Made by a program: the position numbers and the translations under genes. Shown piece by piece: positions 1 to 64,000 of a DNA stretch of 64,000 bases. The DNA comes from Harmothoe impar. Taxonomy: Eukaryota > Annelida > Polychaeta > Phyllodocida > Polynoidae. The DNA is taken from NCBI GenBank assembly GCA_947462335.1, contig OX381707.1:60737773-60801772 (forward strand). The letters run 5' to 3'. Numbering within the stretch: the first letter of the stretch is position 1; each line of letters starts with the position of its first letter. Under the pieces are notes generated by a model. It had not been told where the DNA came from. It saw only the letters and a list, made by a program, of their open reading frames with translations, and did no database searches.

Positions 1-42
1 GGTGGACACCTGTACAACCGTGATCTGCACTAACTACACTCT

Positions 43-149
43 CAGAAAAGTGAGAGTCATTGTCGCTAAAACTACCCTCACCTGAGGGTCAAGCAGTGCC
101 TGACCCTCAGGTGAGGGTAGTTTTAGCGACAATGACTCTCACTTTTCTG
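43..149. repeat. Perfect 49-bp inverted repeat
   Basis: The arms at 43-91 and 101-149 are exact reverse complements separated by 9 bases. The sequence just outside the arms is also partly complementary. It would fold into a very stable hairpin and is most likely a small foldback element or MITE. No coding content. Confidence 0.9.
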
Positions 150-159
150 TGTGTGTAAT

Positions 160-430
160 GACTAGTAGTGCAGATAACGGCAGATCATCCAAACGTGATC
201 TGCATCAAAATAAGATGATAGTTGGAGCAGATCACAACATTTTGATGCTGATTACGTCAATTTGATGCAGATCACGTTTGGATGGTCTAACGTTATCTGC
301 ACAATCACGGATACACAACACATGTACAATCGTGTTCTGCAGTAACTAACGTTATCTGCAGTAGTGCAGATAACGGCAGACCATCCAACCGGGATCTGCA
401 TCAAACCGACCTGATCTGCATCAATATATG
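160..430. repeat. MITE-like inverted and direct repeats (GTGCAGATAACG family)
   Basis: A 42-base arm at 168-209 matches the reverse complement of 261-302 with three mismatches. Further partial copies of the same motifs (GCAGATAACG, GATCTGCATCAA) lie at about 345-425. The cluster looks like a non-autonomous DNA element or nested copies of one; no transposase is visible. Confidence 0.7.
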
Positions 431-811
431 TGTTGGAAAAATCGATAGAACTCTACATTGCATGATGCAGAGGGCGGTATATAGGAAGTACCTTTTATTG
501 GGCAATGGCGCTTTACTATAGGCCCTATTCCCACTTCGTGTTGCGATAATTCTCTAGTATTATGAATATACTGATTAGACAGAGATATCTAGGAAACTAT
601 GATACTTAGAACTTATTAGAACGTTGAATGGGGCAATGCCCATCTATACATTTAGAAAGCAAATGGCTGCAAGATCGATGCAGATCACGTTATTTTGATG
701 CGTATTATGATAGTGTATAATATAACTTTACTTTGCAATCTATATATATTTTCCTTATTTTTGTGGGTATATGTTTCATTAGGAAGATGGATAATGTAGT
801 ATTGTACTTAC

Positions 812-1223
812 AAGCCGTCTCTCCAAGGAGCCAGATGTTCTGGGCGTGGACTTCAACGAGGGCTGAGGGCATGCAGATGACCAGCACGAGCAGGTCAGCC
901 ACACTGAGATTCACCAGGAACCAGTTAGTGGGCGTCCTCATCTCAGCATTCCTGCTCACGACAATTATGACGAGCAGGTTCCCAACGACACCCATCAGGA
1001 ATATGACGCTGCAGAACACCGTCAAGGTGACGTCAATGTACGTCACGTCAGGCGGTGAGTAGGCTGTCCGGTTGCGGAGAGGGGGCCCAAGGGCCGCTGT
1101 TAGGTTGGATAAGTTCCCCTGGAGCGGCTCAGTGGTAGGGAGCAGCTCACTAGCCATGGCCCCGCCGGCCGAAATGAACAACTCCTGCGTGAGATTGCCC
1201 ATGGTGCTATCAATGTTCTCCAC
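812..1223 (-). CDS. Rhodopsin-class neuropeptide GPCR, first coding exon (partial)
   Basis: The exon encodes about 137 residues: an N-terminal extracellular segment with several N-glycosylation sequons, then TM1 with the GNLL motif (N1.50) and TM2 with LSVADLLVL (D2.50) followed by CMP. The MRTPTNWFLVNLS loop and the W-x-x-G-E-x-x-C region before TM3 resemble the orexin/allatotropin/NPFF receptor group of peptide receptors. The ATG at 1223-1221 is preceded by an in-frame-free 5' region. The exon ends at a consensus donor (GTAAGT, with G at 811) that splits the conserved Cys codon. TM3 to TM7 are not in the window; on the minus strand they would lie beyond position 1. I infer a plasma-membrane peptide receptor; the ligand cannot be told from this exon. 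Confidence 0.75.
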
Positions 1224-3774
1224 ACGCTGTAGTTGTATATCAATACTTTAAATGGCGATATAGGATAGCAGCGTATTCCCCTTATACAAGTCCCAATGTA
1301 TAGAGGGGCTGGAGCTCTCCTACTGCAGTATTAATGGCACCGGGCCTGTTACCTATCTTATCTCTATGATACTTTGCCGCTGGTGCTCCTCCACCTGTCC
1401 CCGTCTGACTGCCACTTGCCGCCAGTCTCTATTGATCCCACGCTCTCCTTCCACTTCTATCTCTCTTCTTTCTACTCACTGTAACAGTGTGTGCTGCTCG
1501 TGTTCCTTAATTTTGTTGGAGAAGGCACATTATGTTTAGCTGCTTTCATATACATTTGCCTTAAGCTGTCTATATTCCATCTCCTTTGCGTCTCTGTTCT
1601 GGCAATACCTATACTTCTATACATCAGTATAGAGATACTCATTTGGCTCACAGCTATTATTAATGTCTCTCACTGCCTTTACTTAATTACTGAGATTGTT
1701 CCTTCATCTCCTCACGATTGTCCCTCTTGTTTCTCTCTCTGATATTTGCTCTGTGGTTTAGTCCTCTCCCCCACTTCTCTTCACAACGCTGCTAGCGAAG
1801 TAATCCCTGATCTGTCCGTGTGCTCTGCAGCCGTGTTTGTGGGCACACTGGACTAGTAGTAGCAGCCAAAAGGCGAGTCCCTAATGGCCACGTGCGCCTG
1901 CATCCTACGTCTGCGCCCAACTGCCGGCCAGATGAGGATAGCACTGCACTAGGCACTGCCAATCACACCACCCTACCGACACGACACGACACTACCAGGC
2001 CATCGGCCCAGCCTAGGCACACGTTTAATGCTTTACCATGGAATTGGTAGTTATGCTGGTTATGTTTTGATTTTCACAAGTCTCTGATGATCCCTGTTCT
2101 TGGTAAACCTGTTTTATGTACTGGCTTGTCTGCATGGGAGGAGAATATTTAATAGATAAGACTCCTTGGGGAACACAGTTTAAGATTCATTTCCGAAGTC
2201 CTAAGGGTGTCATTCAATCTTATTTACCACCTCTGAAAATAAACAAGAGAAAGTGATGTTCAGTATTCACTACCTGCAATTAAATTTCGTTAAACCCAAG
2301 GGGGAATGCACCCAGAGGGGGATTTAACATGAATGACTAAGTAGCCGGGCAAAGCTGAGAACAGAACATTGGTAATGGAAATGAAAAAGAGAACTATAAC
2401 ATTATCAGATTATTGACTCTTGTGCGAAATTTACAAATGCTGAGGTTTCAATAAAATTGCATATTTCTCAAAGGATTTAATGTGTGTGTGTCCAACCTAG
2501 TTCCTCTTTCCTGCATATTCAACCGCTAACCTCCCGAAATCAATGAAACATTCTACTGGTGGTAATTTGCTTCAGCATAGAGCCCTATGGGAGGCGCTAG
2601 ATAACCCTTTACATTGAACATTTACAAATTGCGGGGGCTCAGTGCTTTCTCTATGGGAGTTGGCGAGTGGTGGCAGGTGGCGGCCGTGAGGCACTTTTTT
2701 TCAGACATCAGTTTATTCTCCCCAGGTCTGTATGGTGGTAATTGACTTCTACATATTAACACGGTCACAGCCCATTCTATCCGCGGTTACAAGCCAAATC
2801 TACTGTGACGTCACTGTCTTAGGGTAATTGAACATAATATTCTCACCACAGCTCTGTGCAATGCATTTGCGATATTTGTACAGCAGCAAAGACAATTGGT
2901 GACTGCCTTTGTACTACAGGCCCCTGAAAAAGAGGGCCAGAGCTGAAAGCACCATATCTTAGGCTCAGCATTAGTGTACTTAATTGTATGTGATATAATT
3001 AACACCTTTTCCCTTTTGATTATTAAGCTTTCCTACCTGGCTACTTCAGACAGAAATAGATTAATCATGCAAGAAACAAAGATAATGTAATAAAACCAAT
3101 TCATTTTAGATTTAATTGGATAACTTAATTCAATGTACTGATCCCTTGGTTTCTGGATATGAAAAAAATCTGATAAATCTTTTTGAATCTTGGCCGCAAG
3201 GTGCAGATACATTAGATCAGGTATAACCTTTAAGATACATTATGCAAATAAGATGAGTTTGGTGGCACAGAACTAAGTGGTGGGTGGGAGAGTGTCAGTA
3301 TAGTGTCAATATGCAATTGAGTGGGGGTTGGAGGATTTCAGTGTGCTTGTGTGTGTGTGTGTTGGGGGGGGGGGGGGGGTCAGGCTTGATTATCAGGCTC
3401 AGTTTTCAGGCTTGATTTTCAGACTCACTTTTTAGGCTCACTTTTCAGCCTGAAATGTTATGACAGACTAGTGTGACTCATGATTTCAGGGTAGTTTTGA
3501 ACTAGGAATATGTTTCTGCTCTCAGAGTTGACAAATAGTACATTTTTCCTGAAATGATTTATACCTGCAATCTTTCAATCAATCAATTCAATCACACTAT
3601 GACCCTGAGTCATATGTGATGTGAAATCACACACTCAATCTTCATGATTGAGAATGGTTAGTATAGGGAAGGATTCGAGAACATTAACTGTGGGTTCTTC
3701 CTTTTTAACCATTTTTTAATCGTTGAGCAACTGTTAAGTGCATCATGCCTCATGGCCATGGTAATTAATTATTA
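1224..3774. other. Non-coding region
   Basis: This is probably the 5' flank of the receptor gene. It contains short pyrimidine-rich tracts around 1380-1750 and a G homopolymer near 3365-3380. The open stretches here are short and lack recognisable protein motifs. I see no gene. Confidence 0.6.
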
Positions 3775-4978
3775 CCCAGCCAGCATGCCCACATGGGCCC
3801 CGCCTGGGTAGGAACTGGGCACACTGGGCCAACCTGGGCTCGGGCTCTGTGTGGGGTATAAATGGGCTCTCAGTCGGGCCCCACCTGGGCTATGCGCACT
3901 GACTTCATGTTTATTATTGCACTTGGAATACTTCAAATCACACCCAAATATCCTTATTCCAACGTTAAGTCTCATTTACACCAACATTTCTGAAACTGGG
4001 TTTGACCTGGGCTATGACTGGGCAAACTGGGCCAAGATAAACCTGGGCTGTTGATGGGCTATGGGCTGGGTATGAGGTGGGCCCCACCTGGGATCTTTTG
4101 GTAAAATATTATCATTGCAGAAAATGTTTGATACATCAAATCCATAATTTTTTTATGTCAAATTGTGCTGTTATTTGGATTTTTTCCTTTTGTATGTCTA
4201 CTGGGCTACAACTGGGCAAGCTGGGCAGAGTTTCCGAACTCCTCACTAGATGGCAGCACTACATGTGTTGTGAAGTTTTAGATATAAATGCAGAATTATT
4301 TCTTTATTTACAATGGTAATCAATGCCTCAACAGTATTCAAAATAATTGGAAATAACACTGATTTCATAGTTAGTCGATATGATCCAAAGTTGAATACTT
4401 AAACGCTTTGATATTAGGAAAACAATGTACACCGAAGTGTGGACACCTCTTGCTTGGGTATGAGCATAATATATCACCCTGGGTGTGCTTCTCACTACTA
4501 TCACTTGCTTGCCATGAATGGACTGCTTGGCTATGGTAGGAGTGTCACAATAAAGTGTCATACCTTACCTGCAGTCAATAGATGTGTTTGGTTCTCTATG
4601 ATCCTTTGATAAAAATAATAGAGGACAACATACAGTTATGTACTGTATGAGAACCATCTGGGCTGGCCCACTTAGGACCCAGTTGTGGCCCACCTCCCAG
4701 GGCCAACTTGGAATATGGGGTACTTAATACATGTTAACCTTTAAATAAACAATAAAACACCAAATTTGATAAATTATGTATTCAAGGTAATGGTACTCCT
4801 AAATGCCCATATGGGACCCAGCTGGGGCCCAAGTAGCGCGGCAACTGGGCAGCCCACCTGGGCTGCGCATGGGTGCATGGGACAGCCCCAGGTGGGCCCC
4901 GTCCGGGCGGCCCAACTGGGCCCCAAATGACAGCCCTATTGGGACCCAGCTGGGGCCCACTAACCAATGCTGGCTGGG
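3775..4978. mobile_element. Non-autonomous DNA transposon, CCCAGCC-ended, copy 1
   Basis: The left end CCCAGCCAGCA and right end TGCTGGCTGGG are perfect terminal inverted repeats, flanked on both sides by TA. Inside both ends are many short palindromic units of the type GGGCCCACCTGGGC, in both orientations. The AT-rich middle has no coding capacity. A second copy with the same ends lies at 15401-16778. TA flanks suggest a TA-targeting DNA transposase supplied in trans; the superfamily is not certain. Confidence 0.75.
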
Positions 4979-4980
4979 TA

Positions 4981-7900
4981 AAAGCGGTAATTGGTGATCA
5001 TAGCGATGGGGCAATAGAACAACTGGGGTCAGGGACTTTTTCCGTAATCGTCTCTCACTCAATGTCTTAACGCAGACCATTAAGTTTAAAGTAGGTATCC
5101 CAATAGGCAGCCGCTGGCCGTGTCCTCATGTGTAAACTCCCTGAAACACCTAGTTTTAGAAATGATCTGTTCGCCAAACTATTTGGAGTAGCATCACTCT
5201 GATGTATCAGGAAAGCTGTATCATGATTCTAAATACCCCTACTAATGCTCTGAAGTTCACTAAAAATAGGAAAACCCTTGAGGACACACTGTATATATAC
5301 TGATTTCGCTCCCACACCATAAGAGATACAGTTCCAGTAGCTTTACCCCTGTGAACGAAACACTTCATTTTAAGGTATTACACATAGCGATAGGCATATT
5401 GGAAGTATTTTTAAAGCAAAATAATATAAGAATGTTCAGGCAATTTTTGGGACTCTTTCAAAATGGTGTATCCATATATTTGGGATCATTTGAAAGGTAT
5501 TTCAGATCTCTTTGGTCCCAGCATAGAAACCACAATATTAGCATTTATAATTCATTATGTAACAGGCCTACAAATTACATAAATGTGTTGTTATGTCATA
5601 GGAACAGTACAAATGAGTTCTTATTTAAAGTTGGATTCAGAGATCAAGAAGAAATTTTGTCCTAAGATGCTCTAACGTAGCTTGATAAGAGTAATATTTC
5701 AGCAATATTGGCGAATTTCATGATTTCCATTTGCTTACTCAGTACTATATAATTCCTTTAGTGGGTAAAGATTGCTTGGAACTGATGTATATGATAGTGA
5801 CCTATGACCATAAAACTATTCAATTTGATATATGAAACAACAGTTGTGTGGTATTGATCTTGACTTTGGTCATTTTCAATGTTCAGGGACATTTGGAAAA
5901 TTAGTGTTTTTCTCATTTTTGAATGAACATTGTGATGTCAATTTTGGGTATTCAGAAGAGGGAAAAAATGGACACAGTCTTCATTACCTACGGAGGGAAT
6001 TCTCAGAGAACCAAGGGGAAATCTGACATGTTGGTGAAATCAGACACCACCAAACTTGCAATATTTTTGACAACTCTGTGCATGATCTATGACTGATACG
6101 TAGTATATCAAGATTTTGAGACCCTGTAAAAAAGAAAGTGGAAGATTGAACTCATTGACTCTTCGCCAAGCTGAGGAGACATATGCTGTAATCATTAGGG
6201 GTCCATCATTAGCCAATCAATTTACAGCATTTCATATGCATGCATAATGAGTTTGAGGAGAAGGGCCAAATTTGGCTATGTCCATACCTCACTATTTCAC
6301 TTTTAAATGGCTGTCAAATCTGAACCGCTTGACCGATCTGCATCATTTAAAAACTGTTTTTCTTCTTTTAACATGGTCTGTCGACCTGACCACTTTCCAT
6401 GTGTGCAGCAAAGTTATCTTCAAACCTCCTGGGAAACCTATTTAAAGACATGGCATAACTTCATAAGTTATTGCAATCATATTGAATGCAATGCCCCTTA
6501 TGGTTCACTTTTGTCTAGTTTCAGGGAGGCCACTCAGCTTTAACAGTCCAAACGTGCATTTTAATTGTAGCAACTGGCTAAAACGGTCTGATCGTTTGTC
6601 CGTGCCATCTCAGTTGTGTAAGAGGGCGTGCCAAACAATTACAATAGTCCACACAGATTTTATGGTTAACAGCTGATGTTTTAAACCAGTCCGTTAATAC
6701 TAATGCAGTCCTCGCATGAAACGGCTATCTGTAAATTGACGAGCAACATCCATGCACGACACCATTATGCAAATTTAATTCCCCAAAAGAAGAAGCGGCA
6801 GTGAAACAAACAGATTTTGTGTGTAACTCATGCATGAAATTAATGCAGAAAGCTAACTACCCATGCTGGGTTATTTGATTTGATGCATTTATGAACAATT
6901 GGACAGTTCGAATTAAGGGATGGCATAGATGGTTATGTAAACTGATATAGATGTTTCCGACATGGAAGGAGCACCCTAGTGGGCAAGCTATTATTGCAAG
7001 GGTGGGACTTGGAAGGGAGTGTAAACATGGAAATATAATAGTCATGTATAGAGGGAAGGGAATGCAGAGAATGTGAAATGGATTTCAGAATAAAGGAATA
7101 TTTGAGTGGAGGGTTTGGGATCGTGAGCAGAGGCTTTAAAAGAAAACACCACCCCTTTCCATGGTGGCTTCTATCGAGAGTCTTAGCAATAATATCCTGA
7201 CATTATTGAATCAGGGTTATCAGTAGCTAGGACAGCCAGGGAAATAAGATGAATGGGTTTTTATGCACCATGTGAGTTTGTAGTTCTCCAGACCATAGCT
7301 AATGAGATTTTAATTGTACCTATGATGCAACTGCTGTGTCAGCAAGTGAATTGAAACCACATTTCCAGGACATTTACTGATGCTAGCTATACAGAAAGCT
7401 CAGAAAGGCCTCAATCTTGCTCAATAATATTCTAAGATATGGTTTAGATGGACTCAACTGATTGCATGGGATGGGTAGATGTTATATTTTGTATTGTATG
7501 ACAACAATAACTACTTAAATAATGTAGAACAGAGATCCTTCACTTCTGAGGGTAATTTCTATACCCTAAAACCATGTGGGCCCAACAGCCCCCCCCCCGT
7601 CATAAATTAGTATAGAGGTTCCCAAATAAAATATTTTGGGTTGGGGTAAAGATGTGTGGGCTATTTTTGAGCTATAATCATTTCCCTGAAAATGGTTGAT
7701 TCCCTAAAAGTGCTACCTCCAGTAGAGTGTCCTATATTATATTAGCCAAGCACCACACATGTCATTTTGAGATATCATAATTTGTGATAAATTCCGATTT
7801 TTAAATAGTGTCGTCCTACCTATTATCAGTGTAAGTTCTACACAACGGTTTGGAAGAGGCATTTCAACTCAAACCTCAAGTTCACATTGAAATTCACATT

Positions 7901-8468
7901 TTGTCATATCAACATAGGTGCTAAGCTATATTCTTATGACTAAGATAATGTAGGAAAGTGAAAATGCTGTAGATGGTCAAAAGAGAGTAATATTACATAG
8001 ACCTATTTATCAGGGGGAGGGAGCTGGGTCACACCCTACACTTTCCATGTGATGAACGGCCTGCATTTTACGTATAATGCTTCAGCATTACATGTGCTCT
8101 GGTTAGAACAGCTGTGGCACGATCTGTGACAAGGGAAAGTACATGCAGTTCGCACTATAAAGTAAAGGTCCCCTTTCCCAGTGCATGACACATCTACTGA
8201 TTTCTCCAAGGTTAGGGAGGTAATTAAGGAGACTCTTGTCACTAGCCTATGTTCTGATTGCTCTGATTCTATCATGTCTGCCAAATACAATAACCCATAA
8301 TATTCACAGCAACCCTGAGTATGAAGGCCATCACTACAGATTACTTTAGGTACGCCTGCCTAAATATTGATGTCGTCCATTATACACTTGTTTCATCAGC
8401 CATGTTCCACTAGGGGGGGGGGCCTGTAGAGCAGCCTGCTTCAGGGGCTAACTCCTCACACTGCCCCT
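4981..8468. other. Non-coding region
   Basis: AT-rich host sequence with no open frame showing protein-like composition, no RNA gene and no clear repeat ends. A short C run lies near 7590. Nothing supportable is seen. Confidence 0.5.
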
Positions 8469-9214
8469 TAGTGCTGCAGCATTGGAGAGCTAGGAGCATT
8501 ATTTCTGGCGACACCCATCACCAAAAAAGACTAAAGGTCACTATATACCACTGGAAAGCTCTGATCATGGGCTTTTCAGATATGGCGAGCGTAAAAGAAA
8601 AGGTTGCGAGGAATCCAAGATGGCCGCCAAAATCCAAGATGGCCGCCAAAATATCAGAATTCCATCTCCAATGACCTAGATATGGCTTAGAATACTTATT
8701 TAACACTGCCTACCCCCCCCTAATTTGGACCCAAGGAATCCAATGGTTCTATTGGTTTGTTTCTAAGACAGCTGGTTGCTTAGCAACAACTGTTCTAATT
8801 GTTTATCTGCCTAGCAACACAGTTTCCCATGGTCCTGAGGTTGATTACAACCATACCTACCCCCCCTAAATTGGACCAAAGGAATTCAATGGTTCTATTG
8901 CTTTGTTTCTGAGGTAGCTGGTTGCTTAGCAACAGCTATTCTAATTGTTTATCTGCCTAGCAACACATATGTCCATGGTGCTAAGGTTGATAATAATCAT
9001 ACCTACCCCTTTAAACTGCACCCAAGGAATTCAATGGTTCAATTGGTTTGCTGCTAACACAGCTAGTTGCCTGGCAACGACTGTTATTATTGTTTATCTC
9101 CCTAACAAAACATATTTCCATGGTCCTGAAGTTCATTAACAACAAGCATGGTAACAACTAAACAACTTTGATCCAGGCTTTTCTATGGTTTAAGGTTGAT
9201 AAAGAAACAAGCTC

Positions 9215-9600
9215 TGTGGACTCTTCAAGTAGCTCTTTGGACCCCTTTAGCAGCTCTTGGGACCCTGCAAGCAGTTCTGGGGACCCTCTAAGGGGCTTTG
9301 TAGGACCTTCCAGTTGCTCTGGGACCCCTTTAGTGACTCTGTGGACCTGTTTAGTAGCTAGGGGGTATGTACATAACAGCTAGCTACATGTGGATGGCCC
9401 CAAGAGCCCTTGAGCTTCTTACGGTGGGGGGGGGGGTAGCTATTGTAATAAAATTTGGTTGATTAGGGACCCTTCCAGTGGCTCCCATCAACTCTGTGGA
9501 CCCATTCAGCAGCACTGTGAACCCTTCCAGCCGCTCTGTGGACCCTTCTAGCGGCTCTGTTGACCGCTTCTGTAACTCTTGGGACCCTTCAGCTACAGCC
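9215..9600. repeat. 21-bp minisatellite, inverted arm
   Basis: Degenerate tandem copies of a 21-base unit (CTCTGTGGACCC type) inside the left arm of the foldback element. They are the reverse complement of the units at 10015-11480. Confidence 0.8.
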
Positions 9601-9629
9601 CGGATACTGAGGGAGGTGGTACAATCGAC

Positions 9630-9860
9630 CTAGGTACTAGTCATCCCTGATATAGGGGAAGATGATCTAATTATCCCTGATGTAGGGGAAGATGATCTAG
9701 TCATCCCTGGTATAGGGGAAGATGATAGTCATCCCTGGTATATGGGAAGATGATCTAGCCATCTCTGGTATAAGGGAAGATGATCTAGCCATCCTTGGTA
9801 TAGGGGAAGATGATCCAGTTGTCTCTGGTATAGGGGAAGAGTCTTCCTTGGTACCAGCAA
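9630..9860. repeat. About 30-bp minisatellite at the centre of the foldback element
   Basis: About seven tandem copies of a 28-30 base unit containing TCATCCCTGGTATAGGGGAA and GATGATCTAG. The unit is unrelated to the 21-bp minisatellite on either side. Confidence 0.85.
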
Positions 9861-10014
9861 AGAGATTTTCAGAGCTTGTAGACATCTACTAATGCCAGGG
9901 TATGCATACCCAGAGCCCGTCTGGGTGTTTCCAGGGGTAGAGGTGGTCATAGAGTTAGCAGAGGTGTTCACAGAATCAGCAAAGATGCACCCACAGCCAC
10001 CACAGTGTACAGAG

Positions 10015-11480
10015 GTGTCACTAAAGGGGTCCCCAGAACAACTGGAAGGGTCCCAAGAGCCGCTGGAAGGGTCCCAAGAGCCACTGAAGGGGTCCCCAGA
10101 CCCACTGGACGGTCCACAGAGTCACTGAAGGGGTCCCCAGTGCACTGAAGGGGTCCACAGAGTCACTGAAGGGGTCCCAAGAGCCACTGAAGGGGTTACC
10201 AGACCCACTGGAATGGTCTACAGAGCCACTAAAGGGGTCCCCAGGCCAATTGGAACAGTCCACAGAGTCACTGAAGGGGTCCCCAGTGTCACTAAAGGGG
10301 TCCACAGAGCTACTGGAAGGGTCCCTAGAGCTGCTGGAAGGGTCCCAAGAGCCACTGAAGGGGTCCCCAGACCCACTGGAACGGTCCACAGAGTCACTGA
10401 AGGGGTCCCCAGTGTCACTAAAGGGGTCCCCAGAGCTACTGGAAGGGTCAACAGAGTCGCTGAAGGGTCCCTAGAGCCATTGAAGAGGCCCCCACACTCA
10501 TATTCCTAGACTCCCTATATGACCAATCTATCAGTCACTAGTACCTAACCTAGTTAGTCATTTTTTGGCTCCCTATACGACCAACCTAGGTAAGTTATTA
10601 TTGTCACGTTGGTCAGTACTGACCAACCCACCTGAGTCTTTTCATTTCCAGGGGGGAGCCACTAAGTGGTCATCAAAGTATCTTACAGGTGGCACCAACT
10701 AGTGGTATACAAATACAACACACCAATAATGAACCTAGGTTAGCCACGACTGGCAGACCCCTTAGTCATTTTTGAATATAACTTTGTCATTGTGATTAAC
10801 ACACATATGACAAACCTAGGATAGTCTGCACTGACTAACCCTTTCAACTTATGGATTTTCTGTGACACTGACCGGGTCCACAGACCCACTGAAGGGGTCC
10901 ACAGTGTCACTGAAGGGGTTCCTAGAGTCAGAGCAACTAGAAAGGGCCTCCAAAGCCTCTGGGAGGGTACCCAGAGCTGCTTAGAGGGTCTACATAGTCA
11001 CTGAAGGGTTGTCCAGCATCATTGAAGGAGTCCACAGAGCAGCTGGAAGGGTCCCCAGAGTTACTGAAAGGGTCCACAGAGTCACTGAAGGGGTGTCCAT
11101 AGTCACTGAAAGGGTCCAGAGAGTCACTGCAGTGGTCCCCTGAGCCACTGATGGGGTCCACAGAGTCATTGAAGGGGCTCACAGAGTCGCTGGAAGGGCC
11201 TTCAAAGCCTCTGGGAAGGTCCTCAGAGCTGCTTGGAGGGTCTACAGAGTCACTAAGGGGGTCCTGAGTGTCACTGAAGGGGTCTACAGAGCAGCTGGAA
11301 GGGTCCACAGAGCCGCATGTAGGGTCCCCGGAGCAGCTGGAGGGGTCCAGAGTCACTAAAGGGGTCCCAGAGCAACTGGAAGGTCCCACAAAGCCTCTGA
11401 GAGGGTACCCGGAACTGCTTGCAGAGTCCCAAGAGCCGCTAAAGGGGTCCCAAGAGCAACTTGAAGAGTCCACAGAGCTT
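10015..11480. repeat. 21-bp minisatellite, main array
   Basis: Tandem 21-base units of the form GGGGTCCCCAGAGCCACTGAA, with variants. The array is interrupted at about 10500-10870 by non-repetitive sequence. Its inner part is the inverted copy of 9215-9600. Confidence 0.85.
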
Positions 11481-12144
11481 GTTTCTTTATCAATCTCACA
11501 CCACAGAATAACCTGGATCCAAGGCTGTTTAGTTGTTGCAATGCTTGTTGATAATGAACCTCAGGACCATGAAATATATGTTGTTACCATTGAATTCCTT
11601 GGGTGCAGTTTAAAGGGGTAGGTATGATTATAATCAACCTTAGCACCATGGAAATATGTGTTGCTAGGCAGATAAACAATTAGAATAGCTGTTGCTAAGC
11701 AACCAGCTGTCTCAGAAACAAAGCAATAGAACCATTGGATTCCTTGGGTCCAATTTAGGGGGGGTAGGTATGGTTGTAATCAACCCCAGGACCATGTAAA
11801 ACTGTGTTGCTAGGCAGATAAACAATTAGAACAGTTGTTGCTAAGCAACCAGCGGTCTTAGAAACAAACCAATAGAACCATTGGATTCCTTGGGTCCAAA
11901 TTAGGGGGGGTAGGCAGTGTTAAAAAAGTATTCTAAGCCATATCTAGGTCATTGGAGATGGAATTCTGATATTTTGGCGGCCATCTTGGATTTTGGCGGC
12001 CATCTTGGATTCCTCGCAACCTTTTCTTTTACGTTCACCATATTTGAAAAGCCCATGATCAGAGCTTTCCAGTGGTATATAGTGACCTTTAGTCTTTTTT
12101 GGTGATGGGTGTTCAGCTAATTAGCCTTCAATGCTGCAGCACTA

Positions 12145-12757
12145 CCTGGTTTAACATGGGGAAAAAGACACCTCTCACAATATGTCAATAATCATATAGA
12201 AATAATACTCCCCTGGCTTAGAAATTCCCCATGTCTAAAGGGAAATGGTGTAAGTATATAGGCCTCTGATATTGGACCGATATCTTGTTTCAAAAATGAT
12301 TTAGATCATGATAAATATGAGTGTAAAACCATAACAAGAGGAGGGGTGCGGGAGGTGGTGAATGGGTGTGATGGGGGACTGGTAACATAAACAAAAACGG
12401 CCCATAGGGGGCACCAAGGTGATTAAATGTAGCTTACTCGACCACAGGGGGTGATGTTGATCATTATCACAGGCCTGAAAATCTTATCTCTGGGGTAAGT
12501 ATCCTTCCTCCGGTGTCTGGTCCTGTCACCACAAGGTGGCTGGGGCTTCCCTCACCCCCCCCCCCCTGGCTGACCAAGGAAGTGTGGGTAACCAGATCTG
12601 ACCCTGTAGACAGAGGAAACTACCCAGGTCGACACTAGCGCCATCTTCTGTAGACCACTGATGAAACCAGTGTATAGGGACTTACAAATCAACACAGTGT
12701 AGTATCACCATGCATGGTTCCCATATTGATCACCTTAATATTACCTCATTAGCGAGG
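12145..12757. other. Non-coding spacer
   Basis: Spacer between two DNA transposons, with a C homopolymer near 12557. No gene seen. Confidence 0.5.
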
Positions 12758-12759
12758 TA

Positions 12760-14030
12760 GTGGGGTTCCTTGGCTCCCAGTGTGTGGATGATCGTTCATT
12801 TTGTGATAGAATGATATAATTTGGTCCCAACATACTTTGTAGGGTACTTTTTTATTTCAGGATGAGAGGCACCTGGAATTTTAAATTATTAGGTCCATAG
12901 GTGGGAATTATTGGGTCTAGTTTAAAAGCTCTAAATTCTGTATTGAATTTTACAGCAGACTCTCATATTTTAAAAACATTGAACATTCAATTGAAATGCA
13001 GCCTCACATGTTCTAATATTCTAATATGGACCTATTTTTACTTGATTTGCATAATTTGCATAAATGTGCTCCAAGTCTAGATTACAAGTTGAAATTTAGT
13101 TTATGGGCATAGTTTAGAGCACAAAATAATATGCAACTTATGCAAATGATGTTAAAGTAGGTCAGTATATTATGTATAGGGCTTCATTCTAGTTGAAGAT
13201 TGAACATATTCAAAATAGGAGAATCTACTTTAAGAAACAAAATAGATATTAGAACTTTTAAATTTGACCTAGATTCAGATGGTCCAAAGTGACCTACTAT
13301 TCAAAATTCCAGGTCCTCCCATTTCCCCCTCAAAACACACATAATGAAATATTGTTATGATGCAATGTTGCCTTGATGGTATGTATTTAGATTAAATTTA
13401 AACTTGTGATCTAGACTTGGAGCATGAATATGCAAATCATGCAAATAAGGTTTAAGTAGGTCAGTATATTTAAATTAGACAATTTTAGGACTTAGGGCAC
13501 ACACATATATATAGGGCTGCATTCAAATTGAAAATTCAATGTAATCAACCTAGGAGTCTGCAATATAGATTTTACAGCATTTAAATTTGACCTAGATTTA
13601 GACGGTCCAAAGTGACCTAACGATTCAAAGTTCTAGGTGCCTCTCATTTTTTTGCCAAAAAGGGATTTATCAAGGTATATGTTTACTAGCTTTTGTGCCT
13701 TTTTAACAAATGTAAACTTGTGATACCTATATGGAGCTCAATATGCAAATGAGGTTGAAGTAAGTTAGTATATCTATATTAGATAAGTGGAGCACCTAGG
13801 GCCTTTATGGGGATGTGTTCTGATTGGGAATTTAATGTCATTTAACAGAGGATGGTCCATTTAAAAAAAACAATGGACAATTTATAGATTTTTAAATGGC
13901 TGATAAAATCAAATCAAAATTCCAGGTGCCTCCCATCTTAATATGAAAAAGTATCATACAAAGTATGTCCGGACCAAATTATATATGCTTCTATCACAAA
14001 ATGAACGATCATATTGCTAAGGAACCCCAC
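12760..14030. mobile_element. Non-autonomous TA-flanked DNA transposon with long inverted repeats
   Basis: The ends GTGGGGTTCCTT and AAGGAACCCCAC are inverted and flanked by TA on both sides. The similarity extends inward about 150 bases with mismatches: GATCGTTCATTTTGTGATAG at 12789 is mirrored near 13995, and AGGCACCTGGAATTTT at 12868 is mirrored near 13925. The AT-rich interior has several loose direct repeats containing TATGCAAAT and AGTAGGTCAGTATAT. No transposase is present. The features fit a Tc1/mariner-type MITE. Confidence 0.75.
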
Positions 14031-14032
14031 TA

Positions 14033-15400
14033 GGACCCTGGTATGTCAATATGACAACCCTGGATGGGGAATCCGATGACTGTGAATCAGATGACTAGCT
14101 GATAGTTTATATCTTCCTTTACAGTCTAGTTGGCTGTAGTCTACTTGCATATCCAAGCCATACAATTTCATAGGATTTATGAAGTGCTTTCCGATTGTCA
14201 GGTTACCTTCCTCCAAGAGATCCACATTACAATCCCCCATGACATACAGGTTCTAAGACATTGAAAAATACACCCACTTCACCGATGGGGGAAGGTATAG
14301 TGACTGCAGATGGGTCAAAAGCGACCTGGCGACCTGGGCTGTTTTGGAGGCGACTTTCGACCTAAAGCAATAATATAAGCGACCTGGCGACTTTTGGACA
14401 AAATTTACAATAGAATAAAGGGTCCAAAAAAGCGACTTTTCGACCTGGACCCCTTAATTTCAATGACTTTCCGACCTCAGGGGGGACCCCTCTGGACCCC
14501 CAAGGTAGGGTGTGTGTGGGGGGGGGGGGGCGGGGGGTGTCTGTATGCATTGAGTACGAGTAGTATTGGTTACGTGATATGCAAATATGCAAAGGTGACC
14601 TAATTAGATTGGAAGATATAAATGTCTGTGCATTTCTTTTGTTTTGATTCGTCGATCGTCTTTATCTTTTGTTATTGCAAATAGCACACGGAAACGTACT
14701 CGGAAACCTACACTGTCTTTTAACTGGGCTGCTCCGTACATGTTTCCATGCACACTTAGTGACCCCACCTAGAAAAGTGACAGCACGTGCCTTAGCAGCG
14801 TTAAAGTCCAAGATGTCATACACATATGACCTGGCATGAAGCCGTCCTATATTTGCTGGAATTGTGTTAGTAGACTCGTAATTCCTGTTCACTCTATGTT
14901 GTTCTGAGGGTATTTTTCACATGGGCAAATCACACATGGACAAATCTATTTAAGGAAATCTCAATGATTGGGGAAATGAGTCATATTCGGACAGCTGGCA
15001 TCCACACTCTTGATTTTACTGGTACTGTGGAGAGTAGTTATTGTTTTTGCAGGTTGACATAGTTCTTATATGATTTTTTGTCAGGTGAGAACAGCTGTCT
15101 CAAAGTCATTTTAAAAGCCTGAATACCGCCTGGTGGCCAAAAACACCCCCGCAGTTGAACTATGGTCCCTATTTTCGCCCACCCTGACAACTAAGGATGA
15201 ATACAAAATAGACCTACAGTTAATATACTAGGCACAACCTGAATTTTAATGGAATTTTAATGGAACATGATAAACCCTAGACAACTGGTGAGTGATATTC
15301 ATACAATAACTCGAGGCCTTCTTAAGTCATTCTCAACAGAGTTAGTGGTCTCTTAATGAATGAGTAAATTAACACCTGATTTGGATAGCTTGGGCCACAC
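14033..15400. other. Non-coding region
   Basis: Spacer with a G-rich homopolymer near 14520 and no convincing coding exon, RNA gene or repeat terminus. Confidence 0.5.
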
Positions 15401-16778
15401 CCCAGCCAACACACCCAAATGGGCCCCATATGGGCGTGTCTCTGGGTACCATGGGCTAGCCCATATCTGGGTATTAACTGGTAATTGTCTGGGCTTCCAG
15501 ATGGGGCCCATCTGGGCTCAGCCCAGAATATCAACATGTCATGTTTGCACTGCAAATCCTTCAATTCATACTCATTTCTGAAAATATTCAATTAATTTAC
15601 ATTTTAAATTGACAGTATATGTGTTTTTGTAAAAGTGGGTTTCATCTGGGTTGGAAATGGGCAAACTTAAGCTTGGCAAAGGTATCCCTGGGTTTCCCAT
15701 GGGCTCAGCATGGGCATCCAGATAGGGCCCAGGTGGGCTGAGCCCGGGGAGCCCATGTACTGAACCTAGTTTTTAATGGATTTCTTGCATTGCAGATAAT
15801 TTAATTTATCCTCACTTGTCCTTTTTTTCTAAGAAATGCAAGTTCAGATTATTTTTCTCATGCTATGTTGTCTACCTGGGTTTCACCTGGGCTAGAGCTG
15901 GGCTAAGTGGGCTGAAGTCTGCATGGGGTTTCCATGGGCTTGGTGTGGGTTGCCAGGTGGGCCCCATGTGGGCCAACCCACCACCTTCACTTTCTGGGCT
16001 AATTCTACCAACTTTCATGATTACGTTTCAAAGACCTTTCCCCAAAAGAGCGGGGTTCACCTGGGCTAGGCCTGGGCTAAGTGGGCAAGTATTGTTCCTG
16101 AGCTTACCACTAGATGTCATCATTGAGAGTACATAAATTCACAATTCCTTTAAAACCATTGAAATGGTACAGTTTTCACATTACATTCATATTATACGAA
16201 ATTGTCTACACAAGTTTGCATACGAATAGAGAAACGAGGAGCATTCTGATACTGACACCTTTCCCCAGAATATGATCATAGTACATATTCCCAGGGCTCC
16301 CTCAGGTATCACTATCAGACTCAGGAACTCTGACTGTGTCACCCAATGTGATCAGAGTTGTAGTTAGTCAAAGGATGCATTTTGCTTCTCCTCCTTAAAT
16401 AAAGGGATGACGCTAAATGCAGATAAATTAATTGACCCACTTGAATACTTGTTGGTAACTACTCTTCACATACACTGTATGGTCATCAACTACATAACAA
16501 CTATGCTTATAGCTAAAGAAAATGTTGTGTCTGTCCCCCCAGTCCCCAGCCCCCATCCCCCCCCGCCCCCAATTATGTGTTCCCCAAATAAAGGGGCCCA
16601 CCTGGGTCCCACTTAGATCTGAACAGGGCCAGCCCACTTCAAACCTGGGCAAGCCCATCTGGGCCCCACCTGATAGCCCCGGTCAAAATGAAGTGGCCCC
16701 AGATGGGCAGCCCATATGGGCCCCATAAGGCAGCCCATCTGTGACCCATCTAGGGCCCACTAGGGTGTGTTGGCTGGG
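15401..16778. mobile_element. Non-autonomous DNA transposon, CCCAGCC-ended, copy 2
   Basis: The ends CCCAGCCAACACACC and GGTGTGTTGGCTGGG are inverted. Internal subterminal GGGCCC/CTGGGC units are in both orientations, as in the copy at 3775. The flanks carry AC rather than TA, so the duplication may have decayed. No coding capacity. Confidence 0.7.
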
Positions 16779-17039
16779 ACCTAATCATCAGCCTGTCAGC
16801 CCAGATTGGCCTTACAACACCTGTTGCCCTGCTCTGACATTACTATCTTAGAAAATAAAATTTCGCCCGCTTGCGCCATATATTCAAAGGTAAAAGCCGT
16901 AGATCAATTTTTTATCGGTGTGGCCTAATAATGCAAATTCAATTCTTCCCATGAAAAGTGGTTGGGGAGGTATTCGAACCTGTGTCAGTTAATTAACATT
17001 GTGTGATCGCCCACCAATCGAATACTGTAAACTATTTTA

Positions 17040-17108
17040 TTTCGCGCTGTACATATTTTCGCGGATTTCACGGATTTTAAAATCCGCGAAAATATGTACA
17101 GAGCGAAA
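17040..17108. repeat. 28-29 bp inverted repeat (TTTCGC element remnant)
   Basis: The arms 17040-17068 and 17080-17108 are reverse complements with one mismatch (core ACATATTTTCGCGGATTT). Related fragments (AAAATCCGCGAAAAT) follow to about 17200. It is probably a MITE remnant lying next to the end of the Ngaro-like element. Confidence 0.75.
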
Positions 17109-17223
17109 ATTTGTCCTTAGTGGGTATACCATATGTCAAAATCCGCGAATTTAAATCCCAGCGAAATGGTACATTTGATAAAATCCGCGAAAATTTATAC
17201 CAGCAAAAATATCTACGCACTAG

Positions 17224-17351
17224 CGCTCCCCGCGAAAGAACAGATGAGGCAGTGGCTTGGAGTATTTTAAGTTTAATGATTGATAAACTTAATATGATCT
17301 TATAATACCTTGATATAATAGTATACACATGAATATATGAGTGATAACGTG
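17224..17351 (-). repeat. Split direct repeat B2
   Basis: 128-base terminal copy of the B repeat, forming the 3' end of the element in minus orientation. Confidence 0.9.
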
Positions 17352-17444
17352 GTCACTCCTACCTGAGTGATTATGAAATATGTAGATATACAATATTGAG
17401 TTTGTTGATTGTTTAACATGATTGTTAAAAGGTGGGTGGGCGGG

Positions 17445-17661
17445 GAGAAAAAGGGTGAGAGGTGTTGGTCCTCTGACGACGACAGGTGGAATAAAGTTTA
17501 TACCGGTATGTAGTGTAGAGGTGAAGGTCACTTGTGAGTTTATACAATGACCGGTAGGTGGAGTACCTGTAGGTACATATTATAGTTGTAGGGGTTCATT
17601 TGTTACCCGCCAGGGGGCGCCAGTGCCCCGTCCCTCTCCCAAGTCTGGGCAGTGACAGCAT
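17445..17661 (-). repeat. Split direct repeat A2
   Basis: Second copy of the 217-base A repeat. It lies 6 bases from B1 and about 93 bases from B2. Confidence 0.95.
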
Positions 17662-17667
17662 CACTAT

Positions 17668-17801
17668 CGCTCCCCGCGAAAGAACAAATGAGGCAGTGGC
17701 TTGGAGTATTTTAAGTTTAATGATTGATAAACTTAATATGATTTTATAATACCTTGATATAATAGTACATGTATACACATGAATATATGAGTGATAACGT
17801 G
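17668..17801 (-). repeat. Split direct repeat B1
   Basis: 134-base repeat after the recombinase gene. It matches B2 apart from a few substitutions and a 6-base insertion (within GTACATGTATAC). Confidence 0.9.
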
Positions 17802-18001
17802 CCAAACTGCCATGTTAATGTTTATGTTGGGATGGTGGGAGGGTGTAAATTATTTTTAAAAAAATTTTTGGTGTAAATTATTAAATTTTGCTTTATAAGC
17901 TGATGTAGTTGATTGTTTGTGACATTTGTTGTGGTCTGGTTGTTGGACTGTCAGTGTTGTCACTTCTGTACTGCTCTGGCGAGAGCCCGGGATACCTTGT
18001 G

Positions 18002-18930
18002 CTAGTTTGTATCGATATATATCTGGTGGGCGGTGGACTTCCAGCCCCCGAATTGTTTGATGGCCAGCTCGTCACACCCGTGTAAGTGGGCCTGGGTGGC
18101 TGTTGCCTTGCGTATGCTGTGTAGTGACCACAGCTTGTGTGCCTTTCCTAAGTCTCTTAGCGCCGATTTCCAGATACGTTCTATGAAGGAGACTGGAAGA
18201 GGGCGCCCTCCCCGCCCATTATGAACGGGTCTTGTTTTGATGTCGTGGGTGCTGCTGCTATGATTGTTTTTATGGCGGCGACGGGGCACATCGAGGAGCC
18301 GGGGACTTTGGGTACTGTAACCACCCTTTTTTCCCCGGCCCGTTGTAGATTCTTTGCTGCTTTTATGATAAATGTGGCTGAGTTCTTGTTGATCCTTACA
18401 TCCCCTCTGGTGAGGTTCCTGATGGGGCTGAACTTTTTCACGGTCCTGGGTGCCATCTCCCCTTGTCTCATTGCCGTGAAGAACATGATTCTTATGGCAG
18501 CTGCTACCACTGGCTGTTGCAGTCTCCTTTCGATGTGTCTCACTATGGTCTTTAATGACCGAATGTCTATTGGTTTCTTTGTCTTCGGTGTGTATTTCTT
18601 GTTTCTGGCTACTGCCTCCAGGGCGCGCTTCACCCTGGGGTGATATATGCCGGCTCTCACACCGTCCACCAGATTGACGTACTGGCGGACGTGCGAGATG
18701 TAGTTGGCTATCGTCTTTGGAGAGCTGACGTGTTGTACTAGGTACTCCACGAATGCACAAACCATCATGTGGGACGGCCTCCTGGGGTTGAAGCCTGCCC
18801 TTCTGGCGAAGGCCAGGTATGTTGAGACTGCGCCCCTGTGACTCCTCCATGTGGCCGGGGCCCTGGACTGGCGCTGGCGATCGGCGGCTTGGTCCAGCAG
18901 CGAGCTTACGGCCGGATCTGCAGAAGACAG
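18002..18930 (-). pseudogene. Tyrosine recombinase of Ngaro-like element, frameshifted
   Basis: The N-terminal SAM-like region (RSHRGAVSTYLAFARRAGF) and the catalytic-domain start with the first Arg box (FFTAMRQGEMAPRT) and TRGDVRI run in one frame from about 18930 to 18181. The box II part (SLHSIRKATATQAHLHG, GGWKS, final Tyr in HQIYID) continues in another frame from about 18185 to 18002. A one-base shift therefore separates Arg1 from the His-x-x-Arg and Tyr nucleophile. The enzyme would circularise and integrate element cDNA; as read here it is broken, or there is a sequencing error. Confidence 0.8.
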
Positions 18931-20701
18931 GGGAGGCGGTCATGTCAAGTGCATATGTACATGGTACCACAGGGGCAAGGTCATACAGTTCAATCTGGAG
19001 GCGGGCCCTTTCTTTGTCTGCCTCTGACAGGTGTGCCCTACTTAATGCATCAGCTAGTGTGTTCCTATCTCCTGCAATGTGGCAATATGATATTTGAATG
19101 CCTAGGAGAGCCTGGAGCATCCAGGCCCCTCTGGCGGCCTCTAATAGTACTTTGTTATTGCCCCGCCCTGACTGCATGACTTGCACTGCTGACAGGTTGT
19201 CACAGTGCACTAGTATGTGTCCACCCTTGTCCCCCTTTTTTACTAGGGTGTGGAGGGCTATGAGGATGTTGATCCCTTCTAGCTCTGTAATGTTGTTAAC
19301 TGGGTCTTTAATGGGGGCTACTTGGGCTGCGTACGCCACCAATCCATCTGACCCCCCAATGCCTGAGAGGCAGGCATCTACCGTAATTTCTTTTGTTGGG
19401 GCTGGTTTGGGAATGGCTGACCTGCCATTCCAATCACTGCAGAATTGGTCAAACCAGTCCAAGTCCTTACGCATTTCAGGGGTTACTCGTGTTTTGTTGC
19501 CTGTCATCTCCCGGAGGGCCTCCAGTAGGCCACTGACAAACAGACGGGCTGGTGGGACACATTTTGCGACGAACACCAGGCAGCCAATCAAAGATTGTAG
19601 CTGCTTCTTGTTTGCATTGTCTTTTCTTTTGAAAACTTTCACTTTCTTAATAACTTGACACAACTTGTCCTCCGGGATGGATAGGGTCATGTTTGTAGCT
19701 GAAATCATGATGCCTAGCCATTTGATGATTTGTGCTGGAGGTTGGGCCTTATCCTTGGCCTCAGGTAGGCCCAGCTGGCAGAGGAGCTGCTTAGCTCTTG
19801 TGTAGTCTGCCCATGCCTTTTCTTTTGTTGGGGAAATTATGATGAGGTCGTCCAAGTACATTTTCCCTTTAATTCCCTCCCTGTATAGAATGTCAACTAT
19901 AGCGTTGGCGACCCTTTGCATGTGCATGCTGGATGTACGGCAACCGAACGGCATGCTCTGGTCACAATAGTATTGGCCCTGCCATTTGAGGCACAGGAGG
20001 GGCCAATCTAGGGGGTCCGCCCTCAGGCATTTATATGCGCGTGCGATGTCTAGTGTGCTCATATATGCCGTGGGTCCTATGTCCAGGAGGTCTGAGACAA
20101 ATGCCTCAACTGTGGGGAGGCTGTGTTGACGCGGGGTGCCAAATATGGAGTTTTTGATAATGAACGCGTTGATGGAGGATGCGCTCGGGTGAGTCATGTC
20201 AGCTATGATTCGTCTATTGTGGGCTTCCCTTTTTGGCCTGGTCATTAGGGGTGAACAATGGTTCCACTGTTCAAATATGGGGGTGGGGCTGGGACCTAAC
20301 ATGCACCCGTGCTTCATTTCTGTGTCGAAAAATTCCTGCACCTGTGTGGGGAACTTCTCTGCACTGGGGTGGTTGCTTTCTGGGTCAAGGTGTGATGTCG
20401 GGCCCATGTACCCCAATGGGAACCCATACCGTAAGAAATCGAGCAGTTCCCTATCCGCGTGTGTATCTTGTAGATACCTGTCCCAGTTCTGGAGGTCGAG
20501 GTCACTGTCCACTTGCATTTTTGCGCTCATGCAATTTGGGAGACCTGTTTTCTTTACCGCCTCATATATGCTAATCGTGTGGGCGGTCTGGCCCACTTGG
20601 GTCATGTTGGGCCAGCACTGTTGGCGGTGGGACTTGAATACACGTGGGTGAGTATCGGGGACAATGTCTGTAGTATTGCTCTCACAGGTTGCCCTTAACA
20701 C
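18915..20701 (-). CDS. Reverse transcriptase-RNase H of Ngaro-like element
   Basis: An open frame encodes a DIRS-group reverse transcriptase: motif A (STLDIARAYKC), motif B (MPFGCRTSSMH), catalytic YLDD in motif C, then KWLGIMIS. The RNase H part has VDACLSGIGG, E in TELEGIN, HCDNLSAVQ and the terminal HIAGDRNTLADALSRAH. The first ATG is at 20701, but similarity-like sequence (PDFNVLRA) begins slightly upstream. Translation may therefore start by another route from the gag message. The frame stays open to 18002, but below about 18930 it is out of register with the recombinase and not meaningful until about 18180. Confidence 0.85.
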
Positions 20702-21223
20702 ATTGAAGTCTGGGAGTATGTGTATTTACCTGCTGTGTTTTGAGTGTCCGGAGCGTCACTGGTGGAGGGAGGTTGTTGTTGTCGGGGAGCGGTAGCGGGG
20801 GCGGTGGGAGGCGGGCCGGGGCCGGGCCGGACGATCGGGCTTGGACCGGCCCCGCCGGGGCCCCTGGCCGCCACGGCCGCCGTGTGCTCATTGCCTGTGT
20901 CGTATGTGTCAATGTCCGTGTTGTGGGTTGGTTTTAATTCGGGCTGTTTATGTGAAACATGCAGGTTTCCGAATCTGGTTGTTGTGTGAATGACGAACGG
21001 AGAGCCGAGTCCGCCATGTTGGACCTCGTGTGAAGTCTCGGGTGCGCGAGACGCCGATTTGCGTGTGTGTGGGCGGGGCTTGCTCCGCGGAGCGTGGTTT
21101 GTTTACGCTGCGGAGGAGCACGTGGCGCACGTGGGCTTGTTGATGTTATTGTGGTGTGTGTGGATGCGGGTCTCGGGGAGGGCGGGGGCGGTGGCCCGAT
21201 GGGGTGCGGGTCGGCGCCGTGTA

Positions 21224-22668
21224 TTAGTTTTTTGGAGCCCGCTCCGTGTTTTCCCGTTTATCGTTGTTTCTACGTGCGGGCCATTCCCCTTTAATGTCCT
21301 TTACCTTCCTATCACATTGCGTGATGCCATGGTGGCATTCTTTCCCCAGCGAGTCACAATACCCGCAGAAGTGTAGCAGGCCGTCATGATGCGCTCTGTG
21401 TCCGCACCCTGCCCTGGAGTTAAATGCTCGGCATAGTGCCGTGCCTTTACTTTCGGTATCCTCGCCGGGGGCGTCTTGGCCTCTGGCGGGGGTTCTGCTG
21501 GGGGGTTTGTATTTATCCTGTCCCGGGGCAATGCATGTGAGGAACCGCTCGTTCTGTATGAGCTGGTACTCCTCCCATTCATAGTCCTCCCTCTCTATAC
21601 TATCCCATACTGCCTGCGACCACGCCAATACATCATCCCAGTTGCGTGACTTTGCATCATGCGTGACCTCCTCCAGGTGACGCGTGATGTGGTCTCTGTC
21701 CTGGGGGTGGTATGCCCCAGGGCGGTGGAGGAGCCTCATGGTGGCCTCGATGTATTCTAACCTGGTCATTTTGGTTCTAGCCTCGAGCTTCTGTTTGAGA
21801 GAGTTGCAGCCCCTCCTGATCATATACATGTATGGCTTAAATATGGGGTGGTCACAGGTGGGATCGAAGGGATCTGCTTACCATGGTGCTGGTGTCTGTA
21901 TTCCTCCTCGTCGAGGTGCTGCTGTATGTAGTGCTGTGTGCCTGCCGCGGCCTTGAGGCGGCGTGGCGCGTCGATGTTTACGCGCGGCGCGTGTGCCGAG
22001 GCGTCCCGGGCGGGGCGCGCTGACTGGGGCGTAGAGGATGCCGCTGGCCTGCCCGGCCAGGGCGGCACCGTAGACGGGCGGCGTTCCCTGCGCCTGCCCC
22101 GAGGCGCTGGGTGCCGGGGAGGGGGGAAGTCCTCCTCCTGGTAGCTGTCGCTGAAGACGGGTTCCTCGTCGTCCGTAGGGTAAGCACGCCGGGGGTGCTA
22201 TGTCCTATCGGGGGGGGGTCTGTTGGCGAGCTGGTCCATCTGTTTGGTCATCCTCCTGACGTCGCCGCGTAGAGCCTGCATTTCGTACTCCATGTCGTCC
22301 ATCCTGGAGCCTGCCAGTGACGAGCTACCTGTGTGGTTGCTGCGCCGTGACCCCGCTCGGCTGGAGCTTGACCTGGGGGTACGCCGGTGGCGTGAGGCTG
22401 ATTTTGACACTGAGCGGGACATGGACCGTGACTCCATGCGGGTTTTTCTGGGGAAGTCGATCTCTGTGTCGTCCCGTGAGGCCTCATCCACGGTTTCAAA
22501 CTCCTCCATATCGATTGTGTCTTGTAGGGCCGTGCGGCCGGATTCCTCGGTGGCGAGGTCGATACGTGAGAGGTCAGATATTGACAGGGTGTCATGGCTT
22601 CCCTGTGAGCCTGCAGTGGCGCCGCGTTCAGTGAGGCGCGACGCCGCTCGTGTCGACCTTCGGGGCAT
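21224..22668 (-). pseudogene. Ngaro-like gag, split across frames
   Basis: The 5' part (22668-22198) starts at an ATG and encodes a Ser/Arg-rich segment ending in a short coiled-coil-like stretch (MDDMEYEMQALRGDVRRMTK). The 3' part (to 21224) has a conserved gag core (DHPIFKPYMYMIRRGC) and a Cys/His cluster C-x9-C-x3-H-x7-H-x-C-x2-C-x7-H-x4-C. The middle (about 21880-22197) is proline-rich and runs in other frames, so at least two shifts or an unrecognised intron separate the pieces. The protein would package the element's RNA. Confidence 0.7.
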
Positions 22669-22797
22669 TTTTGATTATTTTGCCCGGAGATTATCCTGCG
22701 CGGTTGTGTGTGCTTGCAGGTCATCCAGGTGTAGTTGCTGTACCTGTATCTGTGATTCCACCCTAGTCCAAGCCATATGTGGCGGCCTGCCTGTAGA

Positions 22798-23014
22798 GAG
22801 AAAAAGGGTGAGAGGTGTTGGTCCTCTGACGACGACAGGTGGAATAAAGTTTATACCGGTATGTAGTGTAGAGGTGAAGGTCACTTGTGAGTTTATACAA
22901 TGACCGGTAGGTGGAGTACCTGTAGGTACATATTATAGTTGTAGGGGTTCATTTGTTACCCGCCAGGGGGCGCCAGTGCCCTGTCCCTCTCCCAAGTCTG
23001 GGCAGTGACAGCAT
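22798..23014 (-). repeat. Split direct repeat A1
   Basis: 217-base repeat at the 5' end of the Ngaro-like element (minus orientation). It matches A2 at 17445-17661 with one substitution. Confidence 0.95.
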
Positions 23015-24824
23015 TTAACAGTAGTTTGTTCGCTGCACATATTTTTGCAGCCCCTGCTCCGGTAAATTTCCTCACCCATAGATTAATTCACTAACCATAG
23101 GCAAAATGCAACATTCATAACCGTCTGATACTCTTTTTAACATTGCACTTGTAGTAGGCCTATACGATCAGATGACTGTGGATTTTCCTCCCTCCTCCTT
23201 TTCCAGTTAACCACTGCCTGTCGCCATTTTACTGCATATTTGCCAGCACTTGACGTATTTACCTCAGGCAAACGTATTTACCTACTCTCATTTCTATCTG
23301 TGCATCAGTCCACCCAGCCAACTCGTCTCACTAACTGTTACTATAACAGAGGAAAGAAAATGCCATTACACACGGAATGTTAATGTACACGGCGAGCGCA
23401 ATAAAGATGTAGAATGTGGTCTACCTAAAATACAGGAAGAGGACCCCCATGTAGCATGTATCCTGTTAGTATGAAAAGCACTGCAGGAGACGGTTGTGCA
23501 GGGTACAACTGAGAGCTCAAGGTTTATGTTAAGACAACATCTGAAGTGCCAGTGGAGTGTGTGCCATTACCACAGTGCCCTCTCGAAAATGCATATAGAA
23601 CGACAGTTCTGGCAGAGTTTCAAAAAGGATTCCCAAGTAGTATCTACAGAGGCGTATCGGAAAGATATCAATTGACAATTATTCTGCCGGTACACTAAAG
23701 ATGACGGTGAAGAAGTATTCCCCAGAGAATTCATGAAGCCAATGATCCAGATTATACTTTAAAAGATGGATGCTGCTAATTTACTAAGAGGCTCAACATA
23801 CTATTACTTTATTACAGTCGGTTTGCATATCAGATTGTACAAGTATCAGTTGGGGAAACAGTGAGGTGTGATGGCATTTTCTGGATATTGAGTTCTGGAC
23901 CTTGGAAACAGGGTCAGCCCCCTGGATATTAAGTTCCTAGACAATTACAATTACACAATTGACTTTCAAGAACAATTATTCTTTACTTCGATCAATGAGA
24001 TCCACAACTGGATTTATCAGAAGTTCAAATAATTTTCTCAGGGGGAGGGGGTGTGTGTTCCGACACAATTGAATTATGGATTGTACTATTCACTGATCCA
24101 GTTTGGCGAATGAACATATGAGAATGCCAAATGATTCAATATACGTTATGTTTATAAACCTTCATTAGCAGATGGCTTTCCAGTGCTGTATCACATTTGT
24201 ATTTGCAAAGGGTGGTTGTGGAACAAAAAGTGGATTGGTGTTCGCAAATTGCTCTATCACCTGGTTAGTCGGAAGTGGGGGGCACTCCCCTACTTAATGG
24301 GGGAAATTGGGTGTAGACCCCGCGATTCTAGGCATTCGTCGTTAACTTGTATAGCCTAAATATTGTACTTATTTAGACTATACATTTTCATATTTTATAT
24401 GTACCATCTGCATGTACTATTTTATATTCTTTGCCTGTTTTATATAATTTCATGGGCGATGTCCACCGATTAAGGTTTAGAAACTTGTCAAGGAAGATAG
24501 CACCATGACACTGTAGGCCTCTGAGAGTAACCATGTGAGCAGGTGGGGGAAAAAGATTTTATACCAAAAACACATTTTTTCTGGAGGTCGCCTCCAGAAT
24601 TGGTTTGTACAACAGTGTGACTGGATGAAACCTGATATCATTTTAATTTCGGCCACCCCTTTGGGTGTAGTGGTATGGTCCTGAGATATGCCCACAGGTT
24701 AGCTCAGTGCCAAATCATGAGTCAACATTTTCTGGAGGAGTCTGGGGTCCTGCTGCCCCTGCTCCTCCAGTGTGGAAGAAACTGCATAGCAATCAATTGT
24801 CAAAAAAGACTCTCACATAGATGA
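23015..24824. other. Non-coding region
   Basis: Flank of the Ngaro-like element. No convincing gene, RNA or repeat is seen. Confidence 0.5.
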
Positions 24825-25077
24825 GGCCAAATTTAAAAAAGGTTTGTTTCAGGTCACCCGACCAACCCTAGCAAAACAGGGCCGACCCTACGTTTTTTAT
24901 GCAATTTCGAAGAAAATTTGATATTTTTACACTTTTTGGGTCATTTTTAGAATTTCCATGGAGGATGGCTAGTACTTTCATGTTAAAAAAAATAAAAAAT
25001 TTTAAAAAGAATCCGACCTACCGCCCCTAGTCTTTCTGCCCATGTTACCTGAAACATATCTTTTATTTTTTTTGGCC
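24825..25077. mobile_element. Short MITE (GGCCAAA...TGTTTCAGGT ends)
   Basis: The left end begins GGCCAAATTTAAAAAAGG and contains TGTTTCAGGTCAC. The right end is the imperfect reverse complement (GTTACCTGAAACA...TTTGGCC). The interior is AT-rich with GGGCCGACCCT. A longer relative lies at 33361-34033. Confidence 0.6.
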
Positions 25078-25344
25078 TGAGTAGATTCTAGACAATTACA
25101 TGTCCAGCTATTTTCTTGACATGAGATGAATATTTCTGGCTGTGATGTCCAGTATTGGAATGGTGTGAGTCTCTCATCAATGTTAGATAAGCCTGATTGT
25201 CACTGGATGGTTGCCATGGCAACCCAAAGGAGTCAGCAGGTTCTGGAGATCAGATAGGAGGAGTGTCATAGCAACCATCACCTGATGGGGAGGATTGACC
25301 CCCATCCCCAGTGCCTGATCTGGAAGAGATTTTGAAGAAATAGA

Positions 25345-26190
25345 CTACATACTTTGCTAATAACTATAGTTCATCCCTGGTGTGATGGCAAGCTTTTCAG
25401 TTTTGCTAATAACTATAGTTCATCTGCATTGCGATGGCACATTACATAACTTTTTCAATTTTGAGGATTGGGAGTTACCATTAAATCTGCAGAAATAGAC
25501 CACCTACTTTGCTAGTAACTATAGTTCATCCCTGGTGTGATGGCAAGTTCTTTTGATTTTTGAAAAGTGGACCACAGACTTTGCTGATAACTATAGTTCA
25601 TCCCTGGTGTGATGGCATGTTGAATAACTTTTGCAATTTTGAGTATTGGGCGTTACCATCAAATTTGAGGAAATATACCACATACTTTGCTAATATCTAT
25701 AGTTTGTCCCTGGTGTAATGGCATGTCAGATAACATTTTCAAATTTGAGTATTGGGAGTTACCATTGAATATAAGGAAAATGGATCACATACTTTGCTAA
25801 CAGTTCATACCTACAGTTCATACCTAGTGTTATGACAACTTTTTCGGTTTTGAGAATTTGGAATAACCATTAAATTTGAGGAAAGTGGACTGCATACTTT
25901 GATGATAACTATAGATCATCCCTGGTGTAATGGCAAGTTTTTTCGATTTTGAGCATTAGGAGTTATCATTAACTTCAAGGAAATAGAGCATATATACTTT
26001 GCTTATAACTATTGTTCATCCCTGGTGTGATGGTAAGTTTTTTGATTATAAGTATTGGGAGTTACCATTAAACGTGAGGAAAGTAGACCACATACTTTGC
26101 TGATAACTATAGTACATTCCTGGTATGCTGGCATGTTAAATAACCTTTTTTTAAATTTTGAGTACTGGGACCTATCATTAAATTTGATAG
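25345..26190. repeat. About 107-bp tandem repeat array
   Basis: About eight or nine diverged units. Each carries TACTTTGCTRATAACTATAG, TTCATCCCTGGTGTGATGGC and GAGTATTGGGAGTTACCATT. The spacing of the ACTATAG motif is mostly 98-108 bases, with one shorter interval near the start and one near 25580. No ORF spans it. Confidence 0.85.
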
Positions 26191-29100
26191 CTCTCTAAAT
26201 ACAGCATAGTGCTTTCAGTAGACAGAGGTGCAATCATGTATCATGCCTCTTTGGTCATAGCCCTTCAGGACAACACAACACTTCAGCTGTTTCTCCTTTA
26301 ATGAACATTTAACTTAGGAATCTGCAGTGCAAGTGTATGATCATTTCTTCTTTGCAAATTCTGCTTTACTAATTGGCTACTTTTTTACTGCAATTACTCC
26401 ACTTGTATATACATTGCACTTCCTTCCTCCAACCAATTTTTCCCTCCGACTTCCCGCAGGACCTCCACATTTGTTTACAAATGGTGTGTGCCCTTACGTC
26501 CCTTTTGTTTTAGGTTATTTTTCAATAAAGTTGTTTTTTGTTGCAATTATTTTGTACTCATCATAGGATATAATGCACTTAGAGCTTATTTACCATTTTC
26601 AGTGATACATTTCAACTCATGTTTACGGAGCGATTCTGACAAAACCATACTAGGTACATGCCCTAAACGTGTAAAACACAAACACCGATGGCACAATCAA
26701 ATCCTCTTGTAGGATAGGAACATCCCCCAGGGGCCTGCTTTTGTAGGCAGATTTGATAGCAACACAGGTTGGTAAAGCAGATCTGCTTTAGCACGTGCTC
26801 TCTAATCTTGTCCTTAAAAATCCAATCCAGCACGGTCTCTGGACGATGTGCTAATCCTGTGTGTCTTTTTCTGTCGTCCAGTGTATCTAATCCCTACTCA
26901 ATTGTACCCTGGGCCTACCTCATGGTCTTTATCCCTCCTCTAGGGTCCCATACCCCTCCCAGTGGGAGGTTTATCTTAAGCAACAAAATATTATATTGGG
27001 CCATTTGGATCTGCTACAGCAGATCTGCTATGGCAAAAACGATCTGCTAGAGAAAAGGCAATAGAGCTGTTCCTTAACTTGTCAATGTCGATCAGAGGCT
27101 CTATTTGTGTTAACTCAATTTAGAGTTGACCTTGCGTTTATGGAGCACACAACTATTATATGATTCAGAGATGCCACTTTTTCTACTTTAAAGGGATTCC
27201 TACTATTTTGCTTGAGTTTCTGCATAAGATCGTATCGATTTCCAACACAAAATTGACCAAAATATTAAGATTTCCTACTTTTTGTTGACCAGAGAGTGGC
27301 ATCTCACAGTTGCCCTTCACACAGTTGGGGATGAGAGCAGCCAAGTGACGATTGTAATGTAGCCTTACACGGTACATCTAGCATTATCTGTGGGTGTCGG
27401 ATCCTGCAATGCTTCTTATCTGATGATACATAGGCATGCACACACTGCTATCCTCTGATGGAAAACTCGTAATGGACTGACAGCCGAGATTTGTCCCACA
27501 CGGAATACTATGTCTTCCCATTTCCTTCTCTGGTTCCCTAGTGCGGCGGTGTCTTACTGGATTTGTACATCTACAGAATCTGCATCCTCCCCCTCCCATC
27601 TCCTGGGAGTGAGATAGTGGGCCCTGGAGAAAATCCTTGTTAAAGTACCGTTACTGGAGTGAAGCCTTGCCTGTTACACTTACAAGGCATATATGCCACT
27701 TTCAGGTATTGCCCTAGTTTCTAATCTACCGAGTGGTAAGCTCAGGTTTTGGTGTATACAGGTAATGGAGACCTAAAGTGAGTCTCATGAATGGTTGCTC
27801 AGCTAGAACTTCAAGAATAATTAAATATTTGTGTATTTGGGATTGAGATAATACTGTTATCATGATACATCTTTCCGACAGATTATACAAATTTAATTAG
27901 TAAAATGTCATATTTCCAACATTTGTATAGAGTGTACAAAATACAAATCTAGACGGGTACATTCATTCAAGTTGTTATACAAATATTTTAAAAGAATGTG
28001 TTGACAATTGTTTAATTAATGTGTTGAGAGAAAAGAGGGTCAGTTGCTTCTTTCTCTCTTGACTACTAAGAGGCAGAGGCCTGGATCAAAGACATCAAGA
28101 AGGCTGCCTAAGTGCTAATGACATTTACAGATGCAGCCCTATACACCTCTGCCCAGTCTGATTACAATCGACATGCCCTGAACCTCAAACAAACGACACC
28201 CAACACTTACACCGAAGGGTTTATAATGATCTGAGGAAAGCCCCCAGGGCCCTGTAAAAAGCTGACATATTGCTTTATGTAGTTTACTGTCTAGCTCCTC
28301 CTGGCTTTGCTGCCACGTGGGCTGGGATGTGGAGAGAAATCTCCCAAGCCTCCCACACCAGTTGAGAGGAGATAGGGGAGTAAGGGGTAACCTTTCACCA
28401 GTGTCGATGCCTTTCCGTTTCTCTGCCCCATACAGCAGGCTCCTAACGAGCTATCTGATATACGAAAGGAGGGAGAAGACGTTCATAAATCCTGGCCACT
28501 TAGTGTGGTGTCTACACCCACCTGGACTAAATACTAGCTCCGTGTAGCCTCCCGGGGTGGTTCCCTCAGGAGTAGAGTACTAGTGCCTTGCAAAGTCCAT
28601 ATACCCATGGTACCATGGTACCATCTCACATAGAGAGGGCCGGGGAGAGGGCAAAGATGTTGCTATAACTCTGTTAGTCAGGGTCACCGTTTGTCTCCCA
28701 GATGACTTATAGTGAAGGGGAGTCGAGTGAGTTTGACTCTTATTTGCTTGAGAGTCAACCAACTGCAGCTGACCCACCAATGTAGGGGAGTGTCAAACTA
28801 ACAGCGTCATAGTGCTTATATGAGTGGTATGCTGGTTAAGGTGAAGCTGTAATTATGTCAATCTGAAGTAGGGTCAAGAGGTGATTTCATGTCTACCAAT
28901 TCTCCTTCTACCGATGACAGCTGTGACCAGGGCCAAGGGAAATGATAGATAAATCTCACTATCTAGGGGGTTTGTCTACTTATTCAGTCGTTCAAGTCGC
29001 AAGACAGTGATATGCATTTGCAGGCAGAATGTGACACACGGGATGCACCCGACTTGTATGAGTGAAGAATGATACAAGGTATCTTGCTGAGTGGGTTGCT

Positions 29101-29588
29101 GTATTTGATACACTGACATGGCTCTCCTATATAAAAGGTTTGAAAAGCAACTATTCTCTTTCTGTTATGTGATGTCATTGGGCGTGACATTGCAGGCCAT
29201 TGCATACAGAGAAGGTTGAGGTTGAGGTTTGAATTGTTTTTATTGAAAAACATCTCCTTTAGGGAGTATTAATAGGTTTACAATTCATATCAGGTACAAA
29301 AATATACAGTATCTTTAGTGCAATTCAAAAGTCAATTCATGTCCATATGGACAGTATGAGTGTCTTCATTCATGAGGCAAAACTAGGGTCTATCAACCAT
29401 GTTTTGTATTTGTCCAGAAGAGTTTTAGTATAAGGACATGTCAGTGCAAGGATATGTGTGTTTTTAGGAAGGAGGGAGGGTACTTCTTTTGACAAACAAC
29501 TTTATGTCCTATCCAAGTAAGCGAACACTGTTTATGTATGATATGTTGAGGCTTGTATCTCCACTATCCCATCTATGGGCGGGGTACA
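26191..29588. other. Non-coding region
   Basis: No exon with protein-like features or RNA gene seen. The end next to the LINE (about 29215-29240) has short GAGGTT repeats that could be a LINE 3' tail. Confidence 0.45.
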
Positions 29589-32453
29589 TTATTCTCTCGG
29601 TATCCAGGTAGACCACCTTGATTTACATTTTCGTCTGGTGTCACCCGTCAAGGTACGTTTGAAACCAGATAGCGTATCTGCATGGTTTTGAGTGTCTTCT
29701 AGTTCATCCCACAGTGCCTTTCCCCTGAACACAGGGCTTTTTAGATAGATGTTTGTTTTGGGATTTTGGATCTTCAGTATCACTTTGTTGAAATTCCTCA
29801 ATCTCCTAGGAGCAGGTACAACTAATTCCTCCTTTTTTGATCTTTTGAACATCAAGCATAATAGATGTTCCTTTCTCCGATCCTCCATGTAAAATGACCC
29901 ACACAGGGTTAGTAGTTTGTTAACTCTGATGTCCCTTGTATCCCATATTTCTTGCATGATGCGTAAACCATAATTATGCAGGCTTTGCAATTTTCTTGGG
30001 ACCCATGCTGGACCCCCGTCCAGGAGAAAGTCTGAATAGCCCATAATTAGCAATACCATGGTGTTGTAGATTTCAAGTGATAATTCACTGTCCATGCATG
30101 GCCTGATGTGTTTCAATTGCACATCAACGATGATTCCAAGGTAGTTGTATGATTTGACCGTTTTTAAGGCCTTACCATCTAGCTCTATACGAAATGGCTC
30201 CAGATCTGGCAGGTTTCTGTTAGAATGATTCCACATAAGGACAGTCTTATCCGCATTCATTGTAAGTTAATTTGTCTTGCACCAATTCCCTACTTTGGTA
30301 AGATCCGATTGGAGCAATCGTATGATTGATTCTGGGTCTTTACCGGTGGCTGTCAGTGCCAAATCATCGGCGTACATAAAAACATGACAGTTGTCAACCA
30401 CGCTGAAAATTTCGTCGACATAAAGGATAAACAATAACGGTCCGATTACCGACCCTTGCGGCACTCCGAATAGGCTGCATTGAGATCTGTCTCCCAAGAA
30501 ACTAATGAACCAGGTCAAGGCCTTTTTGGACAGGCCTAAGTCCTTTAGCTTTTTCAATAGGATTTCATGTGACTCAGTGTCAAAGGCCTTACGCAAGTCC
30601 AGATACACCCTGGCCGCCAACTTGTGTTTATTTCTCGCCTCGTAGAGCACGGTGGTTAAGGCCATGATTGCATCCGCCATTGATCTTTCTGGGAGAAACC
30701 CAAACTGACTATTCGATATTAGACTGTTCTCCACGATGAATTGGAGTAGTTGACCATGCATGATTCTTTCACTCAGTTTCGAGAAGACATTTAGGAGACT
30801 TACTGGTCTCCAATTTCCTATCTGTGATTCATCACCCCCTTTTGGTAGGGGTACCACGGTGGCATGTTTCCATACTCCCGGGACCTTCGAAAACTTAATA
30901 GTCCTATTTACTATTTGTTGCAGCATTTCATGCTTAGCGACAAGGAAGTTCTTTATTACACATGTTTGGATATTTTCAATGCCAGAAGTCTTGTCATTCT
31001 TTATCATTGCACACAGTTTTCTGCTTTCATTCATGCTTATTGATCTAGAGTCATGCCGGTCCAGAAAACCATCTTCATTTAATAAACCATCGATTGTAAT
31101 TGGTGGTTGAACAACTGGGAACTCCGCGGCTAATTTTGGTCCTATGCTACAGTAGAAGTCATTCACATAGGCAGGAAGGTCACCAGGAGGAATTAACTGG
31201 CCATCTTGGTCCGTGATAGCCATGTTGGTCTGGGCATCATCTCCTTTCCAGATTCTGTTTATTTCTTTCCAGGACCTTTTTGGGTCCTGATTATACCGTC
31301 TCAGTTTCTCAACTACAGTCCTCTTAGTGCACTTTCTAATTTCCAGGTCTATTTCCTTTGACACAGATCAGGCCCTTAAAAGAGCAGTATTTAGCTCCCC
31401 TTTGGCTACCATCCTTGAGCGTTTTAGAATTTTGCGTTTCGTCTTAACCAAGGTCACCACCGACTTACTGTATTCTCTATCGTCAAACATTTTCACAGCG
31501 AATTCTCTGACTGGATGTGTTTCATCCAGGTAGTGACTTACAACTTCCACAAAGTAATTATAGGCATCTTCTGGATCAACAGTTGGGGATAGGAGCTTCC
31601 CCCAGTCCCCCTCTCTCGAGCAGCCTTGGCATTTTGTTGGTTGTAGACTTTGTAGCTTCTTCTCAGTGATCACCTTCCTCTTGTGATGTCTGACCACATA
31701 CATGGGAATATGGTCACTCAGCGTGTCAATAAGTAGGCCCTTATACATGACTTTACTACTATTAGTATAGACATGATCTAATGTCGAGTTTCCAAACTCG
31801 TGGAAGTGAGTAGACCCAGTGTGTAGCAAGCGTAGCTTCCTCTTCCTGAGAAAGCCAGTCAAGTATTTAAACTTAGTGCTATTTCGTGTTTGGGCATCAA
31901 CGTTTAGATCCCCTACGACCCAGATTTCTTTGCGACCCACTCTCGGGTCACCAAGTATTTCTTTGAGTCCTTTATAACACCCCTTCGGCCTCCTCCTTGG
32001 TGGTCTGTAAGCATTCACAATAAGCATAAAACGATGATTGGGAACTGTCACAGTAAAGCAAGAACATTCCAAATCCTTGCTCAAGGAATTGAGGTCCTCA
32101 AAAATAGTCACATGGGGACTATATTCCCGTCTTATGTAAGTAATCAGCCCTCCTCCAGTGTTTCCCAGTTCAACTGGCCTACCTTGCCTGATGAAGTTAT
32201 AGCCGGGCAGATGTAGGTTCGAGTTCAAGTATGTTTTATTTAACCAGCTCTCCGTAATGCATATGAAGTCTAGCTCCTTCAAGAGGTGGCCGTGTTTTTT
32301 ATGCTTGTTGTACCAACTTCTAACGTTTACATTAAGTATTTTCATACCCCGGGATCCTCTCAGGTTTTCAAAATTTATGTAGGCCATAGCGGTTTGTTTC
32401 CATACCCTCTCTCCTCCAATACACACACTGCTCGAGTCCATCGACTTATACAA
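29589..32453 (-). pseudogene. LINE ORF2: endonuclease plus reverse transcriptase, two in-frame stops
   Basis: One continuous frame of about 955 codons is broken only by TGA at 31370-31368 and TAA at 30269-30267. The N-terminal apurinic-like endonuclease has CITESWLN, the VVGDLNVD motif, STLDHVYTN and SDHIP. The reverse transcriptase has NWRPVSLLNVFSKLSERI, GFLPERSM, VYLDLRKAFDT, GVPQGSVIGPLLFILYVDE and the catalytic YADD. The thumb follows the second stop. Such proteins nick target DNA and prime reverse transcription. The clade looks Jockey/CR1/L2-like but I cannot fix it. The intact frame with point nonsense changes indicates a young dead copy, or readthrough. Confidence 0.85.
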
Positions 32454-35400
32454 AATGCCAATATTTTGTTGGCCAGATCTGGCATATTTGCCAAATAAAT
32501 TCTGTGGCTCTATGCTGTAACATAGAAGTGGCTGTATCTACATGTAAAAGAGGTTAGTGCATGTTTCATAAACCGCATTGCGATACCTAAAGAGAGGCAT
32601 AGAAGAAAATACAGCAAAGGAAAGCAAGCCAGTGTCCCGCATGTGTGGTGAAAAGAACTGAACGGATACGTCAGGCCTATATGTGGACAGATGAGGAGAA
32701 AGGGCATTCCGAGGTGAAATGTATATTTTGAAATTGAAGTCATAAGCTTTCAAAAGAGGTATCATAGATGGAGATATCCTTTCTAGTTTTTGAGAAATTG
32801 CAACACGTTTTAAGAAGAATGCCTTATTTAGGTCTCATATTTTCTCCTCAGCTGCCCACATATATGGAGTGTGTTGCAGCAAATTAAAGCCGTTGCTCTG
32901 ATTTCAACTCTTTTTGGGGGTCGGGATAATTTTACAGACTTTCTGGGTGCCTGAGATGTAAAGTAAGTTTATATGCCTCCTCAGTGAGCCACATTCCCTT
33001 CATGAGGGATCACATTCTCCCCTCCTTCATAAGGTTTCCCATACACGTAGCTAATTTTTGACAAAAATGTACATGTACTCATACTATCATTTAAAAGCAT
33101 TTTGTTCAAGGAATTCAAAATTGACTTGTATATCATTTTACAGGCACATGATAGATACCATCAGTGATATGGGTTTTGGTTTATGGGGAATTGACGATTA
33201 CGTGACATCCAGGGAGCACCACTTGATTATACATGTATGAGGGGAAATTGTAAGGATTTACCTACTGTTTCTCCCTCAATCGTATTCATCCGCCATATCT
33301 AACATACGAGATCTAGACTAGGATCTGTTCAATTCATATACTGCTGTAGGAAAAACCTAAGGCCAAAAAAGGGTGTGTTTCAGGCAACATAGTCCGAAAA
33401 TATAGGGCAGGCAGGTCGGATATCTCTTACATCTTTACATCTTGAGAGCACAGTTAATGAGTTGCGAATTTTTTTATATATTTTTTTATTTAACCGTTCA
33501 TAATATACATAGTGACATTAAGATCTTCCCGGTTAATTTCCGCGGGGGTAATCCATCCAGTGAAAGTGTTGCATGATTTATCCTACGTTTGAACAATATT
33601 AGTTGACCTTCAGGTTCCACCCACTTTTTGCTGTATAGTACAGGCTAGTAACTTAACTATTTTACAATAACAGGCGAGTATATACAATGGATGAAGTGGT
33701 ACAAAGAATAATAAAATTGACCTCATGTCTTATCATACGGTACAATACCAGGGGGTTACACGTAGGGGGGGATGGGTCACAGCATTTTTGGATTACCATA
33801 TCGACTCACGACAAAATGAATATCAAGAAAATGTTGGATATTCCTCCGATCAAGTCATTTCCTGAAGGCAGACTATCATTCAGGCCACTGAGGTCAGTGG
33901 GAACTTGTAATTCTTCACCACCTTTCTAAAAGATAACGAAAAATAAGAATTCACTAAAAGAAAATGCTAAGGTCGGCCCTTTTTGGAATCTAGGGTTGGG
34001 TTGCCTGAAGCACACCTTTTTTTTAGATTTGGCATAATCTTAGTTCAGGACTGCTTGTTGCAGCGATCACTGCATGAATGTTTGCATTTAAGGTGGGTCG
34101 AGGGCTTTGCAGAATGGACTACTGCGTAGCTTTCTGCGCATATGGCTTAAATATATCGGAATAATGGCTTTTTTAGTAAGGGTGTGCGCAGAATGGTTTT
34201 CTTCACCCAAAAGGTTTTTGGACGATTTTGAGCAAAATTGGGCATTTTAGAGCATTCTTTTATTTTTATATAATGATTATATGTATTTTTGGCATATTTT
34301 AACATTCTTCAGGAACTTTCATTTAATAAGTAATAAATGGCATTTTAAAGAGCAGTAAAGTGAATAAATTGCTGAAATATACCCAAAGCAACATGAAGAG
34401 ATTTTATATGCAGGTTGTTGGAAATTTACCCATAGTGCAATGCTTCAAAAATTTGATTTAGTCCATATTTGCATTACTTTTTTATTTCAAAGGCCAAAAA
34501 CACTCAAACTATGAGTGGCAAGCCATATCAAAATTACTGATGACTTTTACTACTATTTTTCCTTTATCATGTAAATAAATAATGACAACTAATTCCTACT
34601 CTTATCCAAAATTTAACCATTTTTCCAAAAATACCAAGTCATAACATTATAAAATTATTTTTACAATAAAGGTGAATAACCATGTGTTGATCATGTAAGA
34701 TTTCGAAACTCTATGGTTATTGGTTGATAGAAATAAAATCAGACAAATTTCCGTTTTTTTAGTGTAGAATTAAATTACTTTTATTTGTTTAAATTCCATA
34801 TTTTAGAAGTAGCACGGCAACTCCTGCTTTTCTTTTCATTTTCATCAAATGATTTAGAGTACCCACAGAAAAGACATTGTGGAAATCTGATGATTGATTC
34901 CATGGGATCGACCCACCTTCAGCAAATGTAAGATGCCGTAAAGTTTGTCAATACCCAAGGGCCTCCTGCTCTATTGCATGCAATACATTATCGGGTAAGA
35001 CTCATTGCCAAAGTATTGCAATTTGGATAGTGTCCAATATCAAAAGAATAAATTCTTTACATTTTCCCTGCAATGACCTGAAATCTTTTCTGATAGACAT
35101 ACTGGTAAATTGAGCATTTCAATAGACCATTGTGTCCAAATCGCAACAAATCTGTCAAAAAACAATGGTGTTCTGTATAGCTGCCAATAAATCGTAAAAT
35201 CGGCAAAGGTAATGCTGAACACCCTTGCTGTTTGCCACATTTCAGCAACAACCTGACATTGCTATTGTACGAAATCACAGAGCTTTCAATCCCTTAAATC
35301 ATACTGTGGAGTTTGGCCATTACCTATAATGCCGCTGTTCAACACTGATGCTATGATTAACAGTATTATGTAATATGGACCCCTGGGGATGACATTATGC

Positions 35401-37305
35401 CAAGACCCGCATTCCTGTTGATTAAAGCCAGGGTTTATGGGCCGATGTTTGTGGAGGTATGATCAGCAGTAAATAGAATATCCACATTGGAATTAATATG
35501 TGAGTCGGCAAGGTTCGATTAGAACTAATAAGTTCTCTATGATACTTTGTTAGATGTCAGAACTCGTTAATATACATATAGATGATCTGATGATGGATCA
35601 TGTTATTTTGTACTAGGCCTATATGTGCGGTAAAGCTTGTTTACTCTCCAGCTAGCCACCCTTTCTCCTATTATGCCCTGGCACAATGGGCTCTAGAACA
35701 TTGAATGAGATAATTGCTTGATATTTGATTTTTTACGGGTGGCAACGGGACCCATGGCCACCTATGAGAGATCCTATCCGTGCTTATTTAGCCAGAGCCA
35801 GCGAAATCAATGCCTATAGTCACACAACAGGCACGTTTTCCCCCAATGTACTCATAGCTCCGTCCCGATATTCAAAGCTGTGCCCTTGAACCCGACCATC
35901 TCATCTCTAGAATTTCCTGTAATCCTAAAAAGAAACTAACCTGCAATACCAGCTAGCGTATGATAATGCAAGGTAAAAAGGTCCAGGCACTGCCATGGGA
36001 ACGTCTATATACTTGCAAGTAAAGTTGGTATTAGGGTAGCGTCATTATTGAAGGATGGTGAGCCATGCTAATTGCTAATTGGGGGTAAGCCAATCAGCTA
36101 CACAGACACCTTAACTATAGCCATTTTGGACATAGTCAGCCTTTTTAGCTACCCGCTAATTTACCTATCCACCTCCCAAATGAAGCAGTGGTAATTACCT
36201 ATCACTGCATATCGAGCATTAGCAGATGGCATTTTTTTTCAGCAGAACCTTCTGATGTGTCGCACATTGCAGCTTCACGGAATATGAGTACTTTCCACAT
36301 GTTTAATATGAGTCTCTGGTCCTTAATTGTGCTAATGGCAGAGACAGATAGGGAATGTGTCAAGGTGTAAGGAGGTAATGAGAGGGAGCTTGGAGGTATG
36401 AAGACACGGAGACTTAAATGGGATACTACGTGAGAATGCAATTTTACCTAAAGATGGAGCATGATTGACATTCACAGGAGGCTTGCTTCCGTGTCAGATG
36501 AACACCATACGTGTTAATGTAATGAGATAAGTACATAAGGAGTATTTCCAGCACTAACACCCCTAATATGGAAGTCATTGACCTAGCCATATTAATACTG
36601 CAGCTTTCCACAGAAAGTGCAGCTATATACATTGAAAATGACAGAGGTGTGTCCTAATGACATGACATTTGTTAAGAACGGTGTATGGACTCCTCACAAG
36701 ACTTAGTCCTAAGTTGGGGATATATCCATACTGTAATAATATACTAAAATATCAGTGTGGGTTATCGTCATAATTTCTATGATAACTTAGGAAATGCTTC
36801 TGAGAATGTCATCAAGGTGGAGTTGGTGAGTTTATAAAGGTTCTGAACATCTTCACAGGGTCCCGCCACTAGTTTCTCAGAATTATCCTTAAGATTCGCC
36901 GCATACTTCAAGGAGAAAATCTATTGCTATGTGTTTCCCGTTGAGGTTCCTGTAGTTTGTCAAATTTGACCAAAGTGGGCAATTACATTATGAATAAGGG
37001 TCCCAGTGTTAAACATTTGGAGGCATGTTTATTCCCAGCGCTGCAGTTTTTTTCAAAACTTGGCGCCTAAACATGACGGTACGGTAAGCTGGCAACTGGC
37101 ACCAACAAAAGTTATTTTGTCCTTCGCTGCCACATAAATATTTCCACAGACCTATTGTACCCTTTGAATTTGAAATTGAGATGGTTGTGTAAGCCCCTAA
37201 AACATGAACCTGAAGGTGGGTAGACCCCATCGTCCAAAAGTAATTAAATTTCGTCAAGACTTTTTGTCATGAGGCTCACATTATATGGCATAAACTCCCC
37301 ACTTA
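32454..37305. other. Non-coding region
   Basis: No gene seen apart from the MITE noted at 33361-34033. The start may include LINE 5' untranslated sequence. Confidence 0.45.
33361..34033. mobile_element. Non-autonomous element related to the 24825 MITE
   Basis: The left end GGCCAAAAAAGGGTGTGTTT then CAGGCAAC is mirrored at the right end (GTTGCCTGAAGCACACCTTTTTTT...TTTGGC). The GGGCCGACC/GGTCGGCCC motif is shared with the copy at 24825. Confidence 0.55.
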
Positions 37306-37500
37306 CCGTACCGTCGCGTTTAAGCGCCGGGTATTGAATAAGTGCCGGTCTTGTATAAGCGCCAGGGGTATGAGGGTCTTGAAATTTCTCTTAAGCACTA
37401 AAACTGGATCTTGAATAAGCGCCTGTCTTGTATAAGGGCCGGGGGTAAACACCCCTCCAAAGTTATAAGCGCCGGGGCGCTTAAACACGATGGTACGGTA
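37306..37500. mobile_element. About 195-bp MITE with TACCGTACC ends
   Basis: The left end begins TACCGTACCGTCGCGTTTAA and continues GCGCC. The right end is its imperfect complement ending GATGGTACGGTA. The interior repeats AATAAGCGCC/TATAAGCGCC. A further GACGGTACGGTAAG fragment lies at about 37075. Confidence 0.7.
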
Positions 37501-39814
37501 TGTTGTTTTGGCTATTTCTGGCCCTTTTCAGGCTTATACCCTTACATAATAATTAGTTTTGCACCAATTTGTTCAAATTTTTGGCATATGTGAAAAAACA
37601 TCCTAATAATTCGGGAAATCTCCATTTTTTCGTGTTTTGGCCCAATATTTTCCGTTTTCTGGCCCTCCAAAGGCCCAAAAAACCCTAAAAATGTCAAAAA
37701 CGCTAAAAATGACATGTTTTACATGTCTCCAATGTGTACCGAGGCAGTAACAGCTTATTTCTAATATCATTTTCTATTATGTCTATGGTATAGTCAATTG
37801 ATTCATGAGGATTTCACTAGATATGTTCCGTATTTCTTTCTCCACAGTCATTTAAGTGTGTTTTGTCAGCAAAATATTCAAATGTCATTTCAGGTTGATA
37901 CCTCTATATAGTAAATAAAGAAGATCCACACAGTCTCTATTGTATCCCAGATTGTGAGGTAACTCTTGTGTCTTCTGCTGGAAAAAAGATATTTTGAAAA
38001 ATATTCAATAATCTTGCCTCCAGGAGCATATGTCTATTGGGATACATATTTCCGTCACGGAGTCACCCGGAATATCCGTCACGGAGTCACCAGCCACCCT
38101 GATGAAAATTTAAACATTCATAGAACTGTTAATACCCAATATATTTAAGTTATCTCTGGTTTTCCTGTGTCCTACCCACTCCCTTAATGTTCTAATGCAA
38201 AAATCCACCATTTTTATGCTCATTTATACAAGAAATTATTTTGGTCACGGAGTCACCCGGGTGACTCCGTGACGTAAAATAGGTTAATAGGGGTACTTTA
38301 GGCCTATACTGTGCAAATTTGATCTAACCAGATATCATGATGCTTCATATTTCTTAAAGTACACATGATCAGGACACTGGAGAGTGAATTTAACCAATAA
38401 TGGGACCATTTTGAGGAAACTAGGGTAAAATTGAGAGTATGTAGCTGAAATGTTCATATTTCTGATAAATGTTCAAAATTCATCGGGCTGTATCTCAAAA
38501 ACTATTACTCAGAGGATATTTATTCTTGGTATGCTTCAAGATATATGTTGGCCCAGCTTGTAAACAAAATTATTAGTTGCTGTGATGTATTTAAAACAAA
38601 ATGTTCATGATCATGGATTTTTCATCACAGAGTCACCTGAAAAAAGGACAATAAACTTCACGAGGCGATAAAAACTGGACCGCTAGGGTTAGAAATGTAT
38701 CAAAATGTATCACCGAGTTTGAGCCATATATTAAAGTACTATCAAATAGTGTAAAGAAAACAGGGGGGTCCCGAGCTAGTTTCTGAGATATCTGACTTTG
38801 ATCTACCATAGGATCATATAGTTTTAGCCACATGTATGCAAAAATAACATCCGAATGTAATTAAATTTCCCTATAGTTTTCTCAGAATAGTCTATAATGT
38901 CCTGCATCTAGGAACGATATTTAGAACATATATGGTCCCCTGCATATTTCAAAGGTTTTTGAAATTTAAAAAATAAAAAAATGCGATCGACAATCTTAAT
39001 ATGGTACAGGTATAGATTTCAGCAGGGTTACTTCCAGATTCCCAGTAGAGTAGGAGTGAAGCATTAGTGTGACTATACATGGGTAGCCAGGATTATTGCC
39101 GTGTCGCCGTGTCGGATTTTAGCTAAGGTGCCGTGTCACCGTGTCAATTTTTATCCTATACATTCTGGTCTATAATTTCGTGTCTTTTACTATATATATA
39201 GAAATATATAGACCCATCTGGGGTCTTGTGGGAGAACTACATGTCCATATGCACAGAAACCTGCGTACCGGGCTTATTTTGGATAGGTCTAGCCACCTTA
39301 AGGCACAGCACACTAATGTATTGTTGGTGTTTGCCAGCACAATGGTGATTTTTAGATGTGAGAGTCCCACTGTGTGGTTTTCAGAGTTATCCTGAAAGCA
39401 CATCTCCTGACTAATCTCTAGATATCCCTGTATATTTTGCCATAAATCCCTTCATGCGCAGTGGGACATAGTGTACTCTCCTTAAGTGGCCCTGTAGATA
39501 GATAAGCTGATGGATATGTATGTTGCCGTTTGCAAATACTGTGAAGGCACTACCACCAATATCAGCTGATGACATTCACCCCCCATTATCGTTCATAAAC
39601 AAATGGCTCGAGCTCTGTGGTGTTGTTCCTATTTCCGGAGAAGGCACTCCATGTCATGTTTACCAGGGAAAAATGGATGTCTGCCACCTCTTGATGAAAG
39701 GCTCTTATATATCCTTCCAAAAGCCTGATTGACGATTTATGATATCATAGTGTATTACAAGCCTTTGACCAAATAGCAGTAGGGGGTCGTCTGATATAAT
39801 AACCTATTGCATCG
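37501..39814. other. Non-coding region with CACGGAGTCACCC copies
   Basis: Contains two direct copies of GTCACGGAGTCACC near 38054-38092 and a perfect palindrome at 38244-38273. No gene seen. Confidence 0.5.
38244..38273. repeat. Perfect 30-bp palindrome
   Basis: Two head-to-head copies of GTCACGGAGTCACCC with no spacer. Direct copies of the same 13-15 bases occur 150-190 bp upstream. Confidence 0.9.
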
Positions 39815-39885
39815 ATTCATCGGTCATCCTATGCTAAAGACATACATATATATATACTGTCTTTAGCATAGGATGACCGATGAAT
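39815..39885. repeat. 28-bp inverted repeat with AT-rich loop
   Basis: The arm 39815-39842 (starting ATTCATCGGTCATCC) and its exact reverse complement 39858-39885 flank a TA-rich loop. It is a strong hairpin, perhaps a miniature element. Confidence 0.85.
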
Positions 39886-39947
39886 TTTCTAAAATTCAAA
39901 AGAGTAGATATTTAATATAGAAATTGGGAATATAATGCTAGGGTCTA

Positions 39948-41052
39948 CAGTCAACTCCCTCCAATACGGCCACCCTTGGGACTATTCAAAAGTGGCCGCA
40001 TTAGAGAGGTGGCTGCACTGGAGGGAGTCAATGCTAAGTCTATGGAGTTCATGAAACCTCAGCGCTACATGTGTACATGTTGATATCAACTGCTATCCAT
40101 ATAGTATCCATTGTGCTAATACGTTGGAGACATTGGCATTAGGCAAGTATGACTATGTGAGGACTGTATTAAATCTTTATTTTACATTTCTTTGATTATG
40201 CAGTAGATACAAAACCATTTGACAACCCCACCAATCAGTGCTACGCTCTTATAAAGTTTAGTCTGAGTACCAAGACTACCAACCCCCCCCCCCTCCCGCG
40301 CCACATACAGGGGCTGGGGGGGGGGGGTATGGATGCTCCGATTCAATAGACAATAGGCCAGGGCGCTAATCCCCCCCCCCCCGACACACACTTACATTCA
40401 GTGAAGCATAACATGTGCGGAATGTGTCAGCATATATACCCAGGTGCGATGTAGCTTTAACACTCTCTGTTAATGCAGTGCCCCACCCCTCATACACACA
40501 AAGTTGCTTTTATTCCGCAGACAAAGCCACCCTCTACCCCCCCCCCACCCCAACTCCTGTTTAGGGCTAGTGGGCCAGACATTAGCTGATCCTCCTTAAT
40601 ATCTTTCCCTCCTGTTTTACACCCAACTTGCTTACTTCCGATTATATTTCATGGGTTATCTATAGACATATTGGCATGTGGATGTTCACTCTTTATAATT
40701 AACACATATGAATTTAAACACTTTTTACATACATGATTTTTGAATGGCTTTGGCTAGACCACCAGAAAATGGGTCCTGGTGCCCCCTATATACATGGAAG
40801 TCACACGGACCCAGCCCCAGATAAACCATTTTTGATCTGCCTCTTACAGTGGCCGCATTAGAGGGAGAAAACTGTTCATTGGGACTGCAAAAACAGTGGC
40901 CGCAGGGCGAGGTGGCCGCATTAGAGGGGTGGCCGCACTAGGGAGAGTTTCCTACATTAAAATAAAGAGAAAATCGATTGGTACTTTCTAAAAATGGCCT
41001 TAATGGCGGGGTGGCCGCACTGGAGGGGTGGCCGTTAGGAGGGAGTTGACTG
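39948..41052. mobile_element. Non-autonomous pogo/Tigger-like MITE with TA duplication
   Basis: The ends CAGTCAACTCCCTCCAATAC and the matching right end (GGAGGGAGTTGACTG) are inverted and flanked by TA at 39946-39947 and 41053-41054. GTGGCCGCATTAGAGGG-type repeats lie inside both ends. CAG-starting ends with TA targets are typical of the pogo branch of Tc1/mariner. No transposase is present. Confidence 0.75.
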
Positions 41053-41054
41053 TA

Positions 41055-44000
41055 CCATGTTTTGAAGCTAGGTTTTGATGGCCTTGTGTGCAATAATTAT
41101 ACTGGCCATTACTTTTGATATACTTTAAGTCATCGGGAAATTAACTATCCTGTTGGTATTCTGGTTGCAAACATGCAGTGGAAGCCAGGGCTCAGGAATC
41201 TGCCAAGGAAAACTTGCCCTTTCAGCCAGACTAAACAGGCTTAATAATGATAGATCATGAAACTAGGCGATGTCTTCCAGGCTTAGCTAGATAGAAGGAG
41301 GCTCTGTTACAATGCCAGTTCTAGTATTGTACATGAGTGTATAGGGAGGGGGTAGGCTACAGTGATTCATAGCATATCATATTTAGGTATATGGGCCCTC
41401 TCATTTACAGCATCCCTATTTTTGCTAATCTACGTAAGTAGAAGCATGGAGGATGTTTTCTGCAATAAAGAAAATTACAGTATAATGATAAATGGAACGG
41501 CTCCAGCTCCATCATTTCCCCTTCCCTTGCCTGACATCTCACCTGATAGGTTCCATATTTCAACCATGTCTTCATAGAAGTAATCCATCATTTCTCATCT
41601 GACTGAGACTGGGACTAAGCCTATTGTTAAAAGAACTATCATCTGTCATCATACAGCATTATGACGTCAACACTTTTCTGTGTTCCTTCTTTTAATAAAC
41701 CAGTTGAATCCGAAAAGAGATACTTGCTTGTTGACCGGCTCCATGTCCCATGGAAACGATCAACATTAGTCAACCTAAGATTTCGGAGGCTCAAAGAGAG
41801 AAACGGCGTGTAGGTAGGAATAGCACTGAGCAGACAGACCAATAGAATTGTACAGGCATAACCACCAAAAAGGCCTATAGCGCCTTTAATTCTGAAGATC
41901 TGGCCCTGGTCCCTATTCGCTAACCTTGTAAGTGGGGCCATGGTCCGTGTGCACTGCCATGGTCACTATTTAATCCATTTGAGGCATAAATATCACCAAT
42001 ACTGACATATCTATATTACATAGAAAATATGTTGCCATGTAATTTAGCTGAATTCAGGTGTTTTGTGCAGATATAAACAATAATACTAATTGAGCCAGAG
42101 TGGGGTTCGAACCCACACTCTCATGGTTGCTGATGCTAGTGGGCATATAGCGATGACTCGGGTTTCTCCGTATGGGCGGCCATGTTAGTTCTGTGCTTGC
42201 AAAATATCGTGAGAACTAGGCAGTGACCAGACAGTCACACACCATAGCTTCCGGGGAACAGGCTACAATACGAGAGCAGAACCAAGGTCTCACGAGATTG
42301 CTAGTGTCAGTGTACACAGAGTGCCTGCGGGAACAAGTCCGCACCAGTTAGAGAGCTATACAGTATAACAGGGTATGTGGTCCAGTGTAGGTACATTTGC
42401 CCAATCACTCTCCCAGACTGTAAACGTACAGTCAGGGCCCGAGACTGCATCATTCGGCGAGCCCATCGCTAGGTACGACTGCTACTAGCTGTGTGGCTAG
42501 GCCTCTGGTACCCCGGCCTAGCCGAGGTTGAAAGCTCAATTAGACTACTACGAGTGTGGGCCTAGGGGCCTTCCATAAATTACATACGCACTAAGGGGGG
42601 AGGTGGGATTAAGCCAAATGCGTACAGATATGTACAGAGGGGGTGGGGGGTGCAAGGCCATTTTTGCATACGCATGGTGTACGTCATAAAGGGTGTTTTT
42701 TTTGGTCGTTTTGGACCACATTTTTGGTCGTTTTTTTAACTACTTTTTGGGCCAAAATACCCAACCAAAATTTCAAAATTCAGAGCAACCTATGTATGCT
42801 CAACTTAATAGGGCAGATCTCAATTGTCTCTTAATGAGAATTGCTTCTCAACATGCTACTCTACATGTGTGCAAAAGATAGATACTTCTTCTAAAAATGC
42901 ACAATCCAACTATTTACTGTAGCTATGCCCCCCCACCACACCCCATGTCAAGGGGATAAACTTTTTTATTACATGGCCCTACTGTCTTAAAATGAAGAAA
43001 ATCAACAAATTTGGAGGCCATGGAGTATGGCTACACCATACTCCATGGAGTACGGAGGTCCCATAGGCTTAGCATAGAGAAGGCCATACCACCATGTATT
43101 AAAGTACACTGTAAAAAAAATGTCGTCAAAATAACGGTGAATCACCAGCAACTTTTGGGACATAACTTTCACCGTTTTTTTAACGGTGACGGTCACCGTC
43201 AATTTTATGTAGAATCACTGTTGTTTTTACGTTGAATCACCATTAATTTTATGTGGAGTCACAAGTAATAGGCTCAGAGTATTCAAATATACAGAGATTC
43301 AGCGTTATTGCCAGTGCTATTACAGACTTTGTGAATATTCTATAAGTCTTTACAGGGAGTCTGATTATGGTGACTTTAGTTACTGTAGTATATATCTAAA
43401 AACTTACGGATGAGCCATACTTTAACTTTGTCCTGATCCTATACGCCACACTGGCGATCTGACTTGCATACCAACCATGGCCTATACAAGAGGTATGACA
43501 CTATAGGATTGATACAAGGCAGAGTTTCCAGAGGTGGGGATATATGCATAGTATATTACCACAAAATTGGTGTATAGATCCATACGGCTACTTTCTTCTG
43601 GATATTATCAAGTGATCATGGTATTTTGTCAAATCTATCACAAGATTGAATTGTTAAATTGTCAAACATATAGATTAATTGAAAATAACCATTATTTTAA
43701 TATGTATATACTCCACTTCAAGGGCTCACACTCTCCAGAAAAATCTTCTTACAATCCAGGCCACCTATCTATGGCAGGATCCACTATATGTGGCTCCCTC
43801 TCGGATTTGTCATTAGAAGATGAATTTATGTTGAATCAGTGTAAGTAGTATATGGCAGGCTCTACGTAGGGGTGTAATCAAAGGTAATTATATTACAATT
43901 ACCTGGCTATTACTGGAGGGTGTTTGGGGGTAATTTAGGCAATTACTTGACTGCTTTACACTTACTTGACACCTACTTTTCTCACTTAAGATAGACAAAG

Positions 44001-44196
44001 GAGTAGTATATGATAAAACAATAGAACAGGGTCAAAAGAGGTAATAGAGAACGGAAGCTATTTTGTATTTTATGACTTAATGGTTGAAGTGAGATTTCAT
44101 TGTATCACTCTTTTGGATCGTAGTACTTTGGATTGGGTTAACGCGAGCAAGACGTTGTCTACTAGAATCGCTGAAATCTAGGATTGATTTACTATA
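41055..44196. other. Non-coding region and left flank of the Polinton-like element
   Basis: Contains a tRNA-like fragment near 42100, a 13-bp hairpin at 43018-43048 and a short self-complementary ACGGTGAC motif near 43183-43199. The left terminus of the Polinton-like element must fall here or just inside. I cannot place it without the right terminal repeat, which is outside the window. Confidence 0.45.
42085..42150 (-). repeat. tRNA-derived fragment (possible SINE head)
   Basis: The minus strand contains a perfect T-arm (GTGGG stem, TTCGAAC loop, CCCAC stem) with a B-box. No complete cloverleaf can be formed with the sequence upstream, so it is a tRNA-derived SINE relic rather than a gene. 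Confidence 0.4.
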
Positions 44197-44781
44197 ATGG
44201 AGCGTCTATATCGTCATCATGATATGGAAGTTTCTTATATTTATCATGATAAAACACACATGGACGACTTGGATTGCCTGATAACAGAGGACGATTCATT
44301 TAGCAAATTCCCAGCTACACAAAATATAACTATCCCTATGGATTTTAAGTACTTGGAAAAGGCTTGGGATCTTTCTGAAAGAGACAGTTCAGTTAGTGAT
44401 TCTTGTCTTGTTTTGACTCCTTTGTTTGAAGCTTTGAAAGCCTTCTTAGACATTATCAAGGAAGAGACTGACTATTTTCTTGTGCAACGTTTGGATACTT
44501 TAGAGAGAGCTAATGTGAGATACGGATTCATGAATTTAGTATTTTATGGACATGCTGTCGTGAGGAACGCCAAGAAAACAAGGCTGACTCCATTGATAGA
44601 AACAAAGGAGTTTATTGCTTTGTTGAAAGCTGGTTATGCTTATAATTCTGATTTGTTCTCATGTATTCAGATTGAGACTAGATCTCAGTTTAAAGGACTG
44701 TTATTGAGTTTAATTTATGACTCTATGTTATGTCAGCATGGTCAAAGTCATTCTCGACCTTTTTATGGTTGGTCTAAATGA
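44197..44781 (+). CDS. Accessory protein A, paralogous family member 1
   Basis: Encodes 194 residues, not a family I recognise. It aligns by eye with the products at 46380-46931 and 48450-48938. Shared features are an acidic N-terminal third, an I-x-I-P motif, an E-T-D-(Y/H) motif, the block YNxxLFxxIxxxTxSxFxxLL and a C-terminal F-x-GW followed by S or E. It is predicted soluble and mostly helical, with no signal peptide or membrane segment. It lies at the outer left edge of the element, where Polintons keep lineage-specific genes. A host-interaction role is plausible but not shown. Confidence 0.75.
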   Translation: MERLYRHHDMEVSYIYHDKTHMDDLDCLITEDDSFSKFPATQNITIPMDFKYLEKAWDLSERDSSVSDSCLVLTPLFEALKAFLDIIKEETDYFLVQRLDTLERANVRYGFMNLVFYGHAVVRNAKKTRLTPLIETKEFIALLKAGYAYNSDLFSCIQIETRSQFKGLLLSLIYDSMLCQHGQSHSRPFYGWSK

Positions 44782-46113
44782 CAATTATTTTTTATTTTGA
44801 TGTCGGTCTCTTTCTCCATTAATGAAGAGGAGGCCTATGCATAGTGTGATGTATGGGTCTCTCAGGGGACTAGTTGACAGGTAAGAAAGATGCTCTATCC
44901 CGAGCAGTACGGGTTAGAAATCTCCTTCCAGCAACAGCTTAAGAAGACCTACAACATCCAGACCCCGACCAGAGGTCGAGGTCTGTGGCTAATCTCGTGA
45001 GATATTGCCGGTGTTTTGTTATAATAGAGACGACATGACAGTCTATATAATTATGTTATAACCGCTTAAAGGGGGTTTAGTACTGTACGTCTTTGAAAAT
45101 CTATGTTTATCAAGTGTAAATATGCTATATAGACGCTCATACTGATGTTCTATGAAAAACTCATTTGTTTCTATTTTAAAAACATTTGTATCAGTTGTAA
45201 CACGTAGATTTAGAATGCTTTATGCGCGTGCTTATGTGAAATTTAATAAAAATGACGCTAGTGGCGCCCTCTTACAATAAAAGAAGGAATTAAGTCATCT
45301 GGTAGTTACGCATTTTGTGTTGCGACGGAGAATATTAAATTTAGTTAGTTAGTTGGTCTCCTAAAGAGGAGACTGTTTGTGAGTCTTTTGGACTCAACTT
45401 ACTAAAGCTTTATAAAAGCTTTAGCTAGTGAGGCTAATCTCATCAGATACCTCAGTTTTGAGTGTCTGATAATGTTTTAGACTTCATGTAGTTTTCAATA
45501 GATTAAGACAAAAGGGGTTTAATATTGAAACATCATAAGTCTGCTAAATGTTAATTAAAATACATTAAAACAAGATATTGAAATCTAAAAGCAATAGTCT
45601 TAGAACAGTTTTGTTTAGTTTATATTTTAAAAACAGGTCGGCATAGTTTCAAGAAAGACACAAACAGAGTACCCCATTCATGACGTTGTGTCGTATCAGG
45701 TAAGTGGCGCCCTCTCGCGAAGTGAATAAATGCCAGCGTTACTCAACAGAGGACGCCACTATAATAGTAAGGATAGAATTTAGTTACAGACTCGAGTGTT
45801 TTCTTTGTTTTATGAATAAAGCAATGTCGTAGACATTATAAGACAGATGAGATAATGATGTCTACGGTGTTACTAATTGTTTGCGGTACTCGTGATTTTG
45901 TATAAGTATTTTGATATATGTGGAATGTGTTGATGTAATGACATACCCCATTAATTAGCGTCTAGAATCTGCATAAGATGTTACTGGAGAACTACAACCA
46001 AAGCATAGAGATTGCAAGACACTTTAATTAGTGTGGCTAATCTCATTAGGTATTGAGGTGTTTATTTGACACCTCAAATACCTCCCATATAATCTAAAGT
46101 CATTTTATTAGAA
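44782..46113. repeat. Tandem about 445-bp hairpin-rich modules
   Basis: Several landmarks recur at about 440-455 base spacing. GGCTAATCTC is at 44991 and 45431, with a third copy near 46035. The (T)ATTTTAAAAAC motif is at about 45172 and 45620, and GTGGCGCCCTCT at about 45250 and 45705, each followed by AATAAA. Local hairpins precede or follow each copy, for example 44958-44984, 45355-45372, 45380-45396, 45402-45425 and about 46055-46080. There is no ORF. This is an ancient tandem duplication, possibly of a promoter/terminator unit or of a structured RNA. Confidence 0.65.
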
Positions 46114-46186
46114 GCCTGGTTAGCTCAGAAGGGAGAGCGTCAGACTTTTAATCTGAAGGTCGCGAGTTCAATCCTCGCACCAGGTG
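46114..46186 (+). tRNA. tRNA-Lys (anticodon UUU)
   Basis: A complete 73-base cloverleaf: acceptor GCCTGGT paired with ACCAGGT (first pair G-U), D-stem GCTC/GAGC, anticodon stem TCAGA/TCTGA with loop CTTTTAA (anticodon TTT), variable AGGTC, T-arm GCGAG-TTCAATC-CTCGC. A-box (TAGCTCAG) and B-box (AGTTCAATCC) Pol III promoters are internal, and TTTT lies at 46193-46196. CCA is not encoded. The T-arm differs from the usual animal tRNA-Lys, suggesting divergence after capture. It sits inside the viral-type element between accessory genes. Confidence 0.9.
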
Positions 46187-46239
46187 ATTACATTTTGCTT
46201 CTATGTTGGTCACCATCTGTCGTTTGGAGGTGTATACAG

Positions 46240-46279
46240 AGTAAAAGTTATGACCATGCAGGTGGTCATAACTTTTACT
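46240..46279 (+). ncRNA. Perfect 17-bp hairpin downstream of the tRNA
   Basis: The arms 46240-46256 and 46263-46279 are exact complements around a 6-base loop. It begins 54 bases after the tRNA and its second arm contains TTTT. It could be a Pol III terminator structure, a pre-miRNA-like hairpin or a regulatory site upstream of the gene at 46380. The hairpin is certain; its status as an RNA is a guess. Confidence 0.45.
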
Positions 46280-46379
46280 TTGAGCAATTTAGCCGTGGTT
46301 AACACAACAAGTCTATGAGGGCGCTATTTTAGTTCACGCTGCATGGTAGAGAAGACTGTTCTTTTTACTGCTAGACAAA

Positions 46380-46931
46380 ATGTCTGAATCAGACACAGAT
46401 TTTGAATTAGAAATTATTTTGTGGGATGAAGTAGATAGAGACGATTATCATACATGTCCAGAAGATGATATTTTAGACTACACTTCTACGAAAAGCATTA
46501 TTATTCCTATACAGCGACAGTGTGTTGATGATGTGTATAAGGCTTTAAATGGGCATTCAGTAGGAAGTTTATCAGAAGAGCTGTTAGAAATCGTTGATTC
46601 TTTAAAAAGATTTTTAAAAGAAATAGACGGGGAAACAGACCACATTGCGGTATTTCGAAATAATTTGTACGAGGTTCATGACGCTATTCACATTGTAGTC
46701 TATTGCGATCAAATAATACACTCTGATGACGGATTGATTAGAATAGATCAATTAAAACAATATCAACGTTTACTAGTTGCAGCAAGGAATTATAATCAGG
46801 AACTGTTTCAGATTGAAACTATTGACACTAAAAGCCGATTCAGATCTTTATTAGTATCAATGCTGAAGGATTCAGAGATGTTTGTCAATGGACTCATAAG
46901 AGCGTGGGCTTTTCACGGGTGGAGTCAGTGA
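46380..46931 (+). CDS. Accessory protein B, paralogous family member 2
   Basis: Encodes 183 residues from an ATG preceded by CTAGACAAA. It is very acidic at the N-terminus. It shares IxIP, ETDH, YNQELFQIET, DTKSRFRSLL and the terminal FHGWSQ with proteins A and C. There is no signal or membrane segment and I do not recognise the family. The three-fold amplification inside one element suggests selection for dosage or diversification, as seen for host-directed viral genes. Confidence 0.78.
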   Translation: MSESDTDFELEIILWDEVDRDDYHTCPEDDILDYTSTKSIIIPIQRQCVDDVYKALNGHSVGSLSEELLEIVDSLKRFLKEIDGETDHIAVFRNNLYEVHDAIHIVVYCDQIIHSDDGLIRIDQLKQYQRLLVAARNYNQELFQIETIDTKSRFRSLLVSMLKDSEMFVNGLIRAWAFHGWSQ

Positions 46932-47030
46932 CGCGGGAAATTCTATGAATATACATGAGGTCTCAGACCAATGATTCTTTTGTCTCGGAGTTTGTTTTTA
47001 GATTTTTCTTTTTTTTGCTGAGGAAAAGGG

Positions 47031-47038
47031 TTTAAAAG
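47031..47038 (+). promoter_or_regulatory. Candidate TATA box
   Basis: TTTAAAAG lies about 45 bases before the ATG at 47082, at a suitable distance for a short 5' leader. Confidence 0.4.
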
Positions 47039-47081
47039 AGCGCGACGTCTTTGTGAGTTTGTTGGTTTAAACACATTTACC

Positions 47082-47762
47082 ATGGAGTTCACACATGTTT
47101 TGAGCGCTAAAACTACTGTACTATTCAGCGGAGCTGAAGTCAAGTTCACTAGAACTACATTTAGGGGAGTGAGACATATATATGTTCCTACTACCGTCGT
47201 CGAGTGGGCTACTCAGATGAAAACTGTGATCGATAATTTGGACTGCTCTACTACAGAACAAACAATCGGGACTCTTCATCCTCAGTGGAAGTTGACTAAG
47301 TCTACTTTTAGAGGAGTGGAGTATGTCGGCTTTGTGAAGTACGTCGGCCAGTTGAGAATCGGGTAAGTTCATTATTTGGTTTTAGCATGATTCATACTGA
47401 CGTTGTTTCTTGTCATTGACGTCGGTCAACTGAATTAAGTTTTCACATAGATTTGTCTCTGGTTTGAATCAACAATCGTGAGAGTTTATATATTAATTTA
47501 ATTAAATCTGTCGAAATAAATAAGAATACGTCAAGTCTAGATGATTAAAGAACTTCTTATAGATCAAGTTTACATTTTTTTTTTTTTTAGATTATAAACT
47601 ACAACTACTTAGCTGAATCATGACTCATAGGTTTATTTTATTTTTATTTCAGCTTTGAATGTGTAAATGTGAGCATAGACGACTACCGCAAGCTGTGCGC
47701 TATAACATCAGCTGATCCTCCAGAAGCCTCACCAGCAGTCGTCGTCATCAATGACGACGGCA

Positions 47763-47795
<33 letters not shown>

Positions 47796-48445
47796 CTGGT
47801 CAAAGTGGTGCGAGAGTAGTGCAAGTTCAGGCATCAACCGCTAGAGGGGGTGAAAAGAGGTCTTCCCCGTTTAAAACTCCTCTGAAAAAGAGGAAAGTCA
47901 TCTCTGTGTGGAAGTGGGTTCTAGACAGGGGAACAGACCTTTCTATTCAGGAATCTAGTAATTGCTATTTCGGCAAGGCCAACTGCGAATTCTCTTTAGA
48001 GCTTAAAAGAGAGAACTTAAAAAATCAAGAGGACAGTCAAGATTATGAACTCACTTTAAAAGAAGTGCAGAAGCCCCTCCCCTCTCCAGTAGAGTTAGCT
48101 ACTAAAGTGTATGAGTATCTTCTTCGTCTGGAGTTTGCTCAGAAAGTGAAAGCAGCTTATTCTGGAGCAGGTTACTGCACTCCTGAAGAGTTTGATGATG
48201 ATGATGATGATGGTGATTGCGTCTTAGAAAATCATATCAAGAAGTATTCAAGGACGTGCCACCTCAAGATCTCCATTACTCGCTTGCTAGAGGGTTGTAG
48301 CACTCTTTCCCCTTTCTTCGAGCGAGCAGGATACGTCAAATACGTCGACGCAGTCGAAGTGCTGGATGAGGTAGATCCTCAAGTCGTTCTCAGGAAAGGA
48401 AAATCCGAATTTGAAAACGAGTTCTGCGAGCTTGAGCTGATATAA
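47082..48445 (+). CDS. Accessory protein D, two-exon gene with nuclear localisation signal
   Basis: Exon 1 is 47082-47362 and exon 2 is 47653-48445. The intron starts GTAAGT and ends TTATTTCAG after a polypyrimidine-rich stretch. The joined frame has 357 codons plus stop. Exon 1 encodes an internal duplication (two TFRGV-centred blocks). Exon 2 has an Asp-rich run (about residues 128-141), an SV40-like NLS KTPLKKRKV (about 168-176) and a second Asp run. I do not recognise the family. Acidic tracts plus NLS suggest a nuclear regulator or DNA mimic. The stop is only 4 bases before the next ATG (48450), so both may share one transcript. Confidence 0.75.
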
Positions 48446-48449
48446 TACA

Positions 48450-48938
48450 ATGTGTTTCGATCCAACATATAACTTTGTGATTATCTTGCCCAAAGAAGAC
48501 CTAGCAAAATTAAAAGAACTGTTTTCTCTTCCTTTAGAAGAAAGGATGTATGACAGCGAAGAAACACAGCAATTAGTGCACGGAATTGAGAGTTTCATAG
48601 ACCAGTTCTCTTCAGATCTATGGCACACTACAGAACATATAGCGGCTACTTACACTGATGAAAACTCGAAGTATGCCACTGAGAATCTTGCTGCAATTCA
48701 GATCATTTTCTACAACTGTGAATTAGTCACAGGGTTAAAGGTGACGGACACTTCGGAATTTAAATTCCTTAAAAAACAGCTAGACAAGAACCCTGTCATC
48801 AGTTACATGATGCACAGAATAAAAATGAAAGGGCTCTTTAAGACTGAGTGGCAAGAGCTAATGGAGTATGGTGAGTGGCTCTCTGAGAGCGCTACGTACC
48901 TAGAGCCCTTTTTTGGCTGGGAGGAATGCCCTTGTTAA
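48450..48938 (+). CDS. Accessory protein C, paralogous family member 3
   Basis: Encodes 162 residues and is the most diverged member of the A/B/C family. It retains the ExIxxFIDxF region, TTEHIA in place of ETDH, a C-terminal helical block and the ending LEPFFGWEE. The ATG lies 4 bases after the stop of the NLS protein. An AATAAA signal is at 48951-48956, inside a palindrome just after the stop. Confidence 0.75.
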   Translation: MCFDPTYNFVIILPKEDLAKLKELFSLPLEERMYDSEETQQLVHGIESFIDQFSSDLWHTTEHIAATYTDENSKYATENLAAIQIIFYNCELVTGLKVTDTSEFKFLKKQLDKNPVISYMMHRIKMKGLFKTEWQELMEYGEWLSESATYLEPFFGWEECPC

Positions 48939-48943
48939 TTCTA

Positions 48944-49003
48944 GATTATAAATAAATCTAGCATTCTTTCAGCTTTGAAAGAATGCTAGATTTATTTATA
49001 ATC
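48944..49003. terminator. 27-bp palindrome carrying AATAAA on both strands
   Basis: The arms 48944-48970 and 48977-49003 are exact reverse complements with a 6-base loop. Each arm contains ATAAATAAAT, so the site presents polyadenylation signals in both directions. It lies between the plus-strand accessory genes and the minus-strand membrane protein gene, as expected for a bidirectional 3'-end element. Confidence 0.6.
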
Positions 49004-49224
49004 ATGACTGAAAGAATGCTACAAAATTAAAAGTATAAGACTTTATTTCTATATTGTTTTGTTGATTAGTTAACATGAAGCAATGCAAATATATATGTAT
49101 GCAGGCAATCATTTGCAAAGGTGTTCTCTTGTCTAGAATACAAACTTAATTTCTGTTAACTTTATACGGTATACAAGGGCGTTATAGTTATAAGTGTTAC
49201 TTGTCACGTTAGTTATCAGCAGCG

Positions 49225-49625
49225 GCATTGTAAACGTCAGGGAAAATGCTTACATTAACCTTAATTAGTGTTCTTGTATATGATATACGGTGTCTCAGTA
49301 ATATACAGCGTTGTATACGTCAGGGAAAATGCTTACATAGGTTTTAATTAGTGATATTTTATATGATATACGGTATCTCAGTAATATAGTCTTACATGAT
49401 AGCACTATATACATTTTTAAGAAAACAGCTAAACATAAAGCACAAACTAATCACAGGCTTAATCAATAGTGACACAGTTTGTAATTGTTACTCAATGGTA
49501 TCAAAGTTTGTAATCGCTATTTAGTGTTTAATTGTGCTTTTATACGATATACGGTATCTGATTAATACGGTGTTATATGATAGCTCTATATAGATATTAT
49601 TTTCACAATGTCGCTGAGCATGAAG
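49225..49625. repeat. Diverged tandem repeats (ATATGATATACGGTATCT)
   Basis: An 80-85 base unit with ACGTCAGGGAAAATGCTTAC, TTAATTAGTG and GATATACGGTRTCTCAGTAA occurs twice (about 49225-49305 and 49308-49388). Partial units and a TATGATAGCWCTATATA motif follow at about 49395 and 49573. AT-rich and non-coding. It could be 3' untranslated sequence of the minus-strand gene at 49769 or a replication or regulatory array. Confidence 0.6.
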
Positions 49626-49768
49626 CACAAACAAAATACTTAGTTTATATGATATACAAGTAATTCGCTTAATTCTTAGATATATATATTGTATACAAAC
49701 AATTCAGCTTATAGTTTGAGTATTAAGAATAAATCTGCTTAAATACACGAACGAGTTCTTTTTCCTAT

Positions 49769-50665
49769 TCATACTTCAGTTTCAACAATGTTGTCGTACA
49801 CAATATTGTAAAACTTGTAATATTCAAATTCTGTCGACGTTGATCTGTTGCATGGTTTTTTCTTGACTAAGTAGACAATCCCAATCACAGCTATCACTCC
49901 CATTATAAGACTAACACTTATCCAAACAGGTAACAATTGGGGAGATTGGTTTAGTTCAACAGTATCAGCAGCAGAAGCAGGAGGAGGAGGAGGAGGAGCA
50001 GTAGTTTGATAAACTTTGAAAGTATCAGAATCAGTTTGTGTATCAATAACAGGTGAAGTAGTGATTTGTTTCAGAGTTGTAGAAACAAAGTTTGTTTCTA
50101 TACTTCCTTCAGTACCGGTAGAACTAGGTTTTACAGTCCATAGAGTTAATTCAGGATCATAACTGACGCTGGCCGATTTAGTAGTAGTATCTAGAGTTTG
50201 AGTAGACAATGGGCTATTTGTTCCAGGACCTTTAGAGGTCGTGATGTGGGTAGTGGTGACAAATCCGGCGTCTGTGGAAGTGTGAGTCACCTCCTTTTCC
50301 TGTTTAGCTATCGTAAAATCCGAAGGTGTAGAAATGTAAGTAGGATGTACGAGGCAGTTCCATCTGATAGTATAGTTTACGTCTTGAGGAATAGAATCGC
50401 AGTCAAAACTATCCCATTGATCTCTTATGTCTACGATTTTAAGACTTTGAAATTTCTGAAACACAGCTGTGTTGAATTTAATCATTTTGCATAGTCTCCA
50501 GTCTAAGTGATAATAGTGATGGTTATTCCAAATGTGAAAAGACTCAGGATCGACTTGACGACAAGTGATGACTCCCTCTTTGCAGTCACACTTTTCACAT
50601 ATATCGATTTGGCAATTTGTTAATCCAAAAAGAAGCACAAACCCGAGTAAAATAGAACTCTCCAT
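49769..50665 (-). CDS. Mucin-like type I membrane protein 1
   Basis: Encodes 298 residues from ATG 50665. There is a signal peptide (about 1-18), a small Cys-rich ectodomain with CEKCDCKEGVITC, LDWRLC, VDIRDQ and further cysteines, then a long Ser/Thr/Pro-rich stalk. A transmembrane helix near the C-terminus (WISVSLIMGVIAVIGIVYLV) is followed by KKK and a short Tyr-rich cytoplasmic tail. The ectodomain recalls an LRRNT cap, one leucine-rich repeat and a C-terminal cap. It is paralogous to and divergent from the gene at 51261. Likely a surface or envelope glycoprotein; attachment or decoy roles are inference. Confidence 0.8.
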   Translation of the reverse strand: MESSILLGFVLLFGLTNCQIDICEKCDCKEGVITCRQVDPESFHIWNNHHYYHLDWRLCKMIKFNTAVFQKFQSLKIVDIRDQWDSFDCDSIPQDVNYTIRWNCLVHPTYISTPSDFTIAKQEKEVTHTSTDAGFVTTTHITTSKGPGTNSPLSTQTLDTTTKSASVSYDPELTLWTVKPSSTGTEGSIETNFVSTTLKQITTSPVIDTQTDSDTFKVYQTTAPPPPPPASAADTVELNQSPQLLPVWISVSLIMGVIAVIGIVYLVKKKPCNRSTSTEFEYYKFYNIVYDNIVETEV

Positions 50666-51260
50666 TTTGGGTTTCCTCTGTTCTCTTCGGCTGTATCCCG
50701 TTAACCTAGTTCTATTTAACACAGACGGAATTGATAGTAACTTTACCCGTATGAGAGGCGGGAAATCGCTTAACCTAGTTCTTCAAGCATATACTTAGTT
50801 AGACAGTTCGGGTTATTACCGCTAAAACTTCTGCTTGGAGAATATATTCAGCGTCTGCGCTGTCTCCATGCTGATGTCTAACCTTCTTCGTGTAGTACAC
50901 TGACACTGAACAACGGGTGGGAGAGTGAATATGCGGGTCATTTGTTCTGCGAGGCTGATTCACTCTCCCACCCGATGTTCAGTGTCAGTGCAGTATAGCG
51001 GTAGCGTTAAACAACGGGTGGGAGAGTGAATCAACCTCGCAAGAAGAAATGATGTGTTTATTTGATTTAATAAGATTATGCATCATCTACGTTTACATTT
51101 GCGTATTTATTAAACAAATAATACGGCAATATTTAAACATTAAGTAAACTGTCTTGAAACTTATCTTTTAAAACAAAATTTAAAGACCGGTCTCGACGAC
51201 TGCTTCAGTGTAGTCGCCGCGAAATGTGAATTCAGAACTCAGAGGATAATCGCGTACGAA
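50666..51260. promoter_or_regulatory. Divergent promoter region with cruciform
   Basis: It separates two divergently transcribed membrane protein genes. It contains a 33-bp inverted repeat (50898-50930 with 50958-50990, one mismatch) built on CGGGTGGGAGAGTGAAT. A third copy of the core lies at 51013-51030, followed by CAACCTCGCA, which mirrors 50949-50958. It could be a shared enhancer/operator or an origin-like structure. Confidence 0.65.
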
Positions 51261-52046
51261 ATGCTTACAGAAATGCGAGTGTTTGGATTAGTGAGTCTTT
51301 TCATTGCAACAGTTGTATTCTTCGGAAGCTCGACATCGCTACTATGTGATGAGTGTACTTGCCGTCGAGCAACAGTCACTTGTCGCCACGAACATATTGT
51401 TGGACTGTTTAAAATGGAGAGGGCTAGAGGCTTAGTGCATGGAAGAGTTCACAAACTAGACTTGCGCTTCTGTTGGATTGGGGCCCTGACTGAAGAACTC
51501 ATTTTGTCTGTCTTCCCTCACGTCAAAGTCTTAGATATAAGAGATTCGGAACTAATTTGTGATCAACGCTACTTGAATTTTAGCGGCAAGTCTTTTACGA
51601 CTAAATACAGTTGTGATTTAGACACGCTTCTAACTACGACGACTACAACTTCAGTGACATTGAGTGACAAAACTAGCACTGTCGCTACAAAGACTACTAC
51701 TAAGGTTCGAATTCCAATTTTTCTACCCACTACACGCCGAGCTATTGTTGTAAGGACGACAACAACAACAACAACAGAGTCAGCCACTACTGACCCTCCT
51801 TTCAATCCCGCCCTTCAACAATATACTGCGACCCTCGCTTGGTGGGTCTATGTATTGATCGCTGTTGTCGTGATGTTGCTTATTGCTCTTATTGGGGTGC
51901 TTATATACATCAGAAATAGAGCTCACCCCCCTATACCGGATATTCCTCTAGACATGTTGTCTAAACATCTGCATAAAAGGAGGTCTTCACCACCTCCTAG
52001 CAGTCCGTCTTCTTCTCAAACGTTGGTAACTATTCTTTTCTTTTAA
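51261..52046 (+). CDS. Mucin-like type I membrane protein 2
   Basis: Encodes 261 residues: signal peptide (about 1-27), a Cys-rich ectodomain with CDECTCRRATVTCRH, LDLRFC, VLDIRDSELICD and a final Cys pair, a Thr-rich stalk with runs of Thr, a transmembrane segment (VYVLIAVVVMLLIALIGVLI) and a cytoplasmic tail rich in Pro/Ser. It shares the C-x-x-C-x-C...TCR...LxLRxC...DIRD order with protein 1 and is clearly its paralogue. A second in-frame ATG is four codons downstream. Confidence 0.8.
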   Translation: MLTEMRVFGLVSLFIATVVFFGSSTSLLCDECTCRRATVTCRHEHIVGLFKMERARGLVHGRVHKLDLRFCWIGALTEELILSVFPHVKVLDIRDSELICDQRYLNFSGKSFTTKYSCDLDTLLTTTTTTSVTLSDKTSTVATKTTTKVRIPIFLPTTRRAIVVRTTTTTTTESATTDPPFNPALQQYTATLAWWVYVLIAVVVMLLIALIGVLIYIRNRAHPPIPDIPLDMLSKHLHKRRSSPPPSSPSSSQTLVTILFF

Positions 52047-52202
52047 GCTTGCTAATCAAGCCTTAAATGTAAATAGTTTTGAATATAAATGTTTATAAGC
52101 ACGTCTATTAATACATGTATATAAGCATGTCGCTTGAATAACTAATATAATGTGACTCATAATATAGCATGTCGCTTAAATAGCTCCAAGCTGTGTATTG
52201 AC

Positions 52203-52249
<47 letters not shown>

Positions 52250-53651
52250 GATAAGTTTATGCTAAAGGAAATTTTGAAATAATTTATCCTCAGTGAGCTG
52301 TTTGACGCAGAGCAGCTGTTTCCTGGACGGTATAGAGGGAGACAGCAGCAAGTCGAGGAAATTGGAGCTTTCGCCTAGCTCTGCAGACTACACTGCTAGT
52401 CAGCTAGACTACGTCAACTACCCTCTTCTCTCAGCTACAGACTTACATGCAAGACTACACTTCTAGACGTCTAGACTACTTCAACTACTCTCCTTTCAAC
52501 ACAAGGATATGCCTTCTCTCAAGTACTACAGACTTACATGCAAGACTACACTTCTAGACGTCTAGACCACGTCAACTACTCTCCTTTCAACACAAGGATG
52601 TGCCTTCTCTCAGATAGAGACTTACATGCAAGACTACGCTTCTTGACGTCTAAACAACGTCAACTACTTTCTATCATATAGTTTTTGTCTTGTTTTTTGG
52701 TTGTTAGATTGTCGCCCAATCTAGATGGAAGGTTCTTACTAGACTAAGACTGACTGACTGACTGACTGACTGACTGACTGACTGACTGACTGACTGACTG
52801 ACTGACTGACTGACTGACTGACTGAAATATCTGTGATTATTCCGCTTTTGAGTTGTTGTTGTTGTTATTGTTGTGTCAAATCTGTGATTTTGAATCGTGT
52901 TCGATCGGCATTGTCATTGTCATTGTCATTTTTAGTGTGCGTGTGTGAATTGTTAGGTTTGTTAAAGCTAATGAAAACATATAATCATTATTTGCTAGTC
53001 ATATAATCTTATTACTATATATTAGATGCATAAAAGCTTAGTGTGTGTGATTTAAAGTAGTAAATCATTTAACTGCTATGTATTTCACTGTATATCAAGT
53101 CGATTAGTGTGTGTGTTAGTAAGGAATCATTCACTGAGTATTTAGTACCGGTACTCTTAGCACTCACTGCATATCAAGCTGATAAGTGTATGTTATTTAG
53201 TATAAGCAACGAATCAGTATTCTTAGTATAAGCATATAACTATATTTTGTTTACTCAAGTTCATAGAACAATCATGTTATCAGGTATTACATGAATATCA
53301 GGTGCTAATCTATATGCTAAACACGCTATCAGGTATCTTTTTATTGAAGTCAAGTATTACATGAATATCAGGTGCTAATCTATATGCTATACATTCTATT
53401 AGATATTTTGTGAGAAAAGGCTCAGAGACATTGCCTAAGTATGCTAATCTATATCTTAAAACATGCTGCTTAGTATTTTACGATAATCAGACGCTAAATC
53501 ATTTATGTATTAACATGACAACTTTTAGTAAACTCTTCAGCGATAGATGAAACAAAAAAGTTCTTTTAAATAATGATAATAATAAATACAATAAATCAGA
53601 CAAATTGTGATCACATTTTATTTATTTATTTATTTATTTCATTTACATTGA
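52047..53651. repeat. Repeat-rich spacer within the Polinton-like element
   Basis: Holds a (TGAT)n microsatellite at 52203-52249 and three 88-91 bp tandem units starting ACTTACATGCAAGAC at about 52441, 52532 and 52620. A (GACT)n microsatellite lies at 52749-52824, two 76-bp units with ATGAATATCAGGTGCTAATC at about 53285-53400, and a TTTA run at 53607-53640. No ORF of note. The TTTA run reads AATAAA several times on the minus strand, just after the protease stop, so it probably supplies the poly(A) signal of the capsid gene cluster. Confidence 0.75.
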
Positions 53652-54071
53652 TTACAAGAAAGCAACTAGTCTATCATTATATTCAGTGTCAAAAGTAAAA
53701 TGGTTTACAAAGTATTTCAAGTCATGACCGCGACAGCGAAAATAAGCATACAGAATACAATAATCTCCACACACGTCACTAGTTTGGCTTTGAAGGCGAC
53801 GAGTAGAATACATATATGATTTATTCGCATTTATTAAGAAAGGTTTAACTTCGCGGGGTGGGTTCCCTAAAGAATCAAAATATTCAATGGTGTCAGATAA
53901 AAACAAACACACCCAATGCTTGCCAGGTCCAAAAGAACTGTCTGTGTTTACTACATATAATCCGGGTTTTTGACCTTTCATCCATAGTTCGTCATAAGCT
54001 ATTACCCCTTTGAAATATTTAGAAGTGTATGGATCATTTCTAAGATAGTGGGCGATTTCTAATTCATTCAT
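53652..54071 (-). CDS. Adenain-like cysteine protease (virion maturation)
   Basis: Encodes 139 residues. The catalytic set is visible: His in GKHWVCLF (about 52), Asp in EYFDSLG (about 66), Gln in RLQSQ and Cys in DVCGDYC (about 101), the layout of the adenovirus/Ulp1 (C5/C48) peptidases. It would process capsid precursors in the nucleus. Its ATG overlaps the TGA of the capsid gene by 4 bases (ATGA, 54071-54068). Last gene of the cluster. Confidence 0.92.
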   Translation of the reverse strand: MNELEIAHYLRNDPYTSKYFKGVIAYDELWMKGQKPGLYVVNTDSSFGPGKHWVCLFLSDTIEYFDSLGNPPREVKPFLINANKSYMYSTRRLQSQTSDVCGDYCILYAYFRCRGHDLKYFVNHFTFDTEYNDRLVAFL

Positions 54072-55402
54072 GTTTCAACAACAACGTTTCTGGCTTGATC
54101 AATTTTCATCAAAGCTTCAAAACTACCGTACACAATCACTGTAGTCGCATTTTCTAAGGCTTTTGCAAATTTAGCAGTGAGTCTAGTTTGACCCCTTCTT
54201 AGAGGGTTAGAATACAAGGCGTTCTTGCTTTTTTCTAAGTCAAAAACATAAATAGCATATCCGTGTAAGAAATCAAAGTAACTGATGTTTGGTAGTTCTT
54301 TCTGTTCAGGTGGTACACAGTCGAATAACCTACAATAAGTAGATGCGTAGTTCTTATCAGTAAAATTTGGTTGCATTGGTCGTCCTCCACAACTTTGACC
54401 GTCTATTTGAAAATCTAGATAATTCAAGTCAAAATTTTGGAAATTAAACGGGTTATGTTGGTTGTCAGCGCTGTATGCTGAAGATAGTACAAATCCGACC
54501 ACGAGACATTTAAGAATTGAATCTTGAAATAGATTATCCATAGTCCAAGTATAGCTGTCTTTTGGAATGTTATATGCCTTGATTTCGCTTCTGGTGAAAG
54601 GATATAGCGCCATTTCTTTCTTTAACATTTCACCATGAGCAGTTAACACACCTGGATGCATTCTAGCATACGGTACAAGTAAAGTTGCGTCTTGAATGAT
54701 CACAGAATATGATTTTGACGTAGTTGCATATGACGGATCTTTTGGATCAGGAGTTTTAAACATTAATGCAAAATTGTCAGGTGTAGGATAAAATTTTAAA
54801 TTGATAGGGAGTCCGTTAATTAACAGCCTGTCTTGTTGACAAATATCTACAAACATGTTAGCTTTCAATCTCAGAGTTTTTCCAGATTTAGTCATTTGGT
54901 GTCTGTTAGATAGACCAGTGTTACCGTCTCCTAATATAAAATCATCCATTGATTCTGCTGAATCTGGGTAAAATCCAGCTACACTCATAACAGTTTTACA
55001 TTCTTTTTCTCCTTTTTTCAAAAGAACATCAAATATAGCTTTATATGCATTATTACTTCCAACAGTAGACGTGATATTCTGCTGCTGAATTGAAAAATCA
55101 AACTGTCTAAACAGAGATGAGCTAGGTAAATTAATTAAAGAGACTATATTTTTAGCTGTGACTGGTTTGTTTTTATCGTCATTAATGATAACATCTAGCA
55201 GCAGTGAAATGTCTTTTAACACAATGTAATCAGAGGAATTGTTATGCACGTCAAATTCTAATGTAGACCCTTTAGAAATTTGCCCGATTGGACGATAGTC
55301 TTTGACATAAATATCTTGAATAGCGGTCTCGACTGGTGGGACATTAAATAGAGCTACTCTGTGGTCGAAACCTTCTTCTGCGTTATTCAACACAAATGTC
55401 AT
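54068..55402 (-). CDS. Major capsid protein, double jelly-roll (hexon-like)
   Basis: Encodes 444 residues. The N-terminal pattern ALFNVPPVETAIQD...RPIGQISKG...LEFDV...DYIVLKDISLLLDV, followed by SLFRQFDFSIQQQNI and NAYKAIFDVLLKKGEKE, is that of Polinton/adintovirus hexon-like capsid proteins. These form pseudo-hexameric capsomers from trimers. Length is in the lower range of the family. ATGA overlaps occur at both ends, with the basic protein gene upstream and the protease downstream. Confidence 0.9.
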   Translation of the reverse strand: MTFVLNNAEEGFDHRVALFNVPPVETAIQDIYVKDYRPIGQISKGSTLEFDVHNNSSDYIVLKDISLLLDVIINDDKNKPVTAKNIVSLINLPSSSLFRQFDFSIQQQNITSTVGSNNAYKAIFDVLLKKGEKECKTVMSVAGFYPDSAESMDDFILGDGNTGLSNRHQMTKSGKTLRLKANMFVDICQQDRLLINGLPINLKFYPTPDNFALMFKTPDPKDPSYATTSKSYSVIIQDATLLVPYARMHPGVLTAHGEMLKKEMALYPFTRSEIKAYNIPKDSYTWTMDNLFQDSILKCLVVGFVLSSAYSADNQHNPFNFQNFDLNYLDFQIDGQSCGGRPMQPNFTDKNYASTYCRLFDCVPPEQKELPNISYFDFLHGYAIYVFDLEKSKNALYSNPLRRGQTRLTAKFAKALENATTVIVYGSFEALMKIDQARNVVVET

Positions 55403-55698
55403 TTTCTTGATTTAGGCTTAGTCTTAGTAGTATTGCTGGTTTTAGTGACTTTTTTAACGGGTTTCTTTTTTGTGGACTGTCTCTTTGGCTTCCTAACAAC
55501 AGAATGACGAGTGCTAGGTCTGGAAGCTGTATTTACTTGTCTTTTTAAAGTTTCTTTAGCTCTCTCTATCACTCCTTGTTCTGGAGAAACTAAATTGAAT
55601 CCTGATCCTTTTCTTAGAGGGTAAAATTTTTTAGTCGATTTTTTGTTTGAAAGCTGTTTCCAGACTTCCATGTCTGGGATATACGGAACAAAACTCAT
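55399..55698 (-). CDS. Small basic virion-associated protein
   Basis: Encodes 99 residues starting MSFVPYIPDMEVWKQ, with a Lys/Arg/Thr-rich C-terminal half (KPKRQSTKKKPVKKV) like a DNA-binding tail. Polintons commonly have a short protein with a PYIPD..W start just upstream of the capsid gene; a role as a core or internal capsid protein is inferred. Its stop overlaps the capsid ATG (ATGA). Confidence 0.75.
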   Translation of the reverse strand: MSFVPYIPDMEVWKQLSNKKSTKKFYPLRKGSGFNLVSPEQGVIERAKETLKRQVNTASRPSTRHSVVRKPKRQSTKKKPVKKVTKTSNTTKTKPKSRK

Positions 55699-55754
55699 CT
55701 TAACTGTTCAAAGGTGTGTCTTCAACTGAAGCCCGTGCAGACTAAACACTAAAT

Positions 55755-56135
55755 TTATCGTTTCTTCAAATGCAACACTAAATATAGGTCGTTGAACTTA
55801 GAAGAAAGTAAGCTTCCATCTGACAACTTTAGTGAAAAATTGATCCTTGAAATGTATGTCCTAGATACTCGTATGTAATAAGCATTTGTATACTGAGCGC
55901 TTTTATTAAGAATTTTTAGCGTAGGTGCTAGCTTACCATGAACAATGCTGTTTTCTACTAAGTCACAATTGACATATAAAGGTTTAGACAATTTTGTTTT
56001 AAAACCACATTCTACAAGCGCACATTCCCAATGACCATCAAGTTCTAATGGTTTAGGAAGTTCCACTATAAATTCTGAAATTGTGTTATTCAAATAAATG
56101 TCTTGAGAATCTTTAGGACTAACGTACAGAAACAT
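55755..56135 (-). CDS. Penton-like minor capsid protein
   Basis: Encodes 126 residues. The start MFLYVSPKDSQDIYLNNTISEF, then PKPLELDGHWECALVECGF, matches the pattern of Polinton minor capsid proteins (x-YP-x-N-x-F...L-x-G-x-WEVAL-x-E). Those are single jelly-roll vertex proteins. It is shorter than usual, so it could be N-terminal only or a reduced form. It begins 31 bases after the integrase stop. Confidence 0.75.
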   Translation of the reverse strand: MFLYVSPKDSQDIYLNNTISEFIVELPKPLELDGHWECALVECGFKTKLSKPLYVNCDLVENSIVHGKLAPTLKILNKSAQYTNAYYIRVSRTYISRINFSLKLSDGSLLSSKFNDLYLVLHLKKR

Positions 56136-56166
56136 GTCACGACATCAAATGAAGATGTGTATCAGT

Positions 56167-57288
56167 TTAAGTTTGTTTTTGTAGATTTTTCAAGTCTCGT
56201 TCAGAGACCCAAGAATTATACTTTTTAGGCCAACCTATCCAACTTACTATACGTCCAGGGACTTTTTTCCGAGTCTCTCTTGTCAAAACTTCATCTACAG
56301 TATAAGTTGCATCATCTCTGACTATTATTTTTTCTAGTTCTTCTTGATAAAATTTACCTTCTACAGGATCATTATCCCAAGACTTGATAGAATATAATGC
56401 AATCTCCTGTTGAGTTTCTCTTTCTATTACTGTAAAGATCTCATATGTCCATTTTTCGTCATATGCGCGTTCAAATGGAGATCTATATCGAACTAATCGC
56501 ACTCTGTCTCCAATATTGAATTTATAAGGGGATCTAAGTTTAGGAGGTTTCTTTCTAACTCTAGGGTTTTTAAAATCATATTGGTTTTTCCATAGCGTGA
56601 CAGTATCATCTGTTTCTCGAGCTTGAGTTGGGGTCATTTTGATCGTTCTATGTTTAGACGTGTTGTAAGCTTTTGTGACATCATCTAATATGTCAATCCA
56701 ATTCTGTGTGTGGTTCTGATTCAGGTACTTAACTAATCGACGTTTCAAAGATTGAATTAACCTTTCAGACATTGCTTCTTTAACTTCGTTAGTAGTTGTA
56801 AAATGCTGAATACCTAAACGCCTTAAATAAGTTTGTGTTGATCTACCGGTAAATTCTTTTCCTTTGTCTGTTCTCAATTTAAGAGGTTTTTCTGTTGTAA
56901 ATACTGTATCTAAAGCAGTGACCATTTCTTTGCTAGTCAAAGATGTCAGAGGCACTGTCCAAGCATACCGGGTAAACACATCAATCATTACTAAAACATG
57001 TATGAAACCCTTGTTTTGTACTTTACTTTTCTTATTTCTGCTATATGCAACCATATTCATTGTGTCTGCTCCCCATTGTTGATTCTTAGCTGAGACAATT
57101 ATTTTAGGTCTTTTTATTTGTCGATTAGGTCTTGTGTGTAATGTAAATGTCTCTTCTCCTTCTAACCAAGATTTTACGTCTTTAAATTTGTAACCTAAAT
57201 TCTTTACAGCGTTGTACAAATCATAGACATCTCCATACGAAGCTGGGTGAGCGGGATCAAAATAAACTGCTGCTAAATCTGCATTCAT
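56167..57288 (-). CDS. Retrovirus-like integrase with C-terminal chromodomain
   Basis: Encodes 373 residues from ATG 57288. The N-terminal part has the Polinton pattern FDPAHPASYGDV...SWLEGEETFTLH. The RNase H-fold core has D75 (QWGADTMNMV), D141 (LRTDKGKEF) and E175 (EAMSERLIQSLK). An SH3-like segment (KFNIGDRVRLVRY) follows, then a chromodomain (YTVDEVLTRE...IVSWIGWPKKYNSWV). It would insert the linear genome into host DNA, the chromodomain biasing it toward modified histones. ATG overlaps the upstream stop (ATGA). Confidence 0.93.
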   Translation of the reverse strand: MNADLAAVYFDPAHPASYGDVYDLYNAVKNLGYKFKDVKSWLEGEETFTLHTRPNRQIKRPKIIVSAKNQQWGADTMNMVAYSRNKKSKVQNKGFIHVLVMIDVFTRYAWTVPLTSLTSKEMVTALDTVFTTEKPLKLRTDKGKEFTGRSTQTYLRRLGIQHFTTTNEVKEAMSERLIQSLKRRLVKYLNQNHTQNWIDILDDVTKAYNTSKHRTIKMTPTQARETDDTVTLWKNQYDFKNPRVRKKPPKLRSPYKFNIGDRVRLVRYRSPFERAYDEKWTYEIFTVIERETQQEIALYSIKSWDNDPVEGKFYQEELEKIIVRDDATYTVDEVLTRETRKKVPGRIVSWIGWPKKYNSWVSERDLKNLQKQT

Positions 57289-57405
57289 AACGGTTTCCAA
57301 AAGTCTGTCCAATCTTCTTCTTTTTCTTCTTCTTCTTCTTCTTCTTCTTCTTCTTCTTCTTCTTCTTCTTTAATTGTACTTAACGCTTTGCTGTTTCTTG
57401 AAGAG

Positions 57406-57439
<34 letters not shown>

Positions 57440-57929
57440 GCTTATATACCGGTACTTTTAGCTTGTCTTCTACTGGTGTTAGTTTAGACTCAACTGTTAT
57501 GCTTATGGGTTTTCTACCTACCGGTACTCCCGGTGGTAGAGGAAGTGATAATGATGTCAATCCAGACCCTATTAGCTTTCTTCTGTTAGGGTTTCTGACT
57601 AAAGTGTTTGGAATATTAGTTAAATTATTGTAAAAAAGTTCAAGTCCTATTGGTTCATAGTTTTTGTAATTGAACAAAGCGTCTTTTATCAAGTCTGTTA
57701 TATGAGAACCTTTAACTGGGTGGCTATCTATTATTATCTCACCTCTCTCATTCCAAGGTATGCTTTTTTCTACATATGATAAAAGAGCTTCTGCATTTCT
57801 CTTTTGATTTTTAGAAAATGGTTGAAGCACTAATTCTTTGTCTAATTTAGCGTCTACTATTTTGTTTGCTGTGACTGGTTCTGAAGTGTGAATATACTGA
57901 TCATACGGTACTAACGCCATTTTCTTCAT
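57285..57929 (-). CDS. Conserved Polinton protein with Ser and Glu tracts
   Basis: Encodes 214 residues. The start KMALVPYDQY and the LDKELVLQPFSKNQKRNAEALLSYVEKS region match a conserved, unnamed protein usually found next to the small basic helical protein in Polintons. The C-terminal third is low complexity: a poly-Ser tract and a long Glu run encoded by (CTT)n on the plus strand. Start and stop both lie in ATGA overlaps. A minor structural role is possible but not shown. Confidence 0.75.
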
Positions 57930-58249
57930 AGCAATTTTAATAGAGAGTCTTTAGCAGCTCTCAAGACGCTTATCATTTCCCGATAATGTTTTTTGATCAA
58001 CTTTAATTTAGAATTGAATGCTAGACGTTTTTTAACTAACTTCTGTAGCAAAATTTTATACTTTGTTGTCACTCTGCGGATTTTAGATGGTAGTTTCTTG
58101 ACACAGTTTAGTAAATTGTATGAAATTTCGCACAAAGCTTCTACTTGCTTAACTGTAGCTGTTGATAACAAACACCGCGCTTGTTCTACACTAGTGTTCA
58201 ATAATAGTTTGATGTAATCCGCCACAGCTCTTAACCGAGCAGAAGGCAT
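57926..58249 (-). CDS. Small basic helical Polinton protein
   Basis: Encodes 107 residues, almost wholly helical and rich in Leu and Lys. The motif STATVKQVEALCEISYNLLNC followed by a basic coiled-coil-like segment is a recurring signature of a short protein in Polintons and adintoviruses, sometimes compared to adenovirus core proteins. Its stop overlaps the next ATG (ATGA at 57929-57926). Confidence 0.75.
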   Translation of the reverse strand: MPSARLRAVADYIKLLLNTSVEQARCLLSTATVKQVEALCEISYNLLNCVKKLPSKIRRVTTKYKILLQKLVKKRLAFNSKLKLIKKHYREMISVLRAAKDSLLKLL

Positions 58250-58293
58250 AATTCAAATGACAACTAAAAGGTCAAGCATACAATATTTATCAC

Positions 58294-58773
58294 TCAAGTT
58301 GGGGTGTTTACATCAGAAGCTGAACACGCAAATGCTGATACATCTTCTAGCACATCAGGCTGGGTGGGTATTACAGGCATGTATGATCGAGTTTTAGACA
58401 AGTCTACTTCATCTGCATTATCTCTGACAAAGCGCATATTATTCACAGTATCTTGTATACGATTCAATTTCATACTATAGTCGTGAAGATTTTCCAGCAA
58501 TAACAACAAGACGTCTCTAGCATTAACAAGTCCATTTGACATTCTGTTTTTTATAAATGAACAGTAAGGCGAATGTCTTAAATGTTCTAAGTCTACAGTA
58601 TCAGTCGGTCTCCAAGAATGAAGAACTATACCACAATAATGACACTGTACTGAATCTGCGCCTCCAAGATAAAATAATCCAGACTCTACTAATTCTTTTG
58701 GATTAGTAAATCTATTCCATGACACAAAGGTTCTTTCTCTTGTTCCACGATCAGCAAATCTAGGATACTTCAT
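58294..58773 (-). CDS. BIR-domain (IAP-like) protein
   Basis: Encodes 159 residues from ATG 58773. A single baculoviral IAP repeat fills about residues 14-75: RTFVSW, LVESGLFYLGGADSVQC, then zinc ligands C44-x2-C47-x16-H64-x6-C71 with GIVLHSW between. This is the exact canonical spacing. No RING finger follows; the rest is helical and unassigned. BIR proteins bind caspases or act in mitosis. In an element of this kind the simplest inference is inhibition of host cell death. The ATG lies inside the ATPase end (14-base overlap). Confidence 0.88.
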   Translation of the reverse strand: MKYPRFADRGTRERTFVSWNRFTNPKELVESGLFYLGGADSVQCHYCGIVLHSWRPTDTVDLEHLRHSPYCSFIKNRMSNGLVNARDVLLLLLENLHDYSMKLNRIQDTVNNMRFVRDNADEVDLSKTRSYMPVIPTQPDVLEDVSAFACSASDVNTPT

Positions 58774-59398
58774 TTTTTGGCAGATAGACAACTGTAGTTT
58801 CAGTAGGAAATATGTTTGTTTTTAACCTCAAGTCTCTGATGTTATTAGGTGAAAGGTCCAACACTAAATAACCAAAAGGCTTCGACATGCAATCTTTATA
58901 CGCTTCTTCTAGGGTTTTTCCTAATCCAGTTTGTCTTCCTAGTAGTTTGATCTGATTGATATCTCGTTCATTTTTCATTAAGATTAAATAATGAGTATTT
59001 AACATGATAGTTTTTGCACACTTTCCTTGCTGGTAAAGATTTTGAACTAAATAAATGACTGTTATGTTTCGGTGATGAGAACCTCTAGTAAAAAGATTTT
59101 CTGCTGATGAACATTTCATGACGTCATTCATGAGATCATCTAATATGATTATAGCATGCTCGTCACCATTTAAAGAACCATTTGGAATATCTAATCCTTC
59201 TCTGAACTCTACTCCTCTCATGTCATTGAAAGCTTTTTGCCACGTTCCATAGCAGTATATCACACGAGTAGGTAGTGTGCTAAACAGACTTAAGTTGTCT
59301 AAAAGCTTTTTTAGCCAAGTAGTTTTACCTGATCCAGTTGTTCCACTGATAAGTATTGTAGTGGGACAAGAAAACACATAGTGTGGTACTTCATACAT
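58760..59398 (-). CDS. Genome-packaging ATPase (FtsK/HerA, A32-like)
   Basis: Encodes 212 residues from ATG 59398. Walker A is GTTGSGKTT (about 19-27), Walker B AIIILDDL (about 82-89), and a sensor-like segment is VIYLVQNLY. The length fits the Polinton/A32 packaging ATPases that translocate DNA into the procapsid. It starts 76 bases after the polymerase stop, and its end overlaps the BIR gene start. Confidence 0.92.
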   Translation of the reverse strand: MYEVPHYVFSCPTTILISGTTGSGKTTWLKKLLDNLSLFSTLPTRVIYCYGTWQKAFNDMRGVEFREGLDIPNGSLNGDEHAIIILDDLMNDVMKCSSAENLFTRGSHHRNITVIYLVQNLYQQGKCAKTIMLNTHYLILMKNERDINQIKLLGRQTGLGKTLEEAYKDCMSKPFGYLVLDLSPNNIRDLRLKTNIFPTETTVVYLPKNEVS

Positions 59399-59474
59399 GT
59401 TGAGAAATAATGAGAACAAAACAAAATGAGTTAGCTTATATAATATTTACTTATCGCTGACTTAGAATACAAAA

Positions 59475-62400
59475 TTACAAAATGTCTTGCCAATATTTCT
59501 CTCTTAATTCTTCCCACAACGTTCCTAGTGTATTTGAACCTCTATAATCAGAAGTCACAGCAGCGAGTCTAGACCCCATACCAATCCCCCAATACACATC
59601 TGACGCACAGTACAATAACTTTAAATGTGCTGTATTTCTCAATGTTTTTCTGACGGCTTCACAGACTCTCATTTTTTCAGTAAGAATTTCTATCATAACT
59701 TGTCTCCTGTGCTGTAACCACACAGAGTTTAAATTCATTTTCTGTTCATGCACTTCTTCATTGAAAGGTATACTGTTCTGAGTCTTTAGCTGGAAATCAT
59801 AAGCTTCAGCTGCTGAATTGAATTCTTGATTGTATAACTTTAATTTACAAGGATACTCATTAGCTAAAGAGTGTGAAGTTGTAGCTGAAAACGCTTCATA
59901 TGGAAGTATTTTCCAAGGCGATAAAGTCATAGCTAATGGTGACGTTGTAACACCGTCATCAGATACTATCCTTTTACAATAGTAATAGGACAATCCTGAT
60001 CTTTCTTGAGCATAGGTAAATATAGTGTTGTCTTTTACACGAAATCCTTTGTTCAATCCGCTAGCGTTTTGTTGGTTATTTAACACATTTTCATAGTCCT
60101 CCATAGGCTGTGACAAAGCGTTTTGGTTTATCCCTTTGCAGACAATCTTAAAGTAGTCATCGTCTTTGAGAATGTAAGTCTTGCTGCACAATGCGATCAT
60201 TTCAGTACCGCTAGCCTCTAACTGAAAAGAAATAGTAATAATAGATATCTAAGATTCATATAAACTTGCAAATTGTTTATAACGCAGACTAAATAATGTT
60301 AGCTTTAATGCAATATCACTAACGGGTATCAAAGATTCAGCTGTTACAACAAAACTATGCAATATTGTTTATCACACAAAACTAAAACAATGATAATTTT
60401 GACACAATAACAAACAAGAAAACTCACTCACTTTAAACAACCCGGGAGTCCTCTTGTCGTAATTCATATGTTCAGCACAACATTGACGAGGTAACCAATT
60501 AAACAAATCGGCTTCATGTTTAGAAGAATGACAACTTCCATAAACTCTCTCATTATATTCAGCCATCATTTCAGGCTTGATGACTGATTCTAAAGTATCT
60601 CCACTTATTGCAAAATAAGCAGAATCTAGAAAATAAATAAAAGAAAAGAAAATATTAGAAAAGAAAATCATCTAGCAACTATTTCTAGATAAGTCTTGTT
60701 AACTTAATAACTGCAAAACTTACCTGTGTCCATTTCCAGATATTCAAAATCCTCTCTTTTCACAAACTTGTCCAGAAAATCATAGTACCATTGCAGCATT
60801 CTTAGCTTAGCGTATTGTAAAATGAAATATCCTAGATATATAGGCAAATTCATATTGATCACTTTCTTCACTGATTCGACCTCAAATAATTCATCGTCTA
60901 ATTCAGTCATCTTCCTGTACTCAGGTTTATTTGCAGCGAGGCATGCTTTTCTTTTACCAGTGCAGTATCTTACGTTTGTATGCTTCTCTTTGTCCATGAT
61001 CAGGCTACCATAGCCAGAATTACCGATTAACTTCATTGTATCAGCTATAATAGATTTAGATTTGTCCTTGTCTCCTTCACGTCGGGCTTCAGACACTTCG
61101 TCTTGAAAATCTTTGAAGCAGCGCTTTGGCGTAAACTCTACTACTTGATAGATTTTAGTCACTTTCATCCCATGATCTAGATACCATTTCAGTAATGGAG
61201 TAGCCAACAATATCTTTTGTGCAGACATTCCTCCGACTAACAGTCTTCTAGGGTCCTGAAACATAGAACAAATTGACACATTAATACTGTATAGTTAGTT
61301 AGTTAGTTTTAGCTATAGCAAGATTTCATTGATAATGCAAACACTTACTTGTGACAAGTTCTTTTTCTTGACATGATCTTGCATATGTGAACCAATCTCT
61401 TCAAAAGGGATCTCAGTAGTACAAAATATCGGAGACATTTCAGAGAAATATTGAGAAGGAGTCAAGTGAGATAAAGACCGGTCTTCTTCTCCCCATTCAT
61501 TCGGTACCTAGATCAAATAAACCCATAGTTTGATAATTAAGTTTTATAAGCAAAAGAGACAACTACCTGTAACATTGATAAACTAACGTCATTCCCTCAG
61601 CTCTTAAACTAAATAAAAAAGATGATTGTATTTCAATACTAGTATTCACACATACTTACAGTTATGTCGACTTCTACAACTCCAAACAAATCTCCTTTCT
61701 TGACATAGTGTAGAATTTCAGTTTCTGTCATCTTTCCAGGGTGTTTTTTAGAAAACTCAGGTAACACATTCATTTCTTGCAGACCAGGTTCAGTAGATTT
61801 AAGACGACGAAACTCGCATTCCCAAACTGTCTTAATAGAATATCCCATTGATACTAAATAGTCTTCTATTAGCTGAGTGTTCTTTTTTCTTTTCAGTCTC
61901 TCTTTCTCTTCTAGCTTATTTTTTTGACATTCACATCCATGTATGTAGCAACCATAAAACTGAAAAACAAAATAAAAAAAGGGTCTTATAAATCTACTAC
62001 TGCTACTAGTATGCAGTAGCGAGTTCAAAAAATAAAATACTTTTTGAGCAGTATCATAATTGCTTGATTGATGGATAATTCCTTAAATAGTTTATAGATA
62101 TGTATATACTCACTACCGGGTACCTGATATTGATAATCATTCTTTACTCACTTCATAGATAGTTTTTGTTTGAGCGCAATATCCGTCAGCCAAGAAAGGT
62201 CCTACTCTCTTCTCATGACCAGAGTTGAGCTTGTGTATGATGTCCACCCCCTCTACCGCTGTTCTCCAATCTAACCATTCATACATACTGACGTAATGGA
62301 CTTGTCTTGTTGGTTTGAAATCGTCATCACGATGTCTTCTGACATAGACATTTGTGGGTAGGGGCATTCCCAATGAATAGAGGTATAAAGCATTTGAGTC

Positions 62401-63947
62401 AAACCCCACTACTCTCTTACACAATTTATTGCCTCTGATACGAGTTTCATTAGCTTTGTGATGTCTGTGAAATATAATAGAAGGCCCCCCTACGATATTA
62501 GTTTTAAAAGTTCTATATAAATCCTCGTCTAAAGGACTAAATAACTGAAAATGAGTGTTATTTCTTTTAGCTGTATCAAACAGCATCTTTCTAGCAATAC
62601 CGGGTACAGACATAGCTATCTTGAATATGTCTATATTTCTGTCAAAATAGAACTCTTGTAATTTAATCACTGCTGCTACAAAAGGTTCTACATCTTTATT
62701 GTTGTACCAAATGAGGAAATCTCTAAATGTTCTCATGTTGTTTTCCTCCCAGACAGTCTTAAGATATTCATAATCTACTTCGCTGATATTAGTCTCTTTC
62801 AAAGTCGAGTAAAAAACTTCACGAGGGGGTAGATTTGTTTCTTCTAATTTGTCTACTGAATCAAAGTATTCATAAGGAAACATCCCTTTCTTTTCTTTTA
62901 TACCATAAGCTTCAAGAAATCTCGTATAATTTGATCCAGGAGCTAAAAAGTGGATAATGTCTAACATTTTAAAACGTTCAGTGCTGATATTTGTGTAAGA
63001 GTTATTTCTTTTGATAACATAGCCGTTCTTGTTGTTTTTTCCAAAATCTAAATGATTGAACAGCTTAGACTTGATCAAGTTAATGTCATAATTAGATGAA
63101 TTGAATCCAAGAATCGGTAATTGATTGATGTAATTTTTAAATTTTGTATATATCATTTTCAATTTGTTAGACATGATAGTTTTAGCTTTTTTGAGATTTT
63201 GATTCTCTACAGCGTCGCTATTGTCTTTTATGAAATCATAATCCCTCACTTCTTCCCCCTCCTCTTCCTCCTCTTCCTCTTCCTCCTCCCTCTCCTCTAC
63301 TTCTACTTCCATCTCTTCTTCTTCTCCGTCTGACTCAAGAGTCAAATCTACAGTGGCTTCTGGAGGTCTCCATTTCTCTATTTCTATTTTTAAAGAATTC
63401 ATAACTTTACCCCATTCTTTTTCTGAGTGTTTTTTAGCTTCTTCTTGTATTTGTGTCAAATACGCGATCATTTTAAGCAACAAAGAATCTAAATCATCGT
63501 CTATGATACATTTAGGTTCAATAAAATTTGGAACATTGCTACATACAGATACTGATATAGGGCGATGCTTCTGAAACCATTTCAGTTTATCAGTAGGACG
63601 TTCGTCATGCTTTTCCAACATAGCTTCCATATCAAACACAGCAAAATATGGATAGAGCTTTTTACATTTTGATGTATCTATACCAAACTCTTCTAACTCT
63701 TCAAAAATAGTAGGAGTAGGTTGGAAGAATCCCCCTGGAAATTTAAGTTTTGTTCGTCCAGTACATATTCTAATATGAGCTTTATATTGACTGACTGTGC
63801 TGACGTGTTTGTTGCAAGTAGGACATTGGTATTTTTTAGCATAAGTGCTAAATTCCTTGATGAAAGATAAATGACCGTTGTACAAGTTAGTGTACATAAC
63901 AGACTTAAATCGAGAAGAAGGTTTATATTGCAATACAGCCACACTAT
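59475..63947 (-). CDS. Protein-primed DNA polymerase B, spliced, with C-terminal NADAR-like domain (5' end outside window)
   Basis: Exons run 63947-62152, 61959-61660, 61507-61349, 61255-60724, 60625-60432 and 60221-59475. All internal introns are GT-AG and keep the frame. The upstream boundary at 63947 is a probable acceptor, so more exons lie beyond 64000. Visible parts are a C2H2-like finger (CPTCNKHVSTVSQYKAHIRIC) and exonuclease motifs FAVFDMEAM, GFNSSNYDINL and WYNNKDVEP. Polymerase motifs are A (GFDSNALYLYS), B (KLIGNSGYGS) and C (MDTDS), the last split by an intron. After the usual end (KRIVSDDGVTTSPL) the frame continues about 150 residues (59903-59478). That part contains HSLANEYPCKLKLY, FNSAAEAYDF, WLQHRRQVMIEIL, DVYWGIG and GSNTLGTLWEELRE, the order of a NADAR/YbiA domain. 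Confidence 0.9.
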
Positions 63948-64000
63948 CTGGTTGAAGGTCATATATATATACAAAGAGACTTCAAAACACTTTTCAAAAT

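What the first reader, a model, noticed from the sequence alone, without database searches (positions are those of the whole stretch)
59475..59905. Polymerase B fused to a NADAR/YbiA-like domain
The last exon encodes the normal Polinton polymerase C-terminus and, in the same open frame, about 140 further residues. These follow the NADAR order: S/H-x-LxNxYP, (F)xSAAEAY, W-x-x-x-R-x-x-VM-x-x-I, D-x-x-WGIG, G-x-N-x-LG. NADAR enzymes are reported to remove ADP-ribose from guanine in DNA. Joining such an activity to the replicative polymerase would place lesion reversal at the fork and could counter a host DNA ADP-ribosylation defence. The motif order is seen; the function is inference. I do not know whether this fusion is already described.
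Basis: partly seen in the sequence, partly recalled or inferred. Interest (0 to 1): 0.9.

Follow-up and report, generated by a model that had tools for sequence, protein, structure and literature searches.

The report
Polinton DNA polymerase with NADAR tail
A virus-like mobile element in an animal genome has its DNA-copying enzyme joined to a domain that normally strips ADP-ribose off guanine bases, but in this copy the domain seems to have lost catalytic residues and probably survives as a non-enzymatic part of the polymerase.

The parts
59475..60221 (-). last exon of the Polinton polymerase gene: PolB C-terminus, NADAR domain, stop codon
   Evidence: open frame; CAG acceptor; alignment with relatives
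59925..60221 (-). part of that exon encoding the PolB C-terminus
   Evidence: alignment with fused and unfused polymerases; Foldseek matches to viral PolB models
59478..59924 (-). part of that exon encoding the NADAR domain with its SPW linker
   Evidence: Pfam E 5.8e-12 on 59478-59903; model and fold match
60222..60431 (-). last intron, GTGAGT...TTTTCAG
60432..60625 (-). polymerase exon that begins inside the DTDS motif
   Evidence: sequence read
60626..60723 (-). intron splitting the DTD|S catalytic motif
60724..61255 (-). polymerase exon with motif KLIGNSGYGS
61349..61507 (-). polymerase exon (borders by introns 61256-61348 and 61508-61659)
61660..61959 (-). polymerase exon with the FYGCYIHGC motif (borders by introns 61508-61659 and 61960-62151)
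62152..63981 (-). open frame with the exonuclease motif DMEAML and a C2H2 finger; upstream end of the gene lies beyond or near the window edge and was not determined
   Evidence: zinc finger below Pfam cut-off
58760..59446 (-). packaging-type ATPase of the same element (context)
   Evidence: Pfam Pox_A32 E 1.8e-6, over cut-off
56167..57369 (-). rve integrase with weak chromodomain match (context)
   Evidence: Pfam rve E 1.1e-14; Chromo below cut-off
54068..55411 (-). capsid-like ORF (context, named by eye)
   Evidence: read; Pfam gave no family
53652..54074 (-). adenain-like protease ORF (context, named by eye)
   Evidence: read; Pfam gave no family

Best explanation
A Polinton lineage captured a NADAR domain, probably once, at the C-terminus of its family B DNA polymerase. 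The ancestral fusion was probably a competent NADAR, since P0017 still has the complete catalytic set. In the window's branch the domain kept its fold and a conserved core (W89, R93, YWGxG, GxNxLG) but lost the catalytic Glu, shortened the segment before the helical core, and probably lost the ribose and phosphate contacts. In a third branch it shrank further. It most likely works now as a non-catalytic module on the polymerase: a structural extension of the C-terminus, or a docking surface for DNA or another replication factor. Shown here: fold, fusion, conservation, loss of the catalytic position. Inferred: single capture, loss of enzyme activity, present role.
For: Fold. Fusion in 30 of 61 relatives. 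Motif C in the same ORF in 16 of those 30. Glu at the E125 place: 0 of 10 complete window-type rows (window included), 1 of 3 group A, 33 of 35 viral rows, 13 of 13 fully aligned rows from the same genome. Retention: 26 invariant tail positions over 10 rows, 46% mean tail identity against 55% for the polymerase part. One clade of 14 fused NADARs, 97/94. Precedent in this polymerase family: inactivated vOTU domains in adenoviruses, suggested by the authors to be repurposed (PMC11071308, passages).
Against: No activity, binding or expression data exist here. Loss of Glu does not prove loss of activity: phage NADARs have His and others Asp at that place (PMC11543638, PMC11125620, passages). A one-residue shift of the alignment would keep E43 in 10 of 11 and K/R at K50 in 6 of 11 window-type rows (read). 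R79 is also not kept in most LINE NADARs of the same genome, so its absence says little. The polymerase tree alone does not show one origin (4 changes) and there group B is not one clade, though it is. Group C as a NADAR derivative rests on moderate scores. The stem of group B is long, so attraction of fast rows is possible.
Confidence: 0.55

Rival explanations
1. Active eraser at the fork: the domain removes ADP-ribose from guanine in DNA being copied and so counters host DNA ADP-ribosylation.
For: NADARs tested in two papers hydrolyse guanine-ADPr (passages); fusion to a replicase is where such an activity would be useful; P0017 keeps E43, K50, W89, R93, E125, D130, W133.
Against: No Glu, Asp or His from W-9 to W-6 in 10 of 10 complete window-type rows; shortened segment (29 residues from the E of SAAEAY to W, 41 in YbiA; counted); group C lost more.
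Confidence: 0.15
2. ADP-ribose reader: catalysis is lost but the pocket still binds ADP-ribose on DNA or on PARP-modified proteins and tethers the polymerase there, as non-catalytic macrodomains do (recalled).
For: W89, R93 (11 of 11) and W133 (10 of 10), which contact ADP-ribose in 8bau, are kept (contacts from PMC11543638, passages).
Against: In the aligned register K50 is Leu or Met in 11 of 11 and E43 is Glu in 2 of 11; these tryptophans may be kept for the fold alone.
Confidence: 0.15
3. Decaying relic: the tail has no present function and is on its way out.
For: Catalytic position lost, then strong reduction in group C; some relatives end without it; P0029 and P0045 look frameshifted in the tail.
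Against: Open frame and 26 invariant positions at 46% identity; retained in 10 window-type relatives beside the window.
Confidence: 0.1
4. The last exon is not part of the polymerase mRNA.
For: No transcript data.
Against: The exon itself begins with the PolB C-terminus; GT-AG borders; uninterrupted ORFs with motif C plus tail in 16 relatives.
Confidence: 0.03

Closest known systems
YbiA-type NADAR enzymes (E. coli YbiA 2b3w; P. nicotianae NADAR 8bau)
   Different: fused to a DNA polymerase; catalytic Glu absent; shorter middle segment
NADAR in LINE ORF1 proteins (Tx1 LINEs of Crassostrea gigas) and Gypsy Pol of Ectocarpus (PMC12477816, passages)
   Same: capture of NADAR by a protein of a mobile element; LINE cases also found in the window's genome
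   Different: retrotransposons, not a DNA-polymerase element; LINE copies here keep the catalytic Glu and lie outside the Polinton clade
NADAR in polyproteins of animal RNA viruses beside the RNA polymerase (PMC9503650, passages)
   Same: NADAR carried with a viral replicase
   Different: RNA viruses and polyproteins; no PolB and no Polinton named in the passages seen
Polinton pPolB with TP, vOTU, exonuclease and palm (PMC11071308, passages); PolB-helicase fusions (PMC12721341, passages)
   Same: same polymerase family, known to gain and inactivate extra domains
   Different: those extra domains are N-terminal, or helicases; NADAR has 0 occurrences in both papers by the counts
DarT-associated NADAR antitoxins
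   Same: NADAR tied to guanine ADP-ribosylation of DNA (PMC11543638, passages)
   Different: the Asp of that subfamily is not seen at the place; no DarT gene was looked for in the element or genome

Membership tests
NADAR (PF08719) fold family | profile match over the curated cut-off | tested here: met
   46.6 bits against 35.1; P0002 39.9, P0003 47.2
NADAR (PF08719) fold family | YbiA/NADAR fold | tested here: met
catalytic NADAR hydrolases | Glu (or Asp or His) at the E125 place | tested here: not met
   none from W-9 to W-6 in the window and in 10 of 10 complete window-type rows
catalytic NADAR hydrolases | E43 and K50 | tested here: inconclusive
   not met in the aligned register (window Ala and Leu); met if the helix is shifted by one residue
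catalytic NADAR hydrolases | guanine-ADPr hydrolysis | not testable with these tools
   needs an assay
riboflavin-intermediate N-glycosidase (TIGR02464) | score over 73.7 bits | tested here: not met
   49 bits
Polinton | rve integrase and packaging ATPase beside PolB | tested here: met
   PF00665 E 1.1e-14, PF04665 E 1.8e-6
Polinton | capsid protein and protease | tested here: inconclusive
   ORFs read by eye; Pfam gave none
Polinton pPolB | PolB motifs | tested here: met
   KLIGNSGYGS and intron-split DTDS read; Pfam PolB model did not reach E 0.1 on the window exons; it matched P0026 below cut-off; fold matches to viral PolB
Polinton pPolB | TP and vOTU N-terminal domains | not tested
   upstream end lies at or beyond the window edge
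Polinton | terminal inverted repeats | tested here: inconclusive
   one end lies beyond the window; only weak arms inside 51500-64000

The most novel reading that the evidence does not exclude
Polinton polymerases once carried, and in the P0017 branch still carry, a fork-coupled guanine de-ADP-ribosylase. In the same animal genome LINE ORF1 proteins carry NADARs with the catalytic Glu, so DNA- and RNA-based mobile elements would have armed their replication proteins in parallel against a host nucleic-acid ADP-ribosylation system (guanine-modifying ADP-ribosyltransferases are known from clams; recalled, not looked for here). The window branch later turned the eraser into a binding module.
Probability: 0.15. 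Interest if true: 0.9.

Novelty: new variant of a known kind. Interest (0 to 1): 0.62.

Why it matters
It shows a fold known for reversing DNA ADP-ribosylation built into the replicase of a virus-like element, with a readable path from a complete active site (P0017) to a degenerate one (window type) to a probable remnant (group C). Set beside the LINE ORF1-NADARs of the same genome, it raises the idea that ADP-ribosylation of nucleic acids presses on mobile elements in some animals, which purified domains can test. It also marks a large group of Polinton polymerases.

Tried and rejected
First structure job (8-sequence alignment) gave pLDDT 36.8 and was discarded. IMG/VR scans with the exon, A2, P0019 and P0010 gave no relatives; genome-contig scans with A3 and A5 gave none. 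A NADAR-only protein search gave none at E 1e-3; its length limit shuts out P0002 and P0003. The polymerase tree did not by itself show one origin of the fusion. In one search nine rows were dropped: P0047, P0057, P0062 (end too early to tell), P0029 and P0045 (tails apparently frameshifted), P0061 (already dropped for few polymerase letters), and P0008, P0055, P0058 (long branches). In the NADAR tree L052, L059 and L062 were left out because the domain match was cut short, and group C, P0016 and P0020 were not entered. Of 44 viral NADAR loci I aligned 35. Sequence search of P0006 against the PDB found no polymerase. VIA-align listed no polymerase chain; that is no evidence against the PolB part. 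Other copies of the polymerase exon in the window's genome could not be counted: that search did not complete.

Literature behind 'no report found': Polinton + NADAR, 0 papers; 20 of 37 listed; 15 of 27; 20 of 942; NADAR + PolB, 10 of 22 listed; NADAR + Maverick, 10 of 15; YbiA + Polinton, 0; NADAR + retrotranspos, 15 of 115. The listed papers of 93 and 94 and all but one of 110 look from their titles as if 'Nadar' were a personal name; I opened none of them except PMC12477816. Subscription papers and bioRxiv were not searchable; Pfam/InterPro architecture lists and the paper that named NADAR (recalled) were not seen.

Full report
Observation. The minus-strand frame 60248-59478 is open for 257 codons and ends in TAA at 59477-59475. 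The exon starts at 60221 after a TTTTCAG acceptor. Residues from LEASGTEMIALCSKTYIL to about SPLAMT align with Polinton PolB C-termini. The last 142 residues match Pfam NADAR with E 5.8e-12. PHROG 1017 is matched over positions 10-152 of 170. The match to TIGR02464 is below its cut-off.

Is the exon part of the polymerase? Five introns upstream have GT-AG borders. One splits the catalytic DTD|S motif in frame. In relatives whose frame is uninterrupted there, polymerase motif C and the tail domain share one ORF in 16 proteins: 2 of 3 group A, 5 of 10 group B, 9 of 15 group C. P0002 and P0009 begin with the same FQ|LEASG boundary as the window's last exon, which suggests a shared last intron. 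I had no transcripts.

How widespread. The single exon found 7 proteins, two with the fusion. The 3-sequence profile found 61. Of these I count 30 with the tail domain, a reduced form or a piece of it: group A, full-length NADAR (P0017-P0019); group B, window type (P0002, P0003, P0009-P0016); group C, strongly reduced (P0021-P0028, P0030-P0033, P0035, P0036, P0041); and P0034 and P0020. P0016, P0020 and P0041 hold only part of the domain. Thirteen of 61 have NADAR in the precomputed Pfam column. The other 31 lack the domain or cannot be judged. The grouping is mine, by eye. No hosts are named for the 30; their contigs reach 2.8 Mb.

Is group C really NADAR? Profile comparison of C with B: probability 92.9, score 47.2, against at most 18.9 in 40 column shuffles; of C with phage and E. 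coli NADARs alone: probability 64, score 34.5 against at most 22.3. A profile of 35 viral NADARs scores 13 of 14 group C tails above every reversed control; P0024 is the exception. P0026 has a Pfam NADAR match at E 0.093, below cut-off. I take group C as a reduced derivative with moderate confidence.

Active site. Roles are from PMC11543638 (passages): E43 and E125 hold the distal ribose, K50 the phosphate; R79, W89, R93, W133 and D130 also contact ADP-ribose. The E125 place is Glu in 33 of 35 viral NADARs, 1 of 3 group A and 0 of 10 complete group B rows, window included. In group B no E, D or H lies between W-9 and W-6, which does not depend on the alignment. K50 is Lys in 35 of 35 viral and 3 of 3 group A rows; in group B the aligned column is Leu or Met in 11 of 11, and E43 is Glu in 2 of 11. 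A shift by one residue would keep E43 in 10 of 11 and K/R at K50 in 6 of 11 (read); the helix start and the aromatic pattern favour the unshifted register, but this is judgement. W89 and R93 are kept in 11 of 11 and W133 in 10 of 10. The viral set was found by similarity to a phage NADAR and by a pattern next to the active site, so it may overstate conservation. P0017 aligns with 8bau at E 1.9e-12 and has E43, K50, W89, R93, E125, D130 and W133; its R79 place is Lys.

Selection. In group B (10 complete rows) the tail has 46% mean pairwise identity and the polymerase part 55%, with 26 invariant tail positions. Six of the 10 group B proteins other than the window end in a CxxC...CxxC tail; the window frame stops before it, and one unfused relative, P0059, has such a tail too.

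The same genome. The window lies in a 1.51 Gb assembly. NADAR gave 3484 first-look candidates, of which 150 were scored and passed the cut-off; the window's own copy is not among those listed. I read 16 loci: 8 given by the tool and 8 chosen by me mostly for long frames. Four are stand-alone NADAR ORFs (L049-L052). Twelve lie in ORFs that look like LINE ORF1 proteins, 10 of them with an endonuclease/RT-like ORF visible by eye. Pfam was run on one LINE locus and one stand-alone ORF; the LINE locus gave NADAR plus Exo_endo_phos. In the 13 of 16 that aligned fully, E43 and E125 are Glu in 13 of 13, and K50 is Lys in 12 and Arg in 1. The three partial rows are L052 (Glu) and L059 and L062, which show Lys in that alignment although the end of the same ORF reads LIESTVDSYYGGG. 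So the Polinton copy differs from these in the loss of the Glu.

Origin. In a NADAR tree of 63 rows the 14 Polinton-fused ones (A, B, P0034) are one side of a branch with 97/94 support; LINE, stand-alone host, viral and E. coli NADARs lie on the other. P0017/P0018, then P0034 (84/38) and P0019 (98/87), branch before B. The stem of B is long, so attraction of fast rows cannot be dismissed. The polymerase tree needs 4 changes between fused and unfused; holding all fused rows together is not rejected (AU p 0.28), nor is B plus C (p 0.208). Group B is one clade but not. One capture with some losses is the simplest reading, not a proven one.

What is known. NADARs reverse guanine ADP-ribosylation (PMC11125620, PMC11543638, passages). 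Retrotransposons with NADAR are published: Ectocarpus Gypsy Pol and Tx1 LINE ORF1 of Crassostrea gigas (PMC12477816, passages), so the LINE cases here are of a known kind. RNA-virus polyproteins carry NADAR (PMC9503650, passages). Known Polinton PolB domains are TP, vOTU, exonuclease and palm (PMC11071308, passages). NADAR domains of nematode SNA-3 are needed for its function (PMC9303266, passages). For NADAR on a Polinton polymerase I found no report in the searches listed under Tried and rejected, which cover open-licence papers only.

Verdict. Fusion: confirmed, conserved in relatives, and undescribed as far as I could search. Enzyme at the fork: unlikely for this copy, open for P0017. Most likely a degenerate NADAR retained as a non-catalytic module; its exact role is inference.

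Noticed in passing
own genome, loci L053-L064: NADAR is very common in this genome: 150 of 150 scored places passed the cut-off, out of 3484 first-look candidates. Of 12 long-frame loci read, all look like LINE ORF1 proteins with a NADAR domain, from several families.
   Followed up: partly
own genome, loci L049-L052: Stand-alone NADAR genes of 183-268 codons that keep the catalytic Glu; three of them group with viral NADARs in the tree.
   Followed up: partly
58294-58821 (-): A BIR (inhibitor-of-apoptosis) domain ORF inside the Polinton, between ATPase and integrase (Pfam E 1.8e-16); a paper search returned a list without an obvious report of it (12 of 665 listed).
   Followed up: partly
P0059 and six group B proteins: A CxxC...CxxC tail follows the NADAR domain in 6 of 10 group B proteins, and a similar one follows the polymerase end directly in the unfused P0059.
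   Followed up: no
44188-44781 (+), 46350-46931 (+), 48441-48938 (+): Related ORFs of unknown family beside the Polinton: the first two are 27% identical (E 1e-16); the third looks similar by eye. Pfam found nothing over cut-off.
   Followed up: partly
49769-50782 (-), 51144-52046 (+): Two related type I membrane-protein-like ORFs (E 8e-6); the second has a weak, below cut-off match to adenovirus E3A glycoprotein (E 0.0015).
   Followed up: partly
46114-46186 (+): A tRNA gene (Rfam, 68.2 bits) among the ORFs beside the Polinton.
   Followed up: no
18002-20725 (-) and 29589-32537 (-): By eye, a tyrosine-recombinase retroelement (DIRS/Ngaro-like) and a LINE with endonuclease and RT ORFs.
   Followed up: no
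62152-60222 (-): The Polinton polymerase gene has at least five introns, one of them inside the catalytic DTDS motif.
   Followed up: partly
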